The position numbers and the translations under genes are program-made. From positions 1-34,934 of the forward strand of contig JAFWLM010000078.1 in assembly GCA_017511045.1 (NCBI GenBank): 34,934 nt of DNA. Direction: 5' to 3'. How positions within the stretch are numbered: position 1 is the first letter of the stretch; each line of letters opens with the position of its first letter. Positions 1 through 34,934 of this stretch are shown piece by piece. Origin of the DNA: Lachnospiraceae bacterium (GTDB lineage Bacteria > Bacillota > Clostridia > Lachnospirales > Lachnospiraceae). Below the pieces are notes generated by a model. The model did not search any database and was not told the origin of the DNA. It worked only from the letters and a program-made list of their open reading frames with translations.

Positions 1-938
1 CCTGCGGCCTGCTCTTCCGCTTTGATCTTAAGATACAGATCCCTTGCAGAGCGATACGCCGATACTGCTGCCGCGACATAAGACGGATTTTTCATGCGCC
101 CTTCGATCTTAAAGGAGTCAATACCAGCATCGATCAGGTACGGAAGCTTTTCGATTACACAAAGGTCTTTCAGGCTCATCAGGTATTCCTCTGCCAGTAC
201 ATCCTTTTCTCCTGTTCGTTCCTTAGAAACTCCGGCCGGATCATTTGCGGTATGCGCCTCCGCATAGAGTTCATAGCATTTCCTACACGGCTGTGCGCAT
301 CTTCCGCGGTTTCCGCTCCTGCCGCCCGCAAAACTGCTGAAGAGACATTTTCCTGAGTATGCAAAACACATCGCGCCATGCACGAAAGTCTCTATTTCAA
401 TATCAACTTTGTTTTTGATTGATTTTATTTCTTCAAGCGAAAGCTCTCTGGCCGGAACGATCCTCTCAAGTCCTAAGTCTTTTGCAAGCTGCGCTCCATA
501 GGAAGACGAGATGCTCATCTGTGTACTTGCATGGACAGGAAGGTCCGGAAAATTATCTCTTAAGATTTTTAGCACGCCCATGTCCTGGACCAGAACGGCG
601 TCGAGTCCCGCTTTATAGTATGGCATCAGATAGCTGACGATCCGGCTTGCTCTGCTGTCCGCTCCGTTAGACGCGCCGTTCTGCCCGGCATCACCAAAGA
701 TCTCGGTCTCTTTCAGAAGCGTATTCAGCGTCATATAGACTTTTACACCATAGAGGTGGCAGTAATCGATTGCCTTCAGGAAAGCGGCCTCTTCAAAGTT
801 CCCCGCATATGCGCGTGCAGAAAAAAGACTGCCGCCCGCATACACGGCGTCACAGCCTGCTTTTACTGCTGCCTCCATCGCTTCATATGTTCCTGCCGGT
901 GCAAGGATTTCAGGTTTTTGTACTTTCATCTGCTTCAT
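1..938 (-). CDS. U32 family peptidase, C-terminus cut off by the window edge
   Basis: The minus frame is open from an ATG at 938 (or 929) to the window edge, about 312 residues, with no stop. It begins with the family pattern PEILAPAGTYEAMEAAVKAG and carries the U32 signature ETFVHGAMCFAYSGKC near residue 170, then the cysteine-rich stretch GRCAQPCRKC. U32 proteins are collagenase-like peptidases or enzymes linked to rRNA and tRNA modification; the cofactor and substrate here cannot be read. The gene is divergent from ddh. The upstream Shine-Dalgarno is weak, so the choice between the two ATGs is open. The family call is firm; the exact role is not. Confidence 0.9.
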   Translation of the reverse strand, partial: MKQMKVQKPEILAPAGTYEAMEAAVKAGCDAVYAGGSLFSARAYAGNFEEAAFLKAIDYCHLYGVKVYMTLNTLLKETEIFGDAGQNGASNGADSRASRIVSYLMPYYKAGLDAVLVQDMGVLKILRDNFPDLPVHASTQMSISSSYGAQLAKDLGLERIVPARELSLEEIKSIKNKVDIEIETFVHGAMCFAYSGKCLFSSFAGGRSGNRGRCAQPCRKCYELYAEAHTANDPAGVSKERTGEKDVLAEEYLMSLKDLCVIEKLPYLIDAGIDSFKIEGRMKNPSYVAAAVSAYRSARDLYLKIKAEEQAA

Positions 939-958
939 CTTATCAGAAGAATTTTTTA

Positions 959-987
959 TTGTAAACACAGCCTTGCCGTTATATAAT
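959..987 (+). promoter_or_regulatory. sigma-A promoter of ddh
   Basis: TTGTAA (959-964), a 17-nt spacer and TATAAT (982-987), with a start of transcription expected near 994. The ddh ATG follows at 1043 behind the ribosome site AGAGGT (1033-1038). Confidence 0.65.
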
Positions 988-1042
988 CGTAGGGTATTTT
1001 GTTGATTTAGCGTATTAAAGTTATAAAGAAAAGAGGTAGTTT

Positions 1043-2023
1043 ATGATCAGAATTGGTATTGCAGGATATGGTAATATCGGCCGCGGCGTCGAATGCAACA
1101 TCAAAGAAAACGATGATATGGAACTGGTTGCGATCTTTACGCGTCGCGATCCGGCACAGGTAAAGACCCGGGGGATTTGCCCGGTCTTAAATATCAGTGA
1201 GCTTGAAAACTGGAAAGATAAGATCGATGTTCTCGTGATCGCCGGCGGAAGCGCAACGGACCTTCCGGAGCAGACTCCTGCATACTCCAAGTGGTTTAAC
1301 TGCCTCGATACATTTGATACACACGCCCGCATTCCTGAGCATTTCGCAAATGTCGATGCAGCTGCAAAAGAAGCCGGAACCTTATCCCTCATCTCCTGCG
1401 GCTGGGATCCGGGAATGTTCTCTCTTGCAAGGATCTATTCCAATGCGATCCTTCCAAACGGAAATGACTACACCTTCTGGGGCAAAGGCGTAAGCCAGGG
1501 ACACTCTGATGCGATCCGCCGCGTAGAAGGCGTCGCAGATGCTAAGCAGTACACGATTCCGGTTGACTCCGCATTGGCATCTGTCCGTGCAGGCGAAAAC
1601 CCGGAACTGACGACCCGCCAGAAACATACCCGCGAATGTTTCGTTGTATTAAAAGAAGGCGCTGACGCTGCTCAGGTTGAGCATGATATTGTTACCATGC
1701 CGAACTACTTTGATGAGTATGATACGACCGTACATTTCATCTCTCAGGAAGAATTAGACCGTGACCACAGCGGAATCCCGCACGGCGGCTTTGTCTTCCG
1801 TACAGGAACCACAGGTATCGAGAATCAGAACCAGCATGTGATCGAATACAGCCTGAAGCTGGATTCCAACCCGGAATTTACGACCAGTGTTCTGATGGCA
1901 TACGCACGTGCGATCTACAAAATGCATGCAGAAGGAAAGACCGGATGCATGACCGTCTTTGATGTAGCGCCGAAGTATCTGGTTCCGATGGACGAGGACT
2001 ATATCCGCGCACACATGCTGTAA
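1043..2023 (+). CDS. ddh: meso-diaminopimelate D-dehydrogenase
   Basis: 326 residues, the usual length for the family. The N-terminus is a Rossmann fold with GIAGYGNIGRG at residues 6-16, followed by IFTRRDP, a typical NADPH-phosphate contact. The middle holds SCGWDPGM and the C-terminal half GTTGIENQNQHVIEYSL, both characteristic of Ddh. The enzyme reversibly aminates tetrahydrodipicolinate to meso-DAP with NADPH and ammonia, a one-step branch of lysine and peptidoglycan synthesis in the cytoplasm. It stands alone with its own promoter and an elaborate terminator downstream. The start is fixed by AGAGGT four bases before the ATG. High confidence. Confidence 0.95.
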   Translation: MIRIGIAGYGNIGRGVECNIKENDDMELVAIFTRRDPAQVKTRGICPVLNISELENWKDKIDVLVIAGGSATDLPEQTPAYSKWFNCLDTFDTHARIPEHFANVDAAAKEAGTLSLISCGWDPGMFSLARIYSNAILPNGNDYTFWGKGVSQGHSDAIRRVEGVADAKQYTIPVDSALASVRAGENPELTTRQKHTRECFVVLKEGADAAQVEHDIVTMPNYFDEYDTTVHFISQEELDRDHSGIPHGGFVFRTGTTGIENQNQHVIEYSLKLDSNPEFTTSVLMAYARAIYKMHAEGKTGCMTVFDVAPKYLVPMDEDYIRAHML

Positions 2024-2036
2024 ACATTGAACTGTT

Positions 2037-2144
2037 AAATGACCTTTTTCGATTTTTCTTGTTTACAACTTCGGCAGACCTATTGCTAACAAGAAAATGG
2101 AGTTTTTCTTTAAAACAATCCTCGAAAAAGGTCATTTTTTTCTA
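2037..2144 (+). terminator. long two-tier hairpin and T-run after ddh
   Basis: A perfect 16-bp inverted repeat (2037-2052 with 2122-2137, arm AAATGACCTTTTTCGA) is followed directly by a T-run. The 69 bases between the arms contain a second hairpin, 2054-2063 with 2088-2097. Seen directly. Termination of ddh is the simplest reading, but the nested design is unusual. Confidence 0.6.
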
Positions 2145-2251
2145 CATTTTTTGTGTTTTCTTGTTTTGGGCATTGCAAACCCTATTGTTAACAAGAAAGC
2201 AGGAGTGATTTCTTGTTAGGTATAGGCTTTGACGAGTCTGCAACAAGAAAA
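2054..2251. repeat. three copies of TTTCTTGTT-N24-AACAAGAAA
   Basis: Copies at 2055-2096, 2157-2198 and 2209-2250. Each has the same 9-bp (partly 10-bp) arms and exactly 24 bases between them. The inner 24 bases are diverged, but copies 1 and 2 share CCTATTG near the right arm. The reverse complement of copy 3 has CCTAT at the same offset, so copy 3 is inverted relative to the others. The identical spacing argues for a functional unit (protein site or small RNA fold) or a short repeat family. Function unknown. Confidence 0.7.
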
Positions 2252-2277
2252 CGGCATTTAAAAAAAGCGAGGTTGCT

Positions 2278-2724
2278 ATGAGATTTGTAATTCAACGTGT
2301 AAAACATGCATCCGTAACAGTTGACGGCGAAGTAACAGGAAAAATCGAAAAGGGCTTTATGGTTCTGATCGGTGTCTGCCAGGAAGATACGAAAGAGATC
2401 GCAGATAAACTGGTCAAAAAAATGACAGGTCTTCGGATCTTCGAGGATGCGGAAGGAAAAACAAACCTTTCTTTAGAAAGTGTTGGCGGCTCGCTCCTTC
2501 TGGTCTCTCAGTTCACCCTTTATGCAGACTGCAGGAAAGGAAATCGTCCGAGTTTTATCAACGCAGGCAGCCCGGTACATGCTGAGCAATTGTATGAGTA
2601 TATTATTGACGAATGCCGTAAGAAAGGCTTCGAAGTCCAGACCGGCATCTTCGGTGCGGAGATGGATGTAGAGCTTATAAACGACGGCCCGTTCACTATT
2701 CTTCTCGATTCAGACAGTTTGTGA
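2278..2724 (+). CDS. dtd: D-aminoacyl-tRNA deacylase
   Basis: 148 residues, standard length for Dtd. The protein starts [17 protein letters not shown], has the SQFTLYAD motif at residues 77-84 and ends with NDGPFT (135-140), the cross-subunit GP motif that rejects L-amino acids. It is a cytoplasmic homodimer that hydrolyses D-aminoacyl-tRNA and glycyl-tRNA(Ala). The ribosome site GCGAGG lies upstream of the ATG. It follows the three-copy repeat region and is convergent with the thioesterase gene. Canonical in all visible motifs. Confidence 0.96.
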
Positions 2725-2728
2725 TAGA

Positions 2729-2768
2729 AAAAAGCACAAAATCCTTTAGCATGCTGGAGGATTTTGTG
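2729..2768 (-). terminator. terminator hairpin, copy 1 (leftward)
   Basis: Arms CACAAAATCCT (2735-2745) and AGGATTTTGTG (2758-2768). On the minus strand the hairpin is followed by a run of six T, so it suits the leftward thioesterase/YitT transcript. Near-identical in stem sequence to the hairpin at 2867-2900. Confidence 0.7.
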
Positions 2769-2866
2769 TTTGCATGATTTTCAGCCCACTTCAGGCCCGT
2801 TTTTCCATCACAAACAATAAGATTTATCCAAAATATTATATGAATTAGTGATTAAATTGGACCCCA

Positions 2867-2907
2867 CACAAAATCCCTTAGCATGCTAAAGGATTTTGTG
2901 CTTTTTT
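2867..2907 (+). terminator. terminator hairpin, copy 2 (rightward)
   Basis: Arms CACAAAATCC (2867-2876) and GGATTTTGTG (2891-2900) around the inner palindrome TTAGCATGCTAA. TTTTTT follows on the plus strand, suiting dtd. About 130 bp from its near-identical sister copy. Confidence 0.75.
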
Positions 2908-2921
2908 AATTGTTTACTGAT

Positions 2922-3311
2922 TTACGGCGTTCTTTTCCCATTCGTTTTGGACTGGAATTTTTCATTGTTGACAATAAACCGCTCATGCATACCGCCGCCG
3001 ATATGTCCTTTCTCATCGAAGGCTTCAACTTTGAATATAAGTTTCTTCCCTTCGACTTCCAGCAGTTCGCTGACGCAAGTCACCTTCATGCCAAGTGGTG
3101 TAGCCGCATCATGTGTCACATTCATTAATGTTCCCACTGTACCGCAGCCTTCTTCAAGATATGGCTGCACACTTTCCCACGCTGCTTTTTCCAGCATGGC
3201 GATCATCATCGGTGTCGCAAGAACATCCAGGGCGCCGCTGCCCATAAGCTTAGCACTCCCTGCCTCATCTGCGATAAAATCAACCTGTCCTTTGATTCCT
3301 GCTTCTAACAT
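2922..3311 (-). CDS. FlK-like thioesterase (hotdog fold)
   Basis: 129 residues from the ATG at 3311, which has AGGAG seven bases upstream; a longer frame to 3398 has no such site and runs into the YitT gene. The sequence matches the fluoroacetyl-CoA thioesterase FlK family. The catalytic set known from FlK (Thr42, Glu50, His76) lines up as T33, E41 and H67 with identical spacing, in VLATPMM, AMLEKAAW and NVTHDAATP. The family hydrolyses small acyl-CoA thioesters in the cytoplasm. FlK's fluoroacetyl-CoA specificity cannot be assumed. It is the last gene of the leftward run that includes the YitT protein. Confidence 0.85.
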   Translation of the reverse strand: MLEAGIKGQVDFIADEAGSAKLMGSGALDVLATPMMIAMLEKAAWESVQPYLEEGCGTVGTLMNVTHDAATPLGMKVTCVSELLEVEGKKLIFKVEAFDEKGHIGGGMHERFIVNNEKFQSKTNGKRTP

Positions 3312-3351
3312 TTCTATTCTCCTGTGCTCTGATAATGTATTCAAAAAAAGA

Positions 3352-4284
3352 TTATCGTAATCTGTTTTGCTTTTCCGGACCTTCCGGAGGAATCTCATAT
3401 GTCATCTTAGGCCTGCGCCTTCTAAGCGTTGCCTTATCCACCTTCTTGATATGGGTACCGATGATCTCCGATACATCACTTACAGCAACAAAGGAGGATG
3501 AATCGAGTGAATTCACAATGTTTTTCAAAGTATTGACTTCCAGTCTGGTGATCACACAGTAAAGGACCGTCTTCTTTCCACTGACCAATCCTTCGCCTTC
3601 CATGATCGTGACTGTCCGTCCCAGTCGTTTATAGATCTGCTCTGCGACCTGCTTTGCATCTTCTGTTATGATCATGGCCGCCTTCGCCTGCTCCAGTCCA
3701 CCTTCCACAAAATTCAAAACCCTGGATGTAATGAAGTATGTCGGCAGGCTGTACATCGCACGGTCCCATCCGAACAGAAATCCAGCTACAATATAAATAA
3801 TAACGTTAAAGATCAGGACAACTGTTCCGACAGGAGTATTAAACTTCTTATTTAATAGAATAGCTACGGACTCTGTTCCATCCAGGCAGCCTCCGCCCCG
3901 GATCACAAGACCGACACCGGCACCGAGGATGACACCTCCAAAACAGACCGCCAGAAGGGTTTCGTCTGTGAATGCTTTCAAGTGTTCGAAAACAGCGAGG
4001 AATATTGCAAAGACAGCCATTGAAAAAGCAGTCTTTATAATAAACATCCATCCAAGACGCCTGCCTCCAATGATGACGAAAGGAATGTTGATCAGGATCG
4101 TCAAAATAGAAAGAGAAAACCCGCTCAATGCATTGATCATCATGGAAATACCGACGACTCCGCCGTCTAAGATCGTATTCGGTGCGAGGAATTCTTCAAT
4201 CGCAAAAGCCGCAATGATCGCGCCAACTGCGCACATCAGAAATTCCAGTATCAGTTTTCCTCTTGATGTTCTAAGAAAGTCCAT
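3352..4284 (-). CDS. YitT family membrane protein (DUF161 + DUF2179)
   Basis: 310 residues. The first ~200 contain five or six hydrophobic segments, starting with an EFLMCAVGAIIAAFAIEEFL-type helix, and the glycine-rich LDGGVVGISMM motif of the YitT/DUF161 family. The last ~80 residues, with VTIMEGEGLVSGKKTVLYC, form the soluble DUF2179 domain. The family is an uncharacterised set of Firmicutes inner-membrane proteins. Gaps to the neighbours are 26 and 40 nt, so it is probably co-transcribed with the MBL hydrolase and the thioesterase. Confidence 0.88.
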   Translation of the reverse strand: MDFLRTSRGKLILEFLMCAVGAIIAAFAIEEFLAPNTILDGGVVGISMMINALSGFSLSILTILINIPFVIIGGRRLGWMFIIKTAFSMAVFAIFLAVFEHLKAFTDETLLAVCFGGVILGAGVGLVIRGGGCLDGTESVAILLNKKFNTPVGTVVLIFNVIIYIVAGFLFGWDRAMYSLPTYFITSRVLNFVEGGLEQAKAAMIITEDAKQVAEQIYKRLGRTVTIMEGEGLVSGKKTVLYCVITRLEVNTLKNIVNSLDSSSFVAVSDVSEIIGTHIKKVDKATLRRRRPKMTYEIPPEGPEKQNRLR

Positions 4285-4310
4285 GAAGCGATATCTCTTT
4301 TATCAAACAT

Positions 4311-4931
4311 TCAGTCACCGCAGAAATCCCGGAAAACAACCGTATGTGTCCCGACTTCTTTTTTCAGTTCTATGCAGCAGCCATCTACCGGATAAGCATT
4401 CTGCCCTTGCAGCGCAAGAAATTCATCTAGTGTTCCGGCAGAAGGCACACCAAATGTGTCTCCTTTAAAATGGCACGGAATGATCCATGTCGGTCTGACA
4501 GCTTTCATCAGTTCTGTCGCAAATGCTGCTTCACTGGAAACAAAACCGCCGACATTCACAATGGCGGCATCCAGTTTCCCGATTGCTTTAAGCTGTTCTT
4601 CATTCAGCGGATGCCCAAGATCTCCAAAATGAGCAAGCCGGAACTGTCCGTCTTCAATAATAAAGATCGTGTTCGGACCAAGCATAGCCCCCTGCTGATC
4701 ATCGTGAAAACATGCCAGCTCGCTGACCTGAAGCTCGCATTTCTTTCCTGTCAGCGTTACAGCCTGTCGGAAGTTATGATCGTCATGTTCATGCGTCACC
4801 AGTACTCTGTCAGCTTCCGCCTCAAGTTTAGGATATCCCGGCAATTTATTATGATCATAAGGATCAATGACAACCGAGCTTCCGTTTGATTCAATTTTAA
4901 AGCACGCATGCCCCAGCCATGTAATTTTCAT
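4311..4931 (-). CDS. MBL-fold metal-dependent hydrolase (UPF0173-like)
   Basis: 206 residues. It starts MKITWLGHACFKIE, typical of the UlaG/UPF0173 branch of the metallo-beta-lactamase fold, and has the metal motif HEHDDH at 47-52. FGDLGHPL and IPCHFKGD provide further likely metal ligands. Members are cytoplasmic and bind one or two divalent metals; the substrate is unknown. AAGGA lies 13 nt before the ATG. It sits 57 nt after the LUD gene in the same leftward run. Confidence 0.88.
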   Translation of the reverse strand: MKITWLGHACFKIESNGSSVVIDPYDHNKLPGYPKLEAEADRVLVTHEHDDHNFRQAVTLTGKKCELQVSELACFHDDQQGAMLGPNTIFIIEDGQFRLAHFGDLGHPLNEEQLKAIGKLDAAIVNVGGFVSSEAAFATELMKAVRPTWIIPCHFKGDTFGVPSAGTLDEFLALQGQNAYPVDGCCIELKKEVGTHTVVFRDFCGD

Positions 4932-4988
4932 TAAGCCGACTCTTTTCCTTTCAGAATTCTTTTACACTAAAGCACGGACGCAGGTGAT

Positions 4989-5618
4989 TTAAAAACCAAG
5001 TACATCATTCACCAGAATGACATGAATACGCTCCGGAAATCTGGAATAGCGGGTGATAAGAAACTGGCAGCAAATCGTTTCCGGTGATTTGCAGTTCATG
5101 CAGGATCCGGTCTTTGCACACGGCGTGGTCTTTACAAAACGCTGGGCATTGATCGGCGCTGCAACATTCCTTGCCCGTTTCATAGCTCCGTCCACATCGT
5201 CACATACTTTGTTCATGCTGACGATCATGATCACTTTTTTCGGTCCATATGCAATGGCGGAAACACGGTTTGCAGTCCCATCGATATTAACAAGGATCCC
5301 GTCTTCCGTGATCGCGTTCGTGCTGGATAAAAACGCATCCACATCGTAAGCCTGTAGATATGCTTCTCTTGGATCTTCATAATCGTTGCGGTCAATAAAT
5401 CGGTAATTGCCTTTTTTGACTGCATCCACAAGTCCGATCTCATGCGCGCTCATCGCACCGCCCATCGTGACGGATCCGCCTTCCGGGATAAGCTTTAAGG
5501 CAAGTTCTTTGGCCTCTTCTTTCGTAGCCGCATAATACCCGCACATATTCCGGGATTCCAGTCCTTTGATCACTTTCTGTGCAAGTTTTTCATTTCTTTT
5601 CGTAATGTTCTCATTCAT
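4989..5618 (-). CDS. LUD domain protein (lactate utilisation family)
   Basis: 209 residues with the LUD pattern: MGGAMSAHEIGLVDAVKKGNYRF, FLSSTNAITEDGILVNIDGTANRV and the GPKKVIMIVSMNKV stretch. The C-terminus has several cysteines (CAKTGSCMNC and ICC) that may bind metal or an Fe-S cluster. LUD proteins include LutC/YkgG but also many stand-alone anaerobe proteins of unknown role, and no LutA or LutB is present here, so lactate oxidation is not implied. It starts one base after the flavodoxin stop, so the two are translationally linked. Confidence 0.85.
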   Translation of the reverse strand: MNENITKRNEKLAQKVIKGLESRNMCGYYAATKEEAKELALKLIPEGGSVTMGGAMSAHEIGLVDAVKKGNYRFIDRNDYEDPREAYLQAYDVDAFLSSTNAITEDGILVNIDGTANRVSAIAYGPKKVIMIVSMNKVCDDVDGAMKRARNVAAPINAQRFVKTTPCAKTGSCMNCKSPETICCQFLITRYSRFPERIHVILVNDVLGF

Positions 5619-5619
5619 A

Positions 5620-6099
5620 TCAGATCACGCTTTCCAGTTTTTCTTTTACGGTTTCCGGGTGCGCTTTTGCCGCAGCAATATCCAGTGTTTTGACAACGGT
5701 GTTTCCCTGCAGATATCCGCGCACTTTCTCAAAAGTCTTTCCGGAGTTTCCACCGCCGGAGCAGGCGATCAGGACACAGTCTTTCCCGACAGGTGCAGCC
5801 TGCTTGATAAAAGCTTTGATCGCTCCGGGAGGATTGCTTGCCCAGATCGGCATTCCAATAAAAACCTTATCATATGAGTTAATATCGATCTCGACCGGAT
5901 CGATTCCCGGGTCCTTTTGCGTTAACGCATAAAATCCGCCGGTTGCGAACTTGAGAAAACCCTTCTCCGGAGGATTCTTTTTCGCTTTGATTTCATAAAG
6001 ATCCGCAGGTTCGCCCTTGGCTTCAAGCAGCTCTTTGAGTTCTTCGGCCACAAATGCAGTGTTTCCTTCAAACGAATAGTAAACAATTAAATTTTTCAT
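5620..6099 (-). CDS. flavodoxin family protein
   Basis: 159 residues. It begins MKNLIVYYSFEGNTAFVAEEL, where YYSFEGNT is the FMN-phosphate loop, and continues with IGMPIWASNPPGAIKAFI and ACSGGGNSGKTFEKV, the other FMN contacts. Such proteins carry electrons or reduce quinones in the cytoplasm. GAGGT lies upstream of the ATG. It is the first gene of the leftward run towards LUD, so the promoter should lie in 6100-6250. Confidence 0.88.
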   Translation of the reverse strand: MKNLIVYYSFEGNTAFVAEELKELLEAKGEPADLYEIKAKKNPPEKGFLKFATGGFYALTQKDPGIDPVEIDINSYDKVFIGMPIWASNPPGAIKAFIKQAAPVGKDCVLIACSGGGNSGKTFEKVRGYLQGNTVVKTLDIAAAKAHPETVKEKLESVI

Positions 6100-6249
6100 C
6101 GATATAACCTCACTCGACTTATTTTTTCTATTGTACCATTCTTTTCTGTTTTTACTATTTTTTTCTGTTGCATTTCAGCTTTAGCAACTTTGCTCATTAG
6201 AATGGGAAAGAACGCGAAAATTTCAGTATATTTGTCCTCTTATTAAATA

Positions 6250-6278
6250 TTGACATTTATTCCAAATGGGGGTAAGGT
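6250..6278 (+). promoter_or_regulatory. possible promoter of the DUF3870 operon
   Basis: A perfect -35 TTGACA (6250-6255) with a weak -10 TAAGGT (6273-6278) at 17-nt spacing. The poor -10 suggests activation or a miscall. Confidence 0.4.
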
Positions 6279-6284
6279 TACTGT

Positions 6285-6363
6285 CGAGCCAAAAAACGGC
6301 CCCGTCGGAGGGAGTGCCTAAAGCATTCAGAAATCCGCGGGTAATCCCGGTTTTTGCAGGAGG
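6285..6363 (+). promoter_or_regulatory. structured 5' leader of DUF3870 gene
   Basis: About 80 nt with three small stems: GCC/GGC around seven bases (6288-6300), AGTGC/GCATT (6313-6327), and CGGG-TAAT-CCCG (6338-6349) followed by TTTTT and then immediately AGGAGG (6358-6363). The last stem looks like a weak terminator abutting the ribosome site. I do not recognise a known riboswitch class. Confidence 0.35.
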
Positions 6364-6369
6364 AAAGAC

Positions 6370-6714
6370 ATGAAGGATGCACATCAGCGGAACACGATCC
6401 TACTGTCCGGTTATGCAAAACTGCCGGCCTCAACAACGGCAGAAGCAGTTTTTGACATTTTAGTTGTCGCTGTATTATTTGATAACAGAACAGGGACCAT
6501 TGTGGAAGCCGAAGCATCCATGGTGACAGAGCTGGCAAAACGCTTCATCTCGAACCTCATGGTCGGATATAACCTCAATGACGGTCCCGAAGATCTGATT
6601 GAATCGTTCGATACTTATTATCACGGCAATGCTAAAAAAGCGTTGGAGACCGCGATCCGTGGAATATTCAACAAGTACAGAGACTACGTGACCGAACAAA
6701 ATGCATTGCTTTAA
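6370..6714 (+). CDS. DUF3870 domain-containing protein
   Basis: 114 residues, with ILLSGYAKLPASTTAEAVF at the N-terminus, VLFDNRTGTIVEAEASMVT in the middle and an ARG-like ETAIRGIFNKYRDYV near the end, matching the small uncharacterised family DUF3870. Cytoplasmic, no signal or membrane segment. AGGAGG precedes the ATG. These proteins are found near transporters and catabolic genes, and here the next genes encode a kinase-like protein and a symporter. Function unknown. Confidence 0.75.
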   Translation: MKDAHQRNTILLSGYAKLPASTTAEAVFDILVVAVLFDNRTGTIVEAEASMVTELAKRFISNLMVGYNLNDGPEDLIESFDTYYHGNAKKALETAIRGIFNKYRDYVTEQNALL

Positions 6715-6793
6715 AAAGAGTTAACTAATACTCCACATAACACACCGTTTTCACCGGGGCTGTTTCAAAAGAACAGCAGAACCGATAGGAAAG

Positions 6794-6841
6794 CCGGTAT
6801 AACGCAAAAGATATCTGTCTCTTGCGTTATATCGGTTTTTT
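6794..6841 (+). terminator. strong intrinsic terminator between DUF3870 and the kinase-like gene
   Basis: A 14-bp stem, 6794-6807 with 6822-6835 (one G-U pair), then six T. Only about 40 nt separate it from the next ATG and no promoter is visible there. It may act as an attenuator for the kinase-like and transporter genes. Confidence 0.8.
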
Positions 6842-6881
6842 GTGTTTTTCGGAGTATCGAAATACGAGAGGAGACTTCATT

Positions 6882-7523
6882 ATGAAAATCAACAAAAAAG
6901 AAATGATCATTACGATCGACAGTGAACCGGGCTGCAATGGAGACTGGATCGGAAAAAGAATGTCCGGTATCCTCGGAATCCCATGCTACGGCAAAGAGAT
7001 CCTGGACAAAGCTTCTGAGATCAGCGGAATTTCCCGCGAATTAATGACGCGCTATGACGGCCGTCCTGTAATTGCTGCTTATGACTTTCTTGCAGAAGAC
7101 GAAAGCGCACTCCGCATCCCGCCGGCAAGAGATTTCATCACAGCACAGGTCTTTGCCTCCCGCACTCTGGCAGAAAAAGGTCCTTGTATTCTGGTAGACC
7201 GCCATGCTACATCAGCTATGGAAGGTAACGAGAACCATATCAGCATCTTTATTCACGCTGATATCAAAGACAGAGCAAAGGTATATGGCGGACAGAAAAA
7301 TCTGGATGAGAAATCTGCTCTTCGCGCTCTGAAAAAACTGGACCGGGTATATCGCAACTATTATAAAGGAAACAATAAAAGCTGGGGTGATGCGGATAAC
7401 TATGATCTGACAGTCAACGCTTCTGATATGGGATATGGCGATACTGCAGAGATCATTGTCCATTTACTTGAAACCCTGATGGGTGTTGAACTCAGAAAAC
7501 AGTCCGAAAAAATGGCTGTTTGA
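6882..7523 (+). CDS. cytidylate kinase-like family protein (stand-alone)
   Basis: 213 residues from the ATG at 6882, which has GAGGAG ten bases upstream; a longer in-frame start at 6822 falls inside the terminator and is rejected. It matches the cytidylate-kinase-2-like P-loop family: MIITIDSEPGCNGDWIGKRM replaces the usual TISREYGSGGREIGKKLA, followed by LGIPCYGKEILDKASEISGIS. The loop keeps part of the glycine pattern but departs from consensus, so activity is uncertain. A homologous but more degenerate domain is fused to the next gene product. It lies 50 nt before the symporter gene and is likely co-transcribed. Nucleotide substrate unknown. Confidence 0.82.
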   Translation: MKINKKEMIITIDSEPGCNGDWIGKRMSGILGIPCYGKEILDKASEISGISRELMTRYDGRPVIAAYDFLAEDESALRIPPARDFITAQVFASRTLAEKGPCILVDRHATSAMEGNENHISIFIHADIKDRAKVYGGQKNLDEKSALRALKKLDRVYRNYYKGNNKSWGDADNYDLTVNASDMGYGDTAEIIVHLLETLMGVELRKQSEKMAV

Positions 7524-7573
7524 TACCTTTCTGAAAATATGATAAAACAGCACAGTATGCAAAGGGAAAACTT

Positions 7574-9625
7574 ATGAGTTTATCAGTCTTTCAGATCATT
7601 GGTCTTGCAATCAGTATAGTGGGCATCGCCGGTCTTGCGATCTGGTCCGGAACCAGACCGCAAAGCTACGGCAAAGTCAACAGTTCCCCCATCGTTGCCG
7701 GTATCATCATGGGAACGCTTGTCGGCGGATCCTCAACGGTAGGTACCGCACAGCTGGCGTTTAACTACGGCATGTCAGCATGGTGGTTTACTTTAGGCGG
7801 CGGAATCGGCTGCCTGATCGTTGCGCTTATGTATTCCAAAGCTTGGAGACACTCCGGCTGCCTGACGCTGATCGGTATCATCACACAGGAATACGGACCA
7901 AAAACCGGAATGGCTGCATCTATCATGAGTTCCCTTGGAACTTTCATCAATGTCATTGCCCAACTGATCGCAGGCACGGCAGTCATTGATGTCATTGTTC
8001 CGAGTCTCGGACTGATCCCTGCTCTGCTCATCACTGCCGCATTTATGACGCTTTATGTCATATTAGGCGGTACACAGGGCGCAGGTATGGTCGGTATCTT
8101 AAAACTCGTGCTTATTTATGTATCCATGATCGGCTGCGGAATTATGGTCCTGCATCTTGCAGGCGGACTCGGCGGAGTAAAAGAAATGGTTGCCGGAATT
8201 GATAATCCTGACGGAATTCATTTCTACAGTCTGATCGCCCGTGGAGCAGGAAAAGATATCGGAGCCGGCGTTTCACTCGTTCTCGGTGTATTGACGACTC
8301 AGACCTACGCGCAGGCAGTGATGACAGGTAAAACAGACCGTGGATCATGCACAGGTGCTCTGGTCAGTGCCTTTCTGATCCCTCCGATCGGTATCGCAGG
8401 TATTCTCGTCGGTCTGTATATGCGGGCTAATTTCCCAGACATTGTTGCCAAGAACGCTTTGGTCATGTTCACAAAAATGTATATGCCGCCGATTCTGGCG
8501 GGAGTGATCCTCGGAACGCTGTTTATCGCAGTTGTCGGGACAGGTGCCGGTCTTGCAATGGGAATCTCTACGATCGTAAGGCGTGACATCCTCGCGCGTT
8601 ATACCGATAAGATGAAAGATGACCGGATCAATCAGAGTCTTTCCAAAGTCATAATAATCGTGATCATGGCTCTTGGAGTACTGCTCTCTTCCGGTCCGTT
8701 CGGTGATACGATCTTAAGCTTTGGCTTCATGTCCATGGGTCTTCGCGGTGCGGTCGTTTTCGTTCCAATGACGCTCGCCCTGTGGGCAAAGGGAAAGATC
8801 AATCATACATGCACACTGATTTCCGTAATTGCAAGCCCGCTTACAGTCCTTCTTTTCGGAACTGTCTGGACTCTTCCGGGAGGACTGGATCCGCTGTTTG
8901 CCGGAATCGCCGTCTCGATCATCTGCTGCGGAATTGGCTGGATCATCGGAACGAAACGGAAAAGGATCCTCTTTTTCCATCCGCAGGAGATCGACCCCAA
9001 TAACTATGCAGTTGCAATCGACAGTGCACTTTGTTCGAGAGCTCCGGAAATCGCGCAGCTGCTTGCAAAACATCTGGATATCCCCTGCTATGACTCGGAG
9101 ATCCTGACGGAGGCATCCAGAATCAGTCAGATCCCGGAAGAACAGATCGTTCGTTATGATGAAAAGTTTGTTGTTGCAGCTTTTGACTTTATGGCAAGAG
9201 ATGACCGAAATCTTGCGCTTCCACCGACAGGAGCGTTTGTCCAGGCGCAGATCGATGCCTGCAGATCTCTTGCAAGCCGCGGACCTTGTATCCTGATCAA
9301 CCGTTTTGCTTCTTATGCACTGGATGAGGAAACCACAGTCAAGGTTTTTATTGATGCAGAATTTGAAAGCCGCGCAAAGATCCACGCAGAGCTGAATCAT
9401 ATCGGAGAAGCAACTTCAAGAAAGCGGCTTCGTAAAATGGAACGAATCAGGACGCGCTACTACAAAGCAAGAGATAAGCACTGGGGAGATCCGGAGAACT
9501 ATGCATTTGTTGTAAATGCAACAGAGGGCGATCCAGACAGGCTTGCGCAGGTTGTGACGCAGCGTATCGAGTACATGTTCGGAAAGACCCAGAGCGATAT
9601 TCTGTCCCAGGTCAATCCCGGTTAA
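7574..9625 (+). CDS. sodium:solute symporter fused to a degenerate cytidylate-kinase-like domain
   Basis: 683 residues. Residues 1-460 form about 12 hydrophobic helices with the pattern of the sodium:solute symporter family (IIMGTLVGGSSTVGTAQLAF near 44-63; TYAQAVMTGKT near 244-254). Residues 478-683 are clearly homologous to the preceding kinase-like protein: LDIPCYDSEILTEASRIS, VVAAFDFMARDD, SRGPCILINRFAS, and RTRYYKARDKHWGDPENY against RNYYKGNNKSWGDADNY. The nucleotide loop has decayed to AIDSALCSRAPEIAQLLA, with no glycines, so this domain is probably regulatory or pairs with the upstream protein. The reading frame is intact across the junction. Substrate unknown. Confidence 0.85.
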   Translation: MSLSVFQIIGLAISIVGIAGLAIWSGTRPQSYGKVNSSPIVAGIIMGTLVGGSSTVGTAQLAFNYGMSAWWFTLGGGIGCLIVALMYSKAWRHSGCLTLIGIITQEYGPKTGMAASIMSSLGTFINVIAQLIAGTAVIDVIVPSLGLIPALLITAAFMTLYVILGGTQGAGMVGILKLVLIYVSMIGCGIMVLHLAGGLGGVKEMVAGIDNPDGIHFYSLIARGAGKDIGAGVSLVLGVLTTQTYAQAVMTGKTDRGSCTGALVSAFLIPPIGIAGILVGLYMRANFPDIVAKNALVMFTKMYMPPILAGVILGTLFIAVVGTGAGLAMGISTIVRRDILARYTDKMKDDRINQSLSKVIIIVIMALGVLLSSGPFGDTILSFGFMSMGLRGAVVFVPMTLALWAKGKINHTCTLISVIASPLTVLLFGTVWTLPGGLDPLFAGIAVSIICCGIGWIIGTKRKRILFFHPQEIDPNNYAVAIDSALCSRAPEIAQLLAKHLDIPCYDSEILTEASRISQIPEEQIVRYDEKFVVAAFDFMARDDRNLALPPTGAFVQAQIDACRSLASRGPCILINRFASYALDEETTVKVFIDAEFESRAKIHAELNHIGEATSRKRLRKMERIRTRYYKARDKHWGDPENYAFVVNATEGDPDRLAQVVTQRIEYMFGKTQSDILSQVNPG

Positions 9626-9633
9626 TAATAAAC

Positions 9634-9659
9634 AAAAACAGACGGGCTCTGCCCGTCTG
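9634..9659 (-). terminator. intrinsic terminator, convergent genes
   Basis: CAGACGGGC (9639-9647), loop TCT, GCCCGTCTG (9651-9659). On the minus strand TTTTTG follows, so it best serves the leftward membrane-protein gene. The rightward side lacks a T-run. Confidence 0.75.
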
Positions 9660-9681
9660 CGCGATAAACATGATTCAAGAT

Positions 9682-10350
9682 TTATTGTTTCTTTTCTTCT
9701 GACGCTGGCAGCTTCATGGCACGAATGCCGATCACCAGCACTGAGATCGTAATGATCACAATCGCCAACCAGATGATACCGCTCGTAACTGCGGTAAGAG
9801 TAAAGAGTCCCCCTCCTTTATCATCTGCAAAAACCATGATCAGGGTATTCTGCAATGTAAGGACCGATACCAGCGCATCGATAAAGTTGAGTGTTCTCAG
9901 AAAGCGAACGAAACTGTCGGAAGACCTTTTTTTTCGTTTCAGATTGATAGAGGCCAGAATGACTTTATAGGTCGTAAATGTGGCCGTCAAAATAGCGGGG
10001 ACCGCGGTCATATTCACCGGCTTTTGCTGCAGGACCATAAGGGCGATCGGAATGATAAGGCTCAGATTCAGCACAAACAGCACGACTGCCTCTGCCAGAT
10101 AGATCTTTTTACTGATCTCTTCCCAGTTATCCCGTGTGGAAAATTTTCTTCTGGAAAAGAAGATCGTGTTCCGTATGATCAACAGCAGCAAATAGTAAAC
10201 ACAGATCGTCCCATACCACATCGAAGAATAACGAATACCGAGATATCCGTTATACAATGCGAAAGCGAACGTCACCACCAGCGCAAAGCCTGTACTGACG
10301 ATCGTCTTAAAATCATAATCATTTTTCCATCTTTCAAAAAACTGTTTCAT
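9682..10350 (-). CDS. hypothetical multi-pass membrane protein
   Basis: 222 residues with about six hydrophobic segments, a charged N-terminus (MKQFFERWKNDYDF) and charged tail (ASEEKKQ). The loops contain RRKFSTRDNWEEISKK and NLKRKKRSSDSF. I recognise no family motif or catalytic residue. The ribosome site is weak. It stands as a single gene between the convergent symporter gene and the lipoprotein flavodoxin gene. TATAAT on the minus strand at 10415-10410 could be its -10, without a clear -35. Confidence 0.7.
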   Translation of the reverse strand: MKQFFERWKNDYDFKTIVSTGFALVVTFAFALYNGYLGIRYSSMWYGTICVYYLLLLIIRNTIFFSRRKFSTRDNWEEISKKIYLAEAVVLFVLNLSLIIPIALMVLQQKPVNMTAVPAILTATFTTYKVILASINLKRKKRSSDSFVRFLRTLNFIDALVSVLTLQNTLIMVFADDKGGGLFTLTAVTSGIIWLAIVIITISVLVIGIRAMKLPASEEKKQ

Positions 10351-10416
10351 TGCATTTCACGGTATTTCTGTTTGCAAAGTGGACAGTTCAAAGTACTATC
10401 GGAGATTTTATTATAA

Positions 10417-10438
10417 CAAAAAGGCGCCATAAGGCGAC
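10417..10438 (-). terminator. terminator of the leftward flavodoxin operon
   Basis: On the minus strand GTCGCC-TTAT-GGCGCC (10438-10423, one mismatch) is followed by TTTTTGTT. It follows the lipoprotein flavodoxin stop by about 25 nt. Confidence 0.55.
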
Positions 10439-10462
10439 ATTTCTGTTATTCTCAGATTGGTT

Positions 10463-11170
10463 TTAGTATCCAAGCATAGACAGCCAATCGTTCACTGAAC
10501 TGCTTGTGCTTTCGCGATTATTCTGGGCATCGCTTCCTCTGACCGCATATCCATCCTTCACGGAACTATCCGGGCATGCTGATGCGAGTTTCCTGTCAAA
10601 GCCCGCTAAGCCGGAGCCCTCGTGTGTGGAGAACGGAATCAGTGTTTTTCCCGCAAGCGCATCTGCATTCTTTTCAAAGAACGTGTACATGATCATCGGC
10701 CAGTCGCCCCACCACACCGGAGCCCCGATAAAGATTGTATTGTACTTTGAAAGATCCGGGACATCGCCTGCATATTCCGGTCTTGCATTCTCATCCTGTT
10801 CATGCAGGGCTACTTCAGTAAGTTCCTCATAAGTCATTGGATAGTAATCATCTGCAGGTAATACTTCAAACAGGTCCGCTCCAGTTTTCTCAGCAATCAT
10901 CTTTGCAACGATCGCCGTATTTCCTTCCTCGATCACTCCTACTGTAAATTGCTCTCCGGTACGGGAGAAATAAACAACTAGAATACCACTTTCCCCCGTG
11001 TCAGAAGCTGCCTGTGTCTCCTCGGTTTCCGCTTCTGCACTTTCCTGCTGCGCTGCTGTCGTTATATCTTCAGCTGAACCATTTTCTTTTTGGTCAGCAG
11101 AAGAACCGCAGGCAGAAAGAGATAAAAGCATCATGGCCATCAGTATTAAAGCTGTCAGTTTCTTAATCAT
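10463..11170 (-). CDS. flavodoxin-domain lipoprotein
   Basis: 235 residues. A lipoprotein signal peptide (MIKKLTALILMAMMLLSLSAC) gives a lipobox with the lipidated Cys at 21. Residues 22-60 are a Glu/Ala/Thr-rich linker. From residue 62 a flavodoxin fold follows: ILVVYFSRTGEQ, GNTAIVAKMIAEKTGADLFEV and IFIGAPVWWGDWPMIMYTFF. It is expected outside the membrane, anchored by lipid, carrying FMN for extracytoplasmic redox work. GGGGAGG precedes the ATG. It ends a leftward set with the SDR fragment, the NTF2-like gene and a second flavodoxin. Confidence 0.88.
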   Translation of the reverse strand: MIKKLTALILMAMMLLSLSACGSSADQKENGSAEDITTAAQQESAEAETEETQAASDTGESGILVVYFSRTGEQFTVGVIEEGNTAIVAKMIAEKTGADLFEVLPADDYYPMTYEELTEVALHEQDENARPEYAGDVPDLSKYNTIFIGAPVWWGDWPMIMYTFFEKNADALAGKTLIPFSTHEGSGLAGFDRKLASACPDSSVKDGYAVRGSDAQNNRESTSSSVNDWLSMLGY

Positions 11171-11182
11171 TTTTCCTCCCCT

Positions 11183-11536
11183 TTATTCTGATAATGAATA
11201 TGTGCCTGTGCGGAGTGCTGCAATGACACCACCGTCAATCAGCAGATCTGTTCCGGTAATGAAGCCGGCATGTTCGCCTAACAGGAATGCTGCTGCTTCT
11301 GCGATTTCGTCAGAGGTTCCGACTCTTTCTGCAGCCGATGCGTCGATCATCTGCTGATAACCTTCACCTGCTGCAGCAAACTCATCATATGCAAGCGGTG
11401 TTACGATAACACCCGGGCTGATCGTATTGATCCTTGCTCTTCGTTCTTTCCAGGTAGTTGCTGCCGCCTTCTGCGCCTGCAGCTGATTTACACGTTTTGC
11501 GATCCTATAAGCAAAGCCGGAATTCTGCATTGCCAT
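11183..11536 (-). pseudogene. C-terminal fragment of an SDR family oxidoreductase
   Basis: 117 residues matching only the C-terminal half of short-chain dehydrogenases. YRIAK (Y10 and K14, the YxxxK catalytic pair), RINTISPGVIVTPL and AAAFLLGEHAGFITGTDLLIDGG are present. The N-terminal Rossmann half (about 130-150 residues with TGxxxGIG) is missing, and only 42 nt separate the frame from the next gene, so this is a deletion rather than a wrong start. AAAGGA lies upstream of the ATG, so a short protein could still be made, but it cannot bind NAD(P) in the usual way. Confidence 0.75.
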
Positions 11537-11578
11537 TTCTTTTTTCAGTCCTTTCTTTGTCCCTTATCTGATTCCATA

Positions 11579-11947
11579 CTAGTAAGTGGATGCTTCGCTG
11601 CTTGTCAGCTTCCAGCTGTCGTTTTCTTTTCTGAGAGTGAAATCTCCCTGAAGGCGCCATCTGTGTTTTCCGCCGCCGTAGACAGCTGCCAGCACCCTGC
11701 TTTTTCCAACCATCTCTGCTGTATCTTCGTGAACTGTAACTTCTATGCTGTCATGCTCTGCAGAATAATAGTTGAAAGTTCCTGCAAGAAGTCCATTGAT
11801 AAACACTTCTTTGGATTGTTCCACACCCGTCATATGTCTGAGATAATAATCTTCTGCCATCAATGTCCTCAGCCCATCGGCATCTTTATCGATCATATAT
11901 TCCCAGTATTTTTTGTAGATCTCCTTGATCTGTGTTTCTTCATTCAT
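11579..11947 (-). CDS. NTF2-like / DUF4440-type protein
   Basis: 122 residues. The layout is that of the SnoaL/NTF2-like fold: an N-terminal helix pair (EIYKKYWEYMIDKDADGLRTLMAEDYYLRHM), then beta strands ending in WRLQGDFTLRKENDSWKLTSSEAS. The fold makes a small cone-shaped cavity and serves as an enzyme or binding protein; the substrate cannot be inferred. AAGGGATG precedes the start. It lies between the second flavodoxin and the SDR remnant and is probably in the same transcript. Confidence 0.75.
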   Translation of the reverse strand: MNEETQIKEIYKKYWEYMIDKDADGLRTLMAEDYYLRHMTGVEQSKEVFINGLLAGTFNYYSAEHDSIEVTVHEDTAEMVGKSRVLAAVYGGGKHRWRLQGDFTLRKENDSWKLTSSEASTY

Positions 11948-11968
11948 CGTGTTTTCATCCCTTTGCTT

Positions 11969-12487
11969 TTACAGCCCGTTTGCTGCGAGCCATTTCTGAA
12001 CAGCCCCTTTGGAATTTGCAGCATTGCTTCCGGTGATGGAAAGTCCTCTCTTCACCTCTGCGCCAGCTGCATATTTTTTAATATCGCGCTCGCTTCCTCC
12101 CATACCGCTTCCTTCATTGGTGCAGAGCGGAAGGATTATTTTTCCGGAAAAATCATATCTTTCCAGGAATGTTGCTACTGCCATCGGGAATGTTCCCCAG
12201 TAGTTCGGATAAGCAAGAACAACGGTGTCATATTCGTCAATGCTGTCCATGTAGTTGGTCAGTTCCGGTCTTGCGTTATTCTGAAGATCTTTCTTTGCCT
12301 CATCGATGCAGGTCATGTAGACCGGTGAATACGGATCCTTCATTTCAATTTTAAATGTATCTGCATCGATAATCTCTTTCATCAGGTTGACCACGATCTC
12401 CGTGTTTCCTACTTTTACATATCTCATAGCTCCGCCGAAATAGTTTTCATCTGCTCTTGAGAAAAATGCAATCAATGTTTTTGCCAT
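11969..12487 (-). CDS. flavodoxin
   Basis: 172 residues from the ATG at 12487, which has GGAGGA upstream; a longer frame to 12550 adds residues without a ribosome site. It starts MAKTLIAFFSRADENYFGG, a flavodoxin FMN loop, then VGNTEIVVNLMKEII, VVLAYPNYWGTFPMAVATFL and LCTNEGSGMGGSERDIKKY. It resembles the lipoprotein flavodoxin downstream but has no signal peptide, so it acts in the cytoplasm. First gene of the leftward set, divergent from the LysR gene. Confidence 0.88.
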   Translation of the reverse strand: MAKTLIAFFSRADENYFGGAMRYVKVGNTEIVVNLMKEIIDADTFKIEMKDPYSPVYMTCIDEAKKDLQNNARPELTNYMDSIDEYDTVVLAYPNYWGTFPMAVATFLERYDFSGKIILPLCTNEGSGMGGSERDIKKYAAGAEVKRGLSITGSNAANSKGAVQKWLAANGL

Positions 12488-12572
12488 TTGTATGTCCTCC
12501 GTTTTTGTGCATTTTGTTTTCTTTATCTGCTCATATTTTCTCACCGGCATATTGCAAAGTCCAATCGGATTG

Positions 12573-12598
12573 CTTTATAATCCATTTAAAATTTAAAT
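12573..12598. promoter_or_regulatory. likely LysR operator and leftward promoter
   Basis: ATTTAAA-A-TTTAAAT (12584-12598) is a perfect palindrome that fits the T-N11-A LysR box. It lies next to TATAAA on the minus strand (12578-12573), the likely -10 of the flavodoxin operon, and upstream of the divergent regulator gene. Confidence 0.5.
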
Positions 12599-12626
12599 AG
12601 CGAATTCGGATAATATAAGGAGAAAT

Positions 12627-13514
12627 ATGACTACTAAACAGATCGATTACTGTATTGAATTGGCACATACATTGAACTTCAGCCGTGCAGCGGAAAACTG
12701 CTTTGTCAGCCAACCGACATTTTCCTACCAGATCAGGCTGCTGGAAGAGGAGGTGGGTTTTGATATCTTTGAGCGAAGCGGAAAAGGCGCTGCGCTGACA
12801 CCTGCGGGTGCCCAGTTTGTTTCTTTCCTCGCAAACATACGGGAAGATCTGAAGCGTGCCATCGAACAGGGCCAGAATTTCAGCGCAAAATATAAAGACC
12901 GGATCACAGTCACTCTGATGGTACGACAGGCAATTTACTTTCTACCGGAAGCGATGCGACTGTTTGAAGAAAAAGATCCGGAGGTACAGATTGAGCCATT
13001 CTTCCAATATGAAAACGGACTGGAAGCTTTTTTACGAAAAGAAGTCGATATTTGTTTTGCTCTGAGGGAGCAGACCCGGCAGATACCGGGAATCCGGGTT
13101 CATGATTTATTTGATAGTAAGATTTATCTGATTGCGCAAAGGAACGATCCTCTTGCAAAAAAGAATTTGATCACTGAGTCCGATCTGTACGGAAGAACTC
13201 TGATGATCGGAGGAGGTTCTCCAGCCGCATTGAAAGCAGTTCAGCACAGGCTTGTTTCGACCGGAAAGATCGAATATTTCAACAGTGCCGATCACGATAC
13301 TACACTGACGAATGTTGCCGCCGGACGAGGAGTCTGTCTCGCCCCGGGATTTTTGAACGATCACAGCGGTCAGTTTGCATGGATCCCTTTCGACTGCAAA
13401 GAATCTTTTTCCTGTGTTCTCTGTACACATAAAGACGACAACAGGAAAAGCCTGTCCTTGTTTTTAGAGATCCTGCTAAAGCTCTATAAGGATGCTGTTG
13501 CTTTTCCGCTGTAA
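12627..13514 (+). CDS. LysR family transcriptional regulator
   Basis: 295 residues. The N-terminal winged HTH reads TTKQIDYCIELAHTLNFSRAAENCFVSQPTFSYQIRLLEEEVGFDIFER, with substrate-domain features (GRGVCLAPG) in the C-terminal half. AAGGAG precedes the ATG. Divergent from the flavodoxin/NTF2/SDR-remnant set, which it probably controls through the palindrome at 12584-12598. The coinducer is unknown. Confidence 0.92.
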   Translation: MTTKQIDYCIELAHTLNFSRAAENCFVSQPTFSYQIRLLEEEVGFDIFERSGKGAALTPAGAQFVSFLANIREDLKRAIEQGQNFSAKYKDRITVTLMVRQAIYFLPEAMRLFEEKDPEVQIEPFFQYENGLEAFLRKEVDICFALREQTRQIPGIRVHDLFDSKIYLIAQRNDPLAKKNLITESDLYGRTLMIGGGSPAALKAVQHRLVSTGKIEYFNSADHDTTLTNVAAGRGVCLAPGFLNDHSGQFAWIPFDCKESFSCVLCTHKDDNRKSLSLFLEILLKLYKDAVAFPL

Positions 13515-13541
13515 GACATGGCTGTTAATATCTATCCGGAC

Positions 13542-14324
13542 TTATCCAAGCGCAACATCCAGCGCCATCATCACACTGAATCCTACAGCAAAGGATATCA
13601 CGCCAATATTAGAATGCTTTCCCGAAGACATTTCCGGAATTAATTCCTCTACGACCACATACAACATCGCACCTGCTGCAAAAGATAAAAGATACGGCAT
13701 CGCCGGTACGACAAGGCTGGCTATTAATACAGTCAGCCCACCAAATACCGGCTCTACCACACCGGACAAAACGCCCAGTAAAAATGATTTTGTTTTACTT
13801 CTTCCTTCCGTAAAAAGCGGCATGGAGATGATCGCGCCTTCTGGAAAATTCTGTATCGCAATTCCGAGTGCAAGAGCCAAAGCGCCGCCGGTTGTTATGT
13901 TAGCCGAGCCGGAAAGCAGACCTGCATAGACAACCCCAACTGCCATCCCTTCCGGAATGTTATGAATCGTTACTGCAAGAACCATCATTGTGATCCGGTT
14001 CAGTTTTGCTTTGGGACCTTCCTTCTGTTCACTTTTATCCAGATTCCTGTGAAGATGGGGGATAATGTGATCAAGCAAAAGAAGGAACAGGATTCCCAGC
14101 CAGAAGCCCGCAAATGCAGGAAGAAAAGACAGCCTTCCCTTTGCGGATGACTGTTCAATCGCCGGAATGATCAGACTCCAGATGGAAGCCGCCACCATCA
14201 CGCCTGCTGCAAATCCTGCCAGCGCCTGCTGAACACCAGTCCCCAGATCTTTTTTCAGCAGGAACACGCAAGCGGCGCCTACCGATGTCCCAAGTAGTGG
14301 AAGCAACAGTCCCCAGAACACCAT
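13542..14324 (-). CDS. ZIP family metal transporter
   Basis: 260 residues with eight predicted membrane helices, a His-containing loop after helix 3 (LLLDHIIPHLHRNLDKSEQK) and the ZIP metal motif HNIPEGMAVGV, then QNFPEGAIISMPL in the next helix. The family moves Zn, Fe or Mn into the cytoplasm, and the H/E pair in HNIPEG binds metal. GAGGAGG overlaps the region just after the P-type ATPase stop, so the two are co-transcribed. An importer and an exporter-type ATPase in one operon suggests tuning of a single metal. Confidence 0.9.
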   Translation of the reverse strand: MVFWGLLLPLLGTSVGAACVFLLKKDLGTGVQQALAGFAAGVMVAASIWSLIIPAIEQSSAKGRLSFLPAFAGFWLGILFLLLLDHIIPHLHRNLDKSEQKEGPKAKLNRITMMVLAVTIHNIPEGMAVGVVYAGLLSGSANITTGGALALALGIAIQNFPEGAIISMPLFTEGRSKTKSFLLGVLSGVVEPVFGGLTVLIASLVVPAMPYLLSFAAGAMLYVVVEELIPEMSSGKHSNIGVISFAVGFSVMMALDVALG

Positions 14325-14337
14325 CTTCTATTCCTCC

Positions 14338-16473
14338 TCAGTCAGGTAAGGGTACTGCGTTCCCTTGTACGATACTTTTCTCGCTTAACCCACTATCGTT
14401 CAAAAACGGTCTTGTGCTGATACCGCTTAACAGCATGGTAGAAAGATTATGCAGAATCGATGTTGTCTGTGAAGTCATCAATCCGAAAATTCCGGCTGCC
14501 ATCAGTCCGGTATTAAAGCCAATGATAAAACGATAATTATTCTGTGTCCGGACCATCAGCTTTCTGCTGAGTGTTCTTAATACGACCAGATCTGTTAAGT
14601 CTTCAGAAAGAAGGGTGATATCCGCTACCTGTCTTGCTAGATCCGATGAATCACGCATGGCAATAGAGACATCTGCTGATGCAAGCGCAGGCGAATCATT
14701 GATCCCGTCACCCACCATAACGACTTTGTGACCGGCCTTTTTCAGTTTATTTACCATCTCTGCCTTATCTTCCGGAAGCACCTGCGAGTAGTATTCCGTG
14801 ATTCCCAGTGCGTCTGCTGCCCTTTTCGCTGCACCTTCCCCGTCGCCGGTCATCATAATAATATGTTCGAACCCCTGTCTGCGAAGCTCTTTCAGAACTG
14901 CTTTCGCATCGTTCCTGACCGGATCCTCAATTCCGATCATACCGACAACACTGCCGTCCACAGCCATATAAATCACAGACAGACCTTCCATTTCACTATT
15001 CTCAACTCTTCGGATCTCATCTGTATAAGGTATCTTTTCATCCTCAAAAATATAATGGCTGCTTCCGATCTTCGCATTCTTTCCTCTGAGCGAAGTACTG
15101 ATTCCATGGGCGACAACATACTCCACCGTTGCATGCTCTTCTTTATGAACCAGTTCCTCCTTTAGTGCCTGATTCACGATTGCACGGGCAACACTGTGCG
15201 GGAAATGTTCTTCAAGACACGCTGCATCTTTCAGCACTTCACTTCGCTCATATCCATTCAGAGGGATCACTTTCGCGACTTGCGGGCTGGCCGATGTTAA
15301 GGTTCCTGTCTTATCAAAAATAATCGTATCTGCCGCTTCAAAGGCTTCCAGATATTTTCCTCCTTTTATCAGGATCCTGTGATCAGCTGCTTCCTTCATG
15401 GCAGAAACGACAGAAATCGGAATCGACAATTTCAAAGCACAGGAATAGTCGACCATCAATGCGGCAGCTGCCTTTGTAAAGTTTCCGGTAAAAAGAAAGG
15501 TGGTGGCAAATGCAAGAAAGCTAAATGGCACAATAGAGTCAGCCAGTGCTTCCGCTTTTGACTGAACACCTGCCTTCAGCGCTTCAGACTCATCGATCAT
15601 CTTTGCTATATCATGCACTCTGCTTTCGCCGGCTGTCTTCATGACCGATATCACAACAGAGCCCTCTTCCAATGCAGTCCCCGCATAGACGGTATGGCCC
15701 TTTGTACGACGAACCGCTGCGGATTCGCCGGTAAGTGATGATTCGTTGACCATAGCCTCTCCGGAAATAACGGTTCCATCCACAGGAACCATGGAGCCGG
15801 ACTGCACGCGCAGATGATCTCCTATCTGTATATCCCGGACAGGGATTTTTACATCCCCGCTGTCTGTTACCAGCCAGACATTTTCTACCTGAAGAGAAAG
15901 GCTGTTTTCCAGGGCGCTGACCGTTTGCTTCCGGGTGTGCTCTTCCAACGCATCTGTAATTCCAAGCATAAACATAATAGAAGATGCGGTCTGCGAACTC
16001 CCCTGTAAAAAGGCACAGGCGATGGAGCTTGCATCAAGAACATCCACATTCAGTTTTCCACTGAGTAATGCATCCAGCCCTTTATAAAAGAACTTCACTG
16101 CTTTTCCGTAAGAAAGAATTCTTCGGATATCCATCGGTAAAAAGATTCTTTTTCCGTAATGCCAGATAGCCATCTTTGCGATCCGGAACAGGAATTCCCT
16201 ATTAGCTTCCTTCATCCTGACAGGTTCTGTAGGTTCTTTTTCCGGAAGTTCTTTTCTTTTTAAACTGCCTAACGCATCCAGAAGACTGCTCCGGATCCCG
16301 CCTTTATAGCGTATCAGGATTCCCCCATTTGCACTGTTTGCCTCTACCGACACAACTCCGGCGATCTTCGCAAGAGTTTCTTCCAGTCCATAGCCTTGTT
16401 TCTTCGTAAAAACATACTGACCAAACCGGACACGAAGCTTGCCTGGTTTGTCATAAACAATTTTGTATTTCAT
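14338..16473 (-). CDS. P1B-type heavy-metal-translocating ATPase
   Basis: 711 residues. Residues 1-70 form an HMA-like domain without CxxC. TGES is at 248-251 (actuator), DKTGT at 387-391 (phosphorylated Asp), EEHFPHSVARAI near 421-432 takes the place of the HP motif, and GDGINDSPAL lies near 600. The transmembrane metal site reads DYSCALKLSIP (342-352) instead of the usual CPC/SPC motif, so the metal cannot be assumed; Mn, Fe or Zn fit the context better than Cu. Situated between DUF6110 and ZIP genes, spacing 13 nt each side, so one operon. Confidence 0.9.
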   Translation of the reverse strand: MKYKIVYDKPGKLRVRFGQYVFTKKQGYGLEETLAKIAGVVSVEANSANGGILIRYKGGIRSSLLDALGSLKRKELPEKEPTEPVRMKEANREFLFRIAKMAIWHYGKRIFLPMDIRRILSYGKAVKFFYKGLDALLSGKLNVDVLDASSIACAFLQGSSQTASSIMFMLGITDALEEHTRKQTVSALENSLSLQVENVWLVTDSGDVKIPVRDIQIGDHLRVQSGSMVPVDGTVISGEAMVNESSLTGESAAVRRTKGHTVYAGTALEEGSVVISVMKTAGESRVHDIAKMIDESEALKAGVQSKAEALADSIVPFSFLAFATTFLFTGNFTKAAAALMVDYSCALKLSIPISVVSAMKEAADHRILIKGGKYLEAFEAADTIIFDKTGTLTSASPQVAKVIPLNGYERSEVLKDAACLEEHFPHSVARAIVNQALKEELVHKEEHATVEYVVAHGISTSLRGKNAKIGSSHYIFEDEKIPYTDEIRRVENSEMEGLSVIYMAVDGSVVGMIGIEDPVRNDAKAVLKELRRQGFEHIIMMTGDGEGAAKRAADALGITEYYSQVLPEDKAEMVNKLKKAGHKVVMVGDGINDSPALASADVSIAMRDSSDLARQVADITLLSEDLTDLVVLRTLSRKLMVRTQNNYRFIIGFNTGLMAAGIFGLMTSQTTSILHNLSTMLLSGISTRPFLNDSGLSEKSIVQGNAVPLPD

Positions 16474-16486
16474 TGTTTTTTTCCTG

Positions 16487-16789
16487 TTACTTCTTTGACT
16501 TTTTTGTTGTCTTTCCTTTAACAGCTTTCGGCCGGCTCAGTTTTACCGGAGCAAGTTCTTCTGCTCCATTATCTGCCTTAGAAGCAGCCTCTTCTTTTGC
16601 CTCTTCGTAAATATCCCCGGCTTCTTCTTTGATGTTGTTCCAGCCTACAACAACATTGTCCTTGGCTTTCATTCCGGCTGCCATTCCTTTAACAGCAATT
16701 TTTCTTGCAACCTTACTGGTCGCAAAGAGTCCGCCGGCAAAACATCCAACTCCGATCCAAAACTTTCCGCTCTTAAATACTCCTAACAT
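16487..16789 (-). CDS. DUF6110-like small membrane-associated protein
   Basis: 100 residues. One N-terminal hydrophobic stretch (FWIGVGCFAGGLFATSKVA), then an amphipathic acidic helix (NNIKEEAGDIYEEAKEEAASK) and a strongly basic tail ending KTTKKSKK. This resembles the YtxH-like/DUF6110 proteins that accompany P1B ATPase genes in Firmicutes, and here it lies 13 nt before one. Possibly an accessory of the pump. AGGAGG precedes the ATG. Family name by resemblance only. Confidence 0.65.
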   Translation of the reverse strand: MLGVFKSGKFWIGVGCFAGGLFATSKVARKIAVKGMAAGMKAKDNVVVGWNNIKEEAGDIYEEAKEEAASKADNGAEELAPVKLSRPKAVKGKTTKKSKK

Positions 16790-16842
16790 GTTTCAAGTCC
16801 TCCTAAATCTATTATTTCTGAAAACATACTACGCCAACTTCA

Positions 16843-16858
16843 GTTGACCATCGCTAAC
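16843..16858. promoter_or_regulatory. degenerate GTTAGC-type operator before the ATPase operon
   Basis: GTTGAC-CATC-GCTAAC, two mismatches from the GTTAGC-N4-GCTAAC palindrome found four more times nearby. It lies 54 nt upstream of the DUF6110 start. Weakest of the set. Confidence 0.4.
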
Positions 16859-16868
16859 CGAAAGCCCC

Positions 16869-16889
16869 AAAAAAATGCCTTCACAGGCA
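16869..16889 (-). terminator. terminator of the LCM-like methyltransferase gene
   Basis: TGCCT-TCAC-AGGCA (16876-16889); on the minus strand seven T follow. It lies between the methyltransferase stop and the ATPase operon promoter region. Confidence 0.7.
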
Positions 16890-16900
16890 ATCGGGTTTCC

Positions 16901-17749
16901 TTATAGGGAAGTCCCTTCAAACTGAATATTGACGATTTTCATTCCCATCCATTTATCTGCGATTTTAGCCATAAACCGGTGAATCCCTTTTACTTCCGGA
17001 TTCTTCATGTCGTAATAGCCCAGCATATAGTCGCGCACACTCACTTTGATTCGCTCTGACCAGAGAGACAATTCTTTCTCCGGATCATTTGTTCTGAAAT
17101 AGCCCGACGCTTCGTTCATATCCCAGGTTTTAAGGACCAGCTTCATCATCATTTTAAAACCACGCTCATTTACGCAGTCAAAAACCAGCCTGCTTCCCGG
17201 AAATCTGCCTGCCATCGACAGCACCAGCTTTTTAACATCTTCTTTTTTAAAATAATGAATTACGCCCGCTGCATAAAAAATCGCGCCTCCTGAAGCATCG
17301 ATCCTGTCCATCCACTCTAAAGAGTTGATGTCCCCGGGGATATTGGTCTCCCTCTCATCAACCCCGATCAGCTGCTCGCGGGCTTCGATCGTGTCAGGGA
17401 AATCCAGATTATAGATCTTGTTTTCTTTACCTCCGCAGCGCCTCGGATCCTGGTCCAGTCCACACCCAAGACACACGATAGAAGCTTTCGGGTGATCCTT
17501 CAGATAATCATTGATCTCCCACATCATATCCAGCTGACGCATAGCGCCTTCCAACGCTCCGAATTCATATGCCGTGGAATTCGACTTTTTGTCCAATTCA
17601 GAAAAATCGTAATCCAGCCTGTCACAAACTTCGGCAGCTGCCGGGTCATGATACAACGATGCAAACCGAACGCTGCACAGTCTTCTTGCATATAAAGGTA
17701 TGAGCAGTGTTTCCTGAACCGTTCCTTTTTCAATTCGTATCCGTTCCAT
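16901..17749 (-). CDS. class I SAM-dependent methyltransferase, LCM/Tcmp-like
   Basis: 282 residues from the ATG at 17749; an upstream ATG at 17797 is possible, but the family typically begins at the conserved IEKGTVQETLLIPLYAR stretch. SAM motif I reads IVCLGCGLDQDPRR, followed by YNLDFPDTIEAREQLI and AAGVIHYFKKEDV, as in leucine-carboxymethyltransferase-like (PPM/O-methyltransferase) proteins. The substrate is unknown; a small molecule is likely. It is divergent from DUF3793 and preceded by two GTTAGC-type sites, so probably metal-regulated. Confidence 0.8.
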   Translation of the reverse strand: MERIRIEKGTVQETLLIPLYARRLCSVRFASLYHDPAAAEVCDRLDYDFSELDKKSNSTAYEFGALEGAMRQLDMMWEINDYLKDHPKASIVCLGCGLDQDPRRCGGKENKIYNLDFPDTIEAREQLIGVDERETNIPGDINSLEWMDRIDASGGAIFYAAGVIHYFKKEDVKKLVLSMAGRFPGSRLVFDCVNERGFKMMMKLVLKTWDMNEASGYFRTNDPEKELSLWSERIKVSVRDYMLGYYDMKNPEVKGIHRFMAKIADKWMGMKIVNIQFEGTSL

Positions 17750-17826
17750 ATGTAAATGTATTTTCCTTTTCCGCTGTTGTTTAATTGCAGACAGCATCGT
17801 CAGTCACGCAATTTAAAAACCCGTTT

Positions 17827-17842
17827 GTTAGCATTTGCTAAC
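17827..17842. promoter_or_regulatory. GTTAGC-ATTT-GCTAAC operator
   Basis: Perfect 6-bp arms. It lies in the leader of the LCM-like methyltransferase gene, downstream of the promoter at 17896-17924. Confidence 0.7.
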
Positions 17843-17881
17843 CTCGGCTGTAAAAAAGAAAGCTCTTGCGAGCGCCAGGCG

Positions 17882-17924
17882 GTTAGCCGTGGTTAATTAT
17901 ACGGGATTTGACTGTTTTTTTCAA
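17882..17924 (-). promoter_or_regulatory. promoter of the LCM-like methyltransferase with overlapping operator
   Basis: On the minus strand TTGAAA (17924-17919), 17 nt, TATAAT (17901-17896). A degenerate operator, GTTAGC-CGTG-GTTAAT (17882-17897), overlaps the -10. Confidence 0.6.
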
Positions 17925-17946
17925 CTGTATGCGTTTCAATTTTTAA

Positions 17947-17976
17947 TTGACAATCTTCTATACTTTGTGATAAATT
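17947..17976 (+). promoter_or_regulatory. promoter of the DUF3793-flavodoxin operon
   Basis: TTGACA (17947-17952), 18 nt, TAAATT (17971-17976). The start of transcription would fall inside the next operator (17980-17995). Confidence 0.65.
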
Positions 17977-17979
17977 GTG

Positions 17980-17995
17980 GTTAGTGCACGCTAAC
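17980..17995. promoter_or_regulatory. GTTAGT-GCAC-GCTAAC operator
   Basis: One mismatch from the shared palindrome, placed over the expected transcription start of the DUF3793 operon, as expected for repression. Confidence 0.65.
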
Positions 17996-18058
17996 TGCAG
18001 AATGTTTCATAAGCTTTGGGCCTTCCGATATGGTTGAGCCATTTTTTCAGATTACGTA

Positions 18059-18074
18059 GTTAGCGTTGGCTAAC
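18059..18074. promoter_or_regulatory. GTTAGC-GTTG-GCTAAC operator
   Basis: Perfect arms, 22 nt before the DUF3793 ATG and about 80 nt after the first operator of the same promoter. Confidence 0.7.
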
Positions 18075-18095
18075 CGCTATGAAAGGATTAAGTTC

Positions 18096-18650
18096 ATGTC
18101 TGATCAAACAATCATTGAACAATGTGCCCCCACCCTTGCGGGAATCAAGACCGGTAGTCTCTTTTCTGTGAAATTTCCTGATGAAAAGACCGCCGTACAG
18201 GAAATCCGGGAATTAAATAAAAAAATTCGCAGCAAAGGGCTTCGGGCAATTCCAGTCGGTGTGCAGAAAAAGCGTACTTTAATCTATCTTTACAGACCCG
18301 AAGATCTTCGCAGAGACTTTGAAAACCCTGAAGTACTGGCGATTCTAAAAGACAGAGGATACCCCTGTGAAAGCGTTTCGGGCTGCATTGTTCAGCTTGT
18401 CAAACGTCTTGCCGGAGAAAAGGATTTCCCTCATGAAATCGGTCTTTTTCTCGGTTATCCACCTTGTGATGTGCGCGGATTTATCAACAGTCCGAAGGAC
18501 GGAGTAAAGTTTGTCGGTTATTGGAAAGTATACGGTGATCCGAACAGGGCAAGGCAGCTTTTCGCAAAATACAAAAAATGCACACAGACCTTCCGGAAGA
18601 ACCACCGTCTCGGCGTTTCCTTATCGCAGCTAGCAGTCACCAGCATTTAA
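18096..18650 (+). CDS. DUF3793 family protein
   Basis: 184 residues from the ATG at 18096, with GAAAGGA upstream; an earlier TTG at 18066 lies inside an operator and is rejected. The family features are IEQCAPTLAGIKTGSLFSV, GVQKKRTLIYLYRPEDLRRD, FPHEIGLFLGYPPCDVRGFI and the end VKFVGYWKVYGD-x-KKCTQTF. DUF3793 proteins are uncharacterised but commonly accompany flavodoxin and ferrous-iron uptake genes in Clostridia, and a flavodoxin gene follows 62 nt later. Both the neighbour and the two operators point to a role under metal (iron) limitation. Confidence 0.82.
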   Translation: MSDQTIIEQCAPTLAGIKTGSLFSVKFPDEKTAVQEIRELNKKIRSKGLRAIPVGVQKKRTLIYLYRPEDLRRDFENPEVLAILKDRGYPCESVSGCIVQLVKRLAGEKDFPHEIGLFLGYPPCDVRGFINSPKDGVKFVGYWKVYGDPNRARQLFAKYKKCTQTFRKNHRLGVSLSQLAVTSI

Positions 18651-18712
18651 AAGACATTTATTATACATTTGACACTTAAAGTCTCAAATATTATTTACAG
18701 GAGGTTATATCA

Positions 18713-19135
18713 ATGAGTACAGTAGCAGTAGTTTATTGGAGCGGAACAGGAAACACGCAGGCCATGGCTGAGGCCGTTGCCGACGGTGCCAGGGCAAAGG
18801 GTGCGGATGTTTCCATTTTTGAAGCCTATAAATTTGGCCCGGACATGGTTTCCGGCTTTGATGGAATTGCTTTCGGATGCCCGGCTATGGGTTCCGAGGT
18901 ATTGGAAGAAGATGAGTTCGATCCGATGTTCACCTCTGTCGAGGGTTCTCTTTCAGGAAAAAAAGTGGCATTATTCGGCTCGTACGGATGGGGTGATGGA
19001 ACCTGGATGAGAGACTGGGAAGACCGTTGTGCATCTTCCGGCATTTCTCTTTCCGCAGAAAGCGTAATGGCAAATGAAACGCCCGGCGCAGAAGAACTGG
19101 ATGCCTGCAAAGCACTTGGTGCTTCTCTTTGCTAA
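18713..19135 (+). CDS. short-chain flavodoxin
   Basis: 140 residues, typical of clostridial flavodoxins. STVAVVYWSGTGNTQAMAEA holds the FMN phosphate loop (SGTGNT), AFGCPAMGSEVLEEDEFDPMF the 50s loop, and ALFGSYGWGDGTWMRDWEDR the third FMN contact. It replaces ferredoxin as a low-potential electron carrier when iron is short. AGGAGG precedes the ATG. Second gene of the operon behind DUF3793, controlled by the same two palindromes. Confidence 0.93.
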   Translation: MSTVAVVYWSGTGNTQAMAEAVADGARAKGADVSIFEAYKFGPDMVSGFDGIAFGCPAMGSEVLEEDEFDPMFTSVEGSLSGKKVALFGSYGWGDGTWMRDWEDRCASSGISLSAESVMANETPGAEELDACKALGASLC

Positions 19136-19159
19136 TCCAAACAGTATTCAGCATTTAAA

Positions 19160-19192
19160 ACGGGAGGATGATTTCAATCCTCCCGTTGTTAT
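19160..19192 (+). terminator. terminator after the flavodoxin gene
   Basis: ACGGGAGGAT (19160-19169) with ATCCTCCCGT (19177-19186), then TTGTTATT. It sits between convergent genes and is A-rich on its left, so it may work both ways. Confidence 0.75.
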
Positions 19193-19244
19193 TATCTTCA
19201 TACCGCATCAACTAAGTGCATCTCATCCTTTTTCGGACAGTTTT

Positions 19245-20039
19245 TTATTTTTTCCCGACAAGAAGCAAGGATCCGCCCAGGTCCAGCCACACCGCTTCCT
19301 TCCGCTTCATAAACACATCATCCGTCGTATCGATCAGCCTGACGTCCTCATAACCTTCTTGTTTCAACTGGTCAGCAAACGCATTCATGTCACCATATCT
19401 CGCCTTGCTCATCAGATCATGAATTGCGAAGGTTCCTCCCTTTTTCAATACTCTTAAGGTTTCCCGCAGGAGTTCCTGTTTATCCTTGCCCATAATATTG
19501 TGATAGACATAATTGCTTGTTACAGCATCAAAGGCCTCATCCGGGAAAGGAAGTTTAACAGCGTTCCCCTCCTCAAACCGGACATTACTCACACCTTCCG
19601 CTTTTGCGTTTTCTTCACAAAGCTTTTTCGTGAAGACAGCTTTATACGCACCGCTCCAGATATCACAACCAACCATTTCTGCTTTTGGATTCCTTTTTGC
19701 ACAGGCAATTGTCAGTGCACCGCTTCCGCAGCCTACATCCAGACCTGTTCCGCCTTCCGGAATCACAACATAGGAGGCTGTCCCTTCCACGATCGTTCTC
19801 GCCAGCTGCCTCTTTCCGTTGTAATCAAAGGTCTTGTGAAGGACCGTTGTCCAGATTGCAAAGAAAAGGAGCAGCAGAGCTGCAATGCCTAAAACGATTC
19901 CGCAGATCAGCCTTGCCGTTCCATGCAGGATTAAGTCTGTTGCGCCAAATAAAACAAACAGGATCAGTGCAGAAACCGCTCCGCACCAGAATCCTGTCAC
20001 CATTTTTTTCGGTACCCAGTTTTGATAATCCGTTTTCAT
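19245..20039 (-). CDS. membrane-anchored class I SAM-dependent methyltransferase
   Basis: 264 residues. Two N-terminal membrane helices (VTGFWCGAVSALILFVLFG near 14-32 and LICGIVLGIAALLLLFFAIW near 44-63) are followed by a methyltransferase domain: GTGLDVGCGSGALTIA (SAM motif I), FPDEAFDAVTSNYVYHN and LRVLKKGGTFAIHDLM. The acceptor is unknown; the anchor suggests a lipid or membrane-bound substrate. GGAGGAG precedes the ATG. The promoter region carries the longest GTTAGC-type palindrome, so it probably belongs to the same regulon as flavodoxin. Confidence 0.88.
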   Translation of the reverse strand: MKTDYQNWVPKKMVTGFWCGAVSALILFVLFGATDLILHGTARLICGIVLGIAALLLLFFAIWTTVLHKTFDYNGKRQLARTIVEGTASYVVIPEGGTGLDVGCGSGALTIACAKRNPKAEMVGCDIWSGAYKAVFTKKLCEENAKAEGVSNVRFEEGNAVKLPFPDEAFDAVTSNYVYHNIMGKDKQELLRETLRVLKKGGTFAIHDLMSKARYGDMNAFADQLKQEGYEDVRLIDTTDDVFMKRKEAVWLDLGGSLLLVGKK

Positions 20040-20080
20040 TTTTCACTCCTCCAAATAATTTCATCTTATTTTCAGGAATA

Positions 20081-20114
20081 ATTATACACTAATTAGTTAG
20101 CTATTGCTAACTAA
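20081..20114 (-). promoter_or_regulatory. methyltransferase promoter with extended GTTAGC-type operator
   Basis: Arms TTAGTTAGC (20093-20101) and GCTAACTAA (20106-20114), perfect over 9 bp, spacer TATT. The site overlaps a weak -35 of the leftward promoter, whose -10 TATAAT lies at 20086-20081. It could also reach the divergent MFS gene. Confidence 0.7.
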
Positions 20115-20237
20115 TAATGTAAAGAATTACTATTATTCTTTTGTACCGCTTTACAAAACAGGGTCGACTGAGTTTATAGGAATATCTAATGTCAGAAGGA
20201 GATCCCATGTTTTATTATAATAAAAAGGATTTGTAAC

Positions 20238-21566
20238 ATGAAAACAGAATCCCCGAAAAAAAAGCGTTTTATATTTTATGCGGTCATATTAGCAGTATTA
20301 TCCATACTGTGTATGTTTATGCACGCCGGACTTCAGACGGAACACATGAACATTGTACAGACCTTCATCACAGAGGAAGGCGGCGGATGGAGCGCAAATA
20401 TGACAATGCTCCCGCTGACGATCGCAAATCTGATTGCTGTTGTTCTGACTTTTGTCTTCGGAACACTGTTCATACGTGTCGGAGTACGTAAGATCATGAT
20501 CCCGTTCATTGTTCTTGCAGGGCTCGGCTGCGTTGGAATCGCTTTGGCAAACGGTCTGGACTGCTTCGGCGGAGCCACTGCCGGTAATTACCCCTTCTTT
20601 TTTGCTTCTCTGATGGTGGTCCGCTGCAGTGTTCCTGTTTTTCAGATGGGCTGCATGATGCTGATCACAAACTGGTTCATCCGGCTTCGGGGCCGCATGG
20701 TCTCGATCAGCTGCATGGGTGCAACACTCTTCACTGTTGTCGGAACATCCGTCATGCCAAACGTAATCGCAAAGAGCTGGGGCGGCGATTATCGGCCATT
20801 TTACTATGGGGTTGCAGCGCTCTGCGTAATAATGGCGGTCATTTTAGGATTCTGTTTAAAGGATTCCCCGGAAGATGCCGGACTGTTTCCGGATGCGTCG
20901 GATCATGCGCCAATATCAGAAGAAGGCGCTACTACTTCTCTGAAAGTATCCGAAGTCCTTCGTGATCCGATCGCCTGGAAAATGACGCTCGTTCAGATTG
21001 CACCGAATGTTCTTATCTCCGGGATAATGTCATCCATGGCGATCAGCTTCATTTCAAAAGGCGGAACAGAGTTATGGCTTCAGGCAACTGTCTACGTATC
21101 CTTCGGTGCCATTGGAGGAATCGCCTGTGCTCTTCTTTTTGGTGTGTTGATTGATAAGATCGGGGCTTTGAAAACAGAAGCACTTTTCCTCATCTGCATA
21201 TTAATTCCGACCGTGACACTCATGTTTATGCCATCTAAGAAAAACGTTTTGCTTCTTGTCATTTTTGCGGTGGGATTAGCATTCTCGATTGGACCTGCTC
21301 CGGTCACACATCCGTGCGTCGTTTCACATTTATATGGCAGAAAGAAATATCAGTCCGTCAACCGGATCACCATGGCACTTCAAATGATTCCGGGTGCGTT
21401 CAGTGGAATCCTGATGACCGGACTGATTGGAGCGGGCCATGCAAAACTTGCCTATCTGATCCTGATCATCCTTGATGTTATCAGCTTTATCACACTTATG
21501 ACCATGATGAAGATCCCGGATGCGAATGCTGCAGACCGTGATACACTTCATCATAAAGCGGGATGA
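20238..21566 (+). CDS. MFS transporter
   Basis: 442 residues with about 12 hydrophobic helices and a central charged loop near 210-235 (CLKDSPEDAGLFPDASDHAP). The inter-helix-2/3 motif is FGTLFIRVGVRKIM, and the second half has FGVLIDKIGALKTEA. It resembles oxalate/formate-type (OFA-like) MFS proteins in the LKDSPED linker, but the substrate cannot be read. AAAAGGA precedes the ATG. Divergent from the methyltransferase; metal regulation is possible but unproven. Confidence 0.85.
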   Translation: MKTESPKKKRFIFYAVILAVLSILCMFMHAGLQTEHMNIVQTFITEEGGGWSANMTMLPLTIANLIAVVLTFVFGTLFIRVGVRKIMIPFIVLAGLGCVGIALANGLDCFGGATAGNYPFFFASLMVVRCSVPVFQMGCMMLITNWFIRLRGRMVSISCMGATLFTVVGTSVMPNVIAKSWGGDYRPFYYGVAALCVIMAVILGFCLKDSPEDAGLFPDASDHAPISEEGATTSLKVSEVLRDPIAWKMTLVQIAPNVLISGIMSSMAISFISKGGTELWLQATVYVSFGAIGGIACALLFGVLIDKIGALKTEALFLICILIPTVTLMFMPSKKNVLLLVIFAVGLAFSIGPAPVTHPCVVSHLYGRKKYQSVNRITMALQMIPGAFSGILMTGLIGAGHAKLAYLILIILDVISFITLMTMMKIPDANAADRDTLHHKAG

Positions 21567-21637
21567 TCATTTACAAGTCCAGCATAGCATGAACCCTGAC
21601 CGACATCTTCGGGAAGAGTCTTTGGACTTCTTCCGTA

Positions 21638-22807
21638 TTATGCAGGAACGAGCTCAGTACAATATTGGTCGAAATATTCATTTAAATAGGGAATGTTTAC
21701 TTGATACTCTTCAGGAACGTCATATGTGAGTTTATCGATAAACTCATCTCTGACTTTTAATCGTTCCTCTTCTGTCATATCGGACTTTAAATGATTTCCG
21801 TAATACATTTTTGCAATATAATCGTACACCTTGTGGAACGTAGATTCCTTTATTTCATATTCCTTATCATGGTAATCCTGATATTGCAGTTCTATCAGTC
21901 CTATGACTTCAACCGCATCTTCATCGCCATTGTATTCATTTAGTTTTTGTTCAAAGTACGTTAAATTATGTTCCACAAAATCCTGGTAGGTATAGTTATC
22001 CATTTCCGTAACCATTAATTCAACCATATTGCTTTGAAACTGATAAGCGATGTCTTTTTCGTAAGGATCATATGATCTTAAAGTCAATAATGAATTGAGT
22101 GCTTCTCCGATTACTGTTCCATGGCCGGAATAAGACTGAAAACGTGCTTTAACCCTGGTCTCTCCAAGATGAGTATTCAAGCTTCTTATCGGATGTCCCA
22201 TTTCATGCATGATAACCTGATACTCCCACGTTCCCGGAATGTATTCATATTCCTTCACTGTATAAATAACATTTTCGTCCTGTCGATACACAGCAGATGC
22301 GGTACCACTCATCGCCTTTAACTGCATGTCCATTTCTGACAGTTCAACAATTTTCAATGTCTGTAAGTTCATATGCCAGATTCGCAAGTCCAAAGAAGGG
22401 TATTGTCCTCTAAGATTGTTTACAAGTGTCAGATACAGTTTTTTATACGGAAGTGAAATACCGGTATTGGCATTAATATCATCAATAATATCATCATAGG
22501 TAATATCCTCCCGCCGATTCCCGAAGACGCCGTCCAGTTCATCACTGTTATATATTTTGATCAGATTAAATCCATCTGTTCTTGTATCGACTTTAAAATT
22601 TTGTTTTTCCTGATCAATATATTGATATAATTCATCAAGTGCTTTTTGAGCTTTCTCCAGATCGTTTCGATCGTCAGGATTCATACGGACTGTGTTTTCA
22701 GCCGGATATATTTCCTGTTTTTCAAAAGATTTAACCATCGAAGCGACAAAGAGAATAATCCCGAGAATGCTGATAACGATTGATAAAGGAACTATCATTC
22801 TTTTCAT
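21638..22807 (-). CDS. membrane-anchored putative zinc metallopeptidase (HExxH)
   Basis: 389 residues. One N-terminal membrane helix (VPLSIVISILGIILFVASMV, residues 6-25) without a lipobox, so the rest is probably outside the cell. HEMGH at 201-205 is a zinc-binding HExxH, and GEALNS (E236) lies 31 residues later at the spacing of a gluzincin third ligand. The remainder is acidic and Tyr-rich (YDDIIDDINANTG, EYNGDEDAVEVIGLIELQYQDYHDKEYEIKE). I recognise no named family. AGGAGG precedes the ATG. Single gene, convergent with the MFS gene. Confidence 0.7.
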   Translation of the reverse strand: MKRMIVPLSIVISILGIILFVASMVKSFEKQEIYPAENTVRMNPDDRNDLEKAQKALDELYQYIDQEKQNFKVDTRTDGFNLIKIYNSDELDGVFGNRREDITYDDIIDDINANTGISLPYKKLYLTLVNNLRGQYPSLDLRIWHMNLQTLKIVELSEMDMQLKAMSGTASAVYRQDENVIYTVKEYEYIPGTWEYQVIMHEMGHPIRSLNTHLGETRVKARFQSYSGHGTVIGEALNSLLTLRSYDPYEKDIAYQFQSNMVELMVTEMDNYTYQDFVEHNLTYFEQKLNEYNGDEDAVEVIGLIELQYQDYHDKEYEIKESTFHKVYDYIAKMYYGNHLKSDMTEEERLKVRDEFIDKLTYDVPEEYQVNIPYLNEYFDQYCTELVPA

Positions 22808-22934
22808 CTTTGTTTCCTCCTTTTATTTACTGTAAGCAGAATAACATACTGCATTTGTTCTTTTGTTTTTCTGACATACATGGTTCTGAGGAAAGGTGCT
22901 TTAGATGTAATGGAAGATCGAGTTAATACTGAAA

Positions 22935-22955
22935 AAGCGAGCTTTCTGCTCGCTT
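22935..22955. terminator. hairpin AAGCGAGC/GCTCGCTT
   Basis: Perfect 8-bp stem with loop TTTCT. On the minus strand TTT follows. It lies behind the tRNA terminator and may be a second stop for the same leftward transcript. Confidence 0.5.
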
Positions 22956-22992
22956 AACAATAAAAGCGGCAAGACTTTCGCCTTGCCGCTTT
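22956..22992 (-). terminator. terminator of the former tRNA-Phe transcript
   Basis: AAAGCGGCAAG (22963-22973) with CTTGCCGCTTT (22982-22992); on the minus strand TTTTATTGTT follows. It starts 16 nt after the 3' end of the tRNA fragment, which is where a tRNA terminator belongs. Confidence 0.75.
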
Positions 22993-23007
22993 GCTCATTT
23001 CGTCAAA

Positions 23008-23049
23008 TGCCCAGGACCGGAATCGAACCAGTGACACGCGGATTTTCAG
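23008..23049 (-). tRNA. 3' fragment of a tRNA-Phe gene (attR-like scar)
   Basis: On the minus strand the 42 nt run from the anticodon loop CTGAAAA (anticodon GAA) through the 3' anticodon stem TCCGC, variable loop GTGTC, T-arm ACTGG-TTCGATT-CCGGT and acceptor strand CCTGGGC to discriminator A; no CCA is encoded. Upstream of the loop the sequence no longer matches a tRNA (GTCCG where GCGGA is needed), and no 5' half is present. This is not a functional tRNA. A break in the anticodon loop is the classic result of tyrosine-integrase insertion. Confidence 0.85.
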
Positions 23050-23198
23050 CGGACAGAACATACGTTCGTGCCGGTTTATAGTGTGTTTTATTGTCACCTT
23101 TGAACAGTTTTTCTGTTTGTCATTTGAACAATATAAACAAAAAAATGACGTTTTAACACGCAGTAAAACAGGGTAAAAAGGAAAAAGGCATCAAAACT

Positions 23199-23239
23199 GT
23201 TAGACAACTGTTAGACGCAGGAGGCCAATTTTGTTAGAC
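23199..23239. repeat. three GTTAGAC direct repeats near the att-like scar
   Basis: GTTAGAC at 23199-23205, 23210-23216 and 23233-23239, spaced 11 and 23 bp (about one and two helical turns). They may be integrase arm-type or excisionase sites. No gene is visible in 23054-23298. Confidence 0.45.
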
Positions 23240-23293
23240 GCTTTAATGTAGTCAATCGCATGTTAAAAAATCATAACCACGTCATCTGCCAGA

Positions 23294-23319
23294 AAGGAAC
23301 AGCCTCGAACATGAGACTG
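23294..23319 (-). terminator. possible terminator of the DAPG-hydrolase-family gene
   Basis: On the minus strand CAGTCTC-ATGTTC-GAGGCTG (23319-23300, one G-U pair), then TTCCTTTCT. Weak T-run. Confidence 0.45.
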
Positions 23320-23347
23320 CCCTCCCCTCTATCAATTGGTTTAATCT

Positions 23348-24163
23348 TTACCAGTTCTCTTTTTCCTCTGCGTAAACGCTTGGAAGGATCTTATTCAGAT
23401 TTGTGAACTCTTTAATATTATGAGCCAGAAGTCCTTTTGCAATCATGGTCCATTCTTCTTCCGGAAGAATCTTTGTGACCGGTGCAAGGCACTTTGCCTT
23501 TCCATCAACAAAGTTATAGCCGATCCAGAATCTTGCCATAAATGTTTTTACGCCGTTAACTTCTTTTAGCGTTTCATCCATGATGACCGGAACCTTCATT
23601 TCTCCAAGCTGGGCATTCGCACTAACAAGGAACTCGCAGTTTTCCGTTCCGATTTTTCCCCAGTCATACCCCATCTGTCCCGGATCAGTAAAACCGATCA
23701 CGATCTCCTGCGGTGGTCCACCAATTGATTCCTGAACGGTATGGGTTGCACCCCATGTTTTCTCTTCCATCGGGATCGACGGATCTAATGCGCGTTCTCT
23801 TCCAACATCATTGATCTGAACATCAAAATGATCTTCCGGATCCCAGATCGCATAACGGAAAGCTTCAAGTCCATGCCAAGCGAACCACCAGTAGAGCATG
23901 TCTGCATTAACATCCGGCATTGGAATATTTCCTGCACACAGAAGTCCGCCTTCCTCCAGCGGATAATATCCAAATTCCTCTGGGAAAACACCTGCTTCGA
24001 TAAACTTTGGTCTATCTTCAACAGAAACCAGCCCTTTTGTATGGCCGCATCCAGCCACCATCGCCATCTGTTCATCTGTTGGAGATGCGATTCCCTGCTC
24101 ATAATACTTGTAATATGCTTTTGTTTTTGCATCTTCTGCAATTGGTACTAATGCCATTTTCAT
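23348..24163 (-). CDS. DAPG hydrolase (PhlG)/phloretin hydrolase family protein
   Basis: 271 residues, like PhlG and the Eubacterium ramulus phloretin hydrolase. LYWWFAWHGLEAFRYAIWDPEDHF spans residues 90-113, with H97 as a likely zinc ligand. AHNIKEF gives H248 and E252, matching the H-x3-E pair H270/E274 I recall for PhlG. The family cleaves a C-C bond between an aromatic ring and an acyl group, as in 2,4-diacetylphloroglucinol or phloretin. AAGGAGGG precedes the ATG. It follows two URO-D-type genes in the same direction. The substrate here is inferred. Confidence 0.82.
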   Translation of the reverse strand: MKMALVPIAEDAKTKAYYKYYEQGIASPTDEQMAMVAGCGHTKGLVSVEDRPKFIEAGVFPEEFGYYPLEEGGLLCAGNIPMPDVNADMLYWWFAWHGLEAFRYAIWDPEDHFDVQINDVGRERALDPSIPMEEKTWGATHTVQESIGGPPQEIVIGFTDPGQMGYDWGKIGTENCEFLVSANAQLGEMKVPVIMDETLKEVNGVKTFMARFWIGYNFVDGKAKCLAPVTKILPEEEWTMIAKGLLAHNIKEFTNLNKILPSVYAEEKENW

Positions 24164-24178
24164 TCCCTCCTTACACTT

Positions 24179-24229
24179 TTATCTGTTTGCAGCATTTGCA
24201 TAGAATCCCATTCCATAGGAAAGATGTTC
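24179..24229 (-). pseudogene. C-terminal stub of a third URO-D-family gene
   Basis: The minus frame reads EHLSYGMGFYANAANR and a stop. It matches the C-terminus of the URO-D protein at 26251-27300 (EHLSYGMGFYANPANR) in 15 of 16 residues. A stop codon precedes it in frame and no homologous sequence is seen upstream. It is therefore the tail of a deleted tandem copy, lying between the remaining URO-D gene and the hydrolase gene. Confidence 0.8.
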
Positions 24230-24316
24230 TTACAAGAAGGAGAATCCTCCTTCCCGCTTTTTTTACAGGCAACAATCTTTAGTTTTCTCTACTTTTCTGA
24301 ATCCTGTTATTATACT

Positions 24317-25426
24317 TTAAGCGTTCTTCCAGGGACCCTGGTTATTTTTCTTATAGAACGATACACCATATTTAAAATGTTCCTGAAGCTGTGTTGGAAG
24401 CAAGCCGAAGTTCGCAACATGTGGAAATGCAACATAGCTTCCTCCTGGAGCAAGAACGTTTACTGCCCTATCGTATTCTGCAATCTGATCAGCCTTCGGA
24501 CATCCTGGCTGTTCTAAGATTCCCTGATTATCCTCACCGCCGACAAAGGTCAGCTGATTCTGGTATTTATCTTTAATTTCACGGATATTTGTATTTCCTG
24601 CCTGTAGCGGATCCAGGGCATCAACGCCAATTTCGATCAGATCCGGAATGATCGGTTCTATATATCCACAGGAATGATGCTGATATTTAATGCCCATTTC
24701 ATGGCATGCGTCGACCATGCGTTTCAGCTGAGGCTTAATGATTGCTCTCCAGGTATCAGGAGACATCAGCATACGATCTTTTGATCCATAATCATCATGT
24801 GCGTTAATAATACTGACCGGATAATACTGTCCGATCTTCTGGAAGAATTTAATCTTATGATTTGCCATTGCTTCAAAATATTCTGCACAGCTTTCAGGAT
24901 CCGATGCCAACGCGATTAAGGCGTTTTCAAATCCCATGAGAGAATGCATCCGTTCAAACATTCCGTTCAATACCATTGCCACTCCCGCCTTATTTGGATC
25001 AACGATCGATTTTCCATTCTTCGTATATACGCGATGGCCTGCAGAAAGACTTGCAACCAGATCTGTTCGAAGATCCTCTTCTGCCTGCTTTTCCCAGTCG
25101 ATTGCGTCAAGATCCGGAAACTTAATATACTCTTTCCAGTCTGCAATATCATCGAACAGAATTTTGCCAGGTGTCGGCATCGGTGCTCCGATATTTGACT
25201 CATAGGTCCATTCCACTCCGAACCAATCTGTTCCGACATCATGTCCGCAGTATCTCTCACCTTCCATTTTGGGTTGAAGAAGCCAGCAGTCTGTATAAAT
25301 ACATGGGATCCAATACGGTGTCTTATGTTCATACGCCATAAGTGTGTTTTCTTTTTCTGTGATTCCTGTTTTCTTTTTAAAGTTCTGTGCTTTGATTGCG
25401 TTAATAATCATTCCTGGTCCTGGCAT
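24317..25426 (-). CDS. uroporphyrinogen decarboxylase (URO-D) family protein, copy 1
   Basis: 369 residues from the ATG at 25426, which has AAGGAGGA seven bases upstream; a GTG at 25447 is inside that ribosome site. It is a TIM-barrel URO-D homologue, but not HemE: the N-terminal RQAGR motif is absent. HSC (251-253) in YQHHSCGYIEP matches the HxC zinc motif of MtaA/MtbA-type methyltransferases, and INAHDDYGS and FVGGEDNQGILEQP are further family blocks. The third zinc cysteine (GC of the C-terminal pGCGi block) is replaced by GGSYVAFP. The substrate is unknown; methyl transfer or aromatic chemistry is possible. Confidence 0.85.
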   Translation of the reverse strand: MPGPGMIINAIKAQNFKKKTGITEKENTLMAYEHKTPYWIPCIYTDCWLLQPKMEGERYCGHDVGTDWFGVEWTYESNIGAPMPTPGKILFDDIADWKEYIKFPDLDAIDWEKQAEEDLRTDLVASLSAGHRVYTKNGKSIVDPNKAGVAMVLNGMFERMHSLMGFENALIALASDPESCAEYFEAMANHKIKFFQKIGQYYPVSIINAHDDYGSKDRMLMSPDTWRAIIKPQLKRMVDACHEMGIKYQHHSCGYIEPIIPDLIEIGVDALDPLQAGNTNIREIKDKYQNQLTFVGGEDNQGILEQPGCPKADQIAEYDRAVNVLAPGGSYVAFPHVANFGLLPTQLQEHFKYGVSFYKKNNQGPWKNA

Positions 25427-25503
25427 AATAAAATCCTCCTTTTTCACTGTATCGACCTTTCGATCGTCCTATCTTACTGAGGAAAGAATAAAAGAATGCA
25501 GCC

Positions 25504-25572
25504 AAGAGTTTTAGAACGTTTTTCTACTATGCGTATGCTCATCGAACTCTTTGTACGATTTTGTCCAAGAGT
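25504..25572. promoter_or_regulatory. possible TetR operators between URO-D copy 1 and the TetR gene
   Basis: ACTCTT (25546-25551) and AAGAGT (25567-25572) form an inverted repeat with 15 bases between, just before the TetR ribosome site. A third CCAAGAGT lies at 25502-25509. They sit between divergent genes, where an autoregulator would bind. Confidence 0.4.
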
Positions 25573-25603
25573 GTGTTATATTTAAGAAAAGGAGGCAAGA
25601 ACC

Positions 25604-26191
25604 ATGAATCGCCGCGAATTCAGTAAAATTGAAACAGTAAAACATATCAAATCAAATTTTCTTTTGAGTTATGAGTCGTATGGAATTGATAAGATTAATA
25701 TCAATGAACTTTGTAAACAGGCAATGGTTGCAAAGTCCACCTTTTATCAGTATTTTGATGATAAATATGCGGTTCTTGAGGAGATTGAGAAAGAGCTTCT
25801 TGAGGGTTTGATCTCAATCGTATTTGAGCCGGAAGAAGAGCTTAATATTGCGCACCTTCTTAACGGAACTCCGGCTCCAATTGCCCTTAATGTAATTCAT
25901 TTTCTTGACGAACACAAACGGGAATTCCGCGCGATCCTCGGCCAGAATGGTGACCCCGCATTTGTAAAGAAATGGCATAAATATATTATGCGAAGCTATG
26001 AAGAGCTGTTCCGTGATAAGAAAAAAGCCGCAAAGCAGGGAAAGCTGACTGCCTCTCTATTTGCTTCTTCCCTTTTGGAATTATATCGTTTTTATCTTTC
26101 GGATTCCCCGAAAATGTCTGCCAAAGAATGTGCCATTTTGGCCGGCAATATCCTGAAATGCTTTTTATTCGATTTTGAAGCGTTTGTATAA
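25604..26191 (+). CDS. TetR/AcrR family transcriptional regulator
   Basis: 195 residues. The N-terminal HTH reads ININELCKQAMVAKSTFYQYFDDKYAVLEEIEKELL (residues 28-63), the TetR signature with the YxxFxxK helix. The C-terminal domain is diverged, as usual for the ligand pocket. AAAAGGAGG precedes the ATG. It lies between the two URO-D genes and is divergent from copy 1, its likely target. Confidence 0.9.
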   Translation: MNRREFSKIETVKHIKSNFLLSYESYGIDKININELCKQAMVAKSTFYQYFDDKYAVLEEIEKELLEGLISIVFEPEEELNIAHLLNGTPAPIALNVIHFLDEHKREFRAILGQNGDPAFVKKWHKYIMRSYEELFRDKKKAAKQGKLTASLFASSLLELYRFYLSDSPKMSAKECAILAGNILKCFLFDFEAFV

Positions 26192-26222
26192 AAAATCAGG
26201 CAGGAGAAATTTCCTGCCTGAT
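26190..26222. terminator. terminator between TetR and URO-D copy 2
   Basis: ATCAGGCAGGA (26195-26205) with TCCTGCCTGAT (26212-26222). TTTTT follows on the minus strand; the genes are convergent and it may serve both. Confidence 0.75.
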
Positions 26223-26250
26223 CTGTGGTTTTCAATCTTATTAATTCTGT

Positions 26251-27300
26251 TTATCGGTTCGCCGGATTCGCATAGAAGCCCATTCCATAGCTAAGGTGTT
26301 CTTCCATGAAAGGCTCCATGAAGTCAAACCCGATCGTGATCGGATAGACCACGTAGCTTCCGCCCGGAGCCAGAAGATCTACAGCTCTGCGATATTCTGC
26401 TTTAATCTCATCCGGCGTAACATTTGGTTGCTCCAGAACATACTGATTATCAAAGCCTCCGCAGAAGGTGATCTTGTCGCCGTATTTTTTCTTTAATTCA
26501 CCAACATTCTTGTTGGATCCGCCCTGCCAGGTATCAACCGCATCCACACCGATTTCAATAAAATCTTCGATCAACGGCTCGATATATCCACAGCTGTGAT
26601 GCTGATAGATCAGACCATCTTTATGAACTTGTTCCACCATCTTGGCAAGATTTGGTTTGATCAGTTTTCGCCAAAGATCAAGAGGCATAAACAGTTGGTG
26701 CGCACTGCCGTAATCATCATGTCCATTAATTCCGTCAACCGGATAATAAGTTGCGATCTTATGGAAATATTTGCATTTCCAATCTGCAATTGCAGCGAAA
26801 TAATCAGCACAAGCTTCCGGCTCTTCGATCAGATCGCAAAGTGCATTGTCAAAGCCTTCCAGTGAATGCATTCTCTCAAACGGTCCGTTAATGACCATGC
26901 ACATGTTGAATTTACTTGTATCATCAAAACTGTTATGTCCATCTTCAAAAGGCAGAAGCAAACCGGTTGCAACGAGTGCCATCATATTTGTGGTTCCATC
27001 GATTTGCACTTGTTTTTCCCAGTCAATTGTTTCCAGATCCGGAAATTTGATTTTCTGCCAATCAGTAATGCAGTCAATCTGGTGATTCTGTGTTGTCATT
27101 GGTGCATTCGCCTTTGGTTCAAATTTCCATTCCACTCCAAAACCATCTTTGCCAACACCGTGTCCGCAGAAACGCTCCATCATTGGGTTTGCCTGAAACA
27201 GATTGATATCTGTAAACATGGACGGCATATAAAACGGTACTTTATGCTGATAAGCCAGCATGACATTTTCTTTTGGTAATACTTGAGGTGCTGCTCCCAT
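26251..27300 (-). CDS. URO-D family protein, copy 2
   Basis: 349 residues, clearly a paralogue of copy 1: EWKFEPKANAPM, INGPFERMHSLEGFDNAL, INGHDDYGSAHQLFM, YQHHSCGYIEPLIEDFIEIGVDAVD and FCGGFDNQYVLEQP. The HxC pair lies at 235-237, RQAGR is absent, and the late cysteine is replaced by GGSYVVYP as in copy 1. GGAGGA precedes the ATG. The gene is downstream of a perfect T-N11-A box and follows the LysR gene at 27458. Two different paralogues plus a stub suggest subunits or substrates that differ. Confidence 0.85.
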   Translation of the reverse strand: MGAAPQVLPKENVMLAYQHKVPFYMPSMFTDINLFQANPMMERFCGHGVGKDGFGVEWKFEPKANAPMTTQNHQIDCITDWQKIKFPDLETIDWEKQVQIDGTTNMMALVATGLLLPFEDGHNSFDDTSKFNMCMVINGPFERMHSLEGFDNALCDLIEEPEACADYFAAIADWKCKYFHKIATYYPVDGINGHDDYGSAHQLFMPLDLWRKLIKPNLAKMVEQVHKDGLIYQHHSCGYIEPLIEDFIEIGVDAVDTWQGGSNKNVGELKKKYGDKITFCGGFDNQYVLEQPNVTPDEIKAEYRRAVDLLAPGGSYVVYPITIGFDFMEPFMEEHLSYGMGFYANPANR

Positions 27301-27408
27301 GATCCTATCCTCCTTTGATTTTTTCGATTCTAAGACATAGATGATTCTCTGTCTTCGCTTTTAATTACAAGTTGATATTACAAGGAGGATCGTTCGACGT
27401 CCAATCAC

Positions 27409-27447
27409 GAAACGTCATTTTTCAATAACATTATGTTATTACGTTTC
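27409..27447. promoter_or_regulatory. LysR-type box upstream of URO-D copy 2
   Basis: AATAACAT-T-ATGTTATT (27424-27440) is a perfect palindrome containing T-N11-A (27426-27438). It is framed by an outer repeat GAAACGT (27409-27415) / ACGTTTC (27441-27447). On the minus strand TTGGAC and TAATAT, about 18 nt apart, lie downstream, so the box is in an activator position. Confidence 0.55.
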
Positions 27448-27457
27448 TGAGTATATT

Positions 27458-28339
27458 CTATTTGGGATTCACAAAAAGCGGAATGGCCGGATTGTAGTTT
27501 TCTGCTTTCCAGATAAAACAAGAACTGGCCTGCTGATTTGTATCTATAACAATGTTTTCAAGCAGGCGAATGGATGTTTTCGATGTAATGTTTGAGTTAT
27601 GGTTTATGATACCTACTCCCTGTCCGGCTTCGATCCACATCATGATCGTGGCCAGGTTAGGAGCATAACGGATATCAGAAAAAGAGACGCCACTTCTTTT
27701 TAAGAAGGCTTGAATCAATTCATATCCCGCCCGGCTGTCATCCGGTGAAATAATAATCAGGGTTTCTTCCATAAGATCATTCAGCAAAACCTTTTTCTTT
27801 CTCCCCGTACCGGTATGCCGAGAAATTGCAAAAACCGGGCTATCTTTACAGAATTCAGTTATAACGATTCCTTTCATATCATGAACATCAAAATTCAGTG
27901 TGTAAGCGATATCAATACTTCCATCAATGACCCATTCTCTCAGATCACGGAAGGAACCTTGTTTAAACACCAGATCAATATTCGGGTTTTCCTGCATGAA
28001 ACGCATCAGCTTATCCGTTAGTTCCTCATTGACATATTGTCCACCAAGCATTCCAATCACCAAACGGCCGGAATATCCTTGTCCGATTTTTTGTGCTTTA
28101 TGTAGGATTTCTTCAAGTCTGCTCTCAAAATCCTGAAGCTCTTTTGCAAGAACCGCCGCAGCCGGTGTAAGACGAACACTTTGCTTGTCACGAATAAAAA
28201 GCAGGGTGTTCAGTTCCCTTTCCAGCGAGACAATCTGTCTGCTTAAACCCGGCTGAGTAATGAAAAGCTGTTTTGCTGCTTTTGTGAAATTTAAAGTTTC
28301 GGCGACCGCCAGAAAACATTTGATCTGAGTTGTATTCAT
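27458..28339 (-). CDS. LysR family transcriptional regulator (next to URO-D copy 2)
   Basis: 293 residues. The HTH reads NTTQIKCFLAVAETLNFTKAAKQLFITQPGLSRQIVSLEREL; the C-terminal domain has GRLVIGMLGGQ and MMWIEAGQGVGIINH. It lies upstream of and in line with URO-D copy 2 and is the best candidate to bind the box at 27424-27440. Confidence 0.92.
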   Translation of the reverse strand: MNTTQIKCFLAVAETLNFTKAAKQLFITQPGLSRQIVSLERELNTLLFIRDKQSVRLTPAAAVLAKELQDFESRLEEILHKAQKIGQGYSGRLVIGMLGGQYVNEELTDKLMRFMQENPNIDLVFKQGSFRDLREWVIDGSIDIAYTLNFDVHDMKGIVITEFCKDSPVFAISRHTGTGRKKKVLLNDLMEETLIIISPDDSRAGYELIQAFLKRSGVSFSDIRYAPNLATIMMWIEAGQGVGIINHNSNITSKTSIRLLENIVIDTNQQASSCFIWKAENYNPAIPLFVNPK

Positions 28340-28372
28340 GCTTACCCTTTAATTACTTATCTTATTTCGTTT

Positions 28373-29278
28373 TTATTGCTGTTGTCTGGTAATGTTGGAA
28401 TAGCATTCCTCCATTTTTTGAACAAAATGATGAAGAAGCGGACTTTCGGAATCTTTTAACCAGATTAGTTCAAGCCATAAAAGATCATGCTCATCCACGT
28501 CAATGGTTCGAATATCCGGGAATTGATCCAGAAGTGCAAATTTTGACATCAGTGCTACTCCTGCGCCGGAATTCACCATCATCATCAATTCTTCAGGAGA
28601 AGCACATTCAATAATACTCTTCGGTTTCATCTGATTCTTTTTTAAGATTCCTTTCGAATGTGAAAAAGGAATAGAAGATTCTGCCTTTGAAAGGATCAGA
28701 AAGTTATCTTTCTCAAATTCTTTCATCTTCACAGAAGTTTTGTCGGCAAGACGGTGCGTTTTATGGACTATCATAGACGGTGTATCCTGATCCAGGACCA
28801 GATGCGCAAGGTTTTCCTCCTTCATTTCTCCAAGCCGTAAACGCAGACCAACCTGGATCTCTTTTCGGTAAAGAGCCGGGCAAATCGTATCCCAGTTAAA
28901 TCTTTGCATGCTGACTTTCAAATTAGGAATAACGTTGATCATTTCATTCGCTATCATTGGGATGGTATAGGCAAACCGGATTCCCATTGTCCCAATCCTA
29001 AGTTCAGAACTTTCCTGATTTGCTGCAGCCCGGACAGCGGAATAGATATCTGATTCTTTGGAAAAAATTTCATTTGCTTTATCATAAAGCACCTTTCCGG
29101 CATCAGTAAGGATCAAATCTCGATTTGTCCGTACAAACAGCTGAACTCCAAAATCTTCTTCCAGCTCCTTGATATGCCGACTGATTGCAGACTGACTGAC
29201 ATAAAGCTCGGAAGCAGCTTTCGTATAATTCAGATTCTTTGCAGCAATATAAAAATATTTTAACTTATTATAATTCAT
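28373..29278 (-). CDS. LysR family transcriptional regulator (divergent from ferredoxin/FAD operon)
   Basis: 301 residues from the ATG at 29278; a TTG 36 nt upstream would add an unconserved extension. The HTH reads NYNKLKYFYIAAKNLNYTKAASELYVSQSAISRHIKELEEDFGVQLFVR. The effector domain has ELRIGTMGIRFAY and MMVNSGAGVALMSK. It ends 33 nt before the other LysR gene and is divergent from the ferredoxin/FAD operon, its probable target. The ribosome site is weak. Confidence 0.9.
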   Translation of the reverse strand: MNYNKLKYFYIAAKNLNYTKAASELYVSQSAISRHIKELEEDFGVQLFVRTNRDLILTDAGKVLYDKANEIFSKESDIYSAVRAAANQESSELRIGTMGIRFAYTIPMIANEMINVIPNLKVSMQRFNWDTICPALYRKEIQVGLRLRLGEMKEENLAHLVLDQDTPSMIVHKTHRLADKTSVKMKEFEKDNFLILSKAESSIPFSHSKGILKKNQMKPKSIIECASPEELMMMVNSGAGVALMSKFALLDQFPDIRTIDVDEHDLLWLELIWLKDSESPLLHHFVQKMEECYSNITRQQQ

Positions 29279-29403
29279 AACCCTATAATTAATGCTCAAC
29301 GTAACTATCTGCAAACATTACATCTATAACCTTTTATCCAAGCATAGCATCATAAGCATTTCGGTTATTTTTCTCAGTATATCATTATTTCAGAGTTGAC
29401 AGC

Positions 29404-29420
29404 TATAACAAAAAGTTGAA
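29404..29420. promoter_or_regulatory. degenerate LysR-box-like site upstream of the ferredoxin gene
   Basis: TATAAC-AAAAA-GTTGAA resembles the ATAAC-N5-GTTAT core of the box at 27424-27440, with one arm changed. It lies about 120 nt before the ferredoxin gene in the 29279-29537 intergenic region. Confidence 0.3.
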
Positions 29421-29537
29421 GCTACCATTGATTAATCGATAATTCTCCCGAAGGTATTCGCATGATAGCATGAAGATGTCTTAAACAGCAGATGGTCAAA
29501 ATATTCATCTGCCAATAAAAACAAAGGAGGAGGAAAA

Positions 29538-29786
29538 ATGGTAAAAGAACTTAAGGTTGATCGCGAGAAATGTGTGCATTGCAAGACTTGTCTGGATGTT
29601 TGTTTCAAAAATGTAATTGAATGGGACGAGGAACAACAGATACCTTATGCAAAGTATCCGCTTGATTGTCAGGTATGCTGTATCTGCGAAACAACTTGCC
29701 CGAAAAATGCAATCGAAGTCATTCCTGACTGGGATGCCAAATACTATCCGCGTTATGTTTCCACTATGAGGGAGGTGAAATTCTGA
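29538..29786 (+). CDS. ferredoxin-type protein with two [4Fe-4S] sites
   Basis: 82 residues. Cluster 1 is C12-x2-C15-x2-C18-x3-C22, with Phe where Pro usually follows. Cluster 2 is C44-x2-C47-x2-C50-x3-C54-P with an extra C48. The C-terminus (YYPRYVSTMREVKF) extends beyond the clusters. AAAGGAGGAGG precedes the ATG. Its stop shares a base with the next ATG (TGATG), so it is translationally coupled to the FAD protein and is very likely its electron-transfer subunit, an arrangement like AprBA. Confidence 0.92.
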   Translation: MVKELKVDREKCVHCKTCLDVCFKNVIEWDEEQQIPYAKYPLDCQVCCICETTCPKNAIEVIPDWDAKYYPRYVSTMREVKF

Positions 29787-31507
29787 TGAAAGATTTAAAA
29801 GAAATCGGTATTGTCCATGAATCACAGATACTTATTATCGGAGGTGCCTGTTCAGGACTTACAGCAGCGCTTACTGCGAAAGAAGCAGACCGCAATGTCG
29901 ATATTTTAATTACTGACATGGCATGCGCAAGCAAAGGATGGGCTGGAAAAGCTGCAAGAACCGCAGGCCTGATCAGTTTTGTCGAAAAGGGTCAAGACCC
30001 GGAGGATTTTGCAAAGTACAATCTGAATGAAATCGGATTCTGGTTGAATGATCAGCATCTTCTTCGGGATATGGCCTATAACAGCAGAAGACTGGTTGCA
30101 CATCTTGAAGACTGGGGCGTTTCTGTTGAAAAGAAAGAAGATGGATCGTTCGACGTCGCCGAATGGCCATTCCCCTGGGTTACAGGCGGAATTGATCCGG
30201 ATATGTGCAAGCATATGGCAAAGAAGGCTCACGAATATGGAGTACGTTTTGAAGATCGCATTGAGATCGTGAAATTATTAAAAGATGGAGAGCGCGTAAT
30301 CGGTGCAGTTGGCTTTGGTATCAAAGACGGTTCTTTCCATATCTTCCTGGCAGATATCACGATCATCGCCTGTGGAACCCAGAATTTTGATATCACTCCA
30401 ATCTGGTGCGGCACCGGTGTTTCTCAAAGTCTTGCGTGGGATGCTGGCTGTGAATTCCGGAATTGTGAATTTGCCGGCATGGGAGATTTCGGGCGTATTG
30501 ACGAAGAGGGGCATGTATTCTACGGTATGCACGGCGGAGCCCATATTGGACACGACCATATGTATGTAGGCGAAGAGAATATTTCACAAAAATGGCGTCC
30601 GGGTTTCCACTCTTCCATGGATCCATATGCTGCAAATGCATGGTACCAGGAATATAAGCTCGGTCATTGGCCAATCAAAATCGATATGAATGCATTCAAT
30701 GCACAGGGCGGTGGCGGAGAGTTTTTCAAGTTCCATCCGGAAGCTTTCAAACGTTATATGCGTCACCATCAGGTTGGCGGATATCCATTCGACAACCAGG
30801 TCTTTGATGTTGTTCCCGGCGTTATTTCCGAACTCGGCGCAATTCGTGTCGGCCATTCCATGGAGACTACGGTTCCCTGTCTTCTTGCGATCGGTGATTC
30901 TGCTGGTTCCGGAAGTGCAAGAGCCGGGGCCGTTCCCGCACCGCCGGCAAAGATCCACGGAACAGGTCTGTTGAATGCACTCTATATGGGAACACGAGGT
31001 GGTGAATCTGCTGTTGACCTGATCCACACAGTCTCAAAACTCAACCTGTCAAAGAATATTGACCCGGAAGAAATTGAAAGAATTAAAGAAGAAACCTTTG
31101 CTCCATTAAAGCGCGAAGATGGTATTAATCCTCGTGACATCATCCATGAGGTTCAGGAAGCAATGGCTCCTGTCGACTACATTTTTGTTAAGTCTGAAGA
31201 TCGTATGAAAGAAGCACTTGCTCTGATTGAAGATGCAGGAACAAAACTTGATCAAATGAAAGTTGATAATACGCATGATCTTGTCAAGGCAATTGAAGCA
31301 AAAGCAATGGTTCTCGGTGGAAAGCTGTTCTATAACGCCTCTATGATGCGAACAGAATCCAGAGGCTTCCAGCTCAGAGAGGACTATCCGGAAACAGATA
31401 ATGAAAACTGGTTAAAATGGATCATTGTTAAGAAAGGACCTGAAGGCGATTTCGAATTCCGAACGGAGGATATTCCGATCGATCAGTATGATTACAAACC
31501 GATGTAG
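29786..31507 (+). CDS. FAD-binding reductase, fumarate-reductase/AprA-like flavoprotein
   Basis: 573 residues. The FAD Rossmann motif is ILIIGGACSGLTAALTA (G19, G20, G24), followed by TDMACASKGWAGKAARTAG in place of the usual small-residue FAD loop. The C-terminal FAD block reads LLAIGDSAGSGSARAGAVPAPPAKIHGTGLLNALYMG. The middle has MHGGAHIGHDHMY and FHPEAFKRYMRHHQVGGYPF, which could hold active-site His and Arg residues. The overall plan matches FAD_binding_2 oxidoreductases such as fumarate, urocanate or APS reductase alpha subunits. No signal peptide, so it is cytoplasmic. Substrate unknown; an unsaturated aromatic or enoate fits the context. Confidence 0.88.
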   Translation: MKDLKEIGIVHESQILIIGGACSGLTAALTAKEADRNVDILITDMACASKGWAGKAARTAGLISFVEKGQDPEDFAKYNLNEIGFWLNDQHLLRDMAYNSRRLVAHLEDWGVSVEKKEDGSFDVAEWPFPWVTGGIDPDMCKHMAKKAHEYGVRFEDRIEIVKLLKDGERVIGAVGFGIKDGSFHIFLADITIIACGTQNFDITPIWCGTGVSQSLAWDAGCEFRNCEFAGMGDFGRIDEEGHVFYGMHGGAHIGHDHMYVGEENISQKWRPGFHSSMDPYAANAWYQEYKLGHWPIKIDMNAFNAQGGGGEFFKFHPEAFKRYMRHHQVGGYPFDNQVFDVVPGVISELGAIRVGHSMETTVPCLLAIGDSAGSGSARAGAVPAPPAKIHGTGLLNALYMGTRGGESAVDLIHTVSKLNLSKNIDPEEIERIKEETFAPLKREDGINPRDIIHEVQEAMAPVDYIFVKSEDRMKEALALIEDAGTKLDQMKVDNTHDLVKAIEAKAMVLGGKLFYNASMMRTESRGFQLREDYPETDNENWLKWIIVKKGPEGDFEFRTEDIPIDQYDYKPM

Positions 31508-31532
31508 AATTGCAGACATGCAGTAAGAAGGA

Positions 31533-31565
31533 AGGGGCTGTCACGACAGCCCCTTTGTATTTTTC
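31533..31565 (+). terminator. terminator of the ferredoxin/FAD operon
   Basis: AGGGGCTGT (31533-31541), loop CACG, ACAGCCCCT (31546-31554), then TTGTATTTTT. It follows the FAD gene stop by 25 nt. Confidence 0.85.
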
Positions 31566-31636
31566 TTGTAAATATAGGCTTCTTCGGATCAGAAAGAAGA
31601 AAAAAGCAAATCAAAAGAAATAATATAAAGCTTCAA

Positions 31637-31864
31637 TCAATTTCCGCCATTAAAAAGTTCTTCCAGTATATCTCCATGCTCTTCAAAAACTCGCAGAACA
31701 TATTTGTTCCAGTGACGGGCATCTTTTGTGCTGCTGCCAAAAACATAATCTTCCTGACCATAGTCCATTACGTCAAAGCCCGGGATTGCTTTGCTTGCTC
31801 CGGCTGTTCTGTAGGTCGCAATTTCTGCCAGGGAGAAGCTTGCTCCGTATACAGCGCCGATCAA
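31637..31864 (-). pseudogene. internal fragment resembling subtype-B tannase (alpha/beta hydrolase)
   Basis: 75 residues, starting only at a TTG right after an in-frame stop and ending LEELFNGGN. The stretch KAIPGFDVMDYGQEDYVFGS then TKDARHW resembles KAVPAFDQLDLTSPENNLFGD and AKAKHF, which I recall from Lactobacillus plantarum tannase. The nucleophile Ser region and the C-terminal catalytic His/Asp part are absent, so it cannot be an active esterase. It reads as a relic of a tannase-like gene next to polyphenol-type genes. The identification rests on one conserved block. Confidence 0.5.
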
Positions 31865-32005
31865 AAAAATTTATTTTTTAAGAATGTGTTTTTCTTATCC
31901 TCAATATCTCATAATATTAACTTGTCTGTGAAAACAGTTTTTATACTCGCGAAGCTATCAGCAAAAATATGGAGTTTTTCTCATCTGTAAAAAACAGAAT
32001 TCTAA
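31865..32005. other. AT-rich gap, no gene seen
   Basis: Strongly AT-rich sequence between the tannase-like fragment and the antitoxin gene, with T- and A-runs but no convincing hairpin terminator or open frame. Confidence 0.5.
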
Positions 32006-32299
32006 TTATTTTGTCTCTGTTTTGGGGACAAATTGCAAAACCAGTCTCATGCCAAGCCCCTCTGCAAGACGCTGAACCATATTGATGCTGGGATTTCTGG
32101 TTCCATTTTCAATTCTACTGATATCCGCTTGCGTAATTCCCGTTCTTTCTGACAGCTCCTTCTGTGTTAGATTCTGTTTTTTTCGGGCATCGATCATTGC
32201 CTGAATAATATTATATTCCGGTGCAAGAGCTTCATACGCTTCCCGGAGTTCCGGATCGTTTTTTAATGCTTCATCACGATATTTCTGATAACTTCCCAT
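32006..32299 (-). CDS. HigA-like antitoxin (XRE family)
   Basis: 97 residues from the ATG at 32299, which overlaps the toxin stop by one base (TAATG) and has GGAGGG upstream. The HTH reads RKKQNLTQKELSERTGITQADISRIENGTRNPSINMVQRLAEGLG (about residues 48-92). An N-terminal helical part (YQKYRDEALKNDPELREAYEALAPEY) is typical of toxin-neutralising HigA/RelB2 proteins. Toxin-first gene order is the HigBA hallmark. Expected to bind the toxin and repress the operon. Confidence 0.88.
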   Translation of the reverse strand: MGSYQKYRDEALKNDPELREAYEALAPEYNIIQAMIDARKKQNLTQKELSERTGITQADISRIENGTRNPSINMVQRLAEGLGMRLVLQFVPKTETK

Positions 32300-32664
32300 T
32301 ACTCTTTCCCTCCTGCTTTCTTCTGACATTCGCAGTAGTCATCCCGATACTTTTTAGCCAACGCAAGCTCTTTTTGGGGTGTTTTCTGTGACTTCTTTAT
32401 AAATCCATTAGCAAGAATTGCCTTCTTCCCAAAGAAGAAAAAATATAAAACCCTACTGATATCTGTTCCTTGTTTCGCCCGGAGCTCAAATATGCCATCC
32501 TCTACTGATCTGGAATGTGGCATTCGTAAGTCCGGTCCATTTGCCATCAAAAGATCAATTTCCCGAAACATTTTTGCCTTGAGTTTCGGTTCAAGGGACT
32601 CCAAAAAATTTCTAACAGGTTCCGTTCCATCGGCTAGTTCGTAAAACTCTACATCAATGAACAT
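32299..32664 (-). CDS. RelE/HigB family toxin (Gp49-like)
   Basis: 121 residues from the ATG at 32664 behind AAGGAG; a longer frame to 32703 lacks a ribosome site. It has PVRNFLESLEPKLKAKMFREIDLLMANGP, MPHSRSVEDGIFELRAKQGTDISRVLYFFF and ILANGFIKKSQKTPQKELALAKKYRDDY, the standard blocks of phage Gp49-like HigB mRNA interferases. Lys and Arg of the RAKQGTDISRVLY and FIKKSQKTP blocks are likely active-site residues. Co-translated with the downstream antitoxin. Confidence 0.88.
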   Translation of the reverse strand: MFIDVEFYELADGTEPVRNFLESLEPKLKAKMFREIDLLMANGPDLRMPHSRSVEDGIFELRAKQGTDISRVLYFFFFGKKAILANGFIKKSQKTPQKELALAKKYRDDYCECQKKAGGKE

Positions 32665-32738
32665 CGTCTCTCCTTCCTTTACAGAATATGTCTTATGCAA
32701 CATATTGTCAAGCTCTTTTCCAATTGTTTTCTTTCGGT

Positions 32739-33575
32739 TTATTTAAGAAACAACCTCCTGAACTTTTGGACTGCTTTCTTGTAAATTTGCTCCGCTGCCT
32801 CTGCAGAAGCTAATCCGTTATTTGTTGCGATTTCTTTAAACTTCATCTCTTCCTTGTTTCCATAACAAAACTCACAAATACCGCATCGTGATGCGACTAC
32901 GTTTTTCTGCCTTGGAGTCAGCTGCTCAAATGAGCCCTTCAATCGTTCCCACCTCAATAGCCGGAAGCACATTTCTTCTGCACTGGCTTCCTGATCTGCC
33001 ATCAAATCTTCAATCGTAAGGCCTGAATCTTCATCGAGTTCTTCCTCCATACTGATTACATTTTCACTGTCCAAGCCGGCCAAGATATATTCCTTGACTG
33101 TCTTCACTGACAGTTCCAATTCATTTGCGATTCGTTCCAGATTCTTCCTGTCGTAATTCCTGTCCGATTGATTGAACAGTTTCATCACATTACGGAGGGT
33201 TCGGAATTCATGTGCGGAAGGAATCGTAAAGCCTGTTCGCATCGTCCGCACATATTCCATTATTTCTTCCAGAACGATATATTCTTTGTATTGTAAAAAT
33301 GTTTTTCCATACTGCGAATCGTAGTAGCGCATCGCCTGATAAAGTCCATATACAAACACAGACTTCAAGTCTTTAAAATGTCCCTCCATGGAAAAACGCT
33401 CGACATATCCCTGCACCTTGTGGTTCATACGTGGTTCGTAGTAATGGAGGAATGCAGCAAGGTCTTCTTCCTTTCCATTGTTCAGATACAATTGAATATA
33501 TTCCTCTGTCGTTTTCTTTTTCGGTGCAGGATCCAACTGAAACCATTTCTTCTCGTCCTCGTTTTCTCTCTCCAT
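32739..33575 (-). CDS. sigma-70-like factor with cysteine-containing region 4
   Basis: 278 residues. The N-terminal half (YLNNGKEEDLAAFLHYYEPRMNHKVQGYVERF, then LKSVFVYGLYQAMRYYDSQYGKTFLQY) resembles sigma region 2, and ERIANELELSVKTVKEYI resembles a region 3/4 HTH. The last 65 residues, LTPRQKNVVASRCGICEFCYGNKEEMKFKEIATNNGLASAEAAEQIYKKA in outline, form a region-4 HTH interrupted by CGICEFC. Its start overlaps the stop of the DUF6076 gene by one base, so it shares that operon and its SOS-type promoter. Target promoters unknown. Confidence 0.75.
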   Translation of the reverse strand: MERENEDEKKWFQLDPAPKKKTTEEYIQLYLNNGKEEDLAAFLHYYEPRMNHKVQGYVERFSMEGHFKDLKSVFVYGLYQAMRYYDSQYGKTFLQYKEYIVLEEIMEYVRTMRTGFTIPSAHEFRTLRNVMKLFNQSDRNYDRKNLERIANELELSVKTVKEYILAGLDSENVISMEEELDEDSGLTIEDLMADQEASAEEMCFRLLRWERLKGSFEQLTPRQKNVVASRCGICEFCYGNKEEMKFKEIATNNGLASAEAAEQIYKKAVQKFRRLFLK

Positions 33576-34717
33576 TAATAGCCTCCTGCCCTCATAAACT
33601 GCATGACACCTCTTTTAAACGCTTTCGGCTGCATATCCTGGAAGTACTGTTTCCTTGCATAATCATCATCCAGTATGGCCATCTCTTTCAGTTCCAAGGC
33701 ATACCGTTTTGCTACCTGTGCAAAGTCTTCATCAAAAACTCCCCTCATCTGATTAGTTCGGATATATCCCATCCGTCGTTTATAAACCGCTACGACCGGA
33801 TTACCTTCCGCAAGTTCCTTCACTCCACAGGAAGCTGCATACTTCCGACAGCTTAAGTCCTTTCCGTCTGTCAGTTTCTTTGGCGCTTTCCCGGAACAGT
33901 AGTACTGTCTGCGGGCATTCAGCATTAGAAAGTATTTCCCACAGACCGGGCATTGTCTCGGATAATGCCCATAATGAAGCCCTTCATAAAAATCTGTCAG
34001 GATAAAGCTGTAATAATCAGAAAACCGTAGTCTCCGAACCGTAATCGTTTTCTTTCGGTAGGTTATTGATACATATTGCGCTTTGGATACGATCTCTCCG
34101 GGCAGTTCCTCCCTCGCGATTGGAAGAAGATGTTCCTCATCAAACCGCTCAGCCTCTTCCAGCCGATCAATAAATCGGCGAAGACCATAAAACGCATCCC
34201 GCATTCCATCACCAATGCTTTCATAAAACTTCAAGGTTTCAGAAACGGTAGCAATCAGCTGCCGGCAGGAATCGTATTCTGCCGTTTCATATCCCGGAAC
34301 ACAGATTCCCATGCCGTTGACAAGCGGATCCTTCTGCTCAATCTTTGAACGCATCTGAAAAAAGGATTGTATCCGTTCGGCATTTTCCATGCTGAATAAT
34401 TCATTGATACGTTGTTTTTCCTTATCAATATCAAACAGATCAAACGGTCTGAGTTTTCCAACATTATTTAGGATTTCAAACAGTTCATCTTTTGCAGCAG
34501 CAAATTCCTTTACTTGAAGAAATCCCAGATCCAGTTCTCTCTGAACTTCCCAGTTATGGATCAACATACTGATCCGTGCAGCTGTATCATTCACATAGAA
34601 TTGCTGAAGAAGATGCATGGCAAAGACGCCTGCAGCGTACCGCTTTCCATTTATATAAACATTCCCGTTATAATAATCTGCTTCAAAAAAGGAAAATAAG
34701 TCGTTCTTCATGATCAT
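33575..34717 (-). CDS. DUF6076-like protein with a C-terminal zinc finger
   Basis: 380 residues (ATG at 34717; ATG at 34711 is equally well placed behind GGGGG). Mostly helical in the first 260 residues, then QCPVCGKYFLMLNARRQYYC, a spacer and SCRKYAA, giving four cysteines laid out like the CGNR-type zinc finger. This matches the uncharacterised DUF6076 family found in Clostridia, by resemblance. No signal peptide. First gene of the two-gene operon with the sigma-like factor, transcribed from a promoter with a LexA box, so its expression should rise after DNA damage. Confidence 0.7.
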   Translation of the reverse strand: MIMKNDLFSFFEADYYNGNVYINGKRYAAGVFAMHLLQQFYVNDTAARISMLIHNWEVQRELDLGFLQVKEFAAAKDELFEILNNVGKLRPFDLFDIDKEKQRINELFSMENAERIQSFFQMRSKIEQKDPLVNGMGICVPGYETAEYDSCRQLIATVSETLKFYESIGDGMRDAFYGLRRFIDRLEEAERFDEEHLLPIAREELPGEIVSKAQYVSITYRKKTITVRRLRFSDYYSFILTDFYEGLHYGHYPRQCPVCGKYFLMLNARRQYYCSGKAPKKLTDGKDLSCRKYAASCGVKELAEGNPVVAVYKRRMGYIRTNQMRGVFDEDFAQVAKRYALELKEMAILDDDYARKQYFQDMQPKAFKRGVMQFMRAGGY

Positions 34718-34743
34718 CCCCCATCCCCATGAGTGTAGTCAAA

Positions 34744-34772
34744 ATTATAAAACCGAACATTTGTTCGGTCAA
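34744..34772 (-). promoter_or_regulatory. SOS promoter: LexA/DinR box inside a sigma-A promoter
   Basis: On the minus strand TTGACC (34772-34767), 17 nt, TATAAT (34749-34744), a near-consensus promoter. ACCGAACA-TT-TGTTCGGT (34752-34769) lies between and over the two boxes and contains CGAAC-N4-GTTCG, the Bacillota LexA consensus, with perfect arms. The start of transcription is expected near 34737, about 20 nt before the DUF6076 gene. Confidence 0.85.
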
Positions 34773-34934
34773 GTAGGTTTATCCACAAAATTTTGTAAAT
34801 TGCAAAAATAACTTCAGTAGAAGGCGAAAAATCGGAAGTTAGTTGTGCACGTAGTTCCAGTATAATCTGTTGCAGGTAGATCTTCCGCACAGAAAGGATC
34901 GATACCATGATTAGAATAACAGAACATACCGGAA
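34773..34934. other. upstream flank of the SOS operon, no gene supported
   Basis: The sequence contains TTATCCACAAAA and AT-rich stretches. A 64-codon minus frame covers most of it but overlaps the promoter and has no ribosome site, so I do not call it. Confidence 0.4.

Follow-up and report, generated by a model that had tools for sequence, protein, structure and literature searches.

We analyzed a 34,934-nt stretch of DNA (the window), contig JAFWLM010000078.1 of assembly GCA_017511045.1, from a Lachnospiraceae bacterium. In our comparisons, which used draft assemblies throughout, the host genome is G000 and the window is its contig C38. The genes of interest form four strand runs between positions 23348 and 31864. 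Two genes on the minus strand, encoding a PhlG/phloretin-hydrolase-family C-C hydrolase (23348..24163) and a URO-D-family protein (URO-D1; 24317..25426), are divergent from a TetR regulator gene (25604..26191, plus strand). A terminator-like stem (26195..26222, plus strand) lies between the TetR gene and a second URO-D gene (URO-D2; 26251..27300, minus strand). There are two LysR genes on the minus strand, one kept with URO-D2 (27458..28339) and the other (28373..29278) divergent from a ferredoxin gene (29538..29786) and a FAD flavoprotein gene (29786..31507), both on the plus strand. Another terminator-like stem was found 3' of the FAD gene (31531..31556, plus strand); there were 17 such stems in 20000-32800, compared to 10.8 expected from shuffles. 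No RNA families were detected at E 0.1 in 20000-34934. The three regulators were recovered by Pfam search, in agreement with a preliminary description of this DNA that had listed one TetR and two LysR genes. Seven PhlG loci had a divergent TetR gene with 35-43% identity to that of the window, and one locus (L086) had a LysR gene at the position equivalent to 28373..29278, with merely 28% identity.

The hydrolase matched the Pfam family DAPG_hydrolase (PF18089) with 194.6 bits (cut-off 22.7) over model positions 3-223 of 223, and its earlier placement in the DAPG/phloretin-hydrolase family was correct. All four positions that we take to be the zinc ligands of PhlG (H129, E160, H270, E274) are retained. 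Two positions that we take to be on the substrate side of PhlG are altered: at H214 and Y229, the window protein has E and F, respectively. Among 72 aligned sequences, 7 have E at 214, whereas F is common at 229. The protein scored 78.1 bits against the DAPG hydrolase equivalog NF047887, below the 600-bit cut-off, and was distantly similar to Phy and PhlG in a comparison with solved proteins. PF18089 was present in all 14 genomes of the genus, many of which have more than one copy, in 13 of 200 genomes sampled from the family and in 9 of 295 sampled from the order (own genome counted in both). A plasmid collection held PhlG relatives at 24-28% identity only (Pantoea, Mycobacterium, Streptomyces, Sulfitobacter).

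The ferredoxin and FAD genes overlap by one base. The ferredoxin is of the 2[4Fe-4S] type (Fer4 matches), and the FAD protein belongs to the AprA/fumarate-reductase superfamily (FAD_binding_2 and Succ_DH_flav_C matches), as expected from the coupled pair described previously. Its score against TIGR02061, the alpha subunit of AprA adenylylsulfate reductase, was 82.7 bits, below the cut-off of 641.75. On a tree of the FAD family, which has several long branches that make placement unsure, the window protein fell in a three-member clade whose other members (G482, G480) had neither PhlG nor URO-D in the stretch covered, and one clade of 12 was entirely PhlG-linked. Linkage to PhlG required 7 label changes, against a mean of 9.7 after shuffling, and 35 of the 500 shuffles gave a value this low, indicating that linkage is only weakly clustered on the whole tree. 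A genome of another genus (G239) encodes a FAD-PhlG fusion protein, with a ferredoxin gene before it.

We compared the neighborhoods (within 8 kb) of 50 PhlG genes of the genus with twenty control regions (398 kb). An AprA-like FAD gene was near 23 of the 50, across 10 genomes, and a FabK-like gene was near 16. In loci picked by the FAD gene alone, all 21 AprA-like FAD genes had a ferredoxin gene and 11 had PhlG. The control regions contained none of PhlG, AprA-like FAD or FabK-like genes (Fisher p 1e-4 for PhlG with FAD and 2e-4 for FAD with PhlG, from related and therefore non-independent operons). URO-D genes were near 12 of the 50 PhlG genes and 6 of the 21 FAD genes, compared to 2 of the 20 controls (p 0.32 and 0.24), with no significant excess in either case. 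For a second FAD family, the frequency near PhlG (7 of 50, all seven within 400 bp) did not exceed that of the control regions (3 of 20; p 1.0). We also covered 23 PhlG genes from outside the genus, and no URO-D match of more than 150 bits lay within 8 kb of any of them; at one such locus (L036) a 139-bit URO-D gene adjoins PhlG. Some operons in other genomes combine PhlG, ferredoxin, FAD and FabK-like genes, and a number of these also include URO-D. The expectation that these genes co-occur in other genomes was therefore borne out for the hydrolase and the FAD gene, but more weakly for URO-D, although some operons are shared. Coupling of AprA-like FAD genes to PhlG was found in relatives, in copies other than that of the window.

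At the right of the locus is a remnant of a tannase-like gene (31637..31864, minus strand), a C-terminal part of 77 residues with no start. It had no Pfam match of its own, but 69 of its residues aligned at 87% identity with the C-terminal end of an ORF of 717 residues found on another contig of the same genome (C108). That ORF had no Pfam match at 1e-4 and scored 136.5 bits against NCBIfam tannase_A (cut-off 550) and 118.1 against tannase_B (cut-off 300); judged from these scores, it is a tannase relative under both cut-offs. The fragment noted previously is thus a genuine remnant, though not a working gene. On a further contig of the host (C106), genes for an SDR, a cyclase, a 3-hydroxyacyl-CoA dehydrogenase and a BKACE are clustered, and a phloroglucinol cluster of this make-up has been described (PMC10470551). 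The BKACE scored 142.6 bits against the NCBIfam model for the phloroglucinol step (cut-off 430) and higher, 236.2 bits, with KCE of lysine fermentation, still under that cut-off (382).

In an addition to the preliminary description, the locus appears to lie just inside the right end of a mobile element integrated at tRNA-Phe. An attR-like right boundary (23005..23049, minus strand) is an exact 45-bp copy of a tRNA-Phe 3' end on host contig C76 (1053-1097), where the tRNA-Phe is complete. Three GTCTAACA motifs with spacings of 23 and 11, putative integrase arm sites, follow at 23198..23239 (minus strand), and GTCTAACA motifs with matching spacings lie beside the integrase gene on C76. This opposite island end has a PF00589 integrase and a relaxase; the two ends are on separate contigs (C76, C38) and the interior is unassembled. 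Just outside the element is a terminator-like stem (22963..22992, minus strand), and a near-identical sequence follows the uninterrupted tRNA-Phe of a relative (G484). There, the tRNA-Phe runs directly into the outer flank of the window (88 bp, 94%), so that the native flank is continuous in the empty relative. Because gene 21638-22807 was found in only 1 of the 14 genus genomes, its own, the empty-site comparison was based on the tRNA itself. G+C outside the repeat (20001-23004) is 41.1%, as low as inside. On the island side, an HTH_3 and Gp49-like gene pair (32006..32703, minus strand) resembles a toxin-antitoxin system. Membership of the locus in a mobile element is supported by the tRNA 3' repeat, the integrase at the intact tRNA and the continuous flank; the separate contigs, the unassembled interior and the low G+C outside the repeat count against it.

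Both URO-D proteins matched PF01208 (30.5 bits for URO-D1 and 40.3 for URO-D2; cut-off 23.9) and are 50% identical to each other. For URO-D1, the likelier start is the ATG at 25426, which has GGAGG upstream, rather than the GTG at 25447. The two genes had been described along with a stub of a third, and the stub did not hold up: a tblastn search of the entire window with both proteins, allowing E values as high as 10, gave significant matches to the two known genes only. No corrinoid gene was recognized among the window ORFs, and the window URO-D genes are apart from the corrinoid protein. A corrinoid protein, MT2 and an activase are all encoded in the host genome: the PF02607 corrinoid-protein match is on contig C106 only, with MT2 adjoining, and the activase family (RACo_C_ter) is on contig C40. 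Activases of this family have other corrinoid proteins as partners too.

We tentatively favor, with somewhat less than even confidence, a reading in which the locus is mobile cargo for anaerobic use, by demethylation, reduction and hydrolysis, of methoxylated or acylated plant phenolics of the acyl-phloroglucinol type. The first step is the least certain and is proposed on the basis of the protein family, the motif and the genes present in the genome: the two URO-D proteins would be methyltransferase I enzymes, each specific for its substrate, that hand O-methyl groups on to the corrinoid protein and MT2 of the host. The ferredoxin/AprA-like FAD pair, judged by family, would then use low-potential electrons to saturate a phenolic double bond, for example in a chalcone- or flavone-type intermediate. 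PhlG, a predicted zinc hydrolase with its ligands in place, would cleave the C-C bond that joins the acyl side chain to the ring of phloroglucinol type. The phloroglucinol would enter the reductase, cyclohydrolase, dehydrogenase and BKACE cluster on C106, whose genes are present and whose activity is predicted. The TetR and LysR proteins may be substrate sensors. The earlier proposal of plant-aromatic processing is partly supported, by the PhlG/FAD co-occurrence, the fusion, the phloroglucinol-like cluster and the O-demethylase partners, but a single pathway of the eight window genes is less secure, the window having three separately conserved modules rather than one operon.

A real possibility, to which we give about one chance in three, is that these modules (URO-D1-PhlG, URO-D2-LysR and ferredoxin-FAD) are independent catabolic or defence units that share a mobile element and act on separate phenolic or other substrates. 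The URO-D2/LysR pair is kept in three other genus genomes, G480, G484 and G485 (67-79% and 64-69% identity), in G484 at 6.5 kb from a PhlG gene; neither of the two FAD genes closest to that of the window has a PhlG neighbor; strand changes and terminator-like stems separate the units; and URO-D genes are frequent enough in genus genomes to be chance neighbors. However, elsewhere the same gene types share single operons, and FAD and PhlG are joined in one fusion.

It is doubtful, but worth weighing, that the URO-D proteins function as decarboxylases or transfer methyl groups from other methyl compounds, in which case the locus would reduce and hydrolyze phenolics without demethylating them. Scores against methyltransferase models (MtaA/CmuA) were weak, far below cut-offs; G000 has 14 URO-D matches and one corrinoid match; and three aligned URO-D proteins of the corrinoid-operon type are without the HxCG motif. 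The URO-D superfamily is described as large and mixed, and absence of the third zinc Cys as a feature of O-methyltransferases and not of S-methyltransferases (PMC10418091); according to a further paper, not all O-demethylases are marked by zinc (PMC13222342). Against this alternative, URO-D1, our candidate methyltransferase I, retains HxCG and lacks a Cys around the position of the third zinc ligand, a half-site that fits O-methyltransferases. In addition, five relatives of the window-type URO-D adjoin an MT2/corrinoid pair in G488. In G484, PhlG is in line with a corrinoid protein, URO-D and MT2, and PhlG and corrinoid-methyltransferase genes are in one apparent operon in a relative (L182), with a URO-D of another subfamily.

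PhlG inactivates acyl-phloroglucinol antibiotics in Pseudomonas DAPG turnover and TetR control is typical of detoxification, but such a protective rather than feeding trait is very improbable here, given the host's phloroglucinol-type ring-opening cluster and the genus-wide, often multicopy PhlG family.

Going beyond the favored reading of a mobile phenolic-degrading locus, PhlG and the ferredoxin-fed AprA-like flavoenzyme, fused in G239, might form a dedicated reduce-then-split machine for an undescribed anaerobic route through plant polyphenols, partly spread among gut bacteria on tRNA-integrated elements, with a second, zinc-less PhlG in operons of nine genus genomes as a non-hydrolytic flavoenzyme partner; the C49 operon has such a PhlG lacking the zinc ligands. 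We regard this extension as speculative and rather unlikely.

The gut flavonoid route through FLR, CHI or Fcr, and Phy is described for Eubacterium ramulus, Flavonifractor plautii, Catenibacillus and Clostridium butyricum (PMC7862272, PMC11170127, PMC8398226, PMC11868195). It resembles our locus in having a PhlG-family hydrolase in Clostridia, reductase genes adjoining in C. butyricum and phloroglucinol as product, but its reductases are FLR (termed flavodoxin-like) and Fcr/enoate reductase, whereas the window encodes an AprA-like FAD protein paired with a dedicated ferredoxin, as well as URO-D proteins; none of the window genes was recognized as FLR, CHI or Fcr. The C106 genes resemble the Clostridium scatologenes phloroglucinol cluster (PGR, DPGC, TfD, TAL) but are outside the window, and the BKACE is below the step-model cut-off. 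Like corrinoid O-demethylases (MtvB/OdmB/VdmB, corrinoid protein, MT2, activase), the host has methyltransferase I candidates and corrinoid protein, MT2 and RACo-family genes, but the former are apart from the corrinoid protein. The FAD superfamily and the 2[4Fe-4S]-type ferredoxin partner are shared with AprAB adenylylsulfate reductase and the Methanothermococcus PAPS reductase; in contrast, the window FAD protein is far under AprA cut-offs and its relatives are linked to PhlG. This combination of gene types was not met in the literature searched, nor was an AprA-like reductase tied to PhlG among the matching papers listed.

The initiating enzymes of anaerobic polyphenol breakdown, and the animals concerned, are known for few gut species, and the host's kin are found among ruminant-gut MAGs. 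The gene set probably strips, reduces and splits phenolic compounds of plants under anaerobic conditions. PhlG-family genes occur in each of the 14 genomes of the genus, many adjoining an AprA-like reductase; the natural FAD-PhlG fusion predicts direct coupling; and the apparent mobile element could transfer the trait between strains. The locus supplies a concrete, testable enzyme set.

The genes between positions 23348 and 31507 lie in the order PhlG-family hydrolase (23348-24163, minus strand), URO-D1 (24317-25426, minus), TetR (plus), URO-D2 (26251-27300, minus), two LysR genes (both minus), ferredoxin (plus) and AprA-like FAD protein (29786-31507, plus). The preliminary description listed all of these and holds except for one item: the stub of a third URO-D gene was not found in the window. 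The tannase-like fragment reported there is a remnant on the minus strand (31637-31864) whose own sequence had no Pfam match. Over 69 residues, it shares 87% identity with the C-terminus of a 717-residue ORF carried by C108, another contig of the same draft genome (2.04 Mb, 81% complete, with the window as contig C38). This ORF matches two tannase models, both with scores below the cut-offs. On C108 (L174:6755-18699), a stretch of 12 kb encodes a tannase-like protein, a URO-D1 relative (58%), another type of URO-D and an arylsulfotransferase (PF05935).

We analyzed the neighbours of PhlG and FAD genes, using profiles built from the fetched loci themselves, and compared them with twenty control regions (398 kb, arbitrary round coordinates in six genomes of the genus). 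Twenty of the 60 listed FAD matches were fetched, from the better-scoring part; two extra were fetched and left out of the count. Numerous PhlG loci were fetched as well. Within 8 kb of the 50 PhlG genes of the genus, there were ferredoxin genes at 26, AprA-like FAD genes at 23, FabK-like genes at 16, URO-D genes at 12, a second FAD family at seven, and a corrinoid protein and MT2 at one each. Loci selected for FAD alone contained 21 AprA-like FAD genes, accompanied by ferredoxin (21), PhlG (11), FabK-like (8) and URO-D (6) genes. There were no PhlG, AprA-like FAD or FabK-like genes in the 20 control regions, and URO-D was found in two, the second FAD family in three, ferredoxin in one and MT2 in one. 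Because the counts exceed those in the controls, the association of FAD with PhlG stands (23/50 versus 0/20, p = 1e-4; reciprocally 11/21 versus 0/20, p = 2e-4; Fisher tests), with the caveat that operons related to one another do not count as independent events and that contig ends conceal neighbours. FabK-like genes were also associated with PhlG (16/50 versus 0/20, p = 0.003). Near 23 PhlG genes from other genomes, we found AprA-like FAD genes at two, the second FAD family at five, FabK-like genes at two and URO-D at none.

The co-occurrence expected from the preliminary description was thus borne out for hydrolase and FAD; that of URO-D with PhlG is backed by operon structure and not by numbers, because its count did not beat the controls (12/50 versus 2/20, p = 0.32). 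URO-D near AprA-like FAD genes gave a similar result (6/21 versus 2/20, p = 0.24). URO-D lies within 400 bp of five PhlG genes, which are spread over four genomes. Outside the counted set, a 350-bit URO-D gene immediately precedes PhlG in one named MAG (L054), and a URO-D of 139 bits, below threshold, was present at L036. The second FAD family did not exceed the controls (7/50 versus 3/20, p = 1.0), yet all seven genes lie within 400 bp of PhlG.

Individual operons illustrate these arrangements. The same genome has a second cluster, on contig C49, with the order LysR, LysR, MFS, URO-D, PhlG, ferredoxin, FAD, FabK-like (PF03060), MFS, PhlG, MFS, and relatives of this cluster recur across the genus, some with URO-D and some without. 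In G239, a genome of the same family and another genus, an 813-residue ORF (L106:9426-11867) consists of an AprA-like FAD protein joined head to tail with PhlG (245.6 bits), and is preceded by a ferredoxin gene. A flavodoxin-like gene adjoins a DUF3793 gene both at L106:6826-7748 and in the window (18066-19135), in reversed order; the L106 pair and both flavodoxins were read by eye. G484 encodes PhlG, MT2, URO-D and a corrinoid protein on one strand with short gaps (L182), and G488 has five to seven window-type URO-D genes around MT2/corrinoid protein and another URO-D (L183:272-11529). An array of five URO-D genes at L184 resembles the latter.

The window PhlG is related to solved chains of phloretin hydrolase (5xe5, E = 1.3e-21) and PhlG (3hwp, 5e-19). 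Among 72 aligned sequences, comprising 70 taken from fetched loci (including the part excised from the fusion) and the two solved chains, it retains the four zinc-ligand positions; E replaces H214 and F replaces Y229. Ten of the 72 form a group that has lost zinc ligands (L028:7288-8121 and relatives). In nine, H129 is changed to N or F, E160 to R, K or H, and H270 to Q or A, and the G485 copy keeps the first. The reading frame is open and conserved across nine genomes, and nine of the ten copies immediately precede ferredoxin/FAD genes, the tenth (G489) being at a contig end. In twelve further members, more distantly related, the E160 position is occupied by L or F. Among solved structures, the window FAD protein is closest to the PAPS reductase alpha subunit (8a8o, 4.6e-23) and to AprA (1jnr, 3.6e-16), and the ferredoxin has two CxxCxxCxxxC motifs, read by eye. 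Both URO-D proteins have an HxCG motif, and no Cys was seen in the aligned third-ligand region of either. According to PMC10418091, S-methyltransferases of this superfamily have His-Cys-Cys, and one or both Cys are replaced in O-methyltransferases. The motif is a mere hint, because some O-demethylases are zinc-free (PMC13222342).

Three modules lie side by side in the window, with a PhlG-type regulator in the URO-D1-PhlG module. This view is based on the pairing of URO-D2 with LysR, the TetR found at PhlG loci, and FAD relatives without PhlG. URO-D2 and the same kind of LysR are kept together in G480, G484 and G485, with PhlG 6.5 kb away in G484. Relatives of the TetR (35-43%) are divergent at seven PhlG loci (L050 and L187, one contig, scored once), where a second-family FAD gene occupies the place of URO-D1. 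The window FAD clade contains two other genes (58% and 48% identical), with no PhlG or URO-D in the stretch fetched around either; one adjoins a second-family FAD gene. The window FAD pair may cooperate with the window PhlG.

Sequence comparison places the locus close to the right boundary, on the inner side, of an apparent integrated element. The middle of this element is unassembled, and its left end is most likely on contig C76, based on a repeat, shared motifs, mobility genes on C76 and continuity in G484. A 45-bp exact copy of the tRNA-Phe end is at 23049-23005 (minus strand). The complete tRNA-Phe is on C76 (1022-1094), followed by three GTCTAACA motifs, a tyrosine integrase (PF00589), a MobA/VirD2-type relaxase (PF03432) and an actin-like protein. 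Three GTCTAACA-type motifs are also on the locus side of the window repeat, with the same spacings (23 and 11); at least three occurred in the window in 3 of 100 shuffles, and none was near six further tRNA-Phe sites from genomes of the genus. In G484, an uninterrupted tRNA-Phe, preceded by tRNAs matching those on C76, continues into a stretch that matches the window repeat plus outer flank with 94% identity over 88 bp. The G486 place, at a contig end, matches at 84% over 94 bp, and matches at the remaining four were confined to the tRNA itself. The G+C content is 41.7% in 23050-32000, compared to 46.5% and 45.7% in the first 20 kb, and is also low outside the repeat (20001-23004, 41.1%). On the island side, 32006-34717 encodes an HTH_3/Gp49-like pair, a DUF6076 protein and a protein that weakly matches sigma-region-4 and HTH_40. 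The window also encodes, at 7574-9625, a sodium:solute symporter (PF00474) that ends in a cytidylate-kinase-like domain (PF13189), and a look-alike gene, identified by eye, is ~240 bp past tRNA-Phe in G484 (L236). There may have been more than one insertion at this site, because the symporter gene is 13 kb further away in the window.

Candidate partner genes are on other contigs. On C106, genes for an SDR, a Cyclase-family protein, 3-hydroxyacyl-CoA dehydrogenase and BKACE are close to each other, with thiolase and with phosphate butyryltransferase-like and butyrate kinase-like genes (both read by eye). Phloroglucinol degradation has been reported with the same gene make-up (PMC10470551). The BKACE fits a lysine-fermentation model better than the phloroglucinol-step model, and is below both cut-offs. 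MT2 adjoins a corrinoid protein gene, also on C106, and an activase-family gene is on C40.

PF18089 was present in all 14 genomes of the genus (1 to 8 matches each), and in 13 of 200 and 9 of 295 genomes in wider samples, both including this genome. URO-D1 matches numbered 1 to 30 per genus genome and 14 in this one, a tally in which a gene split into pieces may be scored more than once. Among the matches listed in the open-access literature searched, we found no description of the PhlG, FAD and URO-D combination. The nine named relatives of PhlG are from MAGs titled Lachnospiraceae, Parasporobacterium (one) or Eubacterium (one), with sources including sheep, yak and roe deer intestine. Methoxylated aromatics are reported to support growth of Parasporobacterium and Sporobacterium, with the ring opened via the phloroglucinol pathway (PMC10794557), and the genus of the window may differ. 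For the proposed anaerobic phenolic locus, there is less backing from relatives for the URO-D genes, and real support for the putative hydrolase-flavoenzyme pair.
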